A DNA stretch of 64,000 nt. Source: Acidobacteriota bacterium. Its GTDB lineage: Bacteria > Acidobacteriota > Blastocatellia > Chloracidobacteriales > JADJPF01. Positions within the stretch are counted from its first letter, which is position 1. The number at the start of each line of letters is the position of its first letter. This document shows positions 1-64,000 of this stretch, one piece after another. The position numbers were made by a program, and so were the translations under genes. Below the pieces are notes generated by a model. The model was not told the DNA's origin. It did no database searches and was given only the letters and a program-made list of their open reading frames with translations. Location: positions 62,001-126,000 of the forward strand of contig JACQZQ010000025.1 in assembly GCA_016213785.1 (NCBI GenBank). Reading direction: 5' to 3'.

Positions 1-1520
1 AAGGCATAAAACCCAATAACATTATTTTTATCACCTGACTGTTCTATTTTTTCTCTAAGCTCAGCTATTTGAGTCTCAATTAAAGGAATTTCTCTATTAA
101 TATTATGTAGGGGAAGCATATGACTATGACGCATCATATGTTCTATTTCTTCAACTTTAGCTCCTAATTCTTGACTTAACCTCTTTTCATTTTCAGCTTT
201 TGCATTTACTAGATATACATTAATACTTGCTACTAGCAAAACAATAAAAGCAATTGTTGAAGAAGCAACAATTACCTTATGTTTTACTACTGTACGGTAT
301 AAATAATAAGTCAAACTAATTTGTTTTGCTTCTATAGGTTCACCAGCTAAGTAATGTCTTAAATCTTTAGCTAAAGCATTTGCAGAATCATAGCGGCGTT
401 GAAGTTCTTTTTCTAAAGACTTCATTACAATGGTATCTAAGTCTAAGGGTATTTCTGGGTTTACTTTGCGTAATGGAGTTACTTCTTCTGTAGCAATTTG
501 TTTTAGAAGATCAACTACGTCTACACCTTCTTGAGGGGGTTTTCCTGAAAGTAGTTCATATAGAGTAGCTCCAAGGCTATAAACATCGCTACGCCGGTCT
601 AGAAGTGCCGTTTTACCTCTAGCTTGTTCTGGAGACATATAATAAGGAGTACCTAATATTTCTCCAGTCATTGTCATACCTTTTTGTGAGACTTCACGAA
701 CTAAACCAAAGTCCATTACATAAGGCTTCCATTCTCCATCATCTGTTTTTTCAAGAATAATATTTTGTGGTTTAACATCTCGATGAATTAAACCTAGCTT
801 ATGTGCAGCATTTAGACCTTCCGCCACATCTGCCATTATTTTTACTTTTTGCTCTAAAGTAAGCTGTTTAGTAATTTTAGGTAAGATTTCTCCATCAATA
901 TATTGCATAGCAATATAAATACGCCCATTAAATTTACCAACCTCATAAACTTTACAAACATTTGGATGTTCAATTTTTGCTTGAGCACGACCCTCTTGTA
1001 GTAATCTTTGAGTAGCTTCTTTATCACCGCTATGTAAAAATTTTAATGCTACATATCTTTGTAAATCTGGGTCGTAAGCAAGAAAAACGCTTCCCATCCC
1101 TCCTTCCCCTAGAAGCTTAATTAAATCATACCTACCAGCTTTTATTAGGTCACTTGGGTTAAGGTTAATTTCTCTAGAAATAGTAGAGCTACTCTTTACA
1201 GTTCTTGATAAAGAGTCTGTACCAATTTGGTCAGTTTCCACTTTACGCGTCTGGGAGCTAGTAAAAGCAAGAACATCTTTTTCTAAGGTAAAAGGGACTT
1301 GAAAAGCAGGGCTTTTTGTACGTGCCTCAACTTCTTGTTCTAGGGCACGCCACATAGCCTTACTTAAAAGCCCTGCTTCAATTAGCCCCTCTAGCTGGTT
1401 TTGAGAAGTAATCCTTTTAGGAGCATTGTTATCATCACTTAATAATTCTAAATCCTGCTCGCTAACTAAGCCTTTAGCTAAAGCTAATCGAATGATTTGT
1501 TGTTGCTTATCATCTTCCAT
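1..1520 (-). CDS. Ser/Thr protein kinase with C-terminal membrane segment (partial, 3' end outside window)
   Basis: Reading from ATG at 1520 the frame stays open for 506 codons to the window edge, so the C-terminus is missing. Residues 1-125 are a helical leader of unknown role. A PknB-like kinase domain spans about 130-395: glycine loop GEGGMG at 138-143, ATP lysine K160, catalytic HRD at 246-248 followed by VKPQN, and DFG at 270-272, so the core residues are intact. A hydrophobic segment at about 412-438 predicts one membrane pass, followed by a charged, coiled-coil-like stretch; family members with this layout often carry TPR or sensor domains outside. AGGA lies 9 bases before the ATG. It phosphorylates unknown substrates from the cytoplasmic side (inference). 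It is separated from ftsK by a terminator and is probably transcribed alone. Confidence 0.9.
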   Translation of the reverse strand, partial: MEDDKQQQIIRLALAKGLVSEQDLELLSDDNNAPKRITSQNQLEGLIEAGLLSKAMWRALEQEVEARTKSPAFQVPFTLEKDVLAFTSSQTRKVETDQIGTDSLSRTVKSSSTISREINLNPSDLIKAGRYDLIKLLGEGGMGSVFLAYDPDLQRYVALKFLHSGDKEATQRLLQEGRAQAKIEHPNVCKVYEVGKFNGRIYIAMQYIDGEILPKITKQLTLEQKVKIMADVAEGLNAAHKLGLIHRDVKPQNIILEKTDDGEWKPYVMDFGLVREVSQKGMTMTGEILGTPYYMSPEQARGKTALLDRRSDVYSLGATLYELLSGKPPQEGVDVVDLLKQIATEEVTPLRKVNPEIPLDLDTIVMKSLEKELQRRYDSANALAKDLRHYLAGEPIEAKQISLTYYLYRTVVKHKVIVASSTIAFIVLLVASINVYLVNAKAENEKRLSQELGAKVEEIEHMMRHSHMLPLHNINREIPLIETQIAELREKIEQSGDKNNVIGFYA

Positions 1521-1908
1521 AAAACTTTTTCCTAAAACCCTATCCTTATCTCTATGTCTAAAAGCTTGTTATCTAGTTTTTATAAATATAGCAAAATATT
1601 TTTTCTAAACTAAAACTAAGTATCCTAAGATTTATCTTTCTTGTAGCAAAACTGATAGTTCAAAAATGTGACCATAACATAACCAACCATAAGCTATGAT
1701 GCATAAATCTTATACTTTTTGTGCAATAAAGCTAATAAACTTATTTTTTTACTATTTTGTAATTCTTAATCAATTTAAAACCCAGGGCATAAAAACCCTG
1801 GGTTATTTTTTAATTCTAAGTCTAAAAGAATTATTTGGCTCTAACAAAAACATCTAAAACCCAAATTTGATTAAAGAATCATTACCATAAGAAGAACAGG
1901 AAATTAAA
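1521..1908. other. Non-coding gap between ftsK and the kinase gene
   Basis: This stretch has no convincing gene. It holds the hairpin terminator near 1779-1811 and, on the minus strand next to the kinase start, an AT-rich segment that presumably contains the kinase promoter. No clear -35/-10 pair could be assigned by eye. A 60-codon plus-strand frame entering it from the kinase gene is antisense and unsupported. Confidence 0.6.
1779..1811 (-). terminator. Rho-independent terminator after ftsK
   Basis: AACCCAGGG at 1779-1787 pairs perfectly with CCCTGGGTT at 1796-1804 around an 8-base loop. On the minus strand the stem is followed by TTTT; on the plus strand by ATTTTTT, so it could act in both directions. 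It lies about 100 bases past the ftsK stop. Confidence 0.75.
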
Positions 1909-4821
1909 TTACTCCTCTTTCATTTGTTCCAAACGTTCAAAATAATCATAAGCGCTTTGTTTAACAACACGAGGTTTGCTGCCATCAGCAGTGCCTACAT
2001 AACCTTCTCGTTCCATCATATCAATAATTGCTGCTGCTCGACCATAACCTATGCGTAAACGTCTTTGAAGTACAGAGGTAGAAGCTTTGCCCATTTGACA
2101 GACTACCTTTATTGCTTCATCAAAAAGCTCATCTTTTTCCATAGACCCTTCTAAAAGGTCTCCATCCTCGTCTGAAGATTGAATGGAAGTGTCATAGTCA
2201 GGTTGTCTTTGATTGCGGATATGCTCAACAATATTTTCTATTTCTTTTTCCCCTACATAAGCACCATGTACCCGAACTAAACGAGAAGTACCTGGAGGTA
2301 AAAATAGCATATCCCCTTGACCTAAAAGGGTTTCTGCTCCATTAGTATCTAGAATTGTCCTTGAATCTACTTTAGAAGAAACTCTAAAGGAAATTCTTGA
2401 GGGAAAATTAGCTTTAATTAAACCTGTAATTACATCTACTGATGGGCGTTGAGTAGCAATAACTAAGTGAATACCTACAGCACGAGCCATTTGAGCTAGT
2501 CTAGTTATTGAAGTTTCAACATCACTTGAGGCAACCATCATTAAATCTGCAAGCTCATCAATAATGATAACTATATAAGGTAGAGGCTTACGTAAACGAT
2601 CAGGATGAATTGCAGGAATAAATTCATGTTCTTGGCGAACTTGTTGATTATATTGATCAATATTGCGAACGCTATAACCTGCAAGTAGTTTATAACGTCG
2701 TTCCATTTCTCCAACTGCCCATTTTAAGGCATTAGAAGCACGTTTAGGCTCAAGTACAATTGGGGTAAGCAAATGAGGTATACCTTCATAAAGACCCAAC
2801 TCTAAGCGTTTTGGATCAACCATAATCATTTTTACATCATCTGGTGAAGCTTTATAAAGAATTGAAACTATTAATGAATTTAAGCAAACTGATTTACCTG
2901 TTCCTGTTGCACCTGCAATAAGCAAGTGAGGCATTTTTGTTAAGTCTGCGGCATAAGTTCTACCATCAATACTCTTACCTAATGCTAAAGTTAGAGGAGA
3001 AGAAATACTTTGGAATTTTTCAGATTCAAATATTTCACGGATAAATATTTTTTCACGATTGCTATTTGGGACTTCAATTCCTACAGTAGACTTACCTGGA
3101 ATACGGTCAATACGTACTGATTCAGCTTCTAGAGCAAGACAAAGATCATCAGTTAAACTAGTGATACGACTATATTTAACACCTGGATCAGGCTTAAATT
3201 CAAAAGTAGTAACAACCGGGCCTGGATTAATAGCTTGAACTTCACCAGTAACAGAAAATTCTTTATATTTGTCTACTAAAAGTTTAGCCCGTTCTCTAAG
3301 CTCTTCATCTGCTTGCACTTGTTTTGGAGCAGGAGCAGCTAAAAACTCTACACTAGGAAGCTCAAACTCACGCATAAGTAAAGAGGAAAAACTAGTATTT
3401 GATTTAGCGACTACTGGACTAACCTGTTCATCTGTATTAATTTGGCGATTAATAACTATACCATCTACTAAATTATCTTCCTGATTAATATAAGTTTTCT
3501 GAAGTTGATTAACGGGAATTGATGCTGCGGTTTCTCTCATTGATTGAGCTATTCTAGGTGAGTTTACTTTTGCAGTAGCACTTCCACCCTTTATCACAGG
3601 GTTAAGAACAATAACAGGCTCTTGTTTTAATACTGATGGAATTTTTTGGTCAAAATCAGTAGGCGGTAAACTAGGCAAAGCCCCACTTAAGGAAAATTCT
3701 TCTAAAGTATCTGTTGGGTGATCTTCGCCATAAACTAGCTTATGTAATTCATCTAGACTAGCTTGTTTTTTATTACCTAAAAGAAAGCCAGCACCAGGTA
3801 AAACTGGAGGTTCTAATTGGTTTGCTTGAACTGCTTTTGAGACTGCTGAATTTAGTTGATTAGGGTTAGGTTTTACTAAAGCTTTACCTAAAATAGCTTG
3901 ATTACTCTGACCCACAACTAAAGCATTAGCGCTTGTTGGAGTATCTTTTTCATTTTCAGGGATAAATTTATCATTTGAAATAGTTTTATTAACCCTATCT
4001 GTAGGAGCAACTTGACCTGAGACTTTTTTATTTGACTCTAGTTTTGATGTTTCAATATTAGTTTTAGCCAGTTTTTCCTCTTTAAGTCGTGCTGTTCTTT
4101 CTTTTTCGCGTTTAACGGCTTCTTCTTCTCTTAAACGTTGTCTTAGAAATTCTTTTTCTTGTTTAGCTTGTTTTCTTGCTTTTAAGTGTTCTTGCCAACT
4201 TAGGTGAAGTGCTGTAATTTTTTGAGACAAAACCAATTGCATGGTTCTAAAACCACCAAGTATAGTTTTAACACCAGAGCTTTCTAAAATTGCATTTACA
4301 GAAAGTTCTGTAATAAGCATTACAGAAAAAACTAGTAATACTATTAAAGCTATACCTGTTCCTGTTTTATTTAATTGAGTTTCAAGCAGTTGAGCTATAA
4401 GAATACCTATTGCGCCTCCAAATTGAACATTTTCACGATAAAAAGGCATTTCAGGTAAACTAAGTAGACTAGCTAGAGAAACTAGTAAAATAACGACACC
4501 AATAAATCTACGGTGTATTAATTTAATTTCTCTAAAACGCAGTGTACGCCAACCAACAGAAGTTATAAGAATAGGAACTAAAAAAGCAGATAAACCAAAG
4601 ATTTGAAAAAGAAAGTCTGCAATCCAAGCACCAAATGTTCCAATCCAGTTAACGGCTTGCTCTCTTGTAGAAACAACATTCCAGGCAGGATCTTGTGGAT
4701 CATATGAAAACAAGCTAAGCATAATGGCTAAGCTAAATGCTAATAGCGCTATTCCTATTATTTCATTAACACGAGAAGGCGATTGACTTCTGTCTAGTGA
4801 GTTATCAATTACTGTACTCAT
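1909..4821 (-). CDS. ftsK: DNA translocase FtsK/SpoIIIE
   Basis: This 970-residue protein is a hexameric ATP-driven DNA pump that clears chromosomes from the division septum and activates dimer resolution at dif. The N-terminal 180 residues contain four or five hydrophobic segments that anchor it in the inner membrane. Residues about 200-520 form a charged, low-complexity linker. The motor follows: Walker A GATGTGKS at 637-644 (K643) and Walker B with D755-E756 in IIIDELADLM. The C-terminus (about 890-950) is a winged-helix gamma domain, with GYGRAAAIIDMMEREG, that reads polar DNA signals. Length is typical of full FtsK with a medium linker. GAGGG sits about 12 bases before ATG. It appears to be a single-gene unit ended by the hairpin at 1779. 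Confidence 0.97.
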   Translation of the reverse strand: MSTVIDNSLDRSQSPSRVNEIIGIALLAFSLAIMLSLFSYDPQDPAWNVVSTREQAVNWIGTFGAWIADFLFQIFGLSAFLVPILITSVGWRTLRFREIKLIHRRFIGVVILLVSLASLLSLPEMPFYRENVQFGGAIGILIAQLLETQLNKTGTGIALIVLLVFSVMLITELSVNAILESSGVKTILGGFRTMQLVLSQKITALHLSWQEHLKARKQAKQEKEFLRQRLREEEAVKREKERTARLKEEKLAKTNIETSKLESNKKVSGQVAPTDRVNKTISNDKFIPENEKDTPTSANALVVGQSNQAILGKALVKPNPNQLNSAVSKAVQANQLEPPVLPGAGFLLGNKKQASLDELHKLVYGEDHPTDTLEEFSLSGALPSLPPTDFDQKIPSVLKQEPVIVLNPVIKGGSATAKVNSPRIAQSMRETAASIPVNQLQKTYINQEDNLVDGIVINRQINTDEQVSPVVAKSNTSFSSLLMREFELPSVEFLAAPAPKQVQADEELRERAKLLVDKYKEFSVTGEVQAINPGPVVTTFEFKPDPGVKYSRITSLTDDLCLALEAESVRIDRIPGKSTVGIEVPNSNREKIFIREIFESEKFQSISSPLTLALGKSIDGRTYAADLTKMPHLLIAGATGTGKSVCLNSLIVSILYKASPDDVKMIMVDPKRLELGLYEGIPHLLTPIVLEPKRASNALKWAVGEMERRYKLLAGYSVRNIDQYNQQVRQEHEFIPAIHPDRLRKPLPYIVIIIDELADLMMVASSDVETSITRLAQMARAVGIHLVIATQRPSVDVITGLIKANFPSRISFRVSSKVDSRTILDTNGAETLLGQGDMLFLPPGTSRLVRVHGAYVGEKEIENIVEHIRNQRQPDYDTSIQSSDEDGDLLEGSMEKDELFDEAIKVVCQMGKASTSVLQRRLRIGYGRAAAIIDMMEREGYVGTADGSKPRVVKQSAYDYFERLEQMKEE

Positions 4822-4895
4822 TAAATTATTTACCCTCAGTCCATAAGGACAGAAACATAGAGGTTAGTTTATTTAACCCTCTAAATTTTTTATTA

Positions 4896-7800
4896 TCAAA
4901 TTCTATCTAAGACTTTACGTAACTCTGCGGTTAAACCTTCTATTTGATAAGGTTTTTGAACAAATCCCATAAGACCTTCTTGCCATATTGCTTCTATTTC
5001 TTCTGGAGGACAATAACCTGAAGCAAAAACAACTTTAACTTTAGGATTAATTTCTAAAATCTTACGATAGAGTTCTTGCCCACCCATTTTAGGCATTACC
5101 ATATCTAGTAAAAGTACGGCAATTTCATTAGATTTATTACGATATATTTCTAAAGCTTCTAAACCATCAGCAGCTAGTAAAATTTTATATCCATAAGCCT
5201 CTAGTAAATCCTTTGCTAAATAACGCAAAGTTTCTTCATCATCAACTACTAAAATAGTTTCTGTTCCTTGAAAGACTTTTGCATCATTAACAATAACTTC
5301 AGCTACATTTTGAGCTACAGAAGGTAGATAGATGTGGAAACTAGTACCTTGTCCAAGCTTAGTGTCAACTAAAACCTGTCCTTTTGTTTCCCTAACTATA
5401 GTTGCTACCATTGCTAAGCCTAAGCCTGTTCCTTTACCTATTTCTTTAGTAGTAAAAAATGGCTCAAATATCCTTGCTAAAGTACTTTCATCCATTCCAC
5501 TTCCATTATCAGAAACAGATAAAAGAACATAATCACCAAACTTAAGACCTTTAATTAGTTTACTTTTATTTATTTGGATATTTGCTGTAGAAACAGATAA
5601 TAATCCTCCATTAGGCATTGCGTCCCTAGCATTAATACAGAGGTTCATTAAAATTTGCTGTATTTGTGTTGCATTAGCTTCAATAGAATAAAGGTTTGGG
5701 TCAAGAAAAGATTTTATTTCAATACTACGTCCTAGAGCACGTTTTAGGAGTTTTAACGTATCTTCAACAATAGAATTTAGTTCTAAGATTTGTGACTTAG
5801 GGCTACCACCACGAGCAAAAGCTACAAGACGTTGTGCTAGTTCTGCGCCATGAGTTGCAGATTGTTCAATAATTCCAGCATAGTTATAAAGTTTTGTATT
5901 AGATGGATCTAGTTTTTTCTTAAATAGCTCTGCATAACCTAAAATACCTGCAAGTAAATTATTAAAATCATGGGCAATTCCGCCAGTAAGAGTGCCAATA
6001 GATTCTAAGCGTTGAGAATGAAAGAGTTGTTGCTCTAATTTACGTTGCTCAGTCATATCTCGAAAAATGGCTTGAATAAAAGAATCTGCTCCTTGCCCTA
6101 AGTTTATTATACTAGCTCGTAACTCTACAGGAAGAATATCTCCATTTTTTTGTTGTAATTCTCCATCGTGTAAATATAAATAACCTATTTTATTAAGTGA
6201 TTGATAAGCAGAAAGATATTTTGAGTATTCATCTTTAGGGTGAAGGTTTATAAGATCTAGTTTTAATAAATCGCTACGTTGCTGGCTAAGAAGTTTTTCA
6301 GCTTTGCTATTAGCATCTATGATTAAGCGAGATTCTTTATCAGCGATAATAATTGCATCATTGGCATTATCAAATAGGCTACGATAACGCTCCTCAGATT
6401 TACGACTTTGCCCATATAATTGAGCATTATTTATAGCAATGCTACATTGTCTAGCAACAGCTTTTACTAAAGCAATTTCTCCTTGAGTCCAATCACGTAA
6501 ATAGCTACATTGATGAAGTGCAATAGCACCTACTAAATCTTCCCTATTCATAATAGGCATTACTATTGCCGATTGGACTTTATTAGTTTCTATAAATTCT
6601 TGTGAGCTAATGCCCATATTAGGCAAGATATGCAAACTATCCATAATCCAAGGCTCACCTTGCCAAATACAATTAAAGTCGGTTTTATAATCATTATTTC
6701 TATATTTTTTACCTCTTATACTAGGCCAATCAGAGCTACATTTTTCATATGTAGCAAAAGCAAAAAACTCATCTTCTTCTTTTATCATGTTAAAAAAGAC
6801 GCATCTATCAACCCTTAAATGTTTTATTATTTCCTGGCAAACAGACACTAATATTTGATCAATATCTAAAGATTGAGAAATAGTTAAACTAATATAATTT
6901 ATTATTTGTTCATAAGTAGCAGCATCATGTGTTTTTTGATAAAATAGAGCTTTTTCTAGAGCTAAAGTAATAATCCTAGCTAATTCATTAAGCAGACCTA
7001 CTTCATAAGTAGACCAGATTTTATTTTTAGCAGACCCAAGGCCAATTAACCAAAAAGACGAGCTACTAGGCTCTAAGAGAATTAACGCTAATGATTTTAG
7101 GTTATGTTTTTCTAGGAAATCTTTCCAGCTTAAATCTAAAAAACTATTTTCATCAAGTATTGATAGGCTACTTTTTTGGGTTAGTAAATATTGTTTTAGG
7201 ATTAGGTAAAAATCCTTTGCCATCTCTTTTTCTAAAGATAAAAAAGAGTTATTTTGAATTGTTTTTTGTCGCCATTGTGAAAACTCAAAATTCGAGGCAG
7301 GATCAAACCAAACTTCTTGGCATTCAAAAACCTCTTTTAATAAAGAAGTTATTTTAGGTAAAAGTTCTATTAGCTCTACAGTAGCATTAATATTTGTTAG
7401 TACTAAATTAATAACTTCAGTATGTTTAATTTGTAGATTGGTTTGATGTTGCAATCTTTTTTGTTCGGTAATATCTTGAGCTACATTAAGCAGCCCAATA
7501 TTGCTTCCCTTTGCATCTGCAATCATACGAGTATGAATAGAAAGCCAAATTTCTTGTTTTTTAGCAGTAACTCCTAACCATTCACCAATAACTTGAGTAG
7601 CAAGGCGTAATTTGTCAAATTGTGGTTGCCATTCATCTTTATCTAAAGCAGTAGGGATAATTTTAGTAATATTTTCCCCTAGGATTTCTTGAGCAGACCA
7701 GCCAAAAATCCTTTCTGCTGCTTGGTTCCAATAAACTATATCATTATCCATATCTGTGCCAATAATGGCATCATGTACATTATCTAGTAATAGGGTTTGT

Positions 7801-8228
7801 AAGTGTAAATGGGCTTGTGCTTCATCAAACCTTCGGCGTAGTTGATAACTTCTAATAGCTCTATGAGTTATGGCTGGAAGCATTTGAGGGAATGTAGGTG
7901 ATTTAACTAGGTAATCTGTAGCACCTAGTTTTATTGTTTGAACTGCAATACTTTCATCTCCATAACCTGTAATTATAATTACAGGTTTATCTAATTTCCT
8001 TATTTGTAGTTCTGCAAGTAAATTAAGTCCATTAGTATCAGGAAGAGAATAATCTAGGATAAATAAATCTACTTGTGGTTGTTTTTTTAGAAATTCCCAC
8101 ATTTCTCTAGCAGAACTAACTAGTGTAATAGTGTCAGAAGGAGATTCTTTTTGAAAAGCACGTTTTATAAGCCTTGCATGCTCTTCTTCATCTTCAACTA
8201 ACAAAATGTTATATCCTATTTCGCTCAT
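4896..8228 (-). CDS. Hybrid sensor histidine kinase with receiver domains at both ends
   Basis: This 1110-residue protein has, in order: receiver domain (about 7-125, phospho-acceptor D59 in LFILDYSLPD), PAS (about 141-268), a weak GAF-like region (about 285-435), GAF (about 440-612), PAS (about 620-740), HisKA with H753 in GGIAHDFNNLLAGILGY, HATPase with N box (NLCINARDAM) and G boxes (DNGSGMD, GKGTGLGLA), and a C-terminal receiver with D1042 in LLLDMVMP. There are no membrane segments, so it senses in the cytoplasm. The HDFNN box and C-terminal receiver resemble CckA-type kinases, but the N-terminal receiver means it can also take phosphate from a partner. Its ATG follows the stop of the next kinase by 15 bases, with AGGA 6 bases upstream, so the two are co-transcribed. 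Signal and output are unknown. Confidence 0.93.
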   Translation of the reverse strand: MSEIGYNILLVEDEEEHARLIKRAFQKESPSDTITLVSSAREMWEFLKKQPQVDLFILDYSLPDTNGLNLLAELQIRKLDKPVIIITGYGDESIAVQTIKLGATDYLVKSPTFPQMLPAITHRAIRSYQLRRRFDEAQAHLHLQTLLLDNVHDAIIGTDMDNDIVYWNQAAERIFGWSAQEILGENITKIIPTALDKDEWQPQFDKLRLATQVIGEWLGVTAKKQEIWLSIHTRMIADAKGSNIGLLNVAQDITEQKRLQHQTNLQIKHTEVINLVLTNINATVELIELLPKITSLLKEVFECQEVWFDPASNFEFSQWRQKTIQNNSFLSLEKEMAKDFYLILKQYLLTQKSSLSILDENSFLDLSWKDFLEKHNLKSLALILLEPSSSSFWLIGLGSAKNKIWSTYEVGLLNELARIITLALEKALFYQKTHDAATYEQIINYISLTISQSLDIDQILVSVCQEIIKHLRVDRCVFFNMIKEEDEFFAFATYEKCSSDWPSIRGKKYRNNDYKTDFNCIWQGEPWIMDSLHILPNMGISSQEFIETNKVQSAIVMPIMNREDLVGAIALHQCSYLRDWTQGEIALVKAVARQCSIAINNAQLYGQSRKSEERYRSLFDNANDAIIIADKESRLIIDANSKAEKLLSQQRSDLLKLDLINLHPKDEYSKYLSAYQSLNKIGYLYLHDGELQQKNGDILPVELRASIINLGQGADSFIQAIFRDMTEQRKLEQQLFHSQRLESIGTLTGGIAHDFNNLLAGILGYAELFKKKLDPSNTKLYNYAGIIEQSATHGAELAQRLVAFARGGSPKSQILELNSIVEDTLKLLKRALGRSIEIKSFLDPNLYSIEANATQIQQILMNLCINARDAMPNGGLLSVSTANIQINKSKLIKGLKFGDYVLLSVSDNGSGMDESTLARIFEPFFTTKEIGKGTGLGLAMVATIVRETKGQVLVDTKLGQGTSFHIYLPSVAQNVAEVIVNDAKVFQGTETILVVDDEETLRYLAKDLLEAYGYKILLAADGLEALEIYRNKSNEIAVLLLDMVMPKMGGQELYRKILEINPKVKVVFASGYCPPEEIEAIWQEGLMGFVQKPYQIEGLTAELRKVLDRI

Positions 8229-8243
8229 TATTTCCTATTACCT

Positions 8244-9251
8244 TTAGATAGGAATTGTAAAATAAAAACTACTTCCTTCTCCAGAAATAGATTTAACTCT
8301 TAATTTACCATTGTGTGCTTGAATTATTCTTTTTACTAAAGCTAGCCCTAAACCGACTCCTGATACTCTTTGTAATTCTTTAACACGATAAAATGGCTCA
8401 AAGATCTTTTTTTGAAATTTAGTATCTATACCTATACCTTGATCGGTAATACAAAACTGATAATTTTTTGTTTGTTTTTCGCAAGCAACCTTAATTATTG
8501 GTTGACATTCTTGTGGAGTAAATTTTATGGCATTAGATATTAAATTTACCACTACTTTAACCATTAAATCTGGATTACAGTTTAGGTTAGGCAAATCACT
8601 AGTAGTAGTAATTATTGTGTTTCGCTTTTCTATCATTGACTTTAACATGCCATAAGCATTCTGTAAAATCTCTTTAAAATCTATCACCTCTTTATAAATA
8701 GCTTTTTTGCTTACCTCTGTTAATTCTGCTAAAGCCATCAACTTATCATCCAGATTTTTTGCACTACGATTAACTGATTCTAAAAAACTAACTCCTTGTT
8801 TATCTAAGAGATAAGAATAATCTTCTTGTAATGCTAAAGAAAAACCAAAAATTGTTACTAGTGGAGCTTTTAATTCATGGATTAGGGATTGAATAAGTTC
8901 ATCTACATTTTCTTGGTCTACTGCTGTTTTTTTACTTAAAGATATTTCAGGTTCAATTAATAATAATATTAAAGATTCAGAGCCATCATTTATTAAACTA
9001 AATTTAAGCAAGCTATTATAACCTAAAAAACTCTTATGAATACTTAAGTTTTTTTTAAATAGTAAAGCTTGGCTAATGCTAGCAAAAAAATTTCTTAGCC
9101 CTAGGTCTAGAGAATTTCCTGGGTTTTCTAAAGTAAATTCTGAAAAATATATTGTTGTAGCAGGGTTAAAATTTATTATTTCTCCTACTAAATTAAGTAA
9201 AAAAGCTGGATATTGATAGTTTTGAAAAAATAATAAAAACTGCTCTTGCAT
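8244..9251 (-). CDS. Sensor histidine kinase, cytoplasmic
   Basis: A 335-residue orthodox histidine kinase. Residues 1-100 look like a divergent PAS-type sensor region without membrane segments. HisKA follows with the phosphorylated H125 in LIHELKAPLVTIFGF. The HATPase domain shows the N box (VVNLISNAIKFTPQE), DQGIGID, and GVGLGLALVKRI. The domain is complete and ends at a normal position. It is the first gene of a two-gene unit with the double-receiver hybrid kinase just downstream, which makes that kinase's N-terminal receiver a natural phosphate acceptor for this protein (inference). No strong Shine-Dalgarno precedes the ATG. Confidence 0.92.
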   Translation of the reverse strand: MQEQFLLFFQNYQYPAFLLNLVGEIINFNPATTIYFSEFTLENPGNSLDLGLRNFFASISQALLFKKNLSIHKSFLGYNSLLKFSLINDGSESLILLLIEPEISLSKKTAVDQENVDELIQSLIHELKAPLVTIFGFSLALQEDYSYLLDKQGVSFLESVNRSAKNLDDKLMALAELTEVSKKAIYKEVIDFKEILQNAYGMLKSMIEKRNTIITTTSDLPNLNCNPDLMVKVVVNLISNAIKFTPQECQPIIKVACEKQTKNYQFCITDQGIGIDTKFQKKIFEPFYRVKELQRVSGVGLGLALVKRIIQAHNGKLRVKSISGEGSSFYFTIPI

Positions 9252-9264
9252 TAATCTTTATTTT

Positions 9265-9289
9265 GGAAAAGTTTTTGGGAAAAGTTTTT
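9265..9289. repeat. Short tandem repeat upstream of histidine kinase gene
   Basis: GGAAAAGTTTTT at 9265-9276 is followed directly by GGGAAAAGTTTTT at 9277-9289. Each copy is itself nearly self-complementary (AAAAGTTTT). It lies 14 bases upstream of the kinase start codon, inside the likely leader of that transcript. Function is unknown and slippage origin is possible. Confidence 0.5.
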
Positions 9290-9397
9290 GATTACTTTAA
9301 TTCTGAAAAAAATGGATATTTTAAGCATATAACAAAACTATAAGAAGCTTCACTATAAATAAACCAAAACTTTAACTTTCTTATTATAAATATAAGT

Positions 9398-9430
9398 AAA
9401 AAAATAACCCAGCACAAAGTACTGGGTTAT
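9398..9430 (-). terminator. Rho-independent terminator after metalloprotease gene
   Basis: ATAACCCAG at 9404-9412 pairs with CTGGGTTAT at 9422-9430 around a 9-base loop. Read on the minus strand the stem is followed by a run of T. It lies 35 bases past the metalloprotease stop. Confidence 0.75.
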
Positions 9431-9465
9431 TTTTGATCTGCTAAAAATAATTTTTTAGCTTAATT

Positions 9466-11961
9466 TTAATTAATTACAATCATTAATTCTGCTTGTCGTA
9501 CTCTACCTAAGCTATCTTGACCAACAAATACTAGTTTTTGAGTTCCTAAAGGAGCTTTTTTCTTTAGCTTGAAGTCAAACATAACTGTACCACCAGTAGT
9601 TGATTGTGTAGCAGCACCTTTTAACTTGAATTTCAAATTATTTAAGGTTGTGGCATCAGGTGTAACATTTACCATTCCTGGAAAACCATTTGTGCGATCC
9701 ACTTTAACAACAAATTGTCCAGAACCCCCACGTTTTATAGTAAGTGGTTGTTGTGGGAAAGAAAGCGAATAGTCCATAGCTAAAACATCTAGTTTAACTG
9801 TAGTAGTACGTACAATTTGACCAGAAGTAGCAGTAATAGTTATGTTTGCTGTTAGTGCTGGACTATCAAGCGGTGTATCAATCATTATATTAGAAGTTTG
9901 TCCTGGCGTAATAGTACTTTGAGAGAAAGTAATATTATTTATCTTAGCTTGATCTGAAGTAGCAGTTAAAGTAACTGGTTGATTAAAGCCTGCTAATGCT
10001 TGTAGGCTAGCAGCAAATACACCTGAAGAACCTGCTAAAACTGATTGTGTGGCAGGATTTACATTAAGCATAAATGTTGGTGTACTAGCAACTGTAATAC
10101 TAGCATTAACTGTTCTAGTTATATCGCCTGCTCTACCAGTAATAGTTAAATTAACTGTTCCTGTTGGTGTAGCTGAAGTAGTAGCAATAGTTAATGTGCT
10201 AGGAGTGCCTGGAGAAATTGCTGCACTAGAGAAACTTGTAGTAAGCCCAGTAGCTTGAGGAGTAGCACTAGCACTAAGCATTACTTGTTGATTAAAGCTA
10301 TTTAAGCCTTGTACATTAACAGTAAAGCTAGTAGAGGCTCCAGCGCTTACCATTTGAGTATTAGGAGTAATAGCTAAAGAGAAATCGCCTCTTGGAGTAG
10401 CAATTATAAAGTCTGAATCAGAGTCATCCATCCCCATAACACCACCACTATCTCTAGCAGTAACTCTTATACGAGCATTATCAGTAAGTAAGGAAGTTGG
10501 AACCTTAAAGGTAAAGCTACGGGCTGTACCTGGAAGACCTAAAGCAACTTGTACTGGGAAGGAAACACCACCATCTGTAGATAAATCAATACTTTGTGTA
10601 GCAACAGTATTAGTAGAATTTACAGTCCAAGCAATAGGAAGATCCCCACCAGCAGCAATATTTTCTTTACCATTAGGAGAAGTAACTTTTACAGCTACAT
10701 TAGCTTGAGCAGCACCAACTCTATAACCAAATATATCTAAAGCATCAATGTCAGCTTGTTTAATAACATCTCTATCACCTGGGCGACCTACTGGATCCAT
10801 AATACCTATTTTTGTATTATCAGGAGTAAGTTCTTTTATTCTCCAGTGACTAGATTGGTTTCTATCTCCTCTACTTCCAGCAGGGCCACCTGTAGAAAGA
10901 AGTATTTTTGAATTTCCATCTCTAGAAAACACTTGTAATTCCGATTGACTAGCACCAGCGGTATATAATCTTTGAGCAGTAGTAAAGGTTTGTGGGGTTA
11001 CATCATTAGCAAAACGAAATACATCCCAAATAGAAGGAAGTATAGGGAAATTAGGAACAAAATCTCTAATACCTGCATTTGATGTAAAACCTAAGGCATG
11101 ACCTACTTCATGAACAACAGTTGCATCAAAGTCAAAAGTTCCTCTATCAATACCATTGTCTGGAGTAAAATCAAAAGGAATAGCTGAATTAAAACCAATT
11201 GCTGGAGGTGGGCCAAAATTAGCCATTTCTCTAGTAGGATCTGCAACAGCATCAATCAAACCTAAAGCTCTAAGCACAGGGGCACTTACTTCTAAATCCT
11301 TAGCAGGCCCAAGATTAGTAGGCAAAGTGTCTTTTGGTAAAGCATTATAAACAGATGTTTCAAAAGCATTATTAGCATTATCAACTAATGTTTGTCTCAT
11401 ATCTTCATAAAAACCATCTCCGCCTGAAAGCTCTTGGCTACTAGTAGAACCAATTACCCCAGCAGGATAGGGGCGACCAAATCTTTGTGGGCCAAAATCC
11501 ACATCTATTACTATTGTAATAGGTGAACTAATGATTGCTTCTAAACGAGCAACAGCTGATACAAAACCAGCTTTTGCTATTGGGAAACTATCTAATTGTG
11601 CAGTACCACGTAAAATAACTTTTAATCCACCATCAGCATTGGGGCGAATACGGCTGGTTCCTATCACTTCTTCAAAATGATTAAGCTGTTTCATATCTTT
11701 TCGATCTGATATGGAATCATCAAAATAAGCTCTTTCTTCATCAGTTACTTCGCGACAAACCATTGTTCCATCTGGAGCTTGATATCTTATCCAAGAATCT
11801 GCCTTTTCTACACGTTTTAGAGTACGTGCCTTTTTTTGGGTAGGCTCTTGGCCTAGCATTAATTTATTTGCTGATACAGGTGTTTGATAAAAGACCACAG
11901 TAGCTATAGTCAGTATTATCATTAGCGCAGAAAACCAATAGCGCCAATTTAATTTTTTCAT
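9466..11961 (-). CDS. Secreted zinc metalloprotease with Ig-like repeats
   Basis: This 831-residue protein begins with a signal peptide (KKLNW then a hydrophobic segment, cleavage likely near residue 31, VSANK). The catalytic region, about 100-415, contains HEVGHALGF with zinc ligands H284 and H288 and catalytic E285; a third ligand is expected just after GF, where FTSNAG follows. Downstream SSHWR and GIMDP elements resemble those of matrixin/astacin-like secreted proteases. From about 428 the protein is a chain of beta-sandwich domains: one S/T-rich Ig-like domain, then three related repeats of 90-100 residues, each opening with a motif like F-x-L-x-(I/V)-(T/N)-P-x-x-Q-x-V and containing NGF/NSFNQxV. 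These are probably adhesion or spacer domains. Substrate is unknown. It is transcribed divergently from the secreted-protein block at 12186. Confidence 0.88.
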   Translation of the reverse strand: MKKLNWRYWFSALMIILTIATVVFYQTPVSANKLMLGQEPTQKKARTLKRVEKADSWIRYQAPDGTMVCREVTDEERAYFDDSISDRKDMKQLNHFEEVIGTSRIRPNADGGLKVILRGTAQLDSFPIAKAGFVSAVARLEAIISSPITIVIDVDFGPQRFGRPYPAGVIGSTSSQELSGGDGFYEDMRQTLVDNANNAFETSVYNALPKDTLPTNLGPAKDLEVSAPVLRALGLIDAVADPTREMANFGPPPAIGFNSAIPFDFTPDNGIDRGTFDFDATVVHEVGHALGFTSNAGIRDFVPNFPILPSIWDVFRFANDVTPQTFTTAQRLYTAGASQSELQVFSRDGNSKILLSTGGPAGSRGDRNQSSHWRIKELTPDNTKIGIMDPVGRPGDRDVIKQADIDALDIFGYRVGAAQANVAVKVTSPNGKENIAAGGDLPIAWTVNSTNTVATQSIDLSTDGGVSFPVQVALGLPGTARSFTFKVPTSLLTDNARIRVTARDSGGVMGMDDSDSDFIIATPRGDFSLAITPNTQMVSAGASTSFTVNVQGLNSFNQQVMLSASATPQATGLTTSFSSAAISPGTPSTLTIATTSATPTGTVNLTITGRAGDITRTVNASITVASTPTFMLNVNPATQSVLAGSSGVFAASLQALAGFNQPVTLTATSDQAKINNITFSQSTITPGQTSNIMIDTPLDSPALTANITITATSGQIVRTTTVKLDVLAMDYSLSFPQQPLTIKRGGSGQFVVKVDRTNGFPGMVNVTPDATTLNNLKFKLKGAATQSTTGGTVMFDFKLKKKAPLGTQKLVFVGQDSLGRVRQAELMIVIN

Positions 11962-12176
11962 AATCTATCTCCTAAATCTTACTTGATTTACTGTTAATAA
12001 TTAAGATTCTTAAATATGTAGTTAAGCCTTTTTATTTCTACCAAGATAGGCAAAAACAAATACAAAATTTTAAGGAATAAGGTATTATAGAATTAATTTG
12101 CCTAACTGAAAACCATCTTTGAAGCTATTTTTAGGTTATTTTTAAATAAAATCTTAATATTTTACGCTATTTTCTT

Positions 12177-12181
12177 GGAGG
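12177..12181 (+). promoter_or_regulatory. Shine-Dalgarno site for the 12186 gene
   Basis: GGAGG lies 4 bases before ATG and fixes the start of the following secreted-protein gene. It is one of the strongest ribosome sites in the window. Confidence 0.7.
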
Positions 12182-12185
12182 ATAA

Positions 12186-13016
12186 ATGCTTAAAGTTATT
12201 TTATCTATAATTACTTTACTAGCAATAAGCTTAGAAGCTCACGCCCAAGCTAATAAAAAGCCTGAGTTTATCCGCTATGATCTAGTCAAAGGTCTACCTA
12301 ATGATAATATCAGCCCTTTGGAAGACGGCCCCCCCTTTATCCCACCTAAAAACTCTTTAGTAAAATTACAAAGACAAGTAATTATGCAGTTTTTACCATC
12401 AACCTTTACACCTTTTGTAGAACCAGAACAAGACTCTTCTAAACGTAAACTTATACGCTATGGTTTTGCCTATTATAGAGATAATGAGATTCCTGGATTT
12501 CCAGGGTTTAGAGACATTATTGTTCCACTGCGATTTGATTCTACAAAGGGCTTTCTAGATGTGACTTACTACCGTAATGTTCTGATAGTTCCTTTTACTT
12601 TTGATTTTCCTGAAAATCGCTCATCAATAGCACTTTTACCCCAAGATGAAGGAACTGCCCTACTACTTTTCTTAGAAGGAACTAGCAATAAGTTTTTACT
12701 TAGTCTATCTAATCTTTTTGATGAGCCTAAAATGGTAAATTTTTTAGCTTTTGATGAAGTTGAAGCAATTCAATCAGACGCTGAATTTGAAAAATTTATT
12801 ATTTTTACTCGCGGAGGCACTAACCGTAGTAGCTTATTTGTTTCTACTACTAGCGCATCGCTCAATCCAATTTCTCCAGGTGTAGAATTAATTAAGGATC
12901 TACCTATTAATAATGAATCTTATATATTTAAGGTTTCTCCTAATACTGAGTTAAAATTCCGAGGTGCTCCTGTGCCTCCTAAAACTACTACATCTGTTTC
13001 CCAACCAAAAGAATAA
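12186..13016 (+). CDS. Secreted protein of unknown function
   Basis: A 276-residue protein that I do not recognise. Residues 1-21 are a signal peptide ending in AHAQA. The mature part is beta-strand-rich with alternating hydrophobic residues and no cysteines, zinc motifs or membrane segments; the tail is rich in Pro, Thr and Ser. The phrase RYDLVKGLPNDNI near residue 30 resembles the first blade motif of propeller proteins such as the neighbour at 13220, but no repeats follow. A run of seven C bases at 12329-12335 encodes Gly-Pro-Pro and is exceptional in this AT-rich sequence. Two inverted repeats separate it from the propeller gene, so it may be its own transcript at the head of the exported-protein block. 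Confidence 0.75.
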   Translation: MLKVILSIITLLAISLEAHAQANKKPEFIRYDLVKGLPNDNISPLEDGPPFIPPKNSLVKLQRQVIMQFLPSTFTPFVEPEQDSSKRKLIRYGFAYYRDNEIPGFPGFRDIIVPLRFDSTKGFLDVTYYRNVLIVPFTFDFPENRSSIALLPQDEGTALLLFLEGTSNKFLLSLSNLFDEPKMVNFLAFDEVEAIQSDAEFEKFIIFTRGGTNRSSLFVSTTSASLNPISPGVELIKDLPINNESYIFKVSPNTELKFRGAPVPPKTTTSVSQPKE

Positions 13017-13031
13017 ACTGCTTTTATAATA

Positions 13032-13063
13032 TTTTGGGATAGAGTTATGTCTCTATCCCAAAA
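13032..13063 (+). terminator. Perfect inverted repeat after the 12186 gene (possible terminator)
   Basis: TTTTGGGATAGAG at 13032-13044 pairs over all 13 bases with 13051-13063 around a 6-base loop. The closing AAAA/TTTT arms give a short T stretch only inside the stem, and GGCTTCT follows, so termination may be partial. It begins 15 bases past the stop codon. Confidence 0.55.
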
Positions 13064-13069
13064 GGCTTC

Positions 13070-13083
13070 TGTGGTTAACCACA
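13070..13083. repeat. 14-bp palindrome, possible regulator site
   Basis: TGTGGTTAACCACA is a perfect palindrome 6 bases after the larger hairpin and 136 bases before the propeller gene. Its compact symmetry suits a dimeric DNA-binding protein, which could control the downstream operon. No matching regulator can be named. Confidence 0.4.
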
Positions 13084-13219
13084 ACAATAATTTGCTTATA
13101 ACCTAACCTAGCACTAGCTCTACACACATAAACAAAATACCACCATTAAAAGACAATCTTGCTACAACATTACAAGATTAGTTATCAATTAATTCATTAT
13201 AAGTAGCAATTAGTCATTT

Positions 13220-15148
13220 ATGAAAAACTGGTATAACAAAAAACCAATTATATTTTCACTGGTAATAATTTTTAGCCTAGTAATAGCTCTAAAGTTTTTT
13301 TATATACAAAAACAAACAGAGTTAGCCTTACTAAAATCTCAAACAGAGCTTTCAAAACAAAATATAATTAAACATCGCAAAGAATCTTTACCCCCACTAA
13401 ATAACCATATAAATACACTAGCAAATACCAAAGAAGTCAACACTATAGCGTTTTATCAAGGAAATTACTATATTGCAGCTAAAGCAGGACTGCTTAAGTA
13501 TTCATCCAGGGGCAAACAATTAGAAATTTTTAATAACTTAAACGGTTTACCAGAAAATGATTTAACTACTCTAACTGTTTGGAATGATAAGCTTTATATT
13601 GGAACAAATTCAAAAGGCTTATTAGTATTTGATGGAAAAGAATTTCAAAGATATTGGTGGCCTGACCTAAAAACAGAAGCTATCACAACTTTACTAAATG
13701 ATTATGGAAGATTACTTATAGGAACCTTCGCCACAGGATTACTAGAATTTGATGGAAGTAAGTTTAGAGAAATTAAAAGTAATGGACAAAAAATAAAGTC
13801 CATTACTTGGCTAGAAAAACAAGAAAATCAGCTTTTTATAGGGACATTCGATGATGGATTTTGGGTAGTAGAGCCTACTAAATCCGAGCATTTTACTACT
13901 GCTCAAGGGCTAGCATCTAACCGTATTATAGGCATAACTCAAATAAATAATCAGTTTATAGTAGCTACTGATTTTGGTCTTTCCATAGCTAGTTTAGGAG
14001 GCTTAAATGAAAAAACTACCTTTCAGACTACACTTGTTTTTCCTACTCTTTCTAGCTTTCTTAAAACAAAAAATGATTTGGTACTAGTAAAAGATTCAGG
14101 TGAAATTTTCCAGCTACCTTTAGATAAAGATATTCAAAATAAAAACCTTAGGCTTTTAACAAAAATACCCACAACTAATGCACATATCACTAAAGTAGAG
14201 AATCAACTCTACTTAGCTTCTAATAGTGGTCTTTGGAAATTAGATAACAACAAAGTAGAAAATTTTTTAGCCAATAACCCTAATAGTCTTTCAGCAAATA
14301 TGGTTTCTGCTTTAGCCATAGATAATATTGGTCAATTATGGGTAGGTTATTTTCGTAATGGAATAGATATTTTTTCAGTTAAAGGTCAAAAAATTATACA
14401 TTTAGAAAATGAATATTTACGTGAAGTTAATCATATTTTTATCCAAAAAGATAATGTGCTAGTTTCTACATCTCAAGGGTTAATAAATTTTGACAAAAAA
14501 TTAAATATTAAGCGCTTAAGTAAATCTAACGGCTTATTAAACCATAATATTAGCAGTAGTTATTTACTCCCAAACTCAGACAATCTTCTTTTAGCAACAG
14601 CTAAAGGTCTAGCAATAGGCAAAGAAAATAAATTTTCCCTGCTTACTAAAGTTCAAGGACTGCCTAGCAATAATACATACAGTATATTAGCCGATGATAA
14701 ATCTATTTATATTGCAACTCTTACAGGGCTAGCAAAATTTACTAATGGAAAAGTTGCTCGTATTTATAAAGATTCTAATTCAAGCCTTAAAGCCAATTGG
14801 ATAACAGCCTTACAGTCTGCTAATAACCAGCTTTTTATTGGCACTTATGGAGGTGGAATCTATGAACTATTGCCCACAGGAGAGCTTCATAGCTTTGTTC
14901 CAGAAATAGGCCGTCTAGTAATAAACCTTAATGCAATGTTTAGTGATAATGATCGGCTTTACGTTGGAACTTTAAGCGGATTATGGATTTATCAATTAAA
15001 CAACCAGCAATGGCAACAAATTAAATTAGAACTGCCTGAGATTAATGTATTAAGCATTACTGGAGATCAAAATAGTATTTATGTTGGTACAACAAATGGT
15101 ATTGCAAAAATAGAAAAAGAATTTTTTAACAAATTAAACAATAGATAA
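13220..15148 (+). CDS. Membrane-anchored beta-propeller protein (two-component-regulator propeller repeats)
   Basis: A 642-residue protein with an N-terminal hydrophobic anchor at about 10-27 and a short coiled stretch, then repeats of about 40 residues through the whole length. Each repeat holds a pattern like (N/D)GL-(P/S)-x-(N/D)-x(I/V)-x-x-(L/I) followed by (L/I)-(Y/F/W)-(I/V)-G-T-x-x-G-(L/I). These are the Reg_prop repeats that form the extracellular sensor propellers of hybrid kinases, but here no kinase or output domain follows, so it is a stand-alone propeller facing the periplasm. It leads a tight run with the VIT/vWA gene 28 bases downstream. No clear Shine-Dalgarno precedes the ATG. 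A ligand or scaffold role is inferred. Confidence 0.82.
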   Translation: MKNWYNKKPIIFSLVIIFSLVIALKFFYIQKQTELALLKSQTELSKQNIIKHRKESLPPLNNHINTLANTKEVNTIAFYQGNYYIAAKAGLLKYSSRGKQLEIFNNLNGLPENDLTTLTVWNDKLYIGTNSKGLLVFDGKEFQRYWWPDLKTEAITTLLNDYGRLLIGTFATGLLEFDGSKFREIKSNGQKIKSITWLEKQENQLFIGTFDDGFWVVEPTKSEHFTTAQGLASNRIIGITQINNQFIVATDFGLSIASLGGLNEKTTFQTTLVFPTLSSFLKTKNDLVLVKDSGEIFQLPLDKDIQNKNLRLLTKIPTTNAHITKVENQLYLASNSGLWKLDNNKVENFLANNPNSLSANMVSALAIDNIGQLWVGYFRNGIDIFSVKGQKIIHLENEYLREVNHIFIQKDNVLVSTSQGLINFDKKLNIKRLSKSNGLLNHNISSSYLLPNSDNLLLATAKGLAIGKENKFSLLTKVQGLPSNNTYSILADDKSIYIATLTGLAKFTNGKVARIYKDSNSSLKANWITALQSANNQLFIGTYGGGIYELLPTGELHSFVPEIGRLVINLNAMFSDNDRLYVGTLSGLWIYQLNNQQWQQIKLELPEINVLSITGDQNSIYVGTTNGIAKIEKEFFNKLNNR

Positions 15149-15176
15149 ACACAGGAACAATTGAAAAAGGTAATTT

Positions 15177-17546
15177 ATGAATCAAAGAAGGTTATATTTA
15201 ATTTTAGCAATTACATTAATTTTAGCTTGTTATTTGCCCTTTTCTGCAAGCTTTGAAAGCTTGGCTCAATCAGGGGTTTTAATACCTTCTAATAGTAATC
15301 GTCCTGATGAGAAAATTCTTTCTTTATCAATAATGAATGTAGATATACTTATAGATAATCAACATGCTCGGGTTAAAGTATTGCAAATATTTGATAATCA
15401 TCAAAGTAATATTTTAGAGGGTAAATATATTTTTGCCCTACCTACTAGTGGAACAATTTCAGACTTTGCTATTTGGGAAAATAACACACGCATTCCAGGC
15501 GTAATTATGGAAAAAAGGCGAGCAGAAGCCGTTTATGGCAGTCTTACTAATGCTAGTGTTGATCCAGGTTTACTCCAACAAGATGACGAGCGCGGTGGAA
15601 GTTCGGCATTCTCCGTAAAAGTTTTCCCTATTCCTGCTTATGGAAGTAAACGACTAGAATTAGAGTATACAGAAATCCTTCCAATAGAAGAATTAAGTAG
15701 CCATTTTTCTTTCCCTCTTAAACCCGAAGCAGGATATACACAACAAGTAGATCAGCTAAATATCCATATTTTAGTATTAAGTAATAACACTATTAGTAGT
15801 ACTAAAATCAATTCTAAAAATTATAAAATGGAGATACTTAAATCTACGGCAAATGAGTTTGAAGCCTCTTATCAAGCAAGTAACGTTAATTTAACAGAAG
15901 ATTTAGAGTTAATTTATCAACTAAACGTTCCAAACAGTCAGCTTAATTCTATTGCCTATCGTGCGCCAGAGCTTATTTCAGCTTATGATTTACGCGATCC
16001 TTCGTTAGCAAAACCTAATCCTGATGGATATTTTCAAGCTACAGCAGTATTTAATGAACAACAATCAAAAAGCTCTAATAGCAATGTTTTACTTTTGCTT
16101 GACACTTCCCTATCAATGTATGGTGATAAACTAGTTAAAGCTATAGAAGCATTAGAGTTATTTCTAAACAGCTTAAAACCACAAGAAAAATTTAATTTAA
16201 TATTATTTAATGAAGCAACTTCTGAACTATCAACAACTCCTTTACCTGCAACTAAAGAAAATATTTCTAAAGCAATTAATTTTGTAAAAGAATCAATGCT
16301 TTATGGAGGTACAGATTTAGAAAAAGGTTTAACTAAAGCTTTAGAACTAGTTAATAATTTTCCAGGAGAATCTAAGAATATAATTATTATTTCTGATGCT
16401 AATGCAACTATTGGTAATATCCAAAAATCATCAATACTAGATGCATTTAACAAAAATAATAAAGGTGAAATTCAAGCAAGATTATTTGCGCTAGGTTTAG
16501 GAAATGATGCAGCTAATAATCTGTTAGATCAATTAGTTAAAGATTGTAATGGCTATTCTATTTCTGCTAGAGAAACAGAAGATATTAATTTTTCAGTGCA
16601 AAGAATTATAGATAAAGTCCATAAACCCAATATTAATAGCTTAAGTGCTGATTATGACAATAATTTTTATCAAGTTTACTCTATTAATGATAAAAATATT
16701 TTTGACCAAGGAAGCTATACTTTTGTAGGGCGTTATAGAAAACCACAACTGCAAGCAACACTTACTTTAGAAGGTTTTTTTGGCAATCGTCCAATAAATT
16801 TATCAACAGATCTATTGTTACCTGAGTTTGATGATCTGCACTCACATTTACCTAGGCTTTGGGCAAGGGCACGAGTTGATGCACTACTTAGAGAAATGGA
16901 TATTGAAGGCGAGCGAGAGGATTATATAGCAGAAATAATTAGACTTGCTCAAAAATATAAATTTGTTACACCTTATACCTCTTTTATAGCTGCTCCTAGA
17001 GCCTTATTGCGTCCTCGTCTAATTCAACCTGGAGATCCTGTAATTAGGGTTAAAACAGATGAATCAATTAAGCAAGTTTTTGTTGTACTCCCATTTGGTG
17101 AAACGCTTCCATTAACTTACTTAGCCGAAGAAAAAATTTGGGAAGTACGTTTTTTTGCTCCTGCAAGCCTTCCTGATGGTGTTTATAAATGTCGATTGCT
17201 TATGACAGATAAACAAGGCCAAGGATTTCAAGAAGAAAAAAGTTTTGTAATTGATAGTAATGCTCCAAAACTACAAGTAAAACTTGCCTCAACTACTCTG
17301 CACGCAGGCGATGAGCTAAATATTAAAGCTAGCGCAGATAAAGACACTATAAGACTAATAGCTAAACTCTATGGTTTATCTCCTGTTAATTTACACTGGT
17401 CAGCAAAAGAGCAAACTAATATAGGTAAAATGCTTATTCCAAATGACTTGCCTGCTGGAAATTATACTTTAAGCGTTATAGCTGAAGATGGTGCTTATAA
17501 CCAATCCAGCCAAGAAATAAATTTAACAATCTTACCAAAATACTAA
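15177..17546 (+). CDS. VIT and von Willebrand factor A domain protein, exported
   Basis: A 789-residue protein. The N-terminus is a signal sequence; LILAC at residues 14-18 could be a lipoprotein box, although cleavage after ASFESLAQ is also possible. A VIT domain (about 45-175) is followed by a linker and a vWA domain opening with LLLLDTSLSMYGDK, whose D309, S311 and S313 form a complete metal-ion-dependent adhesion site. A beta-rich C-terminal region (about 620-789) contains two Ig-like segments. The architecture matches bacterial relatives of inter-alpha-trypsin-inhibitor heavy chains, which bind protein partners through Mg-dependent vWA contacts. AAAGG lies 6 bases before ATG. It sits between the propeller gene and the giant TPR gene, 28 and 31 bases away, so it is probably part of one envelope complex (inference). 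Confidence 0.9.
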   Translation: MNQRRLYLILAITLILACYLPFSASFESLAQSGVLIPSNSNRPDEKILSLSIMNVDILIDNQHARVKVLQIFDNHQSNILEGKYIFALPTSGTISDFAIWENNTRIPGVIMEKRRAEAVYGSLTNASVDPGLLQQDDERGGSSAFSVKVFPIPAYGSKRLELEYTEILPIEELSSHFSFPLKPEAGYTQQVDQLNIHILVLSNNTISSTKINSKNYKMEILKSTANEFEASYQASNVNLTEDLELIYQLNVPNSQLNSIAYRAPELISAYDLRDPSLAKPNPDGYFQATAVFNEQQSKSSNSNVLLLLDTSLSMYGDKLVKAIEALELFLNSLKPQEKFNLILFNEATSELSTTPLPATKENISKAINFVKESMLYGGTDLEKGLTKALELVNNFPGESKNIIIISDANATIGNIQKSSILDAFNKNNKGEIQARLFALGLGNDAANNLLDQLVKDCNGYSISARETEDINFSVQRIIDKVHKPNINSLSADYDNNFYQVYSINDKNIFDQGSYTFVGRYRKPQLQATLTLEGFFGNRPINLSTDLLLPEFDDLHSHLPRLWARARVDALLREMDIEGEREDYIAEIIRLAQKYKFVTPYTSFIAAPRALLRPRLIQPGDPVIRVKTDESIKQVFVVLPFGETLPLTYLAEEKIWEVRFFAPASLPDGVYKCRLLMTDKQGQGFQEEKSFVIDSNAPKLQVKLASTTLHAGDELNIKASADKDTIRLIAKLYGLSPVNLHWSAKEQTNIGKMLIPNDLPAGNYTLSVIAEDGAYNQSSQEINLTILPKY

Positions 17547-17577
17547 AAACATTTTCAAAATATTAAAGGGAAAGATT

Positions 17578-20500
17578 ATGAATACTAATAAAAAAAGATA
17601 CTTATTAACGATGGGATTAATATTAGCTATAAGTATTCCAGCAGATAAAATAATTAAGTCAAATGTATCTGCTAGTAGGAGTGATAATGATACTGACAGC
17701 AACTTAATTTCAAATATTGAAAAATTTGATACTAGCCAAAGTGAAGTATCTAAAAGAATAGAATTAGCACTTTACAAAGAAACAGAATTTTTTAGTACAA
17801 GCACACTAGTCCCTTACCCTACAGCCTCAGCAAGAAATCAATTATTAGAAATAGCCAAACATTACCCTAACAATATTGATATTTATAAAAAACTTGCTGA
17901 ACTTGAAATAGAGTTAAGTAATAAAGATCAAGCTGAAAAATATTTATTAAAGTCTGTAGATTTATCTAAAAATAATAAAGCATCATTAAGAGAATTAGCT
18001 AGTTTTTATGAGAAGCAAGCAAGGTTTGAAAAACAAGCTGATACATTAAGTAGAATACTAGAAGTAACCGAAAATCAAGAGCAAGGAGAGATTTTAACAG
18101 AACTTATTTCTCTTGCCGATAAACACTCACTTGATAAATATTTAGGTGCTCAGTTTTATCAAAAAATTCTTAATCGTTATCCTGATAATTTAATAATTTT
18201 AGAGCAATATATAGAAACATTAATTGAAAATAAAGACTATCAAAAAGCATTAAAACTAGTAAATGATTACCGTCAAAATACTCCTGATAGTGATTATTAT
18301 TTTCTTAATAAACAAGCTGATATTTTACTGAAAATAAATAAATGGCAAGAGGCTAAAGAGCTTTATATTAAAGTATTTGATCCATTTTGGCCTGATTATG
18401 TTAATCAAAAATTTTATTATGAAGTTTTATCTGATAATAATCAATTACGTGCTTATGGTCGTGATTTACGTAGAGAGTTTGAGAAAACTCCAAGCAATTT
18501 TGATCTAGCTATATGCTTAATTCATTATGATACACAAAATTCAAGCTATGATTATGATAGCTCAAATAATCTTAATCAGTATGTTTTCTACAAATTAGAA
18601 GAAGCTCGTAGCAAAAATAATATAGGATGGCAAGCTAAAGAGTTAAATATTTTAGCTCGTATTTCTCTACAAAAAGGCCAAGCTGAGCGAGCATCTCGTT
18701 ATATCTACACTCTCTATAATCAAGGCGAGTTAAAACCAACTAGCGAGTTAAGAGGTCAATTACTTTATCAACTCTTTGAACTACTTATGGATGCTCAGTA
18801 TCAAAGGCTTCCATTAACTACAGGAAACTTAAACTTTTACCAAGACATTGCTAGGACTGACACTAATCCTGGAGTAATAGGCGGAATTCTTTCTTTAATT
18901 TTTTCTGATACAAAACCTAAAAATGAGTTTTCAGACGCGCAAACTAGTGCAATCAAATATTTTAATCAAGCCGCAGCACATCGCATTTTTCACAGTTATA
19001 AAAAAGAATATCCTACATCACCTCAACTTGCCCAAATGTACTTAGATATAATTAAGCTCTATATTCAAGAAAATAATACGGAACTTGCAAATGAAACATT
19101 AAAAGAATTTGAAGAGCGTTATAAAGAATCAAATAAATTTGCTGATGTGGCAATAAAATTAGCTGATGCCTATATAATAAATAATGATTATGAAAAAGAA
19201 CTTGCTGTGTATCAACAGATTTTGGATTATTTAGGTAAAAAAACAAACTCTGGTCAACCTTTACAAGAGGCTAAAAATAAACTCCCAAGGAAACATTTTG
19301 CTAATAGTGATGATGATTATGGTAGTGATGAAGGAGAAAGTAATAAAACCATAGAGGCTCCATTGCTTGAACCAACCAATTCTGTTCCTACAACCTCTTT
19401 TCAAGAGTTTAACACTGACCTTAAAATTAATCAGCCCTCTACTACTAATGAAAATTATTACTACAATTATGATTCGCCTAGATTTAATGATTATTTAGCT
19501 GAGAATCAAAGTGTAAGTTATGAGCTTGTATTAAACCGTTATATTTTTAAGCTAAATAAAAACAATCGCACCAAAGAAATAATCGAGTTATTTAATAGAG
19601 AAATTAAAAAATATCCTAAAGAAGAAGCTCTTTATGAACAGCTATTACAATGGCTTGGGCAAACTAATTTAGTAAATGACCAATTAGCAGTTTATCAAAA
19701 AGCTATTAAACAGTTTCCTACTACTAACTGGTATGATCGTCTAGCAAGGTGGTTAATAAGACAAAAACGTGATCAAGAATTTGCTGATTATTCTAAAGAA
19801 CTCTTAAGCAAATTTGATGAAGTGCAAGTAACAGACTATTTAAATCAGTTTGTAACAAGCTATAGCTATAGTGATTTTGATAAAAAACTTTATTTATCGC
19901 TCTATAGTTATGCTCACAACCGTTTTCCTCAAAACCATGATTTTGTTCAAGGATTACTTCGCTACTATATCCATCATAATCAATTAGATAAGTGGCAAGC
20001 TTTAGTAGGAAGATATTATTTTATTTGGCCTGAAATTAGAAATGATTATTTGACTTTTTTATCTCAAAAAAAAGAGTTAAGAAAATATTTAGCTACTGCA
20101 AAAAATAAATTAATTAACTCTTCTGAAAATACTAACCTATTGCCATATAAATTATTTAGAGCAGACGCAGCAATTTGGTTATGTAGCTATGAAGAAGCAA
20201 TAGACGCTTATAGAGAGCTAAACCGCCTCTATCCAGGAAATAGCGTTTTTGCCCAGCAGCTAGTTAATTTATCTCGTTCATTTGGTCAACTCCAACCTAA
20301 ATTTCTAACAGAAGCAACAAATGTTCAATTTAAGCAAGTTTCTCTTAATCCCGGTTCAGTAGATGATCGTGTAAGAGCAGGCGAACTCTATGCAGAAGCA
20401 AATGACTATCAAAAAGCTAAAGTTGAGTGGCTAAAGCTTTTAGAGCTTGGTAAAGACAAACAAACTTATTTAGACACAGCTACAATATTTTGGGACTACT

Positions 20501-23500
20501 ATCAATATGATGACGCGCTTAAAGTAATAGAAAAATTTCGCCAAGAAAAAAATGATAAAACCCTACTTGCTTTTGAAACAGGAGCAATTCTAGAAGCTAA
20601 ACACCAAATAAAAGCAGCTATTAGAGAATATGTTAAAGGTCTTAATAAAAATGAGGAGGATTATTATAAAGTAAAAGAACGTTTAGCTGTTTTATATGAA
20701 CGTGATGAAGCCTTATCTAAAGAAATCCAAAGAGCTTTTTCTTCTTATTATCCTCAAACCAAATCACCAGAAAAATTTATTTTAGGCTATGTTGAAGTGC
20801 TAAAAATAGTAAACCAAGAGGAAAAGGCGAGCAGTCTATTAAAACAAGCTATTAAAGAAACCAAATCCATTGAGTTTCTTGAACAAGCTGGAGAATTTTT
20901 CCAAGAACAAAAAGATGCTAAAAGTGAAATTAGAACTATAGAACTACGCCTTAAATATATTAATTCATTTCGTGAAGATATTGCTTATCGTTTGCGTTTA
21001 ATCTCAGTTTATCGCCAAAATAATGATAAGCAAAAAGCTATAAAACTATTACAAGAATTATTAAATAAATATCCTTCTAATTATGGAGTAATCAATGAAA
21101 TAGTTAATATCTATTGGAATATGGGATTAACTAAAAATGCTGTTGCTACCTTAGATCAAGCAGTTCTAAGGAGTCGTGGAAAATACTACTATGAATTTTC
21201 ACGTCGTTTAGCAGCAAGACATCTTAATTTAAATAATACTAAAATAGCCCAAAATATTTTAGAAAACCTTTTTAATAAAGATAGGCTTAACTCACAGGTG
21301 TTAGATGAATTAGCTAATCTTTATATTCGCACAAATAACCGTAAAGCACTTGAAGAATGCTTAAAAGAAGGGCTTAAAGCAGTAGAATCCCAATATATGG
21401 ATCCAACAGAATTACGTAGCTCAATAGCATATTTTCGCCAAGATATGATTGAAAAATTTACATCAATTAAAGACTACAATGCTGCAATTAGACAGCATAT
21501 TGAAATTATTAATCGCAATCCAGATGATGAGGAAAAATTAGATCAAGCTATTCTTTATACAGAAAGATATGGTGGAGGAGATGAATTAGCAAATTATTAT
21601 AAAGGAGTTTTTCAACAAGCTTATAAAAACTATCGTTGGGCTGTTGTCTTAGCACGTATTTATCAAGCTAAAGATGATTTAGATAGCACAATTAAATATT
21701 ATTTAGCTGCAATTGATAATCAACCTGAAAAAGCTGAACTCTATAGTGCTTTAGCTCAAATTTACAAAGAAAAACAAGACTTACCTTCTGCTATTAATGT
21801 GATGAATAAAGCAGTTGAACTCTCAAACTATGAGGTAACTTATGTTAGGGAAGCTATACGATTTTTAGAAGAAGCAGGTCGTAATAATGAAGTAGTCACA
21901 TTAAAAGCTAAACTTCCCCCTGAACCTAGTAAAATAGAAGAACAAACACTTAGTACAACAAATAACCAAACTCAAGATCCTTTTGCTTTAGCTAAAGATT
22001 CAAGATCAGGAAATAAAGAAGCTATTAATAAATATAGAAAAGCTTTTCAAGCTTTTTATGAAAATCCTTATAACTCTTTAGATGTCAATAGTTATAGTTT
22101 AGAAAATTATGCTGAAGCAGTTCATAAAGAAGACTCATTAACAAAAATTCTAGAAAGTTTTTGGACTCTAAGAGATAAGCTATTAAAAGAAGCGACTACT
22201 GAAAATAGCTATAACTCAGCTAGAGCAAGAGAGCTTTTACAGATGCTAGATGGGGCTTTACCTAAAATTATTAGTGATATTGTGCAAATGTATAGCACAG
22301 GAGAAGAACTTATAGAATTTCATAAAGATTTAGCTAAACGAATAGAAACATTTTCGGGAAAATCTGATCCTAATAAAACGTTGTTTTTACTTGAAAACAT
22401 TGTGCTTGCAGCAAATTTCCTTGATCTTCGAGAAAATATAATAAATAAAAGATTTATAAAAGACAATCAAGAGAGTTTAGATACCTTAGTCTATTTCTAT
22501 GAAAGCCAAGGGAATTATCAAAAAGCTTTAGAGATTCTTGAACGAGAATATGATTCTACTAAAAAAACTCACTATTTATATCAAATTGCTAGATTTAGTG
22601 CTTTAGTTGGTGATTTTACAAAAGAACGCCAAACATTTTTTCAATACTATGAAAAACATAATCCTGGGTCAATTCAACCTAATGATTCTGTTATAGATTA
22701 CTATCTTAATTTACTTTATAAAGATAGAGCTAAAGGAAGAGAAGAACTTTTACAATTAACAAAAACCCCTTCTCTTTATCGAATACAACTAATTAACTTT
22801 TTAATATCTAAAAATGAAGTAGATTTAGCTCGTAAAGCTATTTCTAACTCTAATTTATTAAGTTTATGGAAAAATAGTCGTAACGCTGAATTAAGCGTTA
22901 AATTAGCTGACTATAACCCGCTAAATAATCAATATTTTGAGAATATTTTAAGGTTTCAAAATATTGGGCAAATGATTAAATCAAAACCTAAAGCATCAGA
23001 ACAACTAATAAGTGATGATTGGTTTGAAATGGCTGCTAACTATGGTCGATGGCTTTATAAAACACCTAATATAAATAAAGATCTATTAGCAAACAGATTT
23101 TTACCCGCTATGCTGGAAAGAAGACCTCAAGACCCATCTGAGCAACAAAAATTAGGTGAGTGGTATTTAGCACAAAAACAACTCGATAAAGCTTTAGCCC
23201 ATTTACTAAATGCTCAAACAATGGGAATAGACTCGGCAGAACTCCTATCAAGTATTGGTTCAACTTATTTTCTTAAAGGCAATAAAGATAAAGCTTTAGA
23301 TTATTGGCTAAAAGTTTTTGAAAAAAATGATGCAACTAGTGACAAACTTTGGGTTGATACATTAAAAAACTATGGTCTAGTAGATAAAGCAAGAGAAGAG
23401 CTATTAAAACGTTTAATCAAAAATAAGCACTTGTTAAGCGATGAAAACATAGAAAGTTATATTTCTTTATTTGAAAGCTCATTTAAGGAAAATGACAAGT

Positions 23501-25275
23501 TAAGCCAAAACCAAGCTAAAGCTCAAGCAGAGTTTTTTATTAATTTATGTAAAACTTGGCCTAAAGATACTTTTATAGCTCAAAGGCTAATAGAAAAATA
23601 TATAATTTCTGCTGAAAATATTGCTCCTTTTTATCAAATATTGATTGAGCGTAGTAAGGATGTTGATAGCTATGATTATGAGTACCGTAATTATGCACAG
23701 CTATCTAAAAATATTAGACTTCTAGAAGAAAAACTTGATCATACCAATAATTTTCAAAGCAAGGAACCAACTAATGATCGCTACAAATGGCAAGGCCAAT
23801 ATTTACAGATTCTACTATCTCAAAATAAAGACAAAACTGCACTTGAGCTTATTAAAGAAATAGAAAAATCTCTCTCAGGTCGATATATGCGACCAGAATG
23901 GCTAAGACTTGCAAATATTGAACTAATGTTACGCTTAGGTAATCTTGAAGAAGCAAGAAAAGAATTAATACATTTTGTAAAAATCCAAACCTACCCAGAA
24001 ACTACAAATGTCACTCTTCCCAATCTAGGGCGTTTAGAAACAGTATTAAGGCTTTTAGAAAAAACTAATTTTAGTAAAGAAAAAGACCCTCTCTTACAAG
24101 CTTATTATGAACGCCTTTTAGCTTTAGAACAGTGCAGTCTAGTTAATTTATCAGGATTTACAGATGTAGTTTATCGCAGTGGTAATATTGAATTAGGTAA
24201 TAACTTACTACAACTTATCTTAGAATTTGGAGAAGTACAAGACCAAGCTAAAGCAGCAAAAAAACTGGCTAATCTTCCTAATATTAAGGCTCGTTCTATC
24301 ACAGCAAGAAATATTGTAACCCCTTCTCCAACTTATGAAGAAGTCTATAACTCTATCTCAACAAATCATGTACAAACCGTAGCAGAACTAGCAACAAAAT
24401 ATATGCAATACAATCTAGCAATAGAACAACGAAAACGCCTTAAGCGAATGTATGGATATGATGAAGTTAACCGTATAGAACTAGCTAGACTCCTAGCAGC
24501 TAATAATCAGGCAAAAGAAGCAGTTATTGAGTTAACTTCTATGATTATTGACCAAACTCTTACACGCTCAACTCGTTGGCAAATTATGTCGCTAATATCA
24601 AATATGGCTAGTAAAGAACCTGAACTATGGAAAATAACAGAAAAAGTCACTGATAAAGAATTTAAGCTAGCTCTTGAGGCAAACCGTTTAGCAAATTTAG
24701 GCGAGATAAAATCAGCCATTAAATTAATTAATAAAGAGTTTAATAGTGTAGAAATAAGGTTCCTTCTAGCAACTCTAGAGCGTAGAAATAACAATGCTAA
24801 AGCTGCAATAGAGATCTTAAATCAAATCCCTATGGAGTATAGACCCTTTGATAGAACGAATGAAACCTCACCATTAAGACAACTGATTTATCTTTACTCA
24901 GCAATTAATTCGCCAAAAGCAGTGCTTGCATTAATAGAAAAAGACTATCAAATACAGTCTCTCTTAAATAGTAGAGGTTCTTTACCAAAGAAAGATTACT
25001 CTGATAAAACTCAACAATTACAGCTATTAAAAGTACTTGAACAAGAACAAGAATATAAAACAACACTTGATTTAATAGCTCTATCAGCTAATGCAGCAGA
25101 AACATTAGAAAATTTTGACTTAGCAGTAAAACTATTAGAAATACTTAAAAATAGTTCTAGCTTTCAAGCACAAGCTAAAATAGAGACACGAATAAATAAA
25201 CTAGAAGAAAAACGAAAACCACAAAGTAAAAACAATACTCTGTGGCAAATAAATATCAGTCTAATTTCAAGATAG
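17578..25275 (+). CDS. Giant tetratricopeptide-repeat protein (2565 residues), exported or membrane-anchored
   Basis: The N-terminus has a basic patch and a hydrophobic segment at about 6-22, consistent with a signal peptide or anchor. Nearly all the rest is helical TPR-type repeats, recognisable by recurring patterns such as L-x-x-L-A-x-x-Y and Y-x-x-A-(L/I)-x-x-(Y/L). They are divergent and are interrupted by an acidic Asn/Tyr/Ser-rich linker at about 576-644 and a second disordered segment near 1450-1480. No enzymatic motif was found. Lys, Asn and Glu are very common, partly reflecting AT-rich codons. AAAGGG precedes the ATG by 8 bases. It is by far the longest gene in the window and sits centrally in the cluster, so a scaffold role for the VIT/vWA and propeller proteins is plausible but inferred. 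Confidence 0.85.
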   Translation: MNTNKKRYLLTMGLILAISIPADKIIKSNVSASRSDNDTDSNLISNIEKFDTSQSEVSKRIELALYKETEFFSTSTLVPYPTASARNQLLEIAKHYPNNIDIYKKLAELEIELSNKDQAEKYLLKSVDLSKNNKASLRELASFYEKQARFEKQADTLSRILEVTENQEQGEILTELISLADKHSLDKYLGAQFYQKILNRYPDNLIILEQYIETLIENKDYQKALKLVNDYRQNTPDSDYYFLNKQADILLKINKWQEAKELYIKVFDPFWPDYVNQKFYYEVLSDNNQLRAYGRDLRREFEKTPSNFDLAICLIHYDTQNSSYDYDSSNNLNQYVFYKLEEARSKNNIGWQAKELNILARISLQKGQAERASRYIYTLYNQGELKPTSELRGQLLYQLFELLMDAQYQRLPLTTGNLNFYQDIARTDTNPGVIGGILSLIFSDTKPKNEFSDAQTSAIKYFNQAAAHRIFHSYKKEYPTSPQLAQMYLDIIKLYIQENNTELANETLKEFEERYKESNKFADVAIKLADAYIINNDYEKELAVYQQILDYLGKKTNSGQPLQEAKNKLPRKHFANSDDDYGSDEGESNKTIEAPLLEPTNSVPTTSFQEFNTDLKINQPSTTNENYYYNYDSPRFNDYLAENQSVSYELVLNRYIFKLNKNNRTKEIIELFNREIKKYPKEEALYEQLLQWLGQTNLVNDQLAVYQKAIKQFPTTNWYDRLARWLIRQKRDQEFADYSKELLSKFDEVQVTDYLNQFVTSYSYSDFDKKLYLSLYSYAHNRFPQNHDFVQGLLRYYIHHNQLDKWQALVGRYYFIWPEIRNDYLTFLSQKKELRKYLATAKNKLINSSENTNLLPYKLFRADAAIWLCSYEEAIDAYRELNRLYPGNSVFAQQLVNLSRSFGQLQPKFLTEATNVQFKQVSLNPGSVDDRVRAGELYAEANDYQKAKVEWLKLLELGKDKQTYLDTATIFWDYYQYDDALKVIEKFRQEKNDKTLLAFETGAILEAKHQIKAAIREYVKGLNKNEEDYYKVKERLAVLYERDEALSKEIQRAFSSYYPQTKSPEKFILGYVEVLKIVNQEEKASSLLKQAIKETKSIEFLEQAGEFFQEQKDAKSEIRTIELRLKYINSFREDIAYRLRLISVYRQNNDKQKAIKLLQELLNKYPSNYGVINEIVNIYWNMGLTKNAVATLDQAVLRSRGKYYYEFSRRLAARHLNLNNTKIAQNILENLFNKDRLNSQVLDELANLYIRTNNRKALEECLKEGLKAVESQYMDPTELRSSIAYFRQDMIEKFTSIKDYNAAIRQHIEIINRNPDDEEKLDQAILYTERYGGGDELANYYKGVFQQAYKNYRWAVVLARIYQAKDDLDSTIKYYLAAIDNQPEKAELYSALAQIYKEKQDLPSAINVMNKAVELSNYEVTYVREAIRFLEEAGRNNEVVTLKAKLPPEPSKIEEQTLSTTNNQTQDPFALAKDSRSGNKEAINKYRKAFQAFYENPYNSLDVNSYSLENYAEAVHKEDSLTKILESFWTLRDKLLKEATTENSYNSARARELLQMLDGALPKIISDIVQMYSTGEELIEFHKDLAKRIETFSGKSDPNKTLFLLENIVLAANFLDLRENIINKRFIKDNQESLDTLVYFYESQGNYQKALEILEREYDSTKKTHYLYQIARFSALVGDFTKERQTFFQYYEKHNPGSIQPNDSVIDYYLNLLYKDRAKGREELLQLTKTPSLYRIQLINFLISKNEVDLARKAISNSNLLSLWKNSRNAELSVKLADYNPLNNQYFENILRFQNIGQMIKSKPKASEQLISDDWFEMAANYGRWLYKTPNINKDLLANRFLPAMLERRPQDPSEQQKLGEWYLAQKQLDKALAHLLNAQTMGIDSAELLSSIGSTYFLKGNKDKALDYWLKVFEKNDATSDKLWVDTLKNYGLVDKAREELLKRLIKNKHLLSDENIESYISLFESSFKENDKLSQNQAKAQAEFFINLCKTWPKDTFIAQRLIEKYIISAENIAPFYQILIERSKDVDSYDYEYRNYAQLSKNIRLLEEKLDHTNNFQSKEPTNDRYKWQGQYLQILLSQNKDKTALELIKEIEKSLSGRYMRPEWLRLANIELMLRLGNLEEARKELIHFVKIQTYPETTNVTLPNLGRLETVLRLLEKTNFSKEKDPLLQAYYERLLALEQCSLVNLSGFTDVVYRSGNIELGNNLLQLILEFGEVQDQAKAAKKLANLPNIKARSITARNIVTPSPTYEEVYNSISTNHVQTVAELATKYMQYNLAIEQRKRLKRMYGYDEVNRIELARLLAANNQAKEAVIELTSMIIDQTLTRSTRWQIMSLISNMASKEPELWKITEKVTDKEFKLALEANRLANLGEIKSAIKLINKEFNSVEIRFLLATLERRNNNAKAAIEILNQIPMEYRPFDRTNETSPLRQLIYLYSAINSPKAVLALIEKDYQIQSLLNSRGSLPKKDYSDKTQQLQLLKVLEQEQEYKTTLDLIALSANAAETLENFDLAVKLLEILKNSSSFQAQAKIETRINKLEEKRKPQSKNNTLWQINISLISR

Positions 25276-25310
25276 TTTAACCTTATAGATGTTTAACAGG
25301 AAGGTGATTT

Positions 25311-26276
25311 ATGAAATTATGGAGATTACTTTATTCTCGATTACTTGCTTTTTCTCTTAGCTTTTCATTTGGACTAGTACTAGTAATTTTAATAGCTAAC
25401 CTTTTAACAAGCTTAAGTACTCCAACTAGTGTACCTGTTATAAAGAAAATGCCTAGAGAGCAAGAAGCTAAAGAGCAGCAAATGGCTATTAAAACCTATC
25501 CTAGCCCAGAATATGTTATTAGTTTAATTACTCATAATGAGCCAGCTATAAGACGTGCTATTTACAAAGAAATTTTTTTAAGACCTAATAAAGATAGCAT
25601 CTATTATGACTACTTAAGAGACTTAGACTTTCCTGAACGTGCTGATAATGTAAAGCTAGACTATGTAAAACTAGACAAAGAACATTCTAGGGCAGCTATT
25701 ATTAAATTCCTTCACTTAGCAAACCCTACAATAATTGTTATGCAAAAAGTAGAAGAAAATCAGTGGATAGTCTTAGATATTTTAAGTACAAGAGAAAAAT
25801 TTTATAGCGATGAAGATTGGGCATACACTGTATCTTTAGTAGAACCTGGTATTTATGAAATACTTATTAATCAAGCTACAAGCGATACAACTAGTTATGA
25901 AAGCCAATTTATAATCTTTAAGCTAATTAATAATAAGCTAGTTAAAGTTGGAGTATTACTGCAAACAAAATTTATAGCAACACCATCTCAAAAACTTGAT
26001 AAAGACTGGCTTAATAAAGCTGAAATACTTGAGCGTTATCAAAGCCACTTACAAATAGCCTATAGCCCTAAACCTACCCTTAAAATTGATACTTATAAAA
26101 GCATAGTTAAACTAACAGGCTTAAAAGAGACAAAGCGCTGGTCTGATATTGATTTATGTTGGCATATAAGTGAGCTTGCACCACATAATCGACGATATGA
26201 AACGCTTAATTTTATAAGTTACAGCCAAAGTTTTTTAGTATGGGATAGTCAATTACAACGTTTTGTAACAAAATAG
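25311..26276 (+). CDS. Membrane-anchored protein of unknown function
   Basis: A 321-residue protein that I do not recognise. One strong hydrophobic helix at about 14-36 predicts an N-in anchor with the rest outside the cytoplasm. The outer part is mixed alpha/beta with no cysteines in motif and no catalytic pattern; it contains two regions that read like beta-sheet domains (about 105-200 and 205-320). AAGG lies 6 bases before ATG. It is 35 bases after the giant TPR gene and 8 bases before the next gene, so it almost certainly shares their transcript. Confidence 0.75.
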   Translation: MKLWRLLYSRLLAFSLSFSFGLVLVILIANLLTSLSTPTSVPVIKKMPREQEAKEQQMAIKTYPSPEYVISLITHNEPAIRRAIYKEIFLRPNKDSIYYDYLRDLDFPERADNVKLDYVKLDKEHSRAAIIKFLHLANPTIIVMQKVEENQWIVLDILSTREKFYSDEDWAYTVSLVEPGIYEILINQATSDTTSYESQFIIFKLINNKLVKVGVLLQTKFIATPSQKLDKDWLNKAEILERYQSHLQIAYSPKPTLKIDTYKSIVKLTGLKETKRWSDIDLCWHISELAPHNRRYETLNFISYSQSFLVWDSQLQRFVTK

Positions 26277-26284
26277 AGGTTTTT

Positions 26285-28126
26285 ATGAAAAAGCTACGAA
26301 ATTTATTAATATTTGCTTTTATAACTATTGTCCTTGCACTTATTATTAAAGCCCAGTCTGCAAATGATACCAGACCATTAGCAGCAGATTTTCCACGTGG
26401 AGCACTTGTGTTTGCTCAAGTTAATGACCTTCCTAAAATGCTACAAAGCTGGAATGAATCTAAGCTAAAAGAGCAATATTTATCTAGCAATAACTATGAG
26501 CAATTTCTTAATAGACATCTAGCAACAAAACTTATAGAACGGGTAAATGAGTTTGGCGTTGCACTAGGGTTTGATTTTAATGATCGCTTCTTTCAAGAGC
26601 TTAGTAATCAACAATCTGCAATTGCCCTTTATGATATTGGCCGAATAGAGTTTGTTTTTATTGCACCTTTAGATAAAGAAAAATATTTACTCTCTCAACT
26701 TGTAACATTAGAAAGCGAACTTGAAGAAATAGAATTAAAACCAGGTGTTAGTTACTTTGCTAAAACTCTTGAAGTTGATAGAGGCCGACAAAAACAGCTT
26801 CTTACATTTGCTCTACTAGATGGTAAATTTATCCTAGCTAATAATGAACAACTAATGATTCGTACATTAAATAATGTTACAGCTAAAGTTAATTCTCAAA
26901 CAACCGATAGGTTAAATGCAGATCCAAATTATCAAGCATTAATTAAAAAAATTAAGCCACATTATGCAACTATTTGGGTTGCACAAGAAAAACTAAATCA
27001 AGATTGGTATTTTCGTAACTATTGGATAATGAATAATATAACTGATTTAAGAAATATTCGTGCAGCAATTTTTGATATTGAATTACAAGATAAAGAATGG
27101 CGAGAAGAGCGCTATTTTTTAACTAAATCTAACCTTACTACAAATCAAATATCTGCTCTAGAAACACAAAATCTTTATAAACTAGTACCTCAAAATCTAC
27201 CTTACTTTAAGATAGAAGCTATTACTAGTGCTGAGCAAATATCTAAACTAATCCATAACTATATGTTTGATAATGATATAGAACCCAAAAAAGGCGATAA
27301 CTCCCGCTCTAATTATAGGTCTTATTATGTAAATACAGATGATACTTATGAATCCTATTATGATAGTTATTATTTATATGGCTCTAATTATGAAAAAGAA
27401 ATTAACGACCCAATAGATGCAGATGATTTAGAAGTCACCCCAGAAAATAGCTACTACAATCGTCAAACTGCTTTAGATAATCTCAGAGAAATATTTAGCA
27501 CTAGCCAAGCAAAAGCTCTTGTTAAAATGCAAAAACCTAAAGCAATAGAAGGAGCTTTATTTGCGGAATTTCATAAAGCGTTTGTTATAAATTTAGCAAA
27601 TCCAACTCAATTTGATAGCTTAGCTTTTGAAAAAGCAATTGCTAGACTTGCTGCTGATAGTACTATGATTGCTGGAAATAGCGCCTCGCTATCCTGGAAA
27701 GATAGCCAAGATAAACGCTCTAGAGTGTTAGTTATGCCTATGTTAGGCTGGCAATTATCCTATACATTAAAAAATAATAACTTAATTTTTAGTAATAACT
27801 CTAGTTTGTTAAAAGAAATATCAAGTAATATTGCTAAGGCTAAAAAGCACTCTGCTATTACTTCTAAAGCTTTAACCAATTTAACAGTAATTAATTTCTC
27901 AAATCGTGAGCAAACATTTGATAACATTTTTAATAAAATACAAAGTAGCTCTATAAATAGCTATCGTCAGACACATGCTAATGGCGAGACTCAAGATTTT
28001 TTTGTAAACAACATAGCAAGCCTATTAGATACTATATCTGCTGTAGAAACAATTACAATTACAAGAGACTCTAGCTCAAATTACTTACATGAGCTTATTT
28101 GTCTTAAATTAAGAGATGATAACTAA
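26285..28126 (+). CDS. Exported protein of unknown function with Tyr/Asn-rich insert
   Basis: A 613-residue protein with an N-terminal signal or anchor (about 5-22). The region 30-330 has alternating strands and helices with phrases such as LPKMLQSWNESKLKEQY and ALYDIGRIEFVFIAPL that recall the large DUF3352-type family of bacterial envelope proteins; this resemblance is from memory and tentative. Residues about 336-381 are a low-complexity insert crowded with Tyr, Asn, Ser and Asp. The C-terminal part (about 395-613) repeats the same strand-rich style. It is the last gene of the run; the convergent copZ-like gene ends 6 bases away with no hairpin between. Confidence 0.78.
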   Translation: MKKLRNLLIFAFITIVLALIIKAQSANDTRPLAADFPRGALVFAQVNDLPKMLQSWNESKLKEQYLSSNNYEQFLNRHLATKLIERVNEFGVALGFDFNDRFFQELSNQQSAIALYDIGRIEFVFIAPLDKEKYLLSQLVTLESELEEIELKPGVSYFAKTLEVDRGRQKQLLTFALLDGKFILANNEQLMIRTLNNVTAKVNSQTTDRLNADPNYQALIKKIKPHYATIWVAQEKLNQDWYFRNYWIMNNITDLRNIRAAIFDIELQDKEWREERYFLTKSNLTTNQISALETQNLYKLVPQNLPYFKIEAITSAEQISKLIHNYMFDNDIEPKKGDNSRSNYRSYYVNTDDTYESYYDSYYLYGSNYEKEINDPIDADDLEVTPENSYYNRQTALDNLREIFSTSQAKALVKMQKPKAIEGALFAEFHKAFVINLANPTQFDSLAFEKAIARLAADSTMIAGNSASLSWKDSQDKRSRVLVMPMLGWQLSYTLKNNNLIFSNNSSLLKEISSNIAKAKKHSAITSKALTNLTVINFSNREQTFDNIFNKIQSSSINSYRQTHANGETQDFFVNNIASLLDTISAVETITITRDSSSNYLHELICLKLRDDN

Positions 28127-28132
28127 GAGATT

Positions 28133-28345
28133 TTAATTTTTTAATTGAGCTTGGTATCCAAGCTCAATAACTTTATCTATAAGGGTTTGCAGGTTAATTT
28201 GCTGATCATTATGCTCTATAGAAGCACTAGCATTGGCTAAATCAACAGAAATAGTTTTTACTCCCTCAATATCACTTAATTCGCTTTCTATCAGCTTTTT
28301 ACAAGCCTGACAATGCATTCCTGTAATGGATAAATTAGTTAACAT
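28133..28345 (-). CDS. Heavy-metal-associated (HMA) domain protein, copper-chaperone-like
   Basis: A 70-residue ferredoxin-like HMA domain. GMHCQAC at 9-15 supplies the metal-binding pair C12 and C15, and the length is that of CopZ-type chaperones. Such proteins carry Cu(I), sometimes other soft metals, to P-type ATPases, but no such ATPase gene lies in the window. AGGGG lies 7 bases before ATG. Its start is 14 bases after the rhomboid stop, so both are on one transcript. The metal is not determined by sequence alone. Confidence 0.9.
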   Translation of the reverse strand: MLTNLSITGMHCQACKKLIESELSDIEGVKTISVDLANASASIEHNDQQINLQTLIDKVIELGYQAQLKN

Positions 28346-28359
28346 AGTAACCCCTAGAA

Positions 28360-29148
28360 TTAGTTTATATAATCTTTTTTGTTATCCTTATTTATTTTTT
28401 CTTCCAAATCATCCCACATTTTTTTTACGTCTTTATCGACAACTTTAAAATTTTTATATTTTCTACGTATTTTCCATAGTCTAATTTGTTCATTAGCCCA
28501 AGCCTTAACAGCGCCTAGCATATGCCAGTTTGCTCTAGCGTAAATTATACCTAAGAGTACACCAGAAATATGTATAGCATGAGCAATCCCTGGGTCTCCT
28601 TCTGCACCAATAGTGCCTAAAAAAGCAGGAATAATTAAAAGAAATAAGACAAAGTATTTCATCTTTATAGGAAAGATCATTAATATAATTTGCCGATCAG
28701 GATAAATAGCAGCATAAGCACCTATTACGCCATAAACTGCGCCTGATGCACCTATGGAAGATACTGGAGAGTGAATATTAAGTAGATATTGGAAAAAAGC
28801 AGATAAAACGCCTATAGCAAGATAAAATATTAGAAAAGTCTTTTTGCCCCAACGCCATTCTAAGTCAGGCCCAAAAAAGAAAAGCCCTAACATATTAAAG
28901 AGTAGGTGCATAAATCCTCCATGTAAAAACATAGAGGTAAAGAATTGCCAGAAGAAAAATTGACTTGTGATAAGTGCAGGAGTCAAACCAAAAATAGTGT
29001 TAAACCATTTTATATTTCCAGAAAGAGTCATAATTATCTGAATGACATAAACTAAAGCATTGATAATTATAAGAGATCTTACTATGCTAGTTTTAGAAAA
29101 AACTGACATAGGATCGTAAGGGTTTTGATAATACATTCTATCGCCCAT
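28360..29148 (-). CDS. Rhomboid-family intramembrane serine protease
   Basis: A 262-residue protein with six membrane segments. The nucleophile is S135 in GASGAVYG, and the second catalytic residue is most likely H193 in AIHISG on the last segment; the HGGFMHLLFNML element on the second segment is also typical. The C-terminal 45 residues are a charged cytoplasmic tail. Rhomboids cut transmembrane substrates within the membrane; the substrate here is unknown. A strong GGAGG lies about 5 bases before ATG. It heads a two-gene unit with the HMA protein and is divergent from the secreted protein at 29326. Confidence 0.93.
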   Translation of the reverse strand: MGDRMYYQNPYDPMSVFSKTSIVRSLIIINALVYVIQIIMTLSGNIKWFNTIFGLTPALITSQFFFWQFFTSMFLHGGFMHLLFNMLGLFFFGPDLEWRWGKKTFLIFYLAIGVLSAFFQYLLNIHSPVSSIGASGAVYGVIGAYAAIYPDRQIILMIFPIKMKYFVLFLLIIPAFLGTIGAEGDPGIAHAIHISGVLLGIIYARANWHMLGAVKAWANEQIRLWKIRRKYKNFKVVDKDVKKMWDDLEEKINKDNKKDYIN

Positions 29149-29325
29149 AATTACCTCCTAAAACACAAGGTCTATTTTCTTGATAGCACCAGTGATTATT
29201 CTACAGCATCCGCGCTTTTGCAATGCAAGGTCAACACAAACTCAGTACACTACATCACATAACTATTCAACTCAGTTTAACGCTGCAATTGCTCTAAAAG
29301 CAAAGTTATTTTATAGGAGATAATA

Positions 29326-29922
29326 ATGAGACTTTTTTATTTATTAGTAATAATTAGCTGTTTTTCCTTAGTAGTAAAAGCTATAAATCTAGATCAATTT
29401 AATAGCAGTGTATTTTTTCCGCAAAATATTGGAGATGAAAGAGTTTATCGTAAAGTAGGAAAAATGGCTAAACCAAATGATAGTTGGACAGATAAAGTCA
29501 CAGAAAAAAAGGGAAAGATTTTCTCCCACTCTAACTTTTGGGGCGATGATGTGCGACGAGAATTAAAAATGAATAATAGACATCAAATTATTGAAAAAGC
29601 TAAAGATAAAAAATATATCTGGTATAAATTAGATGAAACTTCAGAATGGACAATGAACCTTAGCCAAGAAGGTATTGCTTGTACAGAAGGAGCAAAAATT
29701 AAAATTACTAGCCGTAGCGAAACAGTCCAGGTTCCCGCAGGTACTTTTCAAAACTGCTTAAAACTAGAATTTACAAGTAATTGCAATGATGCTGGAGTAG
29801 AAGCACAATGGTTTGCCCCTAATGTTGGGCTTGTAAAACAAACCGAGTCAACTTTTGCTGGAATACTTACTACAGAACTAGTTAAAGCAACAATATCAGG
29901 AAAAAACTACCCAGAAAAATAA
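29326..29922 (+). CDS. Secreted protein of unknown function
   Basis: A 198-residue protein with a signal peptide (cleavage near VVKA, residue 19). The mature part is beta-rich and has two cysteines, one in GIACTEG and one in FQNCLKLEF, plus a third in SNCND. The phrases VPAGTFQNCLKLE and WFAPNVGLVK occur in many bacterial hypothetical lipoprotein-like or beta-barrel-like proteins of unknown role. AGGAG lies 6 bases before ATG. It is followed 39 bases later by the YdjM-like gene. Confidence 0.75.
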   Translation: MRLFYLLVIISCFSLVVKAINLDQFNSSVFFPQNIGDERVYRKVGKMAKPNDSWTDKVTEKKGKIFSHSNFWGDDVRRELKMNNRHQIIEKAKDKKYIWYKLDETSEWTMNLSQEGIACTEGAKIKITSRSETVQVPAGTFQNCLKLEFTSNCNDAGVEAQWFAPNVGLVKQTESTFAGILTTELVKATISGKNYPEK

Positions 29923-29961
29923 GCCTTACCTATTTTTAACGAAAGTAAATAATTATTAAAA

Positions 29962-30507
29962 ATGCCATTTCCCGTATCTCATACAATTACTGGGCTTGTG
30001 TTTGCGAGTTTTTCACCTCGTTTTTTAGAGAAAAATAGGTACTTAGAAATCGCTTTAGTTGCCCTACTTGCCAATTTACCCGATTTTGATTTTGCATTAG
30101 TTTGGCTAACAGGAAATTTGCTTTGGCATCGCAATTTTAGCCATTCAATTTTATTTGCTTTATTTATAGGCGCTCTCACCTGTTTACTTTATGACAGAAA
30201 ATGGTCTTTTGGACGTTGGCTAGTTTTAAGCCTAGTAGTCTTTTCTCATACACTACTAGACTTTTTTACTTCTAATTCTCAGATAGTTAAAGGGGTTATG
30301 GTTTTTTGGCCTTTTTCACAAGAAAGATTTACAGCCGATTTTATATTTTATCCTTTACATAATTGGCGAATTTTTAATGGTTTAGAGCTATTATTTAAAA
30401 TGTCAGTTATGGGACTAGTAGAGCTACTAATTTATTCACCTATTTTTCTATTATTAATGTTATTACGTCATTTTCTTAAAAATATTTTCCTTAAGTCTAG
30501 TGATTAA
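29962..30507 (+). CDS. YdjM-family membrane-bound metal-dependent hydrolase
   Basis: A 181-residue membrane protein with about four hydrophobic segments. Conserved family features are visible: an N-terminal SHTITG with the first His, LPDFDF with paired Asp, HRNFSHSILFA with two His, and a later SHTLLDF. These His/Asp residues are thought to bind metal in the YdjM (LexA-regulated, DUF457-like) family. The physiological substrate is not known. The convergent patatin gene ends 14 bases beyond its stop. Confidence 0.85.
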   Translation: MPFPVSHTITGLVFASFSPRFLEKNRYLEIALVALLANLPDFDFALVWLTGNLLWHRNFSHSILFALFIGALTCLLYDRKWSFGRWLVLSLVVFSHTLLDFFTSNSQIVKGVMVFWPFSQERFTADFIFYPLHNWRIFNGLELLFKMSVMGLVELLIYSPIFLLLMLLRHFLKNIFLKSSD

Positions 30508-30521
30508 AAACTTTACAGTAA

Positions 30522-31547
30522 TTAAAAATGTTTTTTTAGTAAATTACGGTCTATTTCAAAACGATGACGTGCAAGAGAATCTTGGCCTACACCAACAATA
30601 GTTGGAGTTATAGAAGCAGAAAATGGTGAACCTATTTCTTGCACTTTTGGATAAATTAATATCCCATGTTGGCTTGCAAGTTCTTCATCTTCACTAAAAC
30701 GTGATTGGAGAATATCAATAGAAGTTTGGTTAAAAATCTTTCTTAAAAACCAGTTTGCCCAACTATTCCCAACAAATGGATCTGTTTGATGAGCTAAAAT
30801 ATTAGCTGGCTCATTAGGTCTTATTACTACTCTAGTTGGTAAGTTAGAAAAATAAAATCCATCAAAAAGATCTTCTGAGTTAACTTGATAGCTAACAAAA
30901 AAAGCACAACTTGCTGTCATTGCATCTATTATAGAAACATCAGGAGTATCTTTTGTTGAAAGCACAACTGATTCTGTATTAGCAATTGCTTCTTGCATTG
31001 CATCCTGAATCTTTAATTTACTTAAAAATGCTGCTAGCTCTGTGGTAAGTGAAAATAAGCTGCTAAAAGTAAAATGTTGCAGCAGTCTTCCTAGCCTACG
31101 TAAAACATCTATAATCCCACCAGACACATTTAAACGAGCACAAGCAATTGATAAATCCACTTCTAATTCACCAAGTCTTAAGTCTCGTTTTTTAGGTAGT
31201 AGCCCAGCCTTATTATCAACTAATAAGTGATCAGAAAAAATCTCTCTTAGCCGTGCAGGAATTTGGAAAGCATCAAAAAAATTAACGTTATGAACTTGTG
31301 GTAAGGTAGCATACATATGAACAGGAGTAATTCCTGTTGAAATTAGTCCTGTAATTAATCCGCCTCCACTAACTCCAGCTAAACGGCGGATTTTAGCCCC
31401 TGATTCTAAACAATATTTAATTGCAGGTAGAGAAGAGACTTTCCACATTCCTCCCCCGCTTTCTACTAGGTCTAAATGACAAGTATTATTTTTACGTTTA
31501 TTTGTGCTTTTTTTAGTTTGTTTTAATAAGGTTTCTTGATTATCCAT
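30522..31547 (-). CDS. Patatin-like phospholipase
   Basis: A 341-residue lipid acyl hydrolase. The oxyanion loop is GGGMWK at 31-36, the nucleophile elbow is GVSGG at 58-62 with S60, and the catalytic Asp is D229 in FDGFY, giving the Ser-Asp dyad. There is no signal peptide, so it acts in the cytoplasm or at the inner leaflet. The usual G-x-G-x-(R/K)-G loop is altered: tryptophan precedes the lysine and Val replaces Gly after it. The neighbour upstream on the same strand is an unrecognised membrane protein 70 bases away. Substrate could be membrane phospholipid; no defence or toxin partner is evident. Confidence 0.85.
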   Translation of the reverse strand: MDNQETLLKQTKKSTNKRKNNTCHLDLVESGGGMWKVSSLPAIKYCLESGAKIRRLAGVSGGGLITGLISTGITPVHMYATLPQVHNVNFFDAFQIPARLREIFSDHLLVDNKAGLLPKKRDLRLGELEVDLSIACARLNVSGGIIDVLRRLGRLLQHFTFSSLFSLTTELAAFLSKLKIQDAMQEAIANTESVVLSTKDTPDVSIIDAMTASCAFFVSYQVNSEDLFDGFYFSNLPTRVVIRPNEPANILAHQTDPFVGNSWANWFLRKIFNQTSIDILQSRFSEDEELASQHGILIYPKVQEIGSPFSASITPTIVGVGQDSLARHRFEIDRNLLKKHF

Positions 31548-31617
31548 AAAATTTAATATTCCATTTCTTTTATATTAAGGTTAATTAAAAAAGGCTAATT
31601 CTATAATTCTATTTGCT

Positions 31618-32259
31618 CTAGAGTATTATACTAAAAGGTTTAGGGTTAGAAGCTAATTTGTTAACTTCTTGATAAATTGGAACTAAACGATAATCTAAAT
31701 TATTAATATCTATATCTGAAAAAATTTTATCTAAAATAATTAACTCTTCTTTATCAAATAAAAGTTTGAGTTGGAAGGGAGCATTTTTTTCAGCTTTTTC
31801 TACTACCCAAGAAAGCCGTTCTGCTAAAACAGTTTGTTTACTTAATGGAAGGCTACTTATTACATCTAAAGAGCTTTTAGGTAAAAGATCTTCTAGCCCA
31901 AACAAATTTTGATAAATAAATAAATCTCTTTTTTGACTAATAAAATTACTAGTAATAAGACTAGCACTAAGGCTTAAATTAATAATGCAAAGAAAATCTG
32001 CTAACTGATCAGCAAAATAAAGTGAGGTCGAAGATAAAGTAGTAGCTAGTTTATTAGACCAACTAGCCAGCCAAGAAGAGAAATATATTAAACAGCACAA
32101 ACTAAAAGATAGCACTAGATAAAAAAAGCTACGTGAGCTATTTATTTCAGCTTGTGTACGTGATAAGCCTAAGGGGTATTTATTTATTAACTTTTGGGTT
32201 AATACGGCTATTAGTACTATCCAAAAGGCTAAAATAATTTCTATTAACCAATATTCCAT
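31618..32259 (-). CDS. Membrane protein of unknown function
   Basis: A 213-residue protein that I do not recognise. It begins with a hydrophobic helix (about 3-22) and has two more hydrophobic segments at about 43-65 and 85-107. The C-terminal 100 residues are soluble, with Leu-rich helices and few distinctive residues. It has no cysteine motif and no catalytic pattern. It stands 70 bases upstream of the patatin gene on the same strand and is divergent from fur. It could be a partner of either or independent. Confidence 0.7.
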   Translation of the reverse strand: MEYWLIEIILAFWIVLIAVLTQKLINKYPLGLSRTQAEINSSRSFFYLVLSFSLCCLIYFSSWLASWSNKLATTLSSTSLYFADQLADFLCIINLSLSASLITSNFISQKRDLFIYQNLFGLEDLLPKSSLDVISSLPLSKQTVLAERLSWVVEKAEKNAPFQLKLLFDKEELIILDKIFSDIDINNLDYRLVPIYQEVNKLASNPKPFSIIL

Positions 32260-32380
32260 AACAACTTGATAATAACCTAATAATAAGGAGTTAAAATGTA
32301 GACAACGATTGTTTGCTATTAATTTTAAAACTATAATTTAAAAGGCTGGGTGATTCCAAACAAAACAAGGAAAATATTTT

Positions 32381-32851
32381 ATGAGTACAGAAAAAGAAAT
32401 TTTCCATGAACACTTAAAACGTACTAGACTAAAACGCACTGACCAAAGAGATTTAATTCTAGATGTTTTTATTGGTACAGAAGGACATATTTCTGTAGAA
32501 GAACTCTATGATTTAGTAAAAAAGAAAGATCCATCAGTAGGTTTTACTACAGTTTATAGAACCATGAAATTAATGACAGAAGCCGGTCTTGCCCATGAAG
32601 TCCGTTTTACTGATGGCCGTGCCCGTTATGAACATGAATATAATCACGACCACCATGATCATTTTATTTGTAGTAATTGTAATTCTGTAATTGAGTTCTA
32701 TAGCGCTGAAATTGAAAAGTTACAAGAAGAAATCGCCCACCAATATAATTTTACGATTCAAGATCATAGCCATCGAATTTTTGGGATCTGTAGTAACTGC
32801 CAAGAAAAAAATAGTAATATTGGAATAGCAAAAGCAAGAAGTTTTAGCTAG
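32381..32851 (+). CDS. fur: Fur-family metalloregulator
   Basis: A 156-residue regulator with the N-terminal winged-helix DNA-binding domain (about 10-82, with [12 protein letters not shown] as recognition helix) and a C-terminal dimerisation and metal domain. The His-rich HDHHDHF at about 89-95 and two CxxC pairs, C97/C100 and C137/C140, match Fur with a structural zinc site. Fur represses iron uptake genes when Fe(II) is bound; PerR or Zur cannot be fully excluded by sequence. AAGGAA precedes the ATG by 8 bases. No Fur box that I would defend was found near it. Confidence 0.92.
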
Positions 32852-32928
32852 CAACCTTCAGAATAATTACTTAGTGATAAACTTATAACAACTTTTTTAA
32901 GAATCTTTAAGAGGTTTTAAAGGTTTTA

Positions 32929-33240
32929 ATGAATAATCTAAATAAAATAAGATTATTTTTTGCTAGTTTTTTATTAATAATTTCCAGTATTATTGTGACT
33001 ATAAACTTGATATTATTATTTCTTGAAATACAAAGAAAAATCAAAAACGAAGCTAAACAAACTCCTTCCAGCATAGTGCTTCTATCAGCTACTCTTGCAA
33101 TAATTGCAATAATTATTTCACCTAAAAACATTTATATTTATACTATATCTTTAGCAATAATTTTGATTGATCCACAAAATTGGTTTTTAGGATATTTAGC
33201 AATAAAGTCCATTTTTAATAAAAATAAACCTATTAATTAA
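32929..33240 (+). CDS. Small membrane protein of unknown function
   Basis: A 103-residue hydrophobic protein with segments at about 9-32, 48-65 and 69-92. AAAGG lies 5 bases before the ATG, and the frame is closed by TAA just before the small zinc-ribbon gene on the other strand. An antisense frame in the same place is weaker. It lies 77 bases after fur and may share its transcript. Confidence 0.6.
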   Translation: MNNLNKIRLFFASFLLIISSIIVTINLILLFLEIQRKIKNEAKQTPSSIVLLSATLAIIAIIISPKNIYIYTISLAIILIDPQNWFLGYLAIKSIFNKNKPIN

Positions 33241-33247
33241 TTTGTAA

Positions 33248-33376
33248 TTATTTAGAAGGTTTTTCACGTTGTTGTTGCATACGAACTTTACTACATTGTG
33301 GACAAACCCATTTTCGCTTTTTATGAAAACTTCGTTTCTTTTCAACCATTTTTATTTTACATTCTTGACAAGTCAT
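33248..33376 (-). CDS. Small zinc-ribbon protein, 42 residues
   Basis: This frame translates to 42 residues beginning MTCQECKIKM and ending REKPSK. C3 and C6 form one CxxC pair and C25 and C28 (WVCPQC) the second, the classic four-cysteine zinc ribbon. The linker is highly basic (KKRSFHKKRK), so it may contact nucleic acid or ribosome. AGAG lies 2 bases before ATG. It is too short for routine gene callers. It is tail-to-tail with the small membrane protein. It resembles ribosomal-type zinc ribbons such as L36/L37-like proteins only in size and charge. Confidence 0.7.
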   Translation of the reverse strand: MTCQECKIKMVEKKRSFHKKRKWVCPQCSKVRMQQQREKPSK

Positions 33377-33485
33377 AGCTCTAAACACTTGATTTATTTG
33401 TAAGTAGTTATTGTTATTAGTTATAATATTTTTCTAATAAATTAATCAATAAATAATATTCTACCATTATTTTTACTATCGTTTG

Positions 33486-33995
33486 ATGACAACAAAACAA
33501 CTAGAAACTATACTTCAACCAATGTTAATTGAAGACTTAGAGGCATGTTGGGAGCTAGACCAACGATGTTTTCCGCCTTCTGAGGCTTATGATAGGGATA
33601 TGCTACGTTATTTGTTAACCCATCAAGGTCGTGTTTGCTACAAAATTGTTAATAGCTGCTCAGAAAAAATGCTAGGCTTTGGTGTAGGATTAGTTCAAGA
33701 AGACGGTACAGGCCATGTTATTTCCTTAGCAATTGCTCCTGAAGTAAGAAGTAGAGGCTATGGCCGTTGGTTAATGAACCGCTTAGAAAATGGATTTCGC
33801 TTGCGTAATATTATCACTTTGCGTTTAGAAGTTCGTACTACAAATAAACCTGCTATTCACCTTTATAATAAGCTTGGCTATCTAATAGTGGAACGAGTCA
33901 AACAGTATTATGCTGATGGTGGAGATGCTTATTTAATGATTAAATCTCTCCTAGATCTTAGTTTAGAAGAACCAGAAAAATCACAAGATTTCTAG
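33486..33995 (+). CDS. rimI: GNAT acetyltransferase, RimI-like
   Basis: A 169-residue single-domain GNAT fold. Motif A is visible as VISLAIAPEVRSRGYGRWLM, where RSRGYG binds acetyl-CoA, followed by LRLEVRTTNKPAIHLYNKLGY, the signature that unites RimI and similar N-terminal protein acetylases. Role inferred: acetylates the N-terminus of ribosomal protein S18 or other proteins. An in-frame TTG lies one codon upstream; I take the ATG. There is no good Shine-Dalgarno. The GspG-like gene begins 21 bases past its stop, so they probably share a transcript. Confidence 0.85.
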   Translation: MTTKQLETILQPMLIEDLEACWELDQRCFPPSEAYDRDMLRYLLTHQGRVCYKIVNSCSEKMLGFGVGLVQEDGTGHVISLAIAPEVRSRGYGRWLMNRLENGFRLRNIITLRLEVRTTNKPAIHLYNKLGYLIVERVKQYYADGGDAYLMIKSLLDLSLEEPEKSQDF

Positions 33996-34016
33996 GACAA
34001 GAAATGAGCAAAAACT

Positions 34017-34610
34017 GTGATCAAGAAAAAAACCTTTTTCTTAGTTAATATTTTTTGGCTTTCTGTTGTAATTTTAGCTCTAGCTTCTCCAGAATCTCTT
34101 AGCCCAAAAGAAGCCCGTAGAGTAATTGCTAACATCCCTGGGTTTGAATTTGATCCTGATCTTGTAAGAATTCAATCTATAGACCCACCAAAAAATGTTG
34201 GTCGAGGTGGTGCAGTAGTCGAAGCCCAATTTACAGCAGCATTTAGAGTTGAAAAAAAACAATCTTGGCAAGTAGCTGAAATCCGCCTAGGCAACGGACA
34301 ATGGGAAGATGTAGAACTTATTACTAGTGCTGTAAAAAATGAAAAAATAAAACGTACCAAAGAAAGATTAGACAAACTCTCAGTAGCACTAGAAAAATAC
34401 CATAAGGAAAAAGGTTATTACCCTCAAGCCCGCGACATAGTTGCCTTGACAGATCTTTTAGTTCCTGATTATATCAACCCCTCTATTAGAACCGATCTTT
34501 GGTCAAGTTATTTCTTATATAGCTCTGATGGAAAGACTTACAAGCTAGAATCCCTCGGGCCAGATAAAAAAGCAAATAGCGGTGATGAAATAGTACAGAC
34601 AAACACATAG
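34017..34610 (+). CDS. Exported protein with GspG-like C-terminal domain
   Basis: A 197-residue protein starting at GTG; the only nearby ATG is in another frame that stops quickly. The N-terminus is a signal peptide (KKK then FFLVNIFWLSVVILALA). Residues 30-105 are of unknown fold. Residues about 115-190 match the C-terminal domain of the major type II secretion pseudopilin GspG: RLDKLSVALEKYHKEKGYYP, LVPDYI, DLWSSYFLY and SLGPDKKANSGDEI, the last being the calcium-binding end of that domain. The prepilin cleavage motif (G then F-x-x-x-E) is absent, so it is not processed as a pilin. It may be a soluble relative. Confidence 0.8.
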   Translation: MIKKKTFFLVNIFWLSVVILALASPESLSPKEARRVIANIPGFEFDPDLVRIQSIDPPKNVGRGGAVVEAQFTAAFRVEKKQSWQVAEIRLGNGQWEDVELITSAVKNEKIKRTKERLDKLSVALEKYHKEKGYYPQARDIVALTDLLVPDYINPSIRTDLWSSYFLYSSDGKTYKLESLGPDKKANSGDEIVQTNT

Positions 34611-34645
34611 GGTTGTTCATACTAGAATAAAGGATATTAAGGAGA

Positions 34646-34674
34646 TTAGGGGTAAAGCTATGTCTATACCCTAA
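34646..34674 (+). terminator. Weak hairpin before heptose kinase gene
   Basis: TTAGGG at 34646-34651 pairs with CCCTAA at 34669-34674; ATTTTAAG follows. An SD-like AGGGG within it and an ATG at 34660 would give only a four-codon frame (MSIP). It could end the GspG-like transcript or affect heptose kinase translation. Confidence 0.3.
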
Positions 34675-34681
34675 ATTTTAA

Positions 34682-35692
34682 GTGAGAAGATTAAAAAAAT
34701 CCCGTGCAATAGATTTATTAGAAAAATTCCAAAATACAAAAATCCTTGTAGTTGGCGATTTAATGTTAGACGAATTTTTATGGGGGCGTGCTAGGCGCAT
34801 AGCCCCAGAAGCGCCTGTTCCAATTGTTGAAATTGAGCGAGAAACTTTGCATATAGGTGGAGCAGGAAATGTTGCAGCAAATCTAGCTGCACTCGGTGCA
34901 AAACCTATTATTATAGGTGTACAAGGCAATGATATTAATGGTGAACGCCTTTGTGGAGAATTTGAAAAAGCTGGTATTGATACTAGCTCGATTACTATAG
35001 ACTCTTTGCGGCCAACTACAGTAAAAACCCGTATTATTGCTCACTCTCAACATGTAGTTCGCGCTGATAGAGAAAAGAAAACTCCTGTTAATAGTGAAGT
35101 TGAGTCTGAGCTAATAAATAACTTTCTAAGGCTTTTACCTAGCGCTCAAGGGGTTATAGTTTCTGACTATGAGAAAGGAGTTATTACTCCTAGTTTGCTA
35201 GAAAAAATTCTTCCCTCTGCTGTAGCTCAAAATATCCCTGTTTGTATTGACCCAAAGCTAAAGAAATTTGAGCATTATCATCCTGCTACTATAGTTACAC
35301 CTAATCAAAATGAAGCTGAAGCGGCTTCTGGAATAACGATAGATTCAGAAGAAAACCTAGCGTTAGTAGGAAAGAAATTAAGACAAATGCTAGAAGGAGC
35401 AAGTGTTTTAATTACTCGTGGCGAAGAAGGAATGTCACTTTTTGAAAATGATAATGAAGTAGTAAACGTCCCTACTATTGCTAGAGAGGTTTATGATGTG
35501 ACGGGTGCAGGAGATACAGTAGTAGCAACTTTGGCTTTAGGCTTAGCTTGTGGTGCTAGTATGTTGGAATCAGCAATCCTTGCTAATTATGCGGCTGGGG
35601 TTGTAGTTGCAAAAGTTGGTACAGCAACCGCTTCTGCTAAAGAAGTTTTAGATGAGATAGATAACTTTTTTCATCATAATGTTGCAGATTAA
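34682..35692 (+). CDS. rfaE1: D-glycero-beta-D-manno-heptose-7-phosphate kinase (HldE kinase domain / RfaE1)
   Basis: A 336-residue PfkB/ribokinase-type sugar kinase. ILVVGDLMLDEFLWG at about 20-34 and GGAGNVAANLAALGA at 58-72 are signatures of the HldE N-terminal half, and DVTGAGDTVVATLALG holds the catalytic Asp and anion hole. It adds the 1-phosphate on the way to ADP-heptose for LPS inner core. The nucleotidyltransferase half of bifunctional HldE is absent, so a separate RfaE2 is expected elsewhere. Its start is GTG, because no ATG lies before the first conserved strand; no Shine-Dalgarno is evident. Gene presence supports a Gram-negative type envelope. Confidence 0.92.
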   Translation: MRRLKKSRAIDLLEKFQNTKILVVGDLMLDEFLWGRARRIAPEAPVPIVEIERETLHIGGAGNVAANLAALGAKPIIIGVQGNDINGERLCGEFEKAGIDTSSITIDSLRPTTVKTRIIAHSQHVVRADREKKTPVNSEVESELINNFLRLLPSAQGVIVSDYEKGVITPSLLEKILPSAVAQNIPVCIDPKLKKFEHYHPATIVTPNQNEAEAASGITIDSEENLALVGKKLRQMLEGASVLITRGEEGMSLFENDNEVVNVPTIAREVYDVTGAGDTVVATLALGLACGASMLESAILANYAAGVVVAKVGTATASAKEVLDEIDNFFHHNVAD

Positions 35693-35698
35693 GTAAAA

Positions 35699-36670
35699 TT
35701 AAGCAAAATGATCATAGCCTTTAGCAAGCAGTGGAGTTTTTCTTTTGCCATCTATTAGCCATCTATCTAAATCACTAGTGATAATTCCAATTTTGGTTAT
35801 AGATAAATCAGGAAATAATTTAGAAAGAATATTTAATTTAGTATTATTTTCTGAGGGTATAGTAAATAATAATTCGTAATCCTCTCCACCGTTTAGAGCT
35901 TGATTAATTGTTGCGCTAGGAAAAACTGGTAAAGAGCTAAGACTCACTGTAGCTCCAACACCACTTTCTTCACAAATATGTCCTAGGTCTGAAGAAAGCC
36001 CATCAGAAATATCTATCATTGATGATGCTAGATTTTCTATAGCTAAAGTTTTTCCAAATTCAAGCCTTGGTTGTGGTTTAAGGTGAGCAAGTAGGGCTTG
36101 TTTTTCTATATCAGTTAAATCATTGTTAGTAATACGTTTTCCTTGCAAAAGTAGCTCTAATCCTAAAGCAGAAGCCCCAAGCTGTCCTGTAATATAAATT
36201 TCATCGCCTACTTTTGCTCCACTACGCTTAACAGCTTTTCCTAAAAAAGAGTCTCCTAAGATTGTAATATTTAGAAAAAGCTTATCAACTGATGCAGAAG
36301 TGTCCCCACCAATAAGTGTAACTTGGTAAGTATCAGCAAGTTCTAACATACCTCTTAAAAGCTCTGTTAAAAAGCTATCTGGCAAAGTTTTAGGACGAGC
36401 AATACTAAGTAAAAAGAAATTTGCTTGGCCTCCCATTGCTGCAATATCACTTAAGTTAACAGCCAGTGCTTTATGGCCTAATAAGTCTGGAGGAGTAAAA
36501 TCTAGCTTAAAATGTATATCTTCAGATAAAAGATCAGTGCTAATTAAAATTTCTTTATTGCTAGGAGATGAAAAAATCGCGGCATCGTCTCCAATACCCG
36601 CGATTAAATTAATAGGATTATTGATTTTTTGGCTACGTAGCCAGTTAATAAACTCAAATTCTTTTTTCAC
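35699..36670 (-). CDS. thiL: Thiamine-monophosphate kinase ThiL
   Basis: A 323-residue AIR-synthase-type kinase that phosphorylates thiamine monophosphate to the diphosphate cofactor. GIGDDAAIF at about 25-33 binds Mg-ATP, DLSDIAAMGGQ is the second conserved Asp element, GGDTSAS the third, and MIDISDGLSSDLGHI and NGGEDYELLF complete the family signature. Length is standard. Its first 17 bases overlap the end of the aminotransferase gene in a different frame, so translation is probably coupled. No other thiamine gene is nearby. Confidence 0.95.
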   Translation of the reverse strand: MKKEFEFINWLRSQKINNPINLIAGIGDDAAIFSSPSNKEILISTDLLSEDIHFKLDFTPPDLLGHKALAVNLSDIAAMGGQANFFLLSIARPKTLPDSFLTELLRGMLELADTYQVTLIGGDTSASVDKLFLNITILGDSFLGKAVKRSGAKVGDEIYITGQLGASALGLELLLQGKRITNNDLTDIEKQALLAHLKPQPRLEFGKTLAIENLASSMIDISDGLSSDLGHICEESGVGATVSLSSLPVFPSATINQALNGGEDYELLFTIPSENNTKLNILSKLFPDLSITKIGIITSDLDRWLIDGKRKTPLLAKGYDHFA

Positions 36671-37832
36671 AAAAATCTTTTAGTGCTGCAAGTCCACTAG
36701 AAATGGTTTCTACAGCAACAGAGTAAGAAAACCTTAAATGTCCTTCTCCTTCTGGCCCAAAAACACTCCCAGGAACGGTTGCTATTTTAGCTTCTGCTAA
36801 TAATGTTGCGGCAAATTCTTTGCTAGTTTTGCCAAATTTTTTAATGCTAGGAAAAGCATAAAAAGCCCCTCCTGGCATTGGACAATCAAAACCTAATTCA
36901 TTTAAACCATTTACTAAAAGATCTCTGCGCCTTCGATATTCTGCTAAATTTTCTTCTATAAAATCTGTCACCTGAGTTACTGCGGCTAGTCCTGCCCATT
37001 GAGTAGGAGTACTCACACCATTAGTAGAATAAAGTACTGATTGCTTAATTGCTGTAATAAAAGGTTCTGGAGCAGCAACATAGCCTAAACGCCAGCCTGT
37101 CATTGCATAGGATTTAGAGAAAGTAAAACAAGATATAGTACGTCTATACATATCAGGAAAAGAGGCAATAGAAATATGAGCCTGATCATAAACAAGATCT
37201 TCATAAGCTTCATCAGAAATAACTAATAAGTTATGTGTTTTAACAAAATTAGCAATTTCTAACATCTCTTCACGACTAAAAACAATACCTGTTGGGTTTT
37301 GTGGAGAAGATAAACATAGAAGGCGAGTTTGTGGAGTTAAATAAGCCTTTAGTGTATTTGTAATTCCTTCTTTGTGGGCTTTTAAGGTGTTAACTAAAAC
37401 CGTTTTTCCTCCTGTCATAGAAATTAAATCTTTAGTAGGAGTCCAATAAGGAGAAAAAAGTAATACTTCTTCACCAGGATTAAGAATCGCTTGAAATGCA
37501 GCAAATAATCCATGCATTCCACCAGCAACAACTATTAAATGATTGGGTTCTGCTGGAATATGATTTTTTTTATTTAATTTATCTGTTAAAACCGAAATTA
37601 ATTCAGGGATACCACTAGAAGGAGCATAGCGAGTTTTGTTTTCTACCAAAGCTTGTAGACAAGCATCTTTTATAACTTGAGGAGTGTTTGGAAAAGGCTC
37701 ACCACCTTCAAATTGAAAAATCTGATGTCCCTCTTTTTTCAGAGCAAGTATTTTATTACGAATAACGACTATTTCAGAAAACCCAACATCACTAAACCTA
37801 TCAGAAACGCAAAAAGATAAAGTAGCAGACAC
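36654..37832 (-). CDS. Class I/II pyridoxal-phosphate aminotransferase (aspartate-aminotransferase-like)
   Basis: A 392-residue fold-type I aminotransferase. K240 in FSKSYAMTGWRLGY forms the Schiff base with PLP; SSPQNPTG carries the conserved Asn, and VISDEAYEDLVYD the conserved Asp and Tyr. The C-terminal FGPEGEGHLRFSYS holds the Arg that binds the substrate carboxylate. Specificity between aspartate, aromatic or other amino acids cannot be read here. It is the first gene of a two-gene unit with thiL and is divergent from the TetR efflux operon. Confidence 0.92.
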   Translation of the reverse strand: MSATLSFCVSDRFSDVGFSEIVVIRNKILALKKEGHQIFQFEGGEPFPNTPQVIKDACLQALVENKTRYAPSSGIPELISVLTDKLNKKNHIPAEPNHLIVVAGGMHGLFAAFQAILNPGEEVLLFSPYWTPTKDLISMTGGKTVLVNTLKAHKEGITNTLKAYLTPQTRLLCLSSPQNPTGIVFSREEMLEIANFVKTHNLLVISDEAYEDLVYDQAHISIASFPDMYRRTISCFTFSKSYAMTGWRLGYVAAPEPFITAIKQSVLYSTNGVSTPTQWAGLAAVTQVTDFIEENLAEYRRRRDLLVNGLNELGFDCPMPGGAFYAFPSIKKFGKTSKEFAATLLAEAKIATVPGSVFGPEGEGHLRFSYSVAVETISSGLAALKDFCEKRI

Positions 37833-38136
37833 TAAAGCCTCCTAAAATTTTTAATCATTGTGATTAATAGGATTTATTGCAATATCAAAGAGGCTTATTA
37901 TATGAGAAAGATAGTTTTTCTGTAAATTGTCCCTGACGTTTTATTCTGCTAAAAACTTACACTTATTTCACTTAACCTCTAAAATTAATTTAGTTTTTTG
38001 AAATTGAGTTTAATTCCATAACCTAAAACTATAGCCTATTATACCTTCCCAAATTTTATCTAAATAGAATAATTAATTGCCAAGTTATAATTTAGCATGC
38101 TAATGTTAGTAAATACTTACTTACATAGGGAAAAAG
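37833..38136. promoter_or_regulatory. Divergent intergenic region, aminotransferase / efflux operon
   Basis: This 304-base AT-rich gap contains no gene. It must hold promoters for both directions. On the plus strand TATAAT at 38086-38091 is a fitting -10, but no good -35 lies 17 bases upstream. Operator candidates follow directly, as described separately. The rest shows nothing distinctive. Confidence 0.5.
38092..38123 (+). promoter_or_regulatory. Candidate TetR operator in front of the efflux operon
   Basis: TTAGCATGCTAA at 38092-38103 is a perfect 12-bp palindrome. TTAGTAAATACTTACTTA at 38106-38123 is an inverted repeat with arms TTAGTAA and TTACTTA matching at 6 of 7 positions. Both fall between a TATAAT box and the TetR start, the expected place for autorepression of this regulator and the pump genes. 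Confidence 0.5.
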
Positions 38137-38835
38137 ATGTCAAGTACAGAAATGCAAGCCCAAGAAAAAACAAAATATAAAAAACGAATTTGTAAAGAAG
38201 ATCGTCGTGAGCAAATTTTGCTAATAGCATCAGAAATCTTTTCTCAAAAAGGATTTAACGGTGCTACTACAAAAGAGATAGCTGATAAAGTAGGTGTTAG
38301 TGAGGCTATTATCTTTCGCCATTTTCCTACTAAACAAGCCTTATATTCAGCTACTCTAGATAATAAGACTACGGAATTAATGAAGCCTCTTTGGTTAAAA
38401 TGTGAAGAACTAATGCTAAAAAAAGATGATAGAGGTGTTTTTATTACACTTGCTGCTCAAATTCTAGAATTTATACATAAAGACCCAACGCTTTTACGCC
38501 TACTTTTTTATAGTGCATTGGAAAAACACGAGTTAGCAAAAGATTTTGCTGAAACTACTGCAAGACAAGTAAGAGAACCTGCTGTTACCTATATAAAAGA
38601 ACGTATTGGTGATGGAGATTTTCGCCCTATGGATCCAGTGCGTGCAGCTAAGTTTTTCTTTAGTCTAGTTATGCAATGGGCAATAGGACGAGATCTATTT
38701 CAAGATAGTTCTAAACAGGACGTTACTTCTTGGGAAGCTGCTAAGGAAATTACAGGTATTTTCCTTTCTGGAATTTCAACAAAACAATACTTTCAAGACT
38801 TTGAAAGTACTGACGATAAATACCCTAAGGAATAA
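38137..38835 (+). CDS. TetR-family transcriptional regulator of the efflux operon
   Basis: A 232-residue regulator. The N-terminal HTH (about 20-68) reads REQILLIASEIFSQKGF then ATTKEIADKVGVSEAIIFRHFPTK, the canonical TetR DNA-binding helices. The C-terminal part is helical and binds an unknown ligand. It directly precedes the adaptor gene, whose Shine-Dalgarno overlaps its last codons, so it is very likely the local repressor of the pump. The regulator ligand could be a drug, bile-like compound or fatty acid. Confidence 0.93.
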   Translation: MSSTEMQAQEKTKYKKRICKEDRREQILLIASEIFSQKGFNGATTKEIADKVGVSEAIIFRHFPTKQALYSATLDNKTTELMKPLWLKCEELMLKKDDRGVFITLAAQILEFIHKDPTLLRLLFYSALEKHELAKDFAETTARQVREPAVTYIKERIGDGDFRPMDPVRAAKFFFSLVMQWAIGRDLFQDSSKQDVTSWEAAKEITGIFLSGISTKQYFQDFESTDDKYPKE

Positions 38836-38839
38836 GATT

Positions 38840-40063
38840 ATGAATAAGGTTACGAATAAGGCTATACTCTTAATTTTAATAATACTTTCTTTAACTTTTA
38901 CTGCTTGTCAACCTTCACAATCCCCTGCTCAGGCAGACACTAGTACAAAACCTAGTGTAGATGAAAACCCACCCAAAATCTTAGAAGTATCTACTGCACC
39001 TGTTGTTGAACGAACTTTATCTAGTGTTTTAGAACTTACTGGCACATTAGAAGGTCAAGAAGAGGTAATTATTGCAAGTGAACTAGACGGTAAAATTTCT
39101 GATATGCACATTGACTTAGGAAGTTATGTAAAGAAAGGAGATAAGCTTTTTTCCTTAGACAGTAGAGAACTTTCTTGGAAAGTTGACCAAGCCCAAGCAA
39201 CACTTAAATCAGCAGAACTAGCTTTAGGTCAAGCAGGTAAGCCTTCTGGCACTAATGATCAGCATCCTGCGGTACGTGATGCCTATGCCGCTTTAGAAAA
39301 AGCCAAAATAGACTTTGAGCGGACAGAAAAGCTTCTTCGAGATGGTATTATCGCTCGTCAGGAATATGATCGTACTAAATCCCTTTATGATCAAACAGTT
39401 GCTCGATGGGAAAGCTCTGTAGCTCAAGTAGATGTTTATCGTACAAATATTACTCAAGCCCGTGCAAGCCTTGAACTTGCACAAAAACAACTTAATGACT
39501 CAATTATTTATGCTCCTATTGGTGGTTCTATTAAAGAAAGACTAGTTTCTGCTGGAGAATATGTTAAAAAAGGCCAGGCAGTAGCCCGCATTATTCAGCT
39601 TAACCCCCTACGTCTACGTACTAATGTGCCAGAACAATATTTACAACAAATTAAACTTGGAGAAGCTGTTAAGTTTCAAGTAGATAGTTTACCTGATAAA
39701 AAATTTCAAGGCATTGTAAGTCGTTTTAGTCCTGCACTTGATAAAAGTTCGCGTTCTTTAATGATAGAAGCCTCTATAGCTAATAATAACCTAGAACTTA
39801 AACCAGGAATGTTTGCTCGTATCAAGTTATCTTTTGCCCCTCAAAAAAGCGCTTTAATGGTTCCAGAAAAAGCTGTTCTTACCACAGTTGGACTTAAGAA
39901 AGTTTATATATTTGTTGATGGTAAAGCTCAAGCTCGTGAAGTTTCTTTAGGGCAAAAAGAGGGTGATTTAGTAGAAGTTTTAGGAAATCTTAAAACTAAT
40001 GAAATAGTAATCACTAGCAATTTAGATAAACTTGCTGATGGTAGTCAAGTAGTAAATAAATAA
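38840..40063 (+). CDS. RND efflux periplasmic adaptor (membrane fusion protein)
   Basis: A 407-residue adaptor that bridges an RND pump to an outer-membrane channel. I place the start at ATG 38840, not at an upstream TTG inside tetR, because AAGGA lies 8 bases before it and a signal sequence then begins at once. TFTAC at residues 16-20 is a possible lipoprotein box, typical of AcrA-type adaptors. The barrel-sandwich (SELDGKISDMHIDLGSYVKKGDKLFSLD), a long coiled-coil hairpin (about 105-200), the second half of the lipoyl motif (APIGGSIKERLVSAGEYVKKGQ) and a beta-barrel domain follow in order. The pump gene is 47 bases downstream. Confidence 0.93.
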   Translation: MNKVTNKAILLILIILSLTFTACQPSQSPAQADTSTKPSVDENPPKILEVSTAPVVERTLSSVLELTGTLEGQEEVIIASELDGKISDMHIDLGSYVKKGDKLFSLDSRELSWKVDQAQATLKSAELALGQAGKPSGTNDQHPAVRDAYAALEKAKIDFERTEKLLRDGIIARQEYDRTKSLYDQTVARWESSVAQVDVYRTNITQARASLELAQKQLNDSIIYAPIGGSIKERLVSAGEYVKKGQAVARIIQLNPLRLRTNVPEQYLQQIKLGEAVKFQVDSLPDKKFQGIVSRFSPALDKSSRSLMIEASIANNNLELKPGMFARIKLSFAPQKSALMVPEKAVLTTVGLKKVYIFVDGKAQAREVSLGQKEGDLVEVLGNLKTNEIVITSNLDKLADGSQVVNK

Positions 40064-40110
40064 TAAACTTAGCTCCCAAAACTATATTTTGGGTTATAAA
40101 AGGAAGTCTT

Positions 40111-43100
40111 ATGCAAAAATTAGCTGAGCTTTGTATTGAGCGCCCAGTATTTGCCACAATGTTAATATTTGCACTCACTTTTATTGGTGCTTATGCTTAT
40201 AATATTTTAGGTGTAGATCTATTTCCTAAAGTAGACTTTCCTACTATTACTGTGACTACTACACTACGTGGAGCATCTCCTGAAGAAGTTGAGACAGAAA
40301 TTACAAAAAAAATAGAAGAAGCTGTAAACCCTTTACCAGGAATAGATGAACTACGTTCTGTATCAACTGAAGGTGTATCACAAGTATTTATTACTTTTGT
40401 ACTTGAACGTAACACTGACCAAGCGGCTCAAGATGTTAGAGATAAAATTAATGGTGTCTTAAAAGACTTACCTAAAGATATTGATCCCCCAATTGTAGAA
40501 AAACTTGACCCTGATGCCACACCTGTAATGTCTATCGCAATCTCTGCTAAACGTAGCTCTAGAGAAATTACAGAAATTGCAGATAAAAAAATTAAACAAT
40601 CTATTGAATCTATTAGCGGTGTTGGTCAGGTTCGTTTTATTGGCGACCGTAAACGTCAAATACAAGTTTGGGTAGATACAACAAAACTAACGGCTTATAA
40701 CTTAACCGTTGCTCAAGTAGAAGCTGCAATTACTAGTCAAAACTTAGAAATTCCTGGAGGACGAATTGACCAAGGAAGTCGTGAACAAGTAGTTCGTACT
40801 TTGGGGCGTATTTCTGATACAAGCAATTTTAATAAAATTATTATTGCAAATATTAATAATACACCTGTACGTATTTCCGATATAGGTTATATAGAAGATG
40901 GAATCGAAGAACCTCGTACAATGGCTAGGTTAGATGGTAATGAGGCAATCATTTTAGAAGTACGTAAGCAATCTGGAAATAATACATTACAAGTAGTTGA
41001 TAATGTTAAAGAACGCTTAGCAGAAATTCAGATTTTACTTCCATCAGATTTTAAGATTCAAATTATTCGCGACCAATCACGTTTTATTAAAGGTTCTTTT
41101 GAAGCAATTAAAGAACACTTAATACTAGGCGGGTTTTTAGCCGCCCTAGTTGTACTATTATTTTTACGTAATTTCCGTTCAACTATTATTGCTGCTATTG
41201 CTATCCCCACATCAATAGTCTCTACATTTGCATTAATGTACTATATGAATTTTACGCTTAATCAGATGACTATGTTAGCTTTAGTGCTTTCAGTAGGAAT
41301 TGTGATTGATGATGCGATTGTAGTTCTAGAAAATATTTATCGTTTTATGGAAGAAAAGCAGATGTCAGCTTTTCAAGCAGCCCGCGAAGCTACTAACGAA
41401 ATAGGCTTAGCCGTAATGGCTACAACGCTTTCTTTAATTATTATTTTCCTTCCAGTAGCTTTTATGGGCGGTATTGTTGGCCGTTTTATGCAAAGTTTTG
41501 GGCTAACAGCAGCTTTTGCAATAGGAGTTTCTTTACTAGTCAGTTTTACTCTAACCCCAATGATGTCTGCCCGTTTTCTAAAAGTAAGCCATAATAGTGG
41601 GCATAGTGCAAAACAATCATTTTTCTATAGCCTAATAGAACGTGTTTATATGGCTATGTTACGTTTTTCTATGCGTTTTCGTCTTTTAGTCCTGGTATTT
41701 TCAATAATAGTAATAATAGCTACTGTGCCTTTATTTAAGAAAGTTGGAAAGGATTTTATTACTCAAGATGATACTAGTGATTTTCAAGTCGATATACGTG
41801 CTCCTGAAGGCTATTCCTTAAGCGCTACAGCAGAGCGTTTAAGCCAGCTTGAGGCTGATATTCGTACAATTAGCGGAGTAACTAACTTACTTACAACAAT
41901 TGGCGGAGATTCTCAACGTAACCCAAATTCAGCAACTATTTATGTAAAAATAGTAGATGTTACTCAAAGAAATTACCCTCAAGCAGAAGTAATGGAAAAA
42001 GTCCGTAAGCTATTAGTTAAAAATAAAGATTTACGCGCTTCTGTTGCCTATATTGCTTCTATTTCTAGCAGTGCTATGAAAAATGCAGATATTCAATATA
42101 GTTTAAGAGGGCCAAATCTTGGACAATTAGCTATTTATTCACAAAAAATCACTGATTATGCACGTACAATTCCTGGAGTAGTAGACTTAGACACAAGCTT
42201 AATTTCTGGTAAACCAGAAGCCCGTATTTATATTGACCGTGATCGTGCAGCAGATTTAGGTGTAAAAATTAGTGATATTGCTACTACTATTCGTACACTT
42301 ATAGGAGGTAATGATCAAGTATCAAATTATCGTGAAGGCGAGGATCGCTATGATATTCAAGTTCGTGCTCAGTTAAATAACCGAAATACATCTAATGATA
42401 TTCTTCTTCTTAGTGTTCCATCTACAAAACTAGGAATTGTCCGGTTAGATCAAGTAGTTCGTGTTGAAAATAGTACCGGCCCAGCACAAATTGATAGATA
42501 TAATAGGCAGCGTCAAGTAGTTATTTCTGGAAATATTGAACGAGGTCAATCACTTGGCCCTGTTTTAGACTTGATAAATGCAAATGTAGGAAAAATGGGT
42601 ATGTCTCCTGAGTATCAATATGGGGTTCAAGGTCGTAGCCGAGAATTAGGCCGTGCTGCAAGAAATTTCCTTATTGCTTTTGTGCTCTCATTTGCATTTA
42701 TGTATATGGTTTTAGCTGCACAGTTTGAAAGTTTTCTTGATCCTATTACTATTCTTTTGAGTTTACCTCTATCTATTCCTTTTGCATTACTTTCACTAAT
42801 TATTTTTGACCAAACTCTAAATATTTTCTCTGCACTAGGAATTCTAATGCTATTTGGAATAGTAAAAAAGAATTCTATTTTGCAAATTGACCATGCCAAT
42901 CAATTAAGATCTCGGGGATTAAGTACTTATGATGCTGTAATTAGAGCTTGTCAAGATCGCTTGCGTCCTATTTTAATGACAACCATTGCTCTTGTAGCTG
43001 GAATGTTACCTATGGCACTAGGGCAAGGCCCTGGCGCAGCCTCCCGACGTTCAGTAGCTATCATTGTTATTGGTGGTCAATCATTATGTTTATTACTTAC

Positions 43101-43218
43101 TTTACTTGTAACGCCTGTTGCTTATTCACTTTTTGATAGTCTTGCTAAAACCTTAACCTGGCAGAACTTAACAAGTAAATTCTCTTTTTTATTAAAAACT
43201 AAAACTCAAAACAACTAA
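40111..43218 (+). CDS. RND multidrug efflux transporter (AcrB/MexB-like)
   Basis: A 1035-residue inner-membrane proton antiporter, full family length with twelve membrane segments and two large periplasmic loops. The proton-relay pair is D400-D401 in GIVIDDAIVVLEN on segment 4, and the partner lysine is probably K920 in IVKKNSILQID on segment 10. The opening (CIERPVFATMLIFALTFIGAYAY, in part) and VDLFPKVDFPTITV are classic for the HAE1 type. AAGGAAG lies 5 bases before ATG. No outer-membrane TolC-like gene follows, so the channel must be encoded elsewhere. Substrates cannot be read from sequence. Confidence 0.96.
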   Translation: MQKLAELCIERPVFATMLIFALTFIGAYAYNILGVDLFPKVDFPTITVTTTLRGASPEEVETEITKKIEEAVNPLPGIDELRSVSTEGVSQVFITFVLERNTDQAAQDVRDKINGVLKDLPKDIDPPIVEKLDPDATPVMSIAISAKRSSREITEIADKKIKQSIESISGVGQVRFIGDRKRQIQVWVDTTKLTAYNLTVAQVEAAITSQNLEIPGGRIDQGSREQVVRTLGRISDTSNFNKIIIANINNTPVRISDIGYIEDGIEEPRTMARLDGNEAIILEVRKQSGNNTLQVVDNVKERLAEIQILLPSDFKIQIIRDQSRFIKGSFEAIKEHLILGGFLAALVVLLFLRNFRSTIIAAIAIPTSIVSTFALMYYMNFTLNQMTMLALVLSVGIVIDDAIVVLENIYRFMEEKQMSAFQAAREATNEIGLAVMATTLSLIIIFLPVAFMGGIVGRFMQSFGLTAAFAIGVSLLVSFTLTPMMSARFLKVSHNSGHSAKQSFFYSLIERVYMAMLRFSMRFRLLVLVFSIIVIIATVPLFKKVGKDFITQDDTSDFQVDIRAPEGYSLSATAERLSQLEADIRTISGVTNLLTTIGGDSQRNPNSATIYVKIVDVTQRNYPQAEVMEKVRKLLVKNKDLRASVAYIASISSSAMKNADIQYSLRGPNLGQLAIYSQKITDYARTIPGVVDLDTSLISGKPEARIYIDRDRAADLGVKISDIATTIRTLIGGNDQVSNYREGEDRYDIQVRAQLNNRNTSNDILLLSVPSTKLGIVRLDQVVRVENSTGPAQIDRYNRQRQVVISGNIERGQSLGPVLDLINANVGKMGMSPEYQYGVQGRSRELGRAARNFLIAFVLSFAFMYMVLAAQFESFLDPITILLSLPLSIPFALLSLIIFDQTLNIFSALGILMLFGIVKKNSILQIDHANQLRSRGLSTYDAVIRACQDRLRPILMTTIALVAGMLPMALGQGPGAASRRSVAIIVIGGQSLCLLLTLLVTPVAYSLFDSLAKTLTWQNLTSKFSFLLKTKTQNN

Positions 43219-43270
43219 TTTTTTCTTTTATCTGTTGTAGAGTTTCTCAGTAACATTTATTATTTTGGGC

Positions 43271-44002
43271 ATGAATCAAACAACTGCTGCCATTCTAATT
43301 ATTGGTGATGAGATCCTTAGTGGTAAGACTGAGGAAAAAAATGCTAAATTCTTAATCTCAGAATTACGCGATTTAGGCGTTTCCTTACGCCTTATTACAG
43401 TAGTTCCTGATGATATAGATCAAATAGGAACAACCCTCTCAGATCTATCTAAGCGTTTTACATATGTATTTACTTCTGGAGGAGTTGGCCCAACACATGA
43501 TGATGTGACTCTTTTAGGTGTTTGCAAAGCATTTAATACTAAAATGCATCGTCATCCTGAAATAGAATTAGCTTTAAGAAATTATTTTGGCGATAAACTC
43601 CAAGAAACCCATTTAAGAATGGCAGAAGTACCCCAAGGCTCAATCTTTATTAAAGTTGCAGAACTGCGTTGGCCTATTCTTTCCTACCAAAATGTTTATA
43701 TTTTTCCTGGCGTACCAGAATTTTTTAAGCAAAAATTTACTGCAATAAAAGAGCGCTTTCGTGCATCGGAGTTTTACTTAAAATTAATTTTTACTAAACA
43801 AGATGAATTTGATATTGCAGACCACCTCACACAAGTAGCTAAAGATTATGCCCAAGTTTCAATAGGATCTTACCCCGTTTTTGATCGTGAAGACTACAAG
43901 GTTAAAGTAACCATTGAATCTAAAGATAGCCAAGCTACTGAGTCTGCTTTTAATATGCTAATTTCCTTATTTGATAAAAATCAAATTGTTCGCTCTGAAT
44001 AA
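43271..44002 (+). CDS. MoaB/CinA N-terminal-like molybdopterin-binding protein
   Basis: A 243-residue protein. Start is ATG 43271; a TTG two codons earlier is less likely. The domain shows IIGDEILSGKTEEKNAKFLISELRDLG and TSGGVGPTHDDVTLLGVCKAF, the signature loops of the MoCF-binding fold shared by MoaB, MogA and the N-terminal part of CinA. The C-terminal nicotinamide-deamidase half of full CinA is missing. It could act in molybdenum cofactor or pyridine-nucleotide (ADP-ribose pyrophosphatase) metabolism; the CinA-N subgroup fits better than MoaB because of the extra C-terminal 80 residues. Confidence 0.85.
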   Translation: MNQTTAAILIIGDEILSGKTEEKNAKFLISELRDLGVSLRLITVVPDDIDQIGTTLSDLSKRFTYVFTSGGVGPTHDDVTLLGVCKAFNTKMHRHPEIELALRNYFGDKLQETHLRMAEVPQGSIFIKVAELRWPILSYQNVYIFPGVPEFFKQKFTAIKERFRASEFYLKLIFTKQDEFDIADHLTQVAKDYAQVSIGSYPVFDREDYKVKVTIESKDSQATESAFNMLISLFDKNQIVRSE

Positions 44003-44108
44003 CTCTTGCCTACTTAAAATTCATCCAGTAAAGACTATGTTATTATTGCTATCAATAAGTCTTAATGGATTTTAATATCTTTATTATTTATATTATTTAG
44101 GGGTGTAT

Positions 44109-44474
44109 ATGAAACATTCAGAAGGTTTTCTTAAAATTGTAGAAGATGCTAAAACACGTATTAAAGAAATTTCTATTCAAGAAGTGAAAGTAAAATTAGA
44201 TAATAAAGAGTCATTTTATTTTATTGATGTAAGAGAAGATCACGAATGGCAACAAAGCCATATTACTAATGCAGAACACCTAGGGCGAGGTATTATTGAA
44301 AGAGATATAGAAAATAAAATCCCAGATAAAACTTCTAAAATTATTCTTTATTGTGGTGGTGGGTTTCGCTCCGCATTATCTGCTGATAACTTACAAAAAA
44401 TGGGCTATACAAATGTTTACTCTATGGATGGTGGATTTCGAGCTTGGAAAGAAGCGAGTCTTCCAATAACTTAA
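44109..44474 (+). CDS. Rhodanese-domain protein
   Basis: A 121-residue single rhodanese domain. AGGGG at 44099-44103 lies 5 bases before ATG 44109, so I choose this over the GTG two codons upstream. The active loop is YCGGGFRSA with C82, and IDVREDHEWQQSHI is the conserved N-terminal motif. The six-residue loop size fits sulfur-transferase rather than phosphatase types. It would transfer sulfane sulfur to a thiol acceptor in the cytoplasm; there is no signal peptide. No obvious functional partner is nearby. Confidence 0.9.
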   Translation: MKHSEGFLKIVEDAKTRIKEISIQEVKVKLDNKESFYFIDVREDHEWQQSHITNAEHLGRGIIERDIENKIPDKTSKIILYCGGGFRSALSADNLQKMGYTNVYSMDGGFRAWKEASLPIT

Positions 44475-44564
44475 GATTGCTTAAATAATCTTTAGCCAAA
44501 ACCTGGACTAATAATTATTGATGGTGGCTCATATTTGCTAAGAAATTAATAACATTAAAGATAA

Positions 44565-44599
44565 TAGGAGCATTAAATATTAACTTTTCAATGCTCCTA
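44565..44599 (-). terminator. Hairpin between rhodanese and rpoD genes
   Basis: TAGGAGCATT at 44565-44574 pairs over 10 bases with 44590-44599 around a 15-base loop. It lies 20 bases past the rpoD stop. The T tract on the minus strand is interrupted (TTATCTTT), so it is a moderate terminator for rpoD; it may also serve the convergent rhodanese gene. Confidence 0.5.
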
Positions 44600-44619
44600 C
44601 TTATAGCTAAGATTTTGAA

Positions 44620-46299
44620 TTAACGCACACCTTCTAAAAAAGCTCTAAGTTTACGGCTACGGCTAGGATGACGTAATTTTCTAAGTGCTTTTGCTTCTAT
44701 TTGACGAATACGCTCACGAGTAACAGCAAAATGCTGTCCTACTTCTTCTAAAGTATGCTCAGAGCTATTATTGCCTAAGCCAAAACGCATTTTTATAACT
44801 TTTTCTTCTCTAGGAGTAAGTGTTTTTAAGACTTCTTCAGTAATTTCTCTTAGGTTAGTGTTAATAACGGCCTCAGCAGGATTAACAATGGTCTTATCCT
44901 CAATAAAATCACCAAGATGAGAGTCTTCTTCTTCTCCAATAGGAGTTTCTAAAGAAATAGGTTCTTGAGCTATTTTTAGCACCTTACGCACTTTTGATAC
45001 AGGTATATCCATACGTTTAGCAATTTCTTCTGAAGTAGGTTCTCGCCCAATTTCTTGCACTAAAGCGCGAGAAGTGCGAATTAATTTATTAATAGTCTCA
45101 ATCATATGGACAGGAATTCTAATAGTACGTGCTTGATCGGCAATAGCACGAGTAATAGCTTGACGAATCCACCAAGTAGCATAGGTAGAAAATTTATAAC
45201 CGCGTCGGTATTCAAATTTATCTACAGCTTTCATTAACCCAATATTTCCCTCTTGAATTAGATCAAGAAATTGAAGCCCGCGATTAGTATATTTTTTGGC
45301 AATAGAAACCACTAGGCGAAGATTTGCTTCTACAAGTTCACGTTTAGCTTTATTAGCCTCTTTTTCACCATCTTCAATTGCATTAAGTGAGCGTTCTAAA
45401 TCTAGAGTAGAAGTATTATGACGAGTTTCTAGGGCAGAGAGTTTTTTCTCAGAATCTTTTAAACGGCGTTTTAGTTCTCGTTCATCTTCGGTTTGATTAT
45501 TTTCTAAAGCACGTTTGATATTTTGGAGACTATCTTTAGATGTGCGGACTTGAATTACATTGTCTCGAATTTGATTAACAAATCTATCATGAACAATGCT
45601 AGTAAAATCTATTAGCTGGAGTAGTTTGGAAATTTCTACTCGTAATCTAGAAAAATAGCTACGATTTTTACTCACTTTAGGATTACGTTTTTGTTCTACT
45701 TTAATTTTTTCATGAAGTTTAAGCATTTTTTGATGTAATCTCTTTACTTCATAAAAAGCACCTAAAAAGTGAGCTAGGCTATCTTCAATTTTATCTTCTG
45801 TAAGCCCTTCTGCATCAGATAAAACGACTATTTCTCTAATAGAAAGAGCGCCATCTTTTAGCTCTTGGCCTACTTTTAAGAATTCTTCTACTACAATTAA
45901 TGAACGCGAAAGGGTTTTCTTTGCCCTTCTTTGACCGCGTTCAATGCGTTTTGCAATAGAAACCTCTCCATCACGAGTTAGTAGAGGCACTATAGCCATT
46001 TCACGTAGATACATTCTTACAGGATCATTAGTTTTATCTAACATTCCTGGAGAAAGATCTAGTTCTATATCTTCTTCCTCAATTTCTTTTTTATCTAAGT
46101 CAGAAATATCGCCATTATCATCATTATCTCCAAAGTTTATTCCCTCAGAGCTAAGTACATCAAGAATTGCTTCAATATCATCAGCAGAATTTACTTCTGG
46201 AGGTAGTAAACGATTTATATCATCATAGGTAAGATAGTCTTTTTCTTTCCCAACCTCTAATAGTTTATCTACATCTTCTTGATACTTCTGGATTGCCAT
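44620..46299 (-). CDS. rpoD: RNA polymerase primary sigma factor RpoD (sigma-70)
   Basis: A 559-residue group-1 sigma factor. It has a short region 1.1 ([25 protein letters not shown] in part), region 1.2 ([18 protein letters not shown]), a long acidic non-conserved region, region 2 ([24 protein letters not shown], then the -10 reading [20 protein letters not shown]), region 3, and region 4.2 helix-turn-helix ([20 protein letters not shown]). All elements for housekeeping promoter recognition are intact. AGGGG lies 7 bases before ATG. It is last in a mutS2-dnaG-rpoD run, equal in order to the classic dnaG-rpoD macromolecular synthesis operon. Confidence 0.97.
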
Positions 46300-46355
46300 A
46301 TCAAATCCCCTGTCCCCCTTCGCTGAAGTTACGTATAAAATTAGGTGGTCAGCCT

Positions 46356-46382
46356 ATCCTAGGTAAAAAGCGCATCTAGGAT
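46356..46382 (-). other. Hairpin in the dnaG-rpoD spacer
   Basis: ATCCTAG at 46356-46362 pairs with CTAGGAT at 46376-46382. Read on the minus (coding) strand there is no T run after the stem, so it does not look like a terminator for dnaG; a run of T occurs only on the opposite strand. It could be an RNA processing or stability element between the two cistrons, as known for the enterobacterial operon. Confidence 0.35.
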
Positions 46383-46404
46383 TTTTAATAATAAAACTCT
46401 TTAG

Positions 46405-48207
46405 TTATTTACCTAGCAATTGTCTTATTTGATGAGCAAGCTCAATTTTCTTTAATGAAAGCTGTGTAGCTTGGCCTATATCACCATCACGTTGAGCTTG
46501 GTTTATTTCACCTTGTAGAGCATTTATTTGTTGTTCTAAATAAAGGCGTTTTAGTGCAAAAAAGGCTTCTTTAGCCTCATGCTCTAGCTCATCGCTGTCT
46601 AAATTTGCTAGGGTTTCAGAGCCAACCATTATACTTGTTAGTATATTTTCACACTGTTTAACCCTAGCAGGTTCAATTAATGCTAGTAAATTAGTAAAAT
46701 TAACGTCTTCTTTATCATTAACTAAGCTTATAAGCGCGGTAAAAATAGGCGCTGTAGCTAAATCCTTAAATAAATCTATGCTAAGTTGTGGTACAAATAC
46801 TTTTTGTAAAGGCTCTCTTATAAGTAAAATTTCTAGAAGCCTACTTTCTGCTGGTAAGACTCTTATATTTGTAGCCACTTTTGATAAGTCAAGTTGTGGC
46901 AGTTTGTTAGTTGCTGCACGTTTTAACTCTTCTCTAACTACTCTAGCTTCTATCTTTAAACGATCAGCAATTTGATCTGCATAAACAGATCGCTCTACTC
47001 TATCTCGCATTTTGCTTAAAAAAGGAAGAATCATATTAAGTGTTTCTACCTTGCCAGCAGGCCGAGAAATATCATGCTCACGCATAGCTTGGGTCAAAAT
47101 ATAATCAATGTAGGGTTGAGATTTTTTGAGTAGTTGTCGATATTGTGTTGCACCATGTTTCCTAATGAATGTATCAGGATCCTCGCCATCGGGCAAGCTT
47201 AGAACATTAACTTTATAACCTTGTTCTAAAAGAATTTCCAAACTCCGTTTAGTTGCGGCAACTCCAGCATTATCTGGATCAAAATTAACCACAATCTGTG
47301 GTGTTTCCAAATAACGCCCTAGTAGCTTTACTTGTTGTTCTGTTAGTGCTGTTCCTAAACTAGCCACAATATTTTGTATGCCTTCTTGAAATGGAATCAC
47401 AAAATCTAGGTAGCCTTCTACTAAAATAACAAAGCGTTGCTTACGAATAGCCTCTTTTGCATAACTTAGCCCAAATAAATTGCGACCTTTAGTATAAAGA
47501 GGGGTTTCTGGGGAATTTAGGTATTTAGGTTCGCCCTGACCTAAAATTCTTCCTCCAAAAGCGATCACTCGACCTTGAGTATCAGTAATAGGAAAAATAC
47601 ATCTACCTCGAAAGCGATCATAAAACCCACCTTGTTCTTTTAAGCTTACAAGTCCGCTGCGCTCAATTTGGCTATTAGAAGCACCTTTTGAACGTAAAAA
47701 GCTACTAAGCGCATCCCATTTATCAGGAGCATAGCCTAAGTTAAATAATTGGCGGGTTTCTTGAGTAATTCCCCGTTTTTCAAAGTATTCTAGCGCCCTT
47801 TGGCCTTCACTACCCTCAAAGAGTTGAGCTTGAAAAAAGTCAAGTGCCCAAGTATTTATCTCTAAGAGTTCCTCACGTCTTTGACTTAGCTCATTATCAT
47901 CAAGTCTAGTATCTATTTGAGGAATAGCAATTCCAGCTTTTTCTGCTAAGAGTTTTACGGCTTGGACAAAATCACAACGCTCTATTTGCATGATAAAGCC
48001 AAAAACATCACCGCCAGCAGAACACCCAAAACAATGAAAAACTTGCATTACTGGATTTACACTAAAACTAGGTGTTTTTTCTGTATGAAAAGGACAATTA
48101 GCAACATAATTTTTACCCCTTTTTTTTAAGGGTAAATACTCGGAAATAATTTTAACAATGTCTGTTTGGTTTTTAACTTCGTTTCTAAAGTCTTTTCCAA
48201 AACCCAT
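46405..48207 (-). CDS. dnaG: DNA primase DnaG
   Basis: A 600-residue primase. The zinc-binding domain uses C38, H41, C59 and C62 (NCPFHTEKTPSFSV, then HCFGC). The RNA polymerase domain has the Toprim element with glutamate in LVEGYLDF and the DPD motif in NFDPDNAG. The C-terminal 150 residues are helical and would bind the replicative helicase DnaB. It makes RNA primers for lagging-strand synthesis. It sits between mutS2, which ends 30 bases upstream, and rpoD. Confidence 0.97.
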   Translation of the reverse strand: MGFGKDFRNEVKNQTDIVKIISEYLPLKKRGKNYVANCPFHTEKTPSFSVNPVMQVFHCFGCSAGGDVFGFIMQIERCDFVQAVKLLAEKAGIAIPQIDTRLDDNELSQRREELLEINTWALDFFQAQLFEGSEGQRALEYFEKRGITQETRQLFNLGYAPDKWDALSSFLRSKGASNSQIERSGLVSLKEQGGFYDRFRGRCIFPITDTQGRVIAFGGRILGQGEPKYLNSPETPLYTKGRNLFGLSYAKEAIRKQRFVILVEGYLDFVIPFQEGIQNIVASLGTALTEQQVKLLGRYLETPQIVVNFDPDNAGVAATKRSLEILLEQGYKVNVLSLPDGEDPDTFIRKHGATQYRQLLKKSQPYIDYILTQAMREHDISRPAGKVETLNMILPFLSKMRDRVERSVYADQIADRLKIEARVVREELKRAATNKLPQLDLSKVATNIRVLPAESRLLEILLIREPLQKVFVPQLSIDLFKDLATAPIFTALISLVNDKEDVNFTNLLALIEPARVKQCENILTSIMVGSETLANLDSDELEHEAKEAFFALKRLYLEQQINALQGEINQAQRDGDIGQATQLSLKKIELAHQIRQLLGK

Positions 48208-48237
48208 TTTTTCCCCTACAGTGTTTTAGCACTGCAC

Positions 48238-50658
48238 CTATTGCCTTAATTCAACAATTGTTGCACCTGCTCCACCCTCAGCAGAAGTAGCTTGATAAAA
48301 GGTAGCTACATGGGGATGAGACTTTAACATACTGCTAATTGCATTACGCAGCTTTCCTAGACCTGTTCCATGTACTATACGAATTCGGTCATAATTCTCT
48401 AAGAAAGCTCTATCTAGAAATTCATCTACAAGATCACAAGCAACGTCTGTAGTACAACCTATTACATTAAGCTCACTGTTAGTTATAGTTTCTGACTCTT
48501 CACGAGCTAAATTTACTCCTACAGGTAACTTATAAGCTGGTTTTTTCTTTATATTTTGACCTATTACTTTTAGAGTTGAAGGCGAAGCCTTAAAACGCAT
48601 TGCACCAACTCTAACAAAAATATCATGACCTTTAATCTCTTCTATAACGCCTTGTTGACCTAGTTCTGTTTCAACCCTTAAACCAACAGAAAAGCTTGGG
48701 GCAAAAATTGGCTCAGATTCTTTACTAGCTTGCATTTGAGCTTTATTTGACTGCTGATTGCTAGAAATTTTTGAAGTAGTTTTTACTTTTGAAACTTGGT
48801 TTTGAGCAATAGATTTTAACTGAAAAGCTCGCTTCTGTTGCTCTTTACTAAGTTTACTTGCTAAAGATTTATCCTCTAGTTGAGCAATAAATTGTTCTGA
48901 TTGTTTTGTAAAGTCTTTAATTATGCTGGCTAGTTGTTTTTCAAATTCTTTTTGGCGTGATTGCTCTTGAAGAGAAAATGCTTCTTCTAAATGTTGATAT
49001 TTCTCTGCTGTAGTTTGTCGCTCACTTTCAAGAGCAAGGTTTAAGTCTTGCCAGCGTTCTGCTTCGGTTTTAATAGTTCTAAGGAAGTTTGCTTGATGAA
49101 GGTCTCTTTGGTCAAGTCTTTTTCTTGCTAAAGCTAAAATTTCTTCCTGTAAACCTAACCGTTTGGCTATATCTATTCCACTAGAAGTTCCTGCAATATC
49201 AATAAGTAAGCGGTATGTTGGTTGTAGTGTAGTTTCATTAAACTCAACCGAAGCATTTAATACTCCTGGAGTTTCTGTAGCATAAAATTTAAGGGGATTA
49301 TAGTGAGTAGAAACTAGTACAATCGCCCCTTTTTGCTTAAAGTAGTCTACTATTGCAACACCAAGGGCTGCACCTTCTTCTGGGTCTGTTCCTGTACCAA
49401 CCTCATCAAGCATAACTAAAGCAGGCGCTTGAAAGCTTGAGGCCATTTGGCTAATATTTTTAATATGAGAGGAGAAAGTAGAAAGATTAGCAGCAATAGA
49501 TTGGTGATCGCCAATATCAGCCAAAACCTGCTTAAATATTGGGAGCCGAGCGCTATGAGCAGGAACATGCATTCCAGCCTGTGCCATTAAAGCTAGTAAC
49601 CCTACTGTTTTTAATACTATAGTTTTGCCACCAGCATTAGGCCCGCTTATTACCATTGCATTACGTTCTTTATCAAGAGCTAAAGAAATAGGAACTATTT
49701 TATTAGGTGTAGCTCGTAAATTATGCTCAAGAAGCGGATGACGAGCAGAAACTAGCTTTAGTTCTCCTGTTGTGTTCATTTCAGGACGAATACAATTATA
49801 ATCATCACCAAAGTTAGCTTTTGCCACTACAACATCTAATTCAGATAAAGCTTTAACTAGTGATCTCAATCCAGGAAGTTCGCTACGTAATTGTTGAGAA
49901 AGACTAAAAAGAATTTTTATTATCTCGGCTTCTTCTAATTCTTTTAGTCTTATCATTTCATTATTTTCTTCAATAGTTGAAATTGGTTCAACAAAGGCAG
50001 TTGCACCACTAGAAGAAGTTCCATGGACTACACCAGGAACACGGCTACGTGTATCGGTACGTATAGGAATAACAAAACGCCCATTACGAACAGTAACAAA
50101 ATCATCTCTTAGAGCATTTTCTTGTCCTGCTTGTTCTAAAACATTAGATAAATGTTTATAAATACGGTTTCTAAGAGCATTTATTTCCCTACGAAGCCGT
50201 TTAAGCTCAGGGCTTGCATCTTCATTTATTTCACCAGAAGGTAGTAAAGTATTACGTAGTCTTTGATGTAAAGCAGATAAATTAGGGATTTGATTAATAA
50301 TTACAGCTAGGCTAGGAAATTTTCCTTCAACCTCGCGAAATTGCATTCGCAAATTAGTTCCAATGCTAATAATGCTTTGAAGCTCTAACATTTCCTCAGC
50401 AGAAAGATAAGTATTATCTATAGCTAGACGTTCAAGAATAGGAGCAGGATCAACCATTTCAGAAATTCTAATGCGTCCAAATTCTCTTTGGTAATCGGAG
50501 CATTCTTTTACTTCTAAATGCTTGCGCTCAATTTTTATTAGATCTTCTTGTGGAGTAAGTTCTAAGAGATGTTTGAGTCCAATGGGTGTTTGAGCATAAG
50601 TTGAAAGTAAATTGCGTAACTCATTAAACTCTAACGGTTCAAAAGCTTGTTGATTCAT
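48238..50658 (-). CDS. mutS2: Endonuclease MutS2
   Basis: An 806-residue MutS-family ATPase lacking the mismatch-reading N-terminal domain, as in all MutS2. Core helices are followed by Walker A GPNAGGKT at 339-346 with K345, and Walker B LVMLDEVGTGTDPEEG. A coiled linker (about 500-640) and an SH3-like segment lead to the C-terminal Smr nuclease domain (about 725-806). There HGTGLGKLR is present, but the first Smr motif, usually L-D-x-R/H-G, reads LNVIGCTTDVA, so the nuclease may be changed. Known roles are suppression of homologous recombination and rescue of collided ribosomes. It heads the mutS2-dnaG-rpoD run. Confidence 0.95.
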   Translation of the reverse strand: MNQQAFEPLEFNELRNLLSTYAQTPIGLKHLLELTPQEDLIKIERKHLEVKECSDYQREFGRIRISEMVDPAPILERLAIDNTYLSAEEMLELQSIISIGTNLRMQFREVEGKFPSLAVIINQIPNLSALHQRLRNTLLPSGEINEDASPELKRLRREINALRNRIYKHLSNVLEQAGQENALRDDFVTVRNGRFVIPIRTDTRSRVPGVVHGTSSSGATAFVEPISTIEENNEMIRLKELEEAEIIKILFSLSQQLRSELPGLRSLVKALSELDVVVAKANFGDDYNCIRPEMNTTGELKLVSARHPLLEHNLRATPNKIVPISLALDKERNAMVISGPNAGGKTIVLKTVGLLALMAQAGMHVPAHSARLPIFKQVLADIGDHQSIAANLSTFSSHIKNISQMASSFQAPALVMLDEVGTGTDPEEGAALGVAIVDYFKQKGAIVLVSTHYNPLKFYATETPGVLNASVEFNETTLQPTYRLLIDIAGTSSGIDIAKRLGLQEEILALARKRLDQRDLHQANFLRTIKTEAERWQDLNLALESERQTTAEKYQHLEEAFSLQEQSRQKEFEKQLASIIKDFTKQSEQFIAQLEDKSLASKLSKEQQKRAFQLKSIAQNQVSKVKTTSKISSNQQSNKAQMQASKESEPIFAPSFSVGLRVETELGQQGVIEEIKGHDIFVRVGAMRFKASPSTLKVIGQNIKKKPAYKLPVGVNLAREESETITNSELNVIGCTTDVACDLVDEFLDRAFLENYDRIRIVHGTGLGKLRNAISSMLKSHPHVATFYQATSAEGGAGATIVELRQ

Positions 50659-50937
50659 AAAACTTAAAATATAACTTGCTTTCTAGGCAAAAAGAATAAA
50701 CTCTGATGATAGAAGTTTGATATTGATTTCGTCAAGAGCTTTACTGCACATATATGACAAAAACACATTGCAAAGCGTTACTTGGTCATCTAAAATTTTC
50801 TGTTTGTCGCCTAATCTATAAAGCTAAACATTTTTCTTAATTTTTACTTGATAATTAAAAATTTCTTATCTAGTAAAAACACGCAATTTCAATGGCGGCT
50901 TACGGCTCTAATAATAGTGGAGGTATTTTTTCTTAAG

Positions 50938-52950
50938 ATGTTAAGACTTTTAAATAAGAGTAAACGCTCACAAAAAGCTATTTGGCTAATGGCTTCAATA
51001 GTAGTAGTAGCAGGTATGGTCGTTTTCTATGCACCAATGAAAACCCCTTTAATTTCCTCTGATGGTAAAGCATTACCTGTTAGCGATAATGATCTAGTTG
51101 CTAAAGTAGACAAAGAAGAAATCACAGCAAGAGACTATATAACCGGCCTTGATAATATGATGCAAATGTATAAGCAATTTATGAATCAAGGTGGTAAGGA
51201 AATGGATCTAAACCAGGCTAGGAGCATGGGACTAGATAAAAACTTACTCCAAAGCCTAATTCGTAGAAAAATTGTTGAACTAGAAGTTAAACGTCTTAAC
51301 TTGGAAGCTTCTGATGAAGAAGTAAAAGCCCGTATTCGTGAACAGTTTACAGTTGATGGTAAATGGGTAGGTTATGATAAATATACTCGCTATATAGAAA
51401 GATCAGGCCAAACAGTTAATCAATTTGAAAAATCCTTACGTGAACAAATTGCAGATGAAAAATTACGTAGTCTTGTTACAAGCGCTATTCAAGTTTCACC
51501 TCAAGAAGTCCAAGAACAGTTTAATAAAGAAAATACTACCTTTAATTTAGTCTATACAGTAGTAGATTCTAGTAAACTAACTGAAAAGGTAACAGCTTCA
51601 GACGAAGAGCTAAAAACCTATTTTGAAGCTAATAAAAAAGATTTTCGAATTGATAAAACACAACGTAAAGCAGACTATATTTATATTAGCCAAGAGGCTG
51701 TCTCAAAAAATCTACAAGTCTCAGATGAAGAATTAAAAAAAGATTATGACCCTGAAAAATTTGTTTCTGAAGTTAAAGTCCAACAAATTTTGTTAAAAGT
51801 CTTAACTGAAAAAGATCGGCCTGAGGTTATGAAAAAAGCTACTGAGCTTGTAGGCCGTGCTAAAGGCGCTAATGGCGCACAAGCAGAAGATTTTGGTGCA
51901 CTTGCTAGAGGAAACTCTCAAGATACTGCAACAAAAGATAAGGATGGAGATATAGGGTTTGTTAAAAAAGACTCAGTAAAAGCAGGCAACTATTTACAAC
52001 GTGTTTTTACAATGCAAGTTAATGAAATTAGCGACCCTGTAGCCGATGGTAATAATATTTATATCCTAAAAGTTACTGATCGAAAAAATAAAACTTTTGA
52101 AGAAGCAAAAGAAGCTTTAGTAGCCTCTTCTCGTAATAGGCTTTCTTATAAAAAAGCTTCTGATCTTGCTGATGAAGCGGTAAAGCAATTAGCTGAAAAG
52201 AAAGATATTAAAGCAGTAGCAGAAGATATTGCTCAAAAACAAAGCTTAAAACTAGAAGAAACCTTAAAACAAACCCCTTTATTTGCTTCTGGTGATAATG
52301 TTCCAGGTATAGGTAGCAACCCTTCTTTTGAAGAAGCAGTTAATAACTTAAAAGCTATTGGTGATATAGGAGTTAAAACTGGTGTTAGAGGTGGTTTTGC
52401 TATCCCTAAACTAGCAGAAATTAAAGAACCCCACGATGCAACTTTAGAAGAAGTTAAAGATAAAGTTTTAGAAAAATATAAAAAAGATAAAGTTAAAGAT
52501 GTAGCCGCTCAACAAGCTAAAGCAATTCTTACAGACGCTAATAACACAGTTGATAATCTTAAGGCTGCTATAGAAAAAGCTGGTCTTAAGGCAGAAACCC
52601 GTGATGATTTTCGTGATGGTCAGTCGCTAGAAAACTTTAATGATATTACTAAAGTTATCCCTATAGCTATGAAACTTAAAGTAGGTGAAGTTGCTAAAGA
52701 ACCTATTTTTGGTAATGATAAATATTTGGTTTTTGGTATTACTAAACGTACTGATCCAGACACAGAAAAATATAATAAAGAATCTAATGCTGTTAAAGAA
52801 AGACTCTTAGAAGAGCGCCGCTCTATGACTTATGATGCTTATATAGACAATGTTAAAAAGAAAATGAAGGCTGAAGGAAAAATTATTGTTAAAAAAGAGG
52901 TTATTGAGAAGCTTTTCCAAGAAATGTCTGCTCCACCTCAAGGACAATAA
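50938..52950 (+). CDS. Membrane-anchored parvulin-type peptidyl-prolyl isomerase (PpiD/SurA-like)
   Basis: A 670-residue periplasmic foldase. An open frame extends 30 codons upstream to a TTG, but GGAGG at 50919-50923 and the position of the membrane helix favour ATG 50938; the 14-base spacing is longer than usual. One transmembrane helix (about 15-33) is followed by a SurA-N-like helical chaperone region (about 55-200) and a parvulin domain (about 274-382: VQQILLKVLTEKD, FGALARGNSQDTATKDKDGDIGF, VADGNNIYILKV). A second, weaker parvulin-like region lies near the C-terminus. It would assist folding of exported proteins. Transcription ends at the strong hairpin after its stop. Confidence 0.9.
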   Translation: MLRLLNKSKRSQKAIWLMASIVVVAGMVVFYAPMKTPLISSDGKALPVSDNDLVAKVDKEEITARDYITGLDNMMQMYKQFMNQGGKEMDLNQARSMGLDKNLLQSLIRRKIVELEVKRLNLEASDEEVKARIREQFTVDGKWVGYDKYTRYIERSGQTVNQFEKSLREQIADEKLRSLVTSAIQVSPQEVQEQFNKENTTFNLVYTVVDSSKLTEKVTASDEELKTYFEANKKDFRIDKTQRKADYIYISQEAVSKNLQVSDEELKKDYDPEKFVSEVKVQQILLKVLTEKDRPEVMKKATELVGRAKGANGAQAEDFGALARGNSQDTATKDKDGDIGFVKKDSVKAGNYLQRVFTMQVNEISDPVADGNNIYILKVTDRKNKTFEEAKEALVASSRNRLSYKKASDLADEAVKQLAEKKDIKAVAEDIAQKQSLKLEETLKQTPLFASGDNVPGIGSNPSFEEAVNNLKAIGDIGVKTGVRGGFAIPKLAEIKEPHDATLEEVKDKVLEKYKKDKVKDVAAQQAKAILTDANNTVDNLKAAIEKAGLKAETRDDFRDGQSLENFNDITKVIPIAMKLKVGEVAKEPIFGNDKYLVFGITKRTDPDTEKYNKESNAVKERLLEERRSMTYDAYIDNVKKKMKAEGKIIVKKEVIEKLFQEMSAPPQGQ

Positions 52951-52971
52951 ATTAAACCTAATGTAATTAAA

Positions 52972-53012
52972 AAAGTAGGGCAAGGCAGAAAAAGTCTTGC
53001 CCTACTTTTTTT
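52972..53012 (+). terminator. Strong Rho-independent terminator after the parvulin gene
   Basis: AAAGTAGGGCAAG at 52972-52984 pairs over 13 bases with 52996-53008 around an 11-base loop, followed by an uninterrupted T tract. It separates the foldase from the histidine/tryptophan gene run. Confidence 0.9.
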
Positions 53013-53053
53013 AATCTAAATTTTTATCAAAACTAACTATTAAGGAAAACCCT

Positions 53054-53848
53054 ATGCTAGCTAAACGAATCATCCCTTGTCTTGATGTTGATCGCGGTAG
53101 AGTAGTAAAAGGAATTAATTTTCTATCATTATCAGATGCAGGAGATCCAGTAACTCAAGCTTGTCGTTATGACAGTGAAGGAGCGGATGAGCTTATTTTC
53201 CTAGACATCACTGCATCATCAGATAATAGAAATATTATGTTAGAAATGGTTAGAAATGTGGCAGATAACGTTTTTATCCCTTTTACTGTTGGGGGAGGAA
53301 TTCGCAATATAGAAGATATTAGACAAATATTACTAGCTGGTGCTGATAAAATCTCTATTAATACTGCTGCAATAAATAATCCTAGTTTAATTTCTAAAGC
53401 TGCAAAGCGTTTTGGTAGCCAATGTATAGTTGTAGCAATTGATGCTAAAAAAACTATTAAAGATAAAGAAAATAAAGAAAATAAAGAAAATAAGTCATGT
53501 GATTTATGGGAAGTGTATACACATGGAGGGCGAAAACCAACTGCAATAGATGTTATTAGTTGGTCACAGGAGGCAGAGAAACTAGGGGCAGGTGAAATTT
53601 TACTTACTAGTATGGATAGAGACGGAACAAAAAATGGTTATGATATTGAGTTAGTTAAAAAAGTCTCATCTGCTGTAAAAATCCCTGTAATTGCTTCTGG
53701 GGGCGCAGGCTCACTAGAGCATCTTTACCAAGCCTTAGCTACTGGAGGAGCATCAGCAGTTTTAGCAGCTTCTATTTTTCACTTTGGAGAATTTACTATA
53801 ATGGAGGCAAAAAAATATTTGGCTGATAAAGGTGTTGAAGTGCGTTAG
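53054..53848 (+). CDS. hisF: Imidazole glycerol phosphate synthase cyclase subunit HisF
   Basis: A 264-residue TIM barrel that, with HisH, closes the imidazole ring of histidine and releases AICAR. Catalytic D11 (IIPCLD) and D130 (VVAIDAKK) are present, as are the phosphate loops TVGGGIRN and ASGGAGS. Immediately after beta-strand 5, residues 137-147 ([11 protein letters not shown]) are a lysine/glutamate/asparagine-rich insert coded by a 9-base tandem repeat, absent from usual HisF. HisH is not in the window. The next gene starts 10 bases past its stop. Confidence 0.95.
53465..53491 (+). repeat. 9-bp tandem repeat inside hisF
   Basis: AAAGAAAAT is repeated three times in phase, coding Lys-Glu-Asn three times. 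The repeat keeps the frame, so copy-number change would only alter loop length by three residues per unit. Confidence 0.9.
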
Positions 53849-53858
53849 AATAGACATT

Positions 53859-54392
53859 ATGTTTCAGCCTCAATTAAGAGTAAAAACTGAGTATCTCCCA
53901 ACTAGATGTGAGATTTGTCATCAAAAAGATAAATTTAATCCTGAAAAAAATCACTGCACTAGGTGTAATGATTTTTACCCTAAAGAAAAACTAACTCCTA
54001 TAGTTAGAAGAAATAGTAGAAGCCCAATATTTACGTTTATTGAGTTTCTAGGAAAACTAGCCATATTTTTATTTGCTGAGTTTGCTGTATTTATTTGTAC
54101 GCTTATTGGAATGCTTATAGCAATAGCGATTCTAATTGTTATATATGAAGTAATAATTTCGCTTATTGGGTTCAAAATAATCGATTACATATTCGGCTTA
54201 CTTTTTGGGTTTATAGTTTTAGGTTTTATATTGCTTGGCCTACTAGCAAGTGGAAAATTAGTCCAAGATATATTCTTAATCGATGATATTAATAATGCTG
54301 CTAATAATTTTCAAATCGATGAAAACCCAAGTCAAATCATAGGATTAGAAGAAGGCCCATATTGGTTAAATAATCGCAATCCTGAAGCTTAA
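53859..54392 (+). CDS. Membrane protein with N-terminal zinc ribbon, unknown function
   Basis: A 177-residue protein. An upstream TTG inside hisF would extend the frame by 9 codons; ATG 53859 starts just after the hisF stop and is preferred. Residues 1-45 carry C-x2-C twice (RCEICHQ and HCTRCND), a zinc ribbon. Two hydrophobic segments occur at about 65-100 and 110-140. The tail is acidic. The function is unknown to me. Placement between hisF and hisIE suggests co-expression rather than a biosynthetic role. Confidence 0.75.
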   Translation: MFQPQLRVKTEYLPTRCEICHQKDKFNPEKNHCTRCNDFYPKEKLTPIVRRNSRSPIFTFIEFLGKLAIFLFAEFAVFICTLIGMLIAIAILIVIYEVIISLIGFKIIDYIFGLLFGFIVLGFILLGLLASGKLVQDIFLIDDINNAANNFQIDENPSQIIGLEEGPYWLNNRNPEA

Positions 54393-54518
54393 AGATTTAT
54401 AGAATTTTAATTAAAGACCATCCTGCTTTGTTCTTAGTAATTAATTTCTGCTAAAATGTTTGACAAATATTCAAAATAAATTAAATCAAGTTTTATCTAG
54501 GAGAAGCTATTAAGTTTT

Positions 54519-55217
54519 ATGCCTGTAGACATATTTGTCCAAAATCTAAAGTTTGATGAACAGGGTTTGATCCCAGTAGTAGTACAAAATTGCAGCACAA
54601 ACGAGGTTTTAACTCTTGCCTATATGAATGTTGAAAGTCTTTCGCGAACACTTCAAACAGGGCAAACTTGGTTTTGGAGCCGCTCACGGAAAGAATTATG
54701 GCATAAGGGAGAGACTTCTGGTAACTTCCAGAATGTTGTTGATATTCGTATAGACTGTGATGGAGATGCGCTAGTAGTGCTTGTTGCTCCTGAAGGCCCT
54801 GCCTGTCATTTAGGCGAAAATACCTGCTTTCATCGCCAATTAAACCAACAAGAAACACAAAACCAACTTTTGCATAAAAGTGTTTCCCTAGTAAATCAAA
54901 GTTCGCTAGAATTGGGTATTCTCCTAGATGAACTCTATAGGCTAATTGAGGAAAGAAAGCTTAAACGTCCAGAAGGGTCTTATACTACCTATTTATTTAA
55001 TGCTGGACTAGATAAAATCTTAAAAAAAGTTGGGGAAGAATCAGCCGAAACCATTATTGCAGCTAAAAACCATTCTACTCAACAAATGGCCTCAGAAATC
55101 TCTGACCTACTCTATCATTTGCTAGTACTTATGAGTGAACGAGGAGTTCGACTAGAAGACATTTTTAATGAATTAAAACAACGTGCTGGGAAAGCTGCTG
55201 AACGGAAGTATTCATAA
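54519..55217 (+). CDS. hisIE: Bifunctional phosphoribosyl-AMP cyclohydrolase / phosphoribosyl-ATP pyrophosphatase HisIE
   Basis: A 232-residue fusion of two histidine-pathway steps. The HisI half (about 1-112) shows WFWSRSRKELWHKGETSGN, IDCDGDALVVLV and GPACHLGENTCF, which carry the Zn and Mg ligands. The HisE half (about 130-232) shows GSYTTYLFNAGLDKILKKVGEESAE, the acidic metal site of the pyrophosphatase. AGGAG lies 15 bases upstream of ATG, an unusually long spacing, but no better start exists. Its TAA shares its last base with the ATG of trpE, so translation is probably coupled. Confidence 0.95.
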   Translation: MPVDIFVQNLKFDEQGLIPVVVQNCSTNEVLTLAYMNVESLSRTLQTGQTWFWSRSRKELWHKGETSGNFQNVVDIRIDCDGDALVVLVAPEGPACHLGENTCFHRQLNQQETQNQLLHKSVSLVNQSSLELGILLDELYRLIEERKLKRPEGSYTTYLFNAGLDKILKKVGEESAETIIAAKNHSTQQMASEISDLLYHLLVLMSERGVRLEDIFNELKQRAGKAAERKYS

Positions 55218-56698
55218 TGTTTTTTACTCCAAAAAATTTTGAAGAATTCGCCCTAATGGCTAAACAAGGAAATGTTATTCCTGTAGCTAAAAGAGTCCCT
55301 GCTGATTTGCTTACTCCTGTAGCAGCTTACTTGCGTCTACAAGATAATAATCCTTACTCATTTCTTTTAGAATCAATTGAAGGCGGAGAACAAGTTGCTC
55401 GTTACTCATTTCTTGGGGTTAAACCTCATTTAATAATGAGAGTTCATGGCCGTACAGTAGAATCTATTTCCAATGGTCAAGTAGAGCGTTTGCCTGGAAC
55501 ACTCCTAGATGCACTGCGCTTATATCTTGGTCAATTAATTCCAGTTAAAGTATCTGACTTACCGCCATTTACAGGTGGAGGCGTAGGTTACTTAAACTAT
55601 GATATGGTACGCTGGTTTGAGCGTATCCCAAACAAAAACCCAGATGAGCTAAAAATTGATGATGCTTTAATTATGTTTTTCTCTTCAATTTTAGCTTTTG
55701 ATCATGTTAAACAACAACTCATTATTATTGTTAATACCTTTACTCAAGGTATAACCACAGGCTTAGAGTCAATATACCAAAGCGCATTACAAGAAATTTT
55801 TGAAATAGAAAAACTACTACAAAAACCCATAAGTATGGCTCCAAGCCAAAAACAACCTCAAGTATTACGTGTTAGATCTAATTTTACTAAAGACCAATTT
55901 GAGGCCGCAGTAGTTCAAGCTAAGGAATATATTAAAGCTGGCGATATATTCCAAGTTGTTTTATCTCAGCGATTTGAAGCAACCATAAGCAGTTCTGCAT
56001 TTCAAATTTACCGAGCATTACGTATGATAAACCCATCTCCCTATATGTTTTACTTAGGTATGGGAGATATGTCACTTGTTGGTGCATCTCCAGAAATGCT
56101 AGTAAGATCTAAGGATCGCAAGCTTGAGTATCGCCCTATTGCAGGAACACGCCCTAGAGGAGCAGATGATGTTGAAGATGCACTCTTAGGCGAGGAACTT
56201 CGTGCTGATGAAAAAGAAGTTGCTGAACATATTATGCTTGTTGACTTAGGGCGTAATGACTTAGGGCGAGTTTCTGAAATTGGTTCTGTAGAAGTTCTAG
56301 ACTTAATGTCTATTGAGCGCTATTCTCATGTTATGCATATGGTATCAAAATTACGTAGCAATTTACGAGTAGGTAATGACTGTTTTGATGCTTTAATGGC
56401 TTGTTTTCCTACAGGAACAGTTTCAGGAGCACCAAAAGTTCGTGCTCTAGAAATTATTGATGAATTAGAACCTAGCCGCCGAGGCCCATATGCAGGTGCA
56501 GTAATGTATCTAGATTATTCAGGGAATCTTGATTCTTGTATTGCTATTCGTACAATTTTAGTAAAAGATAACAAAGCTTATATTCAAGCTGGTGCTGGAA
56601 TTGTTGCTGATTCTGTTCCAGAAAAAGAATATATTGAAACTGTAAATAAAGCTCGTGCTTTACTTAAGGCTGTAGAGATTGCAGAAAAAGAACTGTAA
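55217..56698 (+). CDS. trpE: Anthranilate synthase component I TrpE
   Basis: A 493-residue chorismate-utilising enzyme that makes anthranilate using ammonia from TrpG. The N-terminal LLESIEGGEQVARYSFLG is the tryptophan feedback site (LLES motif). The catalytic half shows FQVVLSQRFE, SPYMFYL, GASPEMLVR, PIAGTRPRG, VDLGRNDLGRV, CFPTGTVSGAPK and IQAGAGIVADS, all canonical. The TAATG overlap with hisIE places it in the same unit. Its glutaminase partner trpG lies 5.2 kb downstream, after a kinase and a cyclophilin gene. It could alternatively serve as PabB, but feedback and sequence favour TrpE. Confidence 0.95.
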   Translation: MFFTPKNFEEFALMAKQGNVIPVAKRVPADLLTPVAAYLRLQDNNPYSFLLESIEGGEQVARYSFLGVKPHLIMRVHGRTVESISNGQVERLPGTLLDALRLYLGQLIPVKVSDLPPFTGGGVGYLNYDMVRWFERIPNKNPDELKIDDALIMFFSSILAFDHVKQQLIIIVNTFTQGITTGLESIYQSALQEIFEIEKLLQKPISMAPSQKQPQVLRVRSNFTKDQFEAAVVQAKEYIKAGDIFQVVLSQRFEATISSSAFQIYRALRMINPSPYMFYLGMGDMSLVGASPEMLVRSKDRKLEYRPIAGTRPRGADDVEDALLGEELRADEKEVAEHIMLVDLGRNDLGRVSEIGSVEVLDLMSIERYSHVMHMVSKLRSNLRVGNDCFDALMACFPTGTVSGAPKVRALEIIDELEPSRRGPYAGAVMYLDYSGNLDSCIAIRTILVKDNKAYIQAGAGIVADSVPEKEYIETVNKARALLKAVEIAEKEL

Positions 56699-56853
56699 TT
56701 AATAAAAATATTCCGATTAATTTTATCCTAAACTATATTTTAACAGCCTTCTAAGGCTTAAGAATAAAACAATAAAAATATTAAAAACAGCTTAAAGTGT
56801 AAATTTTAAGTAACATTAGTAGCTTTCACTTAAGAGAAGACTAAATATTTTTT

Positions 56854-59800
56854 ATGAAACGCTGCCCAAATTGCCACCAAGAATATAATGATGGGGTAAG
56901 TATGTGTCCTAGCGATGGACAGTCATTAATGCTTAACCCTGATCCTATGCTAGGCAAATTGCTTGAAGGGAAATATCGTCTAGAAAGCTGTATTGGCGTT
57001 GGTGGAATGGCAACAGTTTATTTAGCCACTAGAACACAAATTGGTGATAACGTTGCAGTTAAAATTCTTAATGAAGAGTCTTTGAAAAACCCTTTAGCCG
57101 TAGCTAGATTTCGTCGTGAAGCACAGGCCGCAGCACGTATTCATCATAACTCTGTAGTTACTATTCATGACATGGGAAATTTACCTGAAGGTAACACCTT
57201 CTTGGTAATGGAATATATCCGAGGTCATAGCCTAAGAGATGAATTAAAACAGAATAAAACCCTATCAGTTGCTAGAGCTATCTCTTTAATGAGTGCAGTT
57301 TGTAATGCAGTGCATGCTGCACATGATGCAGGAATTATTCACCGCGACCTTAAACCAGAAAACATAATGGTACAAAAGTTTTCTGATGATAGCGAGACTG
57401 TAAAAGTAGTAGATTTTGGTGTAGCAGAACTACGCGAACATGTAATTAGTGATGCTCTTACCAAACTAACCGAAGCAGGAATGATGGTAGGAACTCCTTA
57501 CTATATCTCTCCTGAACAATGCCGAGGAGAACCACTTGACCCTAGGGCAGATATTTACAGCCTAGGTATTATCCTATATGAACTACTTGCAGGCCATGTT
57601 CCTTTTCGTGGTAGAACACTTTCTGCTGTAATTATCCAACATGCAACAGAACCCCCTCCACTACTTCGCAAAATACGCCCAGATGTTAGCGAAGGGGTAG
57701 AGTCTGTAATTTTACGTGCACTAGCAAAAGATCGTAATCAGCGTCCAGTAACAAGCCGCGAAATGGGACAACTCTTAGAACAAGCCCTAGCTGGTATAAC
57801 ACTTTCTGAACCAGTAGATATTATCCTTGAAGCAATTCCCCATACTGAAAACCATAATACAGAACAAAAATTTTCTAGTCCTTCTAAAACAGGTGCAAAC
57901 ATCTCTGCACGTAAAAGCGGGTTACTTAATTATGATAGTTTAACCGGCTTACACTCTCATGCCTTCTTTATGCGCAACCTAGAAGAAAATACCCTTAGGT
58001 GTGCCCAGCTTAATGAGTCTCTTGGAGTAATAATTTTTGGTGTAGATAAATTTAAACGTATTAATAACACTTATGGCTATTTGCTAGGAGATTTACTACT
58101 TAGAGAAGTAGGGCATTTACTATGTCAAAACCTTCCAGAACAAATGGTTCTATGCCGTGCACCTGGTGATGGGTTTACAACTATGGCTGTTACTAAACAA
58201 AGCGAATTAGTAACACAATTAGCAACCAAATTAATCTTAAAAATAAAACAAACTCGTTTTCTCACTAAAGAATTACCCGAAGGACTAGAAATAACTTTAT
58301 CTGCTGGAGTAGCCTTTTATCCTGAAGACACCTTAGATCCAATAGATCTTTTTGAAATAGCAAAACATTCTTTAGCAACAGCTAAAACCATTGGGGCAGG
58401 ACAAGTTGCCCGTAAAGGCTCTAGTGGAGAGTTAAGCTATTTACCAAACCAAAATGAGCCTCAAATTCAATTTGAAAGCTTTGTTGGTCGCAGCATTGAA
58501 CTAGAAAAACTCCAACGTGGCTTTGACCAAAGCGTAGCAGGCCGAGGTCGTTTTGTACTTATTACAGGTGATGCAGGTCTTGGTAAAACCCGACTTGTAG
58601 AAGAGTTTCGCCGTCAATTAGCTGGTAAAGATGTTTTATTTCTTCAAAGCCGATTTTATGAGTCTGGTGGCTCTATCCCATATAAAGCTTTTTGTGATTC
58701 TTTACGAGGATCATTGCATTACTTAATGGAATATACTCCTGAAGACACCCAAATAGTATTTGGCTCAATGGCAGATAAAGTAATTACTGATTTTAGTACT
58801 AACGACCCTCTTTCTTTACTTCTAAATACAGATCCTAACTACAGTGCAAACGCGGAGCAAGAAAAATACCGTATTTTTGATTATTTAGTACGTATTTATT
58901 TAAATTTATCTAAGTTACGACCTATTATTTTATTTTTAGATGATCTGCAATGGGCTGATGAACTTACATTAGACTTTCTTGCTTACTTAATGAGAAATAC
59001 TACTGGAGAGCGTATATTTTTCCTTGCAACTTCTAGAGAATGGGAACTTACCAATGAAAGTAACCCTGTTCGAGGTTGGTTAAGGCAAATGAGCCGCTAT
59101 GGCAATCAAGAACAAATTAAACTTTCTCCTTTAACAGAAACAGAAATCGCTAAAGTGATGGAGTCAATGTTTGGCTCTATTGATATTTCCCAGGAAATGC
59201 TTAGTAGACTTTGCCAAGAAACTAAAGGCAATCCATTTTATTTTAATGAGATAATTCGTCTACTTTTAGAAGAAAAAGCAATTGAATGGTTTGATGGGTG
59301 TTGGCATTGTAAAGATGTAAATGAAATTCGGCTTCCAACCTCTGTAGTTGATTTAGTAGAAGCTCATTTAATTAAACTAGCTTCTCAAGACCTAGAGGTT
59401 TTTACTCAAGCAGCTATCTTAGGGGATGAGTTTACCTTTGAAACCCTCCAAGCTGTAACAGAAATAGATGAAGACCAACTTTTAGGAGTTATCGAAGCTG
59501 GGCTTAGAGAATATATTTTAAGAGAAGAACCTAGCACACGAGAAGACCGCTATTCTTTCTATCACAGCACTGTTAGAAAAGTACTTTATGAGCGCACTAG
59601 CCGCCGTCGCCGTAAACGCTTACATCAACAAATAGGCAATAAATTAGAGGGTCTTTATGCTGATCGTGCCAATAAAATCGCTGCTGAACTAGTCTATCAC
59701 TACTACAATGCAGAAGATTACGAGCATGCTTTAAGTTATGCAGTAGAAGCAGGCAATCTAGCCTGGCGAGCAATGGCATTTTCTGAGGCAGCAAAATATT

Positions 59801-61101
59801 ATGCTTGGGCAGAAAAATCTATTCAAAACCTTACAGCCTCACTTAAAGATGAAAGTCGTACAACTGGTAGTAACCAAGTCTTGCAATTGGCTGCCTGTGG
59901 GCTGCAAATCGAAGCCGACCGAATGGCCCAATATCATCTAAATTATGGTCAGCTTTTTATGCAGCTTGGAACTCATCAACGAGCAGAATCTCAACTTAGA
60001 CAAACCCTAGACCTTGCCCGACAAGTCCGTTCATTAAAGCTTGTTGGACGGGCTTTTACTGCATTAGGGGAACTCTATCGCCAATATGGTCAACTATCTC
60101 GTGGGCTAGAATATGGGGAGCAAGGTCTTGCAGTTCTTACTTCAATAGAAGACTCTGAATGGGAAGTCCAATCTCTAATGGTCATAGGCGCTTCACACGA
60201 AGGTTTAGGTCATTTTTCTCAAGCCTTAGAGCAGTATGAAGGCGCTTTAGTTCTTGCACGTAAAATTAAAGACCGTTTCCAAGAAAGTAATGCTTTATGG
60301 GGAATGGGTGTAATTTATTTTAGACTTGGACAATATGATAAAGCCCATGATTCTGCTAAACGCGCTCTAGAAATTAGTACAGTAATAGGAGATCGTTTAG
60401 GTCAAGAACGAAGTCATAATTTAATAGGCGCAATATTACTAGAGATTGGTCAATTCCAAGAAGCCCTTAAAAACTTTGAGAAAGCTCTAAAAATTGCTCG
60501 TGATATGGGATATAGACTACGTGAAACTTCTACACTCAATAATATTGGTGAGCATTACCGTAGACAAATGCGGCATCAAGAAGCTTATGAATATTATCAG
60601 CAAGCATTATCTATTACTAAAGAAACCTTGGATAAACCTACACAAGCATCAATTTTACTTAATATAGGGCTACTCTATCAAAGCCAAGGTAATCATGAGA
60701 CTGCTCTAGCAGAATTTATTAAAGCACAGAAAATTATTCAAGAACTTGGACTTAGACCAACGGAGCTTGAAACTTTAGTAGCAATAGGCGATTCTCTATC
60801 AGCGATAAATAATATTAAAGATGCACAAAGTTATTATCAATATGGCCTAGATTTATCTCGCCAATCAGGTAGCCCTGTTTGTGAATGGCGTGCTTTATAT
60901 GGCCTAGCACGTTGTGAAATAGCTAAAAACCATAAAAATACAGCACTAAAACTCTTAAAAAAGACGGTAGAAGTAATTGATTCAATGTCTTCAGAACTAG
61001 CTACTTATGCTAACCGAGTAAGTTTTCTTAAAAATAAACAAATTGTTTATAATGATTTAGCAGAACTAGCCCAAGAATTAAGTAAGGATGGAGTTCTATA
61101 G
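56854..61101 (+). CDS. Ser/Thr kinase fused to pseudo-GGDEF, AAA-type ATPase and TPR domains
   Basis: A 1415-residue cytoplasmic signalling protein. Domains in order: a zinc-ribbon-like start (C4, C7, C18; the fourth ligand position is Asp), a Ser/Thr kinase at about 41-312 (GVGGMA loop 48-53, K70, HRD 163-165, DFG 187-189), a GGDEF-like domain at about 355-515, an ATPase (Walker A TGDAGLGKT ending at T579, Walker B ILFLDDLQWAD near 690-700), and a C-terminal TPR array at about 960-1400. The GGDEF active site reads RAPGDGF with the first Gly and Glu lost, and IND/GH residues read INN/GY, so it probably cannot make cyclic-di-GMP and may sense nucleotide instead. The layout recalls PknK/AcoK-type kinases. 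It lies between trpE and the cyclophilin, 2 bases before the latter. Confidence 0.93.
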   Translation: MKRCPNCHQEYNDGVSMCPSDGQSLMLNPDPMLGKLLEGKYRLESCIGVGGMATVYLATRTQIGDNVAVKILNEESLKNPLAVARFRREAQAAARIHHNSVVTIHDMGNLPEGNTFLVMEYIRGHSLRDELKQNKTLSVARAISLMSAVCNAVHAAHDAGIIHRDLKPENIMVQKFSDDSETVKVVDFGVAELREHVISDALTKLTEAGMMVGTPYYISPEQCRGEPLDPRADIYSLGIILYELLAGHVPFRGRTLSAVIIQHATEPPPLLRKIRPDVSEGVESVILRALAKDRNQRPVTSREMGQLLEQALAGITLSEPVDIILEAIPHTENHNTEQKFSSPSKTGANISARKSGLLNYDSLTGLHSHAFFMRNLEENTLRCAQLNESLGVIIFGVDKFKRINNTYGYLLGDLLLREVGHLLCQNLPEQMVLCRAPGDGFTTMAVTKQSELVTQLATKLILKIKQTRFLTKELPEGLEITLSAGVAFYPEDTLDPIDLFEIAKHSLATAKTIGAGQVARKGSSGELSYLPNQNEPQIQFESFVGRSIELEKLQRGFDQSVAGRGRFVLITGDAGLGKTRLVEEFRRQLAGKDVLFLQSRFYESGGSIPYKAFCDSLRGSLHYLMEYTPEDTQIVFGSMADKVITDFSTNDPLSLLLNTDPNYSANAEQEKYRIFDYLVRIYLNLSKLRPIILFLDDLQWADELTLDFLAYLMRNTTGERIFFLATSREWELTNESNPVRGWLRQMSRYGNQEQIKLSPLTETEIAKVMESMFGSIDISQEMLSRLCQETKGNPFYFNEIIRLLLEEKAIEWFDGCWHCKDVNEIRLPTSVVDLVEAHLIKLASQDLEVFTQAAILGDEFTFETLQAVTEIDEDQLLGVIEAGLREYILREEPSTREDRYSFYHSTVRKVLYERTSRRRRKRLHQQIGNKLEGLYADRANKIAAELVYHYYNAEDYEHALSYAVEAGNLAWRAMAFSEAAKYYAWAEKSIQNLTASLKDESRTTGSNQVLQLAACGLQIEADRMAQYHLNYGQLFMQLGTHQRAESQLRQTLDLARQVRSLKLVGRAFTALGELYRQYGQLSRGLEYGEQGLAVLTSIEDSEWEVQSLMVIGASHEGLGHFSQALEQYEGALVLARKIKDRFQESNALWGMGVIYFRLGQYDKAHDSAKRALEISTVIGDRLGQERSHNLIGAILLEIGQFQEALKNFEKALKIARDMGYRLRETSTLNNIGEHYRRQMRHQEAYEYYQQALSITKETLDKPTQASILLNIGLLYQSQGNHETALAEFIKAQKIIQELGLRPTELETLVAIGDSLSAINNIKDAQSYYQYGLDLSRQSGSPVCEWRALYGLARCEIAKNHKNTALKLLKKTVEVIDSMSSELATYANRVSFLKNKQIVYNDLAELAQELSKDGVL

Positions 61102-61103
61102 TT

Positions 61104-61868
61104 ATGCTAAAAAATAAATCAAAATATATTTATAAAATATGTTTCTCGTTATTAATAATCACCTTACTATTTTCTAATATAGCTCTAGCACAAAAGCGTA
61201 AGCCTAAAGCAAATACATCTTCTGAAAAAAATGTACCTGCTAAAACCCCTGAACCTGTTAAGACTCCTGAACCTATTAAACCACCTGAGCCTGAAATTAT
61301 TAAACCACCAGAAACTTCCTTGTCTATTGAAGAGATGGAAAAGCTTGTAGCAGTGATAGAAACAGCAGCAGGTGATATTACCCTAGAATTTTATCCGAAA
61401 GCAGCACCAAACCATGTAAGACAATTTATTTGGCTAGCTCGCTCAGGTTATTTTGAAGGAATGTCTATAAGTAGAGTATTGCCTAAGTTTATTATTCAAA
61501 GCGGAAATCCAGGTTCTTGGGAGGATACAAACCCTAATAAGAAAAAGCGTTTTGAAATACCTAAATTAAAAGCTGAATATGACGCAAATATTAAGCATGT
61601 TCGCGGAGTAATTTCCCTAGCCCGGCCAAATGGCGATCCTGATGGCGGGACAACGCATTTCTTTATTTGTGCACAAAAAGCACCTTCATTAGATGGACAA
61701 TACAGTGTTTTTGGAAGTGTAATAAAAGGGCTAGAAATAGTTGATCAATTAGCATCACTACCACTAATTGAAAATACAGATAAACCTGTTGATAGAGTTG
61801 AAGTTAGACATATAAAAATTCAAGAAAAAGCTATTGAAAAACCTATAGAAAACGAGCCTAAACAATGA
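61104..61868 (+). CDS. Exported cyclophilin-type peptidyl-prolyl isomerase
   Basis: A 254-residue protein. Residues 1-30 are a signal peptide ending in ALAQ; residues 32-72 are a proline-rich linker with TPEP/PPEP repeats. A cyclophilin domain (about 83-240) keeps the catalytic Arg in ISRVLPKFIIQSGNP, plus HVRGVISLAR, THFFICAQ and LDGQYSVFG; the usual Gln of SQFFI is His. It would act on proline peptide bonds outside the cytoplasm. It starts 2 bases after the kinase stop and overlaps trpG by four bases (ATGA), so all three are coupled in translation. Confidence 0.92.
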   Translation: MLKNKSKYIYKICFSLLIITLLFSNIALAQKRKPKANTSSEKNVPAKTPEPVKTPEPIKPPEPEIIKPPETSLSIEEMEKLVAVIETAAGDITLEFYPKAAPNHVRQFIWLARSGYFEGMSISRVLPKFIIQSGNPGSWEDTNPNKKKRFEIPKLKAEYDANIKHVRGVISLARPNGDPDGGTTHFFICAQKAPSLDGQYSVFGSVIKGLEIVDQLASLPLIENTDKPVDRVEVRHIKIQEKAIEKPIENEPKQ

Positions 61869-62434
61869 TCCTAGTAATTGATAATTATGATTCATTTACT
61901 TACAACATAGTACAATACTTAGGTGAATATAATCCTAACATTTATGTTTATCGCAATGATCAAATTACTATAGATCAGATTAAACAACTTAATCCTAAGC
62001 ATATTGTAATTTCCCCTGGCCCAGGCCGCCCAGAAGCCGCAGGAATAACAACTACAGTAATCAAAGAATTTGCAGGTAAAATTCCCATTTTAGGAATCTG
62101 CTTAGGCCATCAAGCAATAGGTTTAGTTTTTGGCGGTAATGTAATTTCAGCACCTTACCTTATGCATGGTAAAACTAGCGAAATCTGCCATGATGGGTTA
62201 ACAATTTTTCGTGGTCTAGAGTATCGTTTTTCTGCTACTCGCTATCATTCCCTAATAGTAGACCGTAATACTATTCCAGCAGATTTAGAGGTTTCCGCTA
62301 CAACTCCTGATGGCCTAGTAATGGGTTTACGCCATCGTCGTTATGTATGTGAAGGAGTTCAATTTCATCCTGAATCAATTATGACTAATAATGGAAAACA
62401 ACTTCTAAAAAATTTTCTCTCACTTTCAATTTAG
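61865..62434 (+). CDS. trpG: Anthranilate synthase glutaminase component TrpG (PabA-like)
   Basis: A 189-residue class I glutamine amidotransferase. The nucleophile is C79 in GICLGHQAIG; H168 and E170 in VQFHPES complete the triad. PGPGRPEAAG is the typical substrate loop. It supplies ammonia to TrpE and may also serve PabB in folate synthesis. It starts within the cyclophilin's stop region. Its separation from trpE by two signalling/folding genes is unusual. The transcript may end in the following non-coding region, though no hairpin terminator was found there. Confidence 0.93.
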   Translation: MILVIDNYDSFTYNIVQYLGEYNPNIYVYRNDQITIDQIKQLNPKHIVISPGPGRPEAAGITTTVIKEFAGKIPILGICLGHQAIGLVFGGNVISAPYLMHGKTSEICHDGLTIFRGLEYRFSATRYHSLIVDRNTIPADLEVSATTPDGLVMGLRHRRYVCEGVQFHPESIMTNNGKQLLKNFLSLSI

Positions 62435-62799
62435 ATTTTTTCTGGTCTACATTTATTTTTTAGATATTTTATCAGACATAGTTTTATGCCAACTTTGGCA
62501 GATTTGTCATAAATGGCAATTTGTCGCCTGCCAAAAATGGCAGACTTTTATTAATAAATACTTAGAATTCTAATAATGGCAGATGTTTTAACTAGTTTAT
62601 TTTCAATAGGTAGAAAACTCTGTATTGATTTTACCCTATCTAAGGAATAAAAATTGCCTTTGCCCAAAAACACTTTAGCTAAAAAGAATATCTAGCTTTC
62701 CCAATAATCATAGTTATAATACTGAACTAAGTTTGATATTCTAAGTTTAATTCTTAAATTCTATTTATCTAATCTTTGTTTAGAAAGTTAGCAAAATTT
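62435..62799. promoter_or_regulatory. Non-coding region with repeated TGGCA half-sites before the prepilin gene
   Basis: This gap of about 365 bases holds no gene. TGGCA occurs on the plus strand at 62496, 62514, 62538 and 62577, and its complement TGCCA at 62487 and 62529, i.e. six half-sites in 95 bases. Two pairs form inverted repeats: TGCCAACTTTGGCA at 62487-62500 and TGCCAAAAATGGCA at 62529-62542. They lie 220-310 bases upstream of the prepilin start, where an activator or repressor could bind. TGGCAATTTGTCGCC at 62514 looks like a sigma-54 site but the GG-to-GC spacing is one base short. The remainder is plain AT-rich sequence. Confidence 0.5.
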
Positions 62800-63363
62800 A
62801 TGAAAAACCATAAAGGATATTCCTTCCTAGAATTAGTCATTGTTCTAACAATAGTTGGTCTTGGGTTAATTATAATAGGTGTAAATATTGGTCGTGCTAC
62901 AATTGCGGCTAAAACTGAAAATGTTCTTATTGATATGGCTATTGCAGTTTCTACGGCTCAAAATGAAGCTAGACGTGGTGCTACAGATATAGGGAAACGA
63001 ACTTTTGATTTACAAAAAGCTGATATTAAGCCTCATTCGGGTGTAGTAGTTACAAGCCTTCCACCTCTTGACCTAAAAAGCCGTTGCTCAAGCTGTCCTA
63101 ATGCAGAGGCGGTTTTATGTGTTTCTGAACAAAGCTTTTGTCATTCAACTAAACCAACTTTTACTTTTAATAAATTTTCTGGAGAACTTACCCAAGCATA
63201 TGCAATTTTTGTTTTAAGCCAAAACCGCAACCTTGTCTTATTAATCACTCAAAAAGGTGAACTTTCAATAGCAGAGCTTATTAATGGACAGTGGCGTTCT
63301 CGCACAGACTTACAAAATCTCTTACCTCGCCAACAAAAAACACCCCTTATAGATAAAGGCTAA
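62800..63363 (+). CDS. Type IV prepilin-like / pseudopilin protein
   Basis: A 187-residue protein. I choose ATG 62800 over the TTG at 62776 because it gives the short leader MKNHKG typical of type IV pilins; cleavage falls after G6 and the mature protein starts Y-S-F-L-E with Glu at position 5. The hydrophobic helix LVIVLTIVGLGLIIIGVNI follows. The globular head has four cysteines (CSSCPNAEAVLCV, then FCH), likely two disulfides. It resembles GspH/FimT minor pseudopilins. It would be inserted in the membrane and assembled into a pilus or secretion pseudopilus. No pilus machinery gene lies in the window. Confidence 0.88.
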   Translation: MKNHKGYSFLELVIVLTIVGLGLIIIGVNIGRATIAAKTENVLIDMAIAVSTAQNEARRGATDIGKRTFDLQKADIKPHSGVVVTSLPPLDLKSRCSSCPNAEAVLCVSEQSFCHSTKPTFTFNKFSGELTQAYAIFVLSQNRNLVLLITQKGELSIAELINGQWRSRTDLQNLLPRQQKTPLIDKG

Positions 63364-63372
63364 GTAGGAGTG

Positions 63373-64000
63373 TTAATCTTCTATATCTTTATCTTGAAAG
63401 TCTTTTTGGATTTCAATCACTTTATCTTTAGAGTTCATTAGTGATATAACACAATCTTTATCTAATTTAGTTTTAGAAAGTCTTTCTAGCATAGCAAAAG
63501 CATCTTCATTTGACCAAGGAGTTTTATAAGGTCTTTTACTAGTTAAAGCATCAAAAATATCTGCTACTGCAATAATTCTTGCTTCTAAAGGGATTTCTCC
63601 ATTTTTTAGACCATAAGGATACCCATTTCCATCCATAGTCTCATGGTGACAAACAGCAATATTACGTAAAATATCTACTCCTTCAAAAGATTCTAAACTA
63701 AAATTTTCAATCATTAAGTTAATTATTGCTTTTCCTTTAAGTGTATGAGTTTTCATTACTTCAAACTCACTCTCTGTAAGTTTACCTGGTTTTAGTAAAA
63801 CACTATCAGGAATACCTATTTTTCCCACATCATGCATTGGGGAATACATATAAATCCATTCAATAAAGTCATCTTTTAAGTTATATATACCTGCTTTTGC
63901 TAGATCTTGAGCTATTAAGCGAGAAAACCTAGCCATTCTCTCTAAGTGCCCTCCTGTTTCAGGATCACGATAATGCACCATATCATTGGCTGTTTTAAGT
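63373..64000 (-). CDS. HD-GYP domain protein (partial, 5' end outside window)
   Basis: The frame runs from its stop at 63373 to the window edge, and the codons before the internal ATG at 63981 (LKTAND) continue the family pattern, so that ATG is not the true start. The visible 208 residues are an HD-GYP phosphodiesterase: YRDPETGGHLERM, MHDVGKIGIPD (HD pair), and HHETMDGNGYPYGL (HHE and GYP). All metal ligands look intact, so it should hydrolyse cyclic-di-GMP. Similar proteins (RpfG type) have an N-terminal receiver. It is convergent with the prepilin gene, 9 bases apart. Confidence 0.9.
   Translation of the reverse strand, partial: LKTANDMVHYRDPETGGHLERMARFSRLIAQDLAKAGIYNLKDDFIEWIYMYSPMHDVGKIGIPDSVLLKPGKLTESEFEVMKTHTLKGKAIINLMIENFSLESFEGVDILRNIAVCHHETMDGNGYPYGLKNGEIPLEARIIAVADIFDALTSKRPYKTPWSNEDAFAMLERLSKTKLDKDCVISLMNSKDKVIEIQKDFQDKDIED

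Follow-up and report, generated by a model that had tools for sequence, protein, structure and literature searches.

A conserved four-gene unit for exported proteins in Acidobacteriota, with a possible Mag-like role at the peptidoglycan

Introduction

A 64,000-nucleotide stretch of Acidobacteriota DNA (the window) carries five closely spaced genes, g1 to g5, whose products include a beta-propeller, a VIT/vWA protein and a giant TPR protein. Which of these genes belong together, and what could their products do in the cell envelope? A first-pass annotation had read all five as one complex, knew of no described system with this set, and proposed outer-surface adhesion, envelope sensing or assembly as roles. 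A description of this operon was likewise not found in the literature searched here.

Layout of the gene cluster

The five genes occupy positions 13220–28126 on the plus strand, with spacers of 28, 31, 35 and 8 nt (Table 1); ORF calls and Pfam matches bear out both the layout and the domains first assigned. Each protein has exactly one hydrophobic segment, at the N-terminus, and none elsewhere, which marks all five as exported and gives g1 and g4 the look of anchored proteins, in line with the earlier claim. Few members of the protein families have a lipobox-like motif. The hairpin behind g5 is the only plus-strand terminator-like site within positions 12900–28500 and probably marks the end of the transcription unit. 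A search for structured RNA across the cluster region yielded none. A role in anti-phage defence was dropped, as none of the five proteins matched a PADLOC model. On the minus strand, the window also encodes an 831-residue secreted protein with the zinc-metalloprotease motif HEVGHALG and no confident Pfam match (9466–11961), and a rhomboid protease whose gene is convergent with the cluster (28360–29148).

Table 1. Features of the cluster in the window.
Feature	Position	Strand	Product or description	Place in the unit
g1	13220..15148	+	642 aa; N-terminally anchored, very likely two beta-propellers	Core gene 1; heads the conserved order
g2	15177..17546	+	789 aa; VIT and vWA with full MIDAS, C-terminal Ig-like region, signal peptide	Core gene 2
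g3	17578..25275	+	2565 aa; exported giant TPR protein	Core gene 3
g4	25311..26276	+	321 aa; membrane-anchored, beta-rich	Accessory, between g3 and g5
g5	26285..28126	+	613 aa; exported, bilobed, TP0453-like fold (predicted)	Core gene 4
Terminator-like hairpin	28144..28168	+	18 nt past the g5 stop codon; consensus match only	

Domain composition of the five proteins

The g1 protein matched PF21544 (PorZ_N; 40.4 bits against a cut-off of 27) and PF07494 (Reg_prop), consistent with the stand-alone, sensor-type beta-propeller first proposed. It shares its repeat type with PorZ and the Reg_prop sensors; unlike these, it stands alone, with neither a kinase nor a T9SS C-terminal domain match, and a Pfam scan of g1 found no such C-terminal domain. 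The family profile matched the propeller domains of Bacteroides hybrid two-component sensors (3v9f/4a2l) at E 3e-43, compared with 5.6e-6 for PorZ, which places g1 nearer to the sensor ectodomains. These periplasmic propellers are the nearest PDB relatives of g1, and they point to envelope sensing or signalling, in which the propeller would sense a ligand or the state of the envelope and the TPR and vWA proteins would relay this to a sensor kinase. At eight Pyrinomonadaceae-type loci (L071:16434-19001, L077:17070-19499, L072:2-1612 and five more) a related gene precedes g1; the single one scanned encodes a Reg_prop histidine kinase that may regulate the operon. Most loci, however, have no kinase, regulator or transducer in the unit, and the enzymes that go with the operon in relatives belong to the peptidoglycan type (see below); we therefore regard signalling as improbable.

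In g2, Pfam recognized VIT (4.9e-18), VWA_3 (1.5e-16) and an Ig-like region. The first-pass claim of an intact MIDAS holds: D309, S311, S313, T379 and D407 are all present and are invariant across 14 homologues. The order of a VIT domain followed by a vWA domain with a DxSxS/T/D MIDAS is that of the inter-alpha-trypsin inhibitor heavy chains, which the family profile matched over residues 37–609 (E 6e-56); the resemblance to ITIH1/ITIH4 covers the VIT and vWA domains and the region after them. Against TIGR03788 (bacterial VIT-vWA proteins) g2 scored 174 bits, where the cut-off is 552, and it does not belong to that sortase-target family. No other VIT/vWA protein is known to us from such a gene context.

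The coordinates of g3 and its matches to many Pfam TPR models agree with the earlier description of a 2565-residue TPR protein. Homologues at the equivalent position have about 2,150–2,670 residues (2156–2667). TPR repeats are shared with PrsT-, MamA- and GltE-type proteins, and membership of XrtA/PEP-CTERM PrsT, MamA, GltE or sortase-target families was dropped, as the scores lay far under the curated cut-offs, in keeping with ordinary repeat similarity. At two loci (L079:5145-12261 and L074:5115-12617) g3 is split over two ORFs by a frameshift or an assembly error.

Neither g4 nor g5 had a Pfam or NCBIfam match above cut-off, which upholds their description as proteins of no known family. 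The model of g4 was beta-rich and of low confidence (pLDDT 70), with no confident match in the PDB (TM under 0.25); homologues occur in five relatives, always in the slot between g3 and g5. A Pfam scan of 33 g5 members gave no recurrent family match, and assignment of g5 to any Pfam family was dropped for this reason. An AlphaFold2 model of g5 from 33 sequences (pLDDT 81.4) had as its top match TP0453 of Treponema pallidum (Foldseek E 4.5e-4; VIA Z 12.0, with 221 residues of the 613-residue model aligned at an rmsd of 5.1), an outer-membrane-associated periplasmic lipoprotein. The similarity would be one of fold only: identity is 8%, g5 has no lipobox, and its 613 residues compare with about 250 in the solved chain. 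Single-lobe Mog1/PsbP-like proteins came next (e.g. the PknH ectodomain, Z 9.4) and others lower, which suggests that the model of g5 comprises two such lobes; this says nothing firm on function.

The PorZ_N match of g1 above the Pfam cut-off and the resemblance of g5 to TP0453 could both be read as signs of a machine for secretion, outer-membrane assembly or surface attachment, along the lines of the T9SS attachment complex (PorZ) or of gliding/adhesion complexes; in addition, vWA-MIDAS proteins are often adhesins. Such a machine seems no likelier than a signalling system, given that g1 fits the sensor propellers far better than PorZ, that a sorting or C-terminal domain was not found and that lipobox-like motifs are so infrequent in the families. 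The outer-surface adhesion first proposed finds no support: a sorting domain and a surface anchor were not found, and the genes linked in relatives encode peptidoglycan-type enzymes. Assembly or envelope sensing is a possible role.

Conservation of gene order

Gene order was surveyed by ORF calling and profile labelling in 104 distinct (deduplicated) loci. The order g1-g2-g3-(g4)-g5 on one strand was present at 58 of the 104, many of the remaining loci stopping at a contig or locus edge. Among the 58, 48 have g1-g2-g3-g5, six have g4 as well, three have a broken g3 and one is cut at the end. This recurrence is far beyond chance, and the recurrent unit consists of the four genes g1, g2, g3 and g5, with g4 as an accessory at six loci. 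The median gaps were −4 nt between g1 and g2 (n=84), −17 nt between g2 and g3 (n=84) and −4 nt between g3 and g5 (n=60), indicating that translation is often coupled.

The four-gene order spans at least two classes of Acidobacteriota, its loci bearing such names as Blastocatellia, Pyrinomonadaceae, Bryobacterales, Acidobacteriaceae, Ca. Angelobacter and Ca. Sulfotelmatobacter. Its presence is patchy: 45 of the 147 genomes of the class have g5, and 28 of the 396 genomes of the phylum have g2 at the strict cut of E <= 1e-150, with two candidates scored per genome. Across the 396 phylum genomes, those with g2 and those with a clear g5 form nearly identical sets. The best 80 of 268 g2 relatives all apparently come from Acidobacteriota. 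Two loci (L162 and L173) are in records titled Actinomycetota and Acidimicrobiia, but their genes look like those of Acidobacteriota (one scaffold bears the name WN_Acidobacteria), and the records are probably mislabelled bins. L173 and L174 both have a g1-g2 pair; at L173 it is followed by PriA and an OPT transporter in place of g3 and g5, and the genes of L174 match these in size.

Copy number through duplication and break-up of the operon

The window genome (G000; 6.4 Mb) contains a second set of g2-g3-g5 homologues on another contig (L003 on C103), spaced 4 and 3 nt apart and lacking g4, and a second g1 on a separate contig (C52). Identity of the L003 copies to those in the window is 46% for g2, 28% for g3 (over ~2400 aa; L003:6711-14420) and 25% for g5. 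Two each of g1, g2, g3 and g5 are present in G000, G006 and G011, which have one window-like set and a second set that is partly or wholly dispersed; G004 and G013 have a single clustered set. In the g2 tree the window-like and L003-like types are sisters (clade support 1.0 and 0.99) and lie apart from the proteins of the other classes, and the duplication is thus old. Five Chloracidobacterium-like genomes (G016, G021, G026, G034 and G039) have exactly one each of g1, g2, g3 and g5 at four separate places, which lie more than 170 kb apart in three two-contig assemblies. In dispersed genomes a GAF-SpoIIE phosphatase gene stands directly before g5 (L095:11897-13738 and L097:5401-7203), a new pairing after the break-up.

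Regular separation of the homologues had been named in the first-pass annotation as evidence against a single complex; the genes are scattered in one lineage only, and one-to-one numbers persist there. The pairwise divergences of g1, g2 and g5 are also correlated (rho 0.90 over 60 loci, against at most 0.20 for shuffles), to which common descent contributes part. The best sign that the four proteins act jointly is that their genes stay equal in number through both duplication and break-up, and such one-to-one retention is stronger evidence than synteny. The genes g1, g2, g3 and g5 almost certainly constitute a functional unit. They could be co-inherited envelope genes that have regulation in common and whose products form no single complex: one lineage has dispersed the operon and kept every gene, and the case for a complex is a comparative one. 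Against this, the one-to-one numbers after break-up and duplication, with both paralogous sets complete, favour a stoichiometric partnership, and we consider mere co-inheritance the least probable of the alternatives weighed here.

Peptidoglycan-type neighbours and YfaQ

A gene for a small exported acyltransferase of the PBP fold directly follows g5 at about 30 loci, mostly overlapping at −4 or −13 nt, and most loci outside Blastocatellia carry it. Its motifs SxxK (S88-K91), SxN (S136-C-N138) and KTG (K235-T-G237) are invariant in 13 sequences, and the profile matched PBP2/FtsI structures in the PDB, down to E 1e-12. A SpoIID-type gene was found at ten loci in all, at several of them after the PBP-like gene; at L129 both genes lie 3' of a very distantly related g5. 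Neither neighbour is present at the window cluster or at nearly all Blastocatellia clusters, the sole exception being L101, where a SpoIID-type gene stands immediately 3' of g5. A PBP partner of the cluster in the window genome was also sought and dropped, since only generic PBPs matched, the best of them at the level of an ordinary PBP. Away from the operon, Blastocatellia proteins of ~900 residues (L230, L231, L232, L233 and L234) open with a PBP-like domain of the same type, and a protein of ~260-300 residues is encoded upstream of several.

These two neighbours, in operons of the Terriglobia type, resemble the halves of a single E. coli protein, YfaQ, which is annotated as a tandem DUF2300 protein and is encoded within the alpha2-macroglobulin operon. 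YfaQ holds a PBP-like part at about 14–133 and a SpoIID-like part at about 271–400 (Pfam SpoIID, 7e-6), the same order as in the operons. When the 1,537 locus ORFs were searched with a two-sequence YfaQ profile, the top 14 were all PBP-like or SpoIID-type (best E 7e-9). In hhalign comparisons with YfaQ the SpoIID-type half gave E 2.3e-8, and the match of the PBP-like half alone was weak (E 4.6e-5, probability 68%). The DUF2300 HMM gave no match above cut-off on the relatives' genes. Of the single complex of five first proposed, one envelope functional unit is retained; the five are not equal members, as g4 is an accessory and other classes add the two peptidoglycan-type enzymes. P. aeruginosa has MagE, which we take to be the counterpart of YfaQ.

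Comparison with the Mag/Yfa system

The type II alpha2-macroglobulin system (P. aeruginosa magABCDEF, E. coli yfaA-T-S-Q-P) is an exported multi-protein operon, as is the cluster described here, and the two appear to have the YfaQ module in common, split in the relatives' operons into co-linear PBP-like and SpoIID-like genes. However, Mag/Yfa lacks the core of propeller, VIT/vWA protein, giant TPR protein and g5, and the standard operon here has no detectable equivalent of the macroglobulin, DUF2138, DUF1175 and DUF2135 of Mag/Yfa. An A2M profile matched nothing in g1–g5 or in the neighbours of the standard operon, its only matches being neighbours at L193, L157 and L093. Profiles of YfaT (DUF1175) and YfaP (DUF2135) gave no convincing match among the 1,537 locus ORFs. 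DUF2138 (YfaA/MagA) was not found at the operon in the Pfam scan of 33 g5 members, a search of 10 genomes or a profile-profile comparison with YfaA; identity of g5 with this family, which is exported and of comparable size, was unsupported by Pfam, HMMER and hhalign. An A2M-family gene at L193:3967-9969 is separated by 22 nt from g2, which lies downstream of it; L193 also has a g1 homologue on the other strand, and a g3-g5 pair (L117) is located elsewhere on seemingly the same contig; at L093:10773-16313 an A2M-family gene lies next to or near g2.

The Mag complex sits at the inner membrane (PMC5764988), and the mag operon is reported to give protection from T6SS effectors that target peptidoglycan (PMC12663445). 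The operons of other classes run on into matches to both halves of YfaQ, so the complex probably works like Mag; our best reading, by analogy, is of a periplasmic system that would guard or remodel peptidoglycan, resemble Mag in its working and yet not be a member of it.

Proposed function

In the mechanism that we propose, the giant TPR protein g3 would be the scaffold and g2 a partner that binds protein in a metal-dependent way through its MIDAS. At the inner membrane, g1 with its anchored double propeller would be a module for sensing or docking; g5 may be a bilobed subunit that contacts the membrane or a partner, and g4 a lineage-specific anchored accessory. Together they would guard or repair the wall at the inner membrane, the VIT/vWA and TPR proteins replacing the macroglobulin. 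That g1, g2, g3 and g5 encode the core of one periplasmic Acidobacteriota complex acting on or protecting peptidoglycan, in a Mag-like manner, we judge to be a little short of an even prospect. The peptidoglycan-related role, carried over from the relatives, is evenly balanced, and Mag-like protection in particular is rather doubtful. Equally tentative is a wider reading, in which the genes would belong to an undescribed, phylum-level Acidobacteriota envelope machine made up of the double propeller, the ITIH-like VIT/vWA protein, the TPR scaffold of some 2,500 residues and the bilobed subunit. In its full form this machine would be equipped with a peptidoglycan acyltransferase and a SpoIID enzyme of its own, and would take on the guarding of the wall for which Proteobacteria use an alpha2-macroglobulin.

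The one-to-one occurrence of the four genes through duplication and break-up is strong comparative evidence of an obligate partnership. YfaQ/MagE (DUF2300), explained as a fused pair of PBP-like and SpoIID-like proteins, would make the biochemistry of Mag/Yfa directly testable. Under the proposed role g5 would belong to a new protein family, and a gene set that occurs across a large and poorly studied soil phylum would gain its first function.

Follow-up and report, generated by a model that had tools for sequence, protein, structure and literature searches.

A GGDEF-fold domain lacking key catalytic residues within a kinase-ATPase protein family of one bacterial order

What does a GGDEF domain do when it lies between a protein kinase and an ATPase and its signature motif is altered? 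The question is raised by an open reading frame in the window, the 64,000-nucleotide stretch of Acidobacteriota DNA analysed here. The ORF (56854..61101, + strand; ATG at 56854, stop codon ending at 61101) encodes 1415 aa, its coordinates having been given exactly in a preliminary description of the sequence. Pfam searches resolved the order Pkinase-GGDEF-AAA_16-TPR: a Ser/Thr protein kinase domain (residues 41-300; 56974..57753, +; 171 bits), a degenerate GGDEF-fold domain (PF00990; residues 359-515; 57928..58398, +; 91 bits against a cut-off of 23.8), an AAA_16/STAND-like ATPase core (residues 543-720; 58480..59013, +; 98 bits) and a TPR region of approximate boundaries (residues ~986-1405; 59809..61068, +) matched by TPR_12 (5 stretches, 145 bits) and other Pfam families. 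The scores of all four domain types rule out a chance ORF.

The two domains flanking the GGDEF domain carry their expected motifs. GxGG, VAVK, HRDLKPEN, DFG and SPE are all intact in the kinase, which thus has the fold with catalytic Lys, HRD and DFG that characterizes Hanks-type Ser/Thr kinases, and the ATPase has an intact Walker A (GDAGLGKTR) and Walker B (ILFLDDLQWAD). The same motif check found the kinase motifs intact in every fused relative (protein of the same architecture) whose sequence extends over them; Walker A is likewise intact, as is the acidic pair of Walker B, in every fused protein. This bears out the earlier claim of an intact kinase core.

The GGDEF domain itself is predicted to be soundly folded. 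Modelled alone with AlphaFold2, it gave a mean pLDDT of 94, and the PDB matches of the model are diguanylate cyclases, with VIA-align Z scores of 24.7 (an Idiomarina diguanylate cyclase) and 24.0 (PleD). Its signature, which is GG(D/E)EF in active diguanylate cyclases, reads R-A-P-G-D-G-F at residues 435-441, with PGDGF (residues 437-441; 58162..58176, +) replacing GGDEF in the PleD alignment and residue table. IND is changed to INN (residues 403-405) and GH to GY (residues 408-409) around the segment N404 to D413 (58063..58092, +). These motif changes had been read correctly in the preliminary description, and its view of the domain as degenerate stands, but it had missed the most telling lesion. 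An ungapped alignment to PleD places a Gly396 codon (58039..58041, +) at the metal-binding Asp (PleD D327), and Ala515 at the phosphate-contact R446, a second loss that had gone unnoticed. The other phosphate contact, K442, is kept as K511 (segment K511 to A515; 58384..58398, +).

Among the GTP-binding residues, the window protein thus keeps the equivalents of K442 and of the guanine contacts N335 and D344 (N404 and D413), and has lost D327 and R446; the K332 equivalent is also retained, as is the third motif acid (E370 equivalent), in the form of D439. D327, N335 and D344 are reported as essential for activity in the available excerpt of PMC7288161. Directly upstream of the signature, the residue table shows PEQM in place of the I-site RxxD, making c-di-GMP sensing through an I-site unlikely. 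Lacking D327, the motif Glu and R446, the domain would make no c-di-GMP, and it can almost certainly be discounted as a diguanylate cyclase.

Proteins with this architecture were found in 13/14 genomes of the order and, at the cut-off used, in 0/148 other genomes of the class. They form one clade on both a kinase+ATPase tree (91/95) and a GGDEF tree (97 SH-aLRT). The D327 position is occupied by a residue other than Asp in 19/20 of them. It is Asp in all six kinase-less GGDEF-AAA relatives, in 7/8 tabulated free-standing GGDEFs (the exception, L008, being itself degenerate) and in 15/15 other GGDEFs of the structure alignment. Assignments in the R446 column are uncertain for A_G002 and the C group, which are gapped in that region. 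Six of the 20 fused proteins pass a check for the exact GGDEF motif, yet all six lack D327, so an intact GGDEF string does not by itself denote an active cyclase. Because D327 is missing even from these, the degeneration is, on residue comparison, older and wider than the signature change, and the loss of key catalytic residues is common to nearly the whole related family rather than a recent accident in this genome. The fused proteins, whose motifs run through exact GGDEF, RGDEF, GSDEF, GGSEF and PGDGF, provide, from a single order of bacteria, a natural series in which a kinase-embedded cyclase domain loses its catalysis, almost all members already being without the metal Asp.

The sole fused exception, X_G002c111, keeps D327 with an SGDEF motif and may still be active. 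RGDEF, SGDEF and AGDEF signatures can be compatible with activity in other proteins. The window protein retains D439 and the equivalents of N335, D344 and K442, which makes residual or altered chemistry conceivable there as well. Continued synthesis of c-di-GMP or another cyclic nucleotide, with an altered metal geometry, is nevertheless very improbable given the joint loss of D327, the motif Glu and R446.

PGDGF is common to three genomes (G000, G001 and G002) of two genera and is therefore not a recent lesion, in keeping with the earlier expectation that the altered motif would be conserved. The preliminary description had also named, as an outcome that would tell against its reading, homologues with an intact motif together with recent decay here; only half of this was seen, because the intact-motif homologues that do occur are themselves without D327, and the decay dates further back. 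The shared PGDGF, together with the purifying selection acting on the domain, rules out that this genome has recently let the domain decay in the manner of a pseudogene. The GGDEF domain has a pN/pS of 0.249 (0.168-0.361), well below 1, and its rate of evolution exceeds that of most neighbours: dN/dS between sister species is 0.164, vs. 0.054 for the ATPase and 0.046 for the TPR region, and in 5/6 ortholog pairs it has the highest pN/pS among the folded domains. Its pN of 0.126 also exceeds that of five intact GGDEF domains in the same two genomes (0.035-0.077). This relative laxity would fit a leftover spacer, a functionless domain in decay. We consider that reading unlikely, since the pN/pS lies far below 1, the order has preserved the reading frame along with the length and fold, and PGDGF persists across two genera.

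We looked among known systems for a comparable arrangement. The best NCBIfam match, TIGR03903 (TOMM system kinase/cyclase fusion protein), resembles the window protein by name, as a kinase joined to a cyclase-type domain, but scored 365.5 bits over 3 stretches, below the family cut-off of 705.75, and the cyclase-type domain here is a GGDEF domain. TOMM systems are recognized by a YcaO maturation gene. With the score below cut-off and 0 PF02624 (YcaO) matches in this genome (96% complete), a TOMM system is ruled out.

Within the same bacterial order, kinase-AAA_16-TPR proteins such as G000 C56 and G005 C159 have these domains in the same arrangement without a GGDEF between kinase and ATPase. 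GGDEF-AAA_16-TPR/HEAT proteins from what appear to be other Acidobacteriota classes (G185 and G372) have the GGDEF directly N-terminal of AAA_16 but lack the kinase and keep D327 (6/6). Kinase-GGDEF fusions had been called uncommon. This holds for the exact domain order, for which we found no paper in the open-access PMC literature, but a kinase plus GGDEF fusion was published in 2005: the available excerpt of PMC1262709 describes a Clostridium thermocellum protein (gi|23020879, 1826 aa) with a Ser/Thr kinase, TPRs and GGDEF on one polypeptide. By that description, its GGDEF is C-terminal rather than between kinase and ATPase. In a scan of genome contigs, no ORF combined kinase and GGDEF among the 80 loci listed (80/80 with a kinase ORF); with the listing crowded by matches to two kinase motifs, these are mostly unrelated kinases and say little about other phyla. 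Viral contigs scanned with the window protein's own domain yielded no relative.

The GGDEF domains of Caulobacter CC3396 and Shewanella PdeB likewise lack cyclase activity inside a larger regulatory protein; in the excerpts available (PMC9061725, PMC7288161), GTP binds the degenerate GGDEF and acts through it on an EAL phosphodiesterase, whereas the partners here are a kinase and an ATPase. By analogy, and in line with the nucleotide-sensing role suggested in the preliminary description, the domain could be a guanine-nucleotide sensor, controlling the kinase or ATPase by binding GTP, GDP or (p)ppGpp that it does not turn over. We regard this as a possible but less probable reading. It fits the retained equivalents of N335, D344, K332 and K442, the D344 column being invariant in 19/19 tabulated fused rows, and PleD structures with ppGpp and pppGpp exist (entry titles 9g85, 9g86). 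However, neither the metal ligand (D327) nor the phosphate-contacting Arg (R446) survives here, whereas PdeB is described as keeping its GTP-binding residues (excerpt of PMC9061725). Moreover, K442 has been lost from both the G004 and the G005 clade-A relatives, and the latter also lacks N335, which shows that clade A does not conserve the pocket.

The reading we favor, with reasonable though not strong confidence, is a kinase/STAND-type signalling protein in which the GGDEF domain is a pseudo-cyclase kept for a regulatory or assembly role that needs no catalysis. It would probably inform the kinase about the nucleotide or TPR-ligand state of the ATPase and TPRs: a partner would be bound by the TPRs, the ATPase would switch, the GGDEF module would rearrange or dimerize, and targets would be phosphorylated by the kinase. 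Ligand binding by the pseudo-cyclase would be allowed by the retained guanine contacts and is unnecessary for this model. The coupling between domains is one that we infer, because the AlphaFold model comprises the GGDEF domain alone. The fused-protein series allows a test of whether the target of a regulatory GGDEF fold can be a protein kinase instead of a phosphodiesterase.

The gene lies in a his-trp cluster and, within its own family, sits between trpE and trpG. Upstream is what we take, from reading its sequence, to be a trpE-like anthranilate synthase component I gene (55217..56698, +; conserved in G002 and G003). Downstream are genes presumed on the same basis to encode a cyclophilin-type peptidyl-prolyl isomerase (61104..61868, +), starting 2 bp past the kinase gene, and an overlapping trpG-like glutamine amidotransferase (61865..62434, +), both conserved in G001, G002 and G003. 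No terminator was found between trpE and the kinase gene, the gap holding one promoter-like site, on the opposite strand and at chance level, and positions 50000-64000 gave 0 Rfam matches to a regulatory RNA. Because of this location, and because of how the pocket residues are distributed, the pseudo-cyclase of the window's family could conceivably be a guanine-nucleotide or alarmone sensor coupling amino-acid supply to the kinase, a doubtful proposal whose link between cluster and pocket is a single phylogenetic split: the four clade-A copies of the his-trp family retain the guanine contacts, and the two clade-A copies outside the cluster have lost pocket residues.

The ORF at 56854-61101 (+) encodes a protein of 1415 aa with Pkinase, GGDEF, AAA_16 and TPR matches all far above the Pfam cut-off, agreeing with the preliminary description in both coordinates and domain content. 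The changes that it reported at the GGDEF, IND and GH positions were also recovered: the signature is PGDGF, INN replaces IND and GY replaces GH. The kinase core is intact, as had been proposed, with Lys, Glu, HRD, DFG and SPE present; these are likewise intact in every protein of the same fused architecture that covers them (the check leaves aside L010 and L043, two loci missing the kinase half). Walker A is intact in all fused proteins, as is the Walker B acidic pair (DD, or ED in clade B, one of their groups). The flanking kinase and ATPase enzymes are preserved; the GGDEF domain between them is not. N-terminal to the kinase (56863-56919) lies a zinc-ribbon-like CPNC...CPSDG stretch, which occurs in clade A, the group of the window protein, and in many other kinases of the class, and is missing from B and C copies.

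Residues were mapped by an ungapped phmmer alignment to the reference diguanylate cyclase PleD, whose numbering is used here, with functional roles from PMC7288161 and PMC12943098. Gly396 occupies the position of metal ligand D327; in the alignment that served for the structure prediction, all 15 other GGDEF domains have Asp here and the window protein alone has Gly. The motif acid E370 is retained as Asp439, the Glu that follows it is Gly440, G368 is Pro437, and the I-site RxxD is lost, reading PEQM. An AlphaFold2 model of the domain (mean pLDDT 94) matched diguanylate cyclases in Foldseek (E 5e-16) and aligned in VIA-align with 5llw (Z 24.7, rmsd 1.6 over 164 residues) and PleD 2wb4 (Z 24.0). 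The fold is intact; the chemistry almost certainly is not. The best reading, which we consider somewhat probable, is a kinase/STAND protein with the GGDEF fold as a pseudo-cyclase regulatory module. Its main rival, a domain that senses guanine nucleotides, seems unlikely to us. The guanine contacts N335 and D344 (Asn404, Asp413) are retained, as are K332 and K442 (Lys401, Lys511), and R446 is lost (Ala515). Inactive GGDEF domains acting as GTP-binding regulators are already known (PMC9061725).

Relatives were sought by protein search of 58 genomes, the window's own included, and with a GGDEF+ATPase profile (A1). Of the order's 14 genomes, 13 carry the fused architecture (20 proteins in all), the exception being G012, an assembly of 1090 contigs. 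At E <= 1e-45, a cut-off that could miss a very divergent fusion, A1 matched 13 of 162 class genomes, all within the order, and 13 of 396 genomes drawn from the phylum, seven of the order and six outside the class. Those six have a GGDEF-ATPase ORF without a kinase, and no kinase ORF was found in the fetched stretches either; the two examined by Pfam carry TPR or HEAT repeats.

Clade A signatures are PGDGF (G000, the window's genome, G001 and G002), EGDNF (G003), GGSEF (G004) and ATDEF (G005). Clade B/C has GGDEF in six proteins (G006-G011), RGDEF in three, and GGNEF (G013), GSDEF (G004), ASDEF (G005) and QGDEF (G003) in one each; outlier X (G002, L042:4736-8137) has SGDEF. Across these 20 proteins, G008 included, only X has Asp at the D327 position; the other 19 carry Gly, Ser or Arg there. 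D327 is absent from all six proteins with an exact GGDEF signature, and is retained in 6/6 kinase-less GGDEF-ATPase relatives and in 7/8 tabulated free-standing GGDEFs, the exception being L008. Catalytic loss is thus a family trait, and PGDGF is a later layer in one branch. The altered motif, whose conservation the preliminary description had proposed to check, is shared by G000, G001 and G002; the intact-motif homologues that it named as a possible sign of recent decay do exist (the six with GGDEF), but these too lack D327, the loss being family-wide. D344 never varies among the fused rows tabulated (19 in all), and N335, D370 and K442 are each retained in 17. Position 446 belongs to the most variable part of the alignment, at rank 157 of 161 columns, gaps contributing in part. 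A kinase-TPR-GGDEF protein has been on record since 2005 (PMC1262709); as far as literature searches can tell, the domain order and the family-wide D327 loss are new. With D327 and SGDEF, X is less degenerate than any other fused relative and would serve well as a comparison enzyme. L008 (G000 C8:11653-12114) is TPR-like and unrelated; its degenerate GGDEF has a PGEGF motif, which resembles PGDGF, and Lys at the D327 position, the Asp missing as in the window protein.

On the GGDEF tree the fused domains form one clade (97 SH-aLRT), as do the 17 fused rows used for the kinase+ATPase tree (bootstrap 91, SH-aLRT 95), which excludes A_G001 and B_G002c416, truncated of their kinase half by contig ends. 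Clades A and B/C are supported at 87 and 97 SH-aLRT on the ATPase tree; clade A does not resolve as a single group on the kinase+ATPase tree. The near-identical G008 copy was excluded from all three trees, and placement of X, kA_G000c56 and kA_G002c233 is unsure because of long branches.

Between G000 and G001, dN/dS was 0.164 in the GGDEF domain, compared with 0.054 in the ATPase and 0.046 in the TPRs, the kinase lying beyond the G001 contig. GGDEF pN/pS for this pair was 0.249 (bootstrap 0.168-0.361), compared with 0.069-0.190 (pN 0.035-0.077) for five intact GGDEF domains of the two genomes and 0.226 for L008. GGDEF had the highest pN/pS among folded domains in five of the six ortholog pairs, the TPRs being slightly above it in the remaining one (G007/G006); short linkers exceed it in some pairs. 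As far as this goes, the window GGDEF domain is faster-evolving yet still constrained, with intervals overlapping some controls.

The order hisIE-trpE-kinase-isomerase-trpG is common to the window, G002 and G003, with hisF too in G002; the G001 contig shows the 3' half of the cluster, then ends. None of these neighbours was found in the fetched stretches around the clade A copies of G004 and G005 or the B/C copies. In the window, 2 bp separate the kinase stop from the gene of the cyclophilin-type isomerase, which overlaps trpG, and the kinase gene is probably co-transcribed with its neighbours. The kinase and cyclophilin genes lie between trpE and trpG (55217-62434), an arrangement conserved in the family.

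The genome has 12 PF00990 matches, canonical GGDEFs among them, and seven PilZ matches, so c-di-GMP signalling parts exist independently of the window protein. No EAL match was found in the genome, and HD-GYP proteins may therefore serve as its c-di-GMP phosphodiesterases; an HD-GYP-like domain, recognised by eye in its ORF, lies near the kinase gene at the window end (63373-63999). Two free-standing GGDEFs, L003 (G000 C91:153148-153630) and L005 (G000 C52:49415-49888), have Ser at the D344 position in GHLIGS and GHLCGS motifs. Such a Ser is described in PMC7288161 for hybrid promiscuous (cGAMP-making) GGDEF enzymes, and L003 and L005 are candidate Hypr enzymes.
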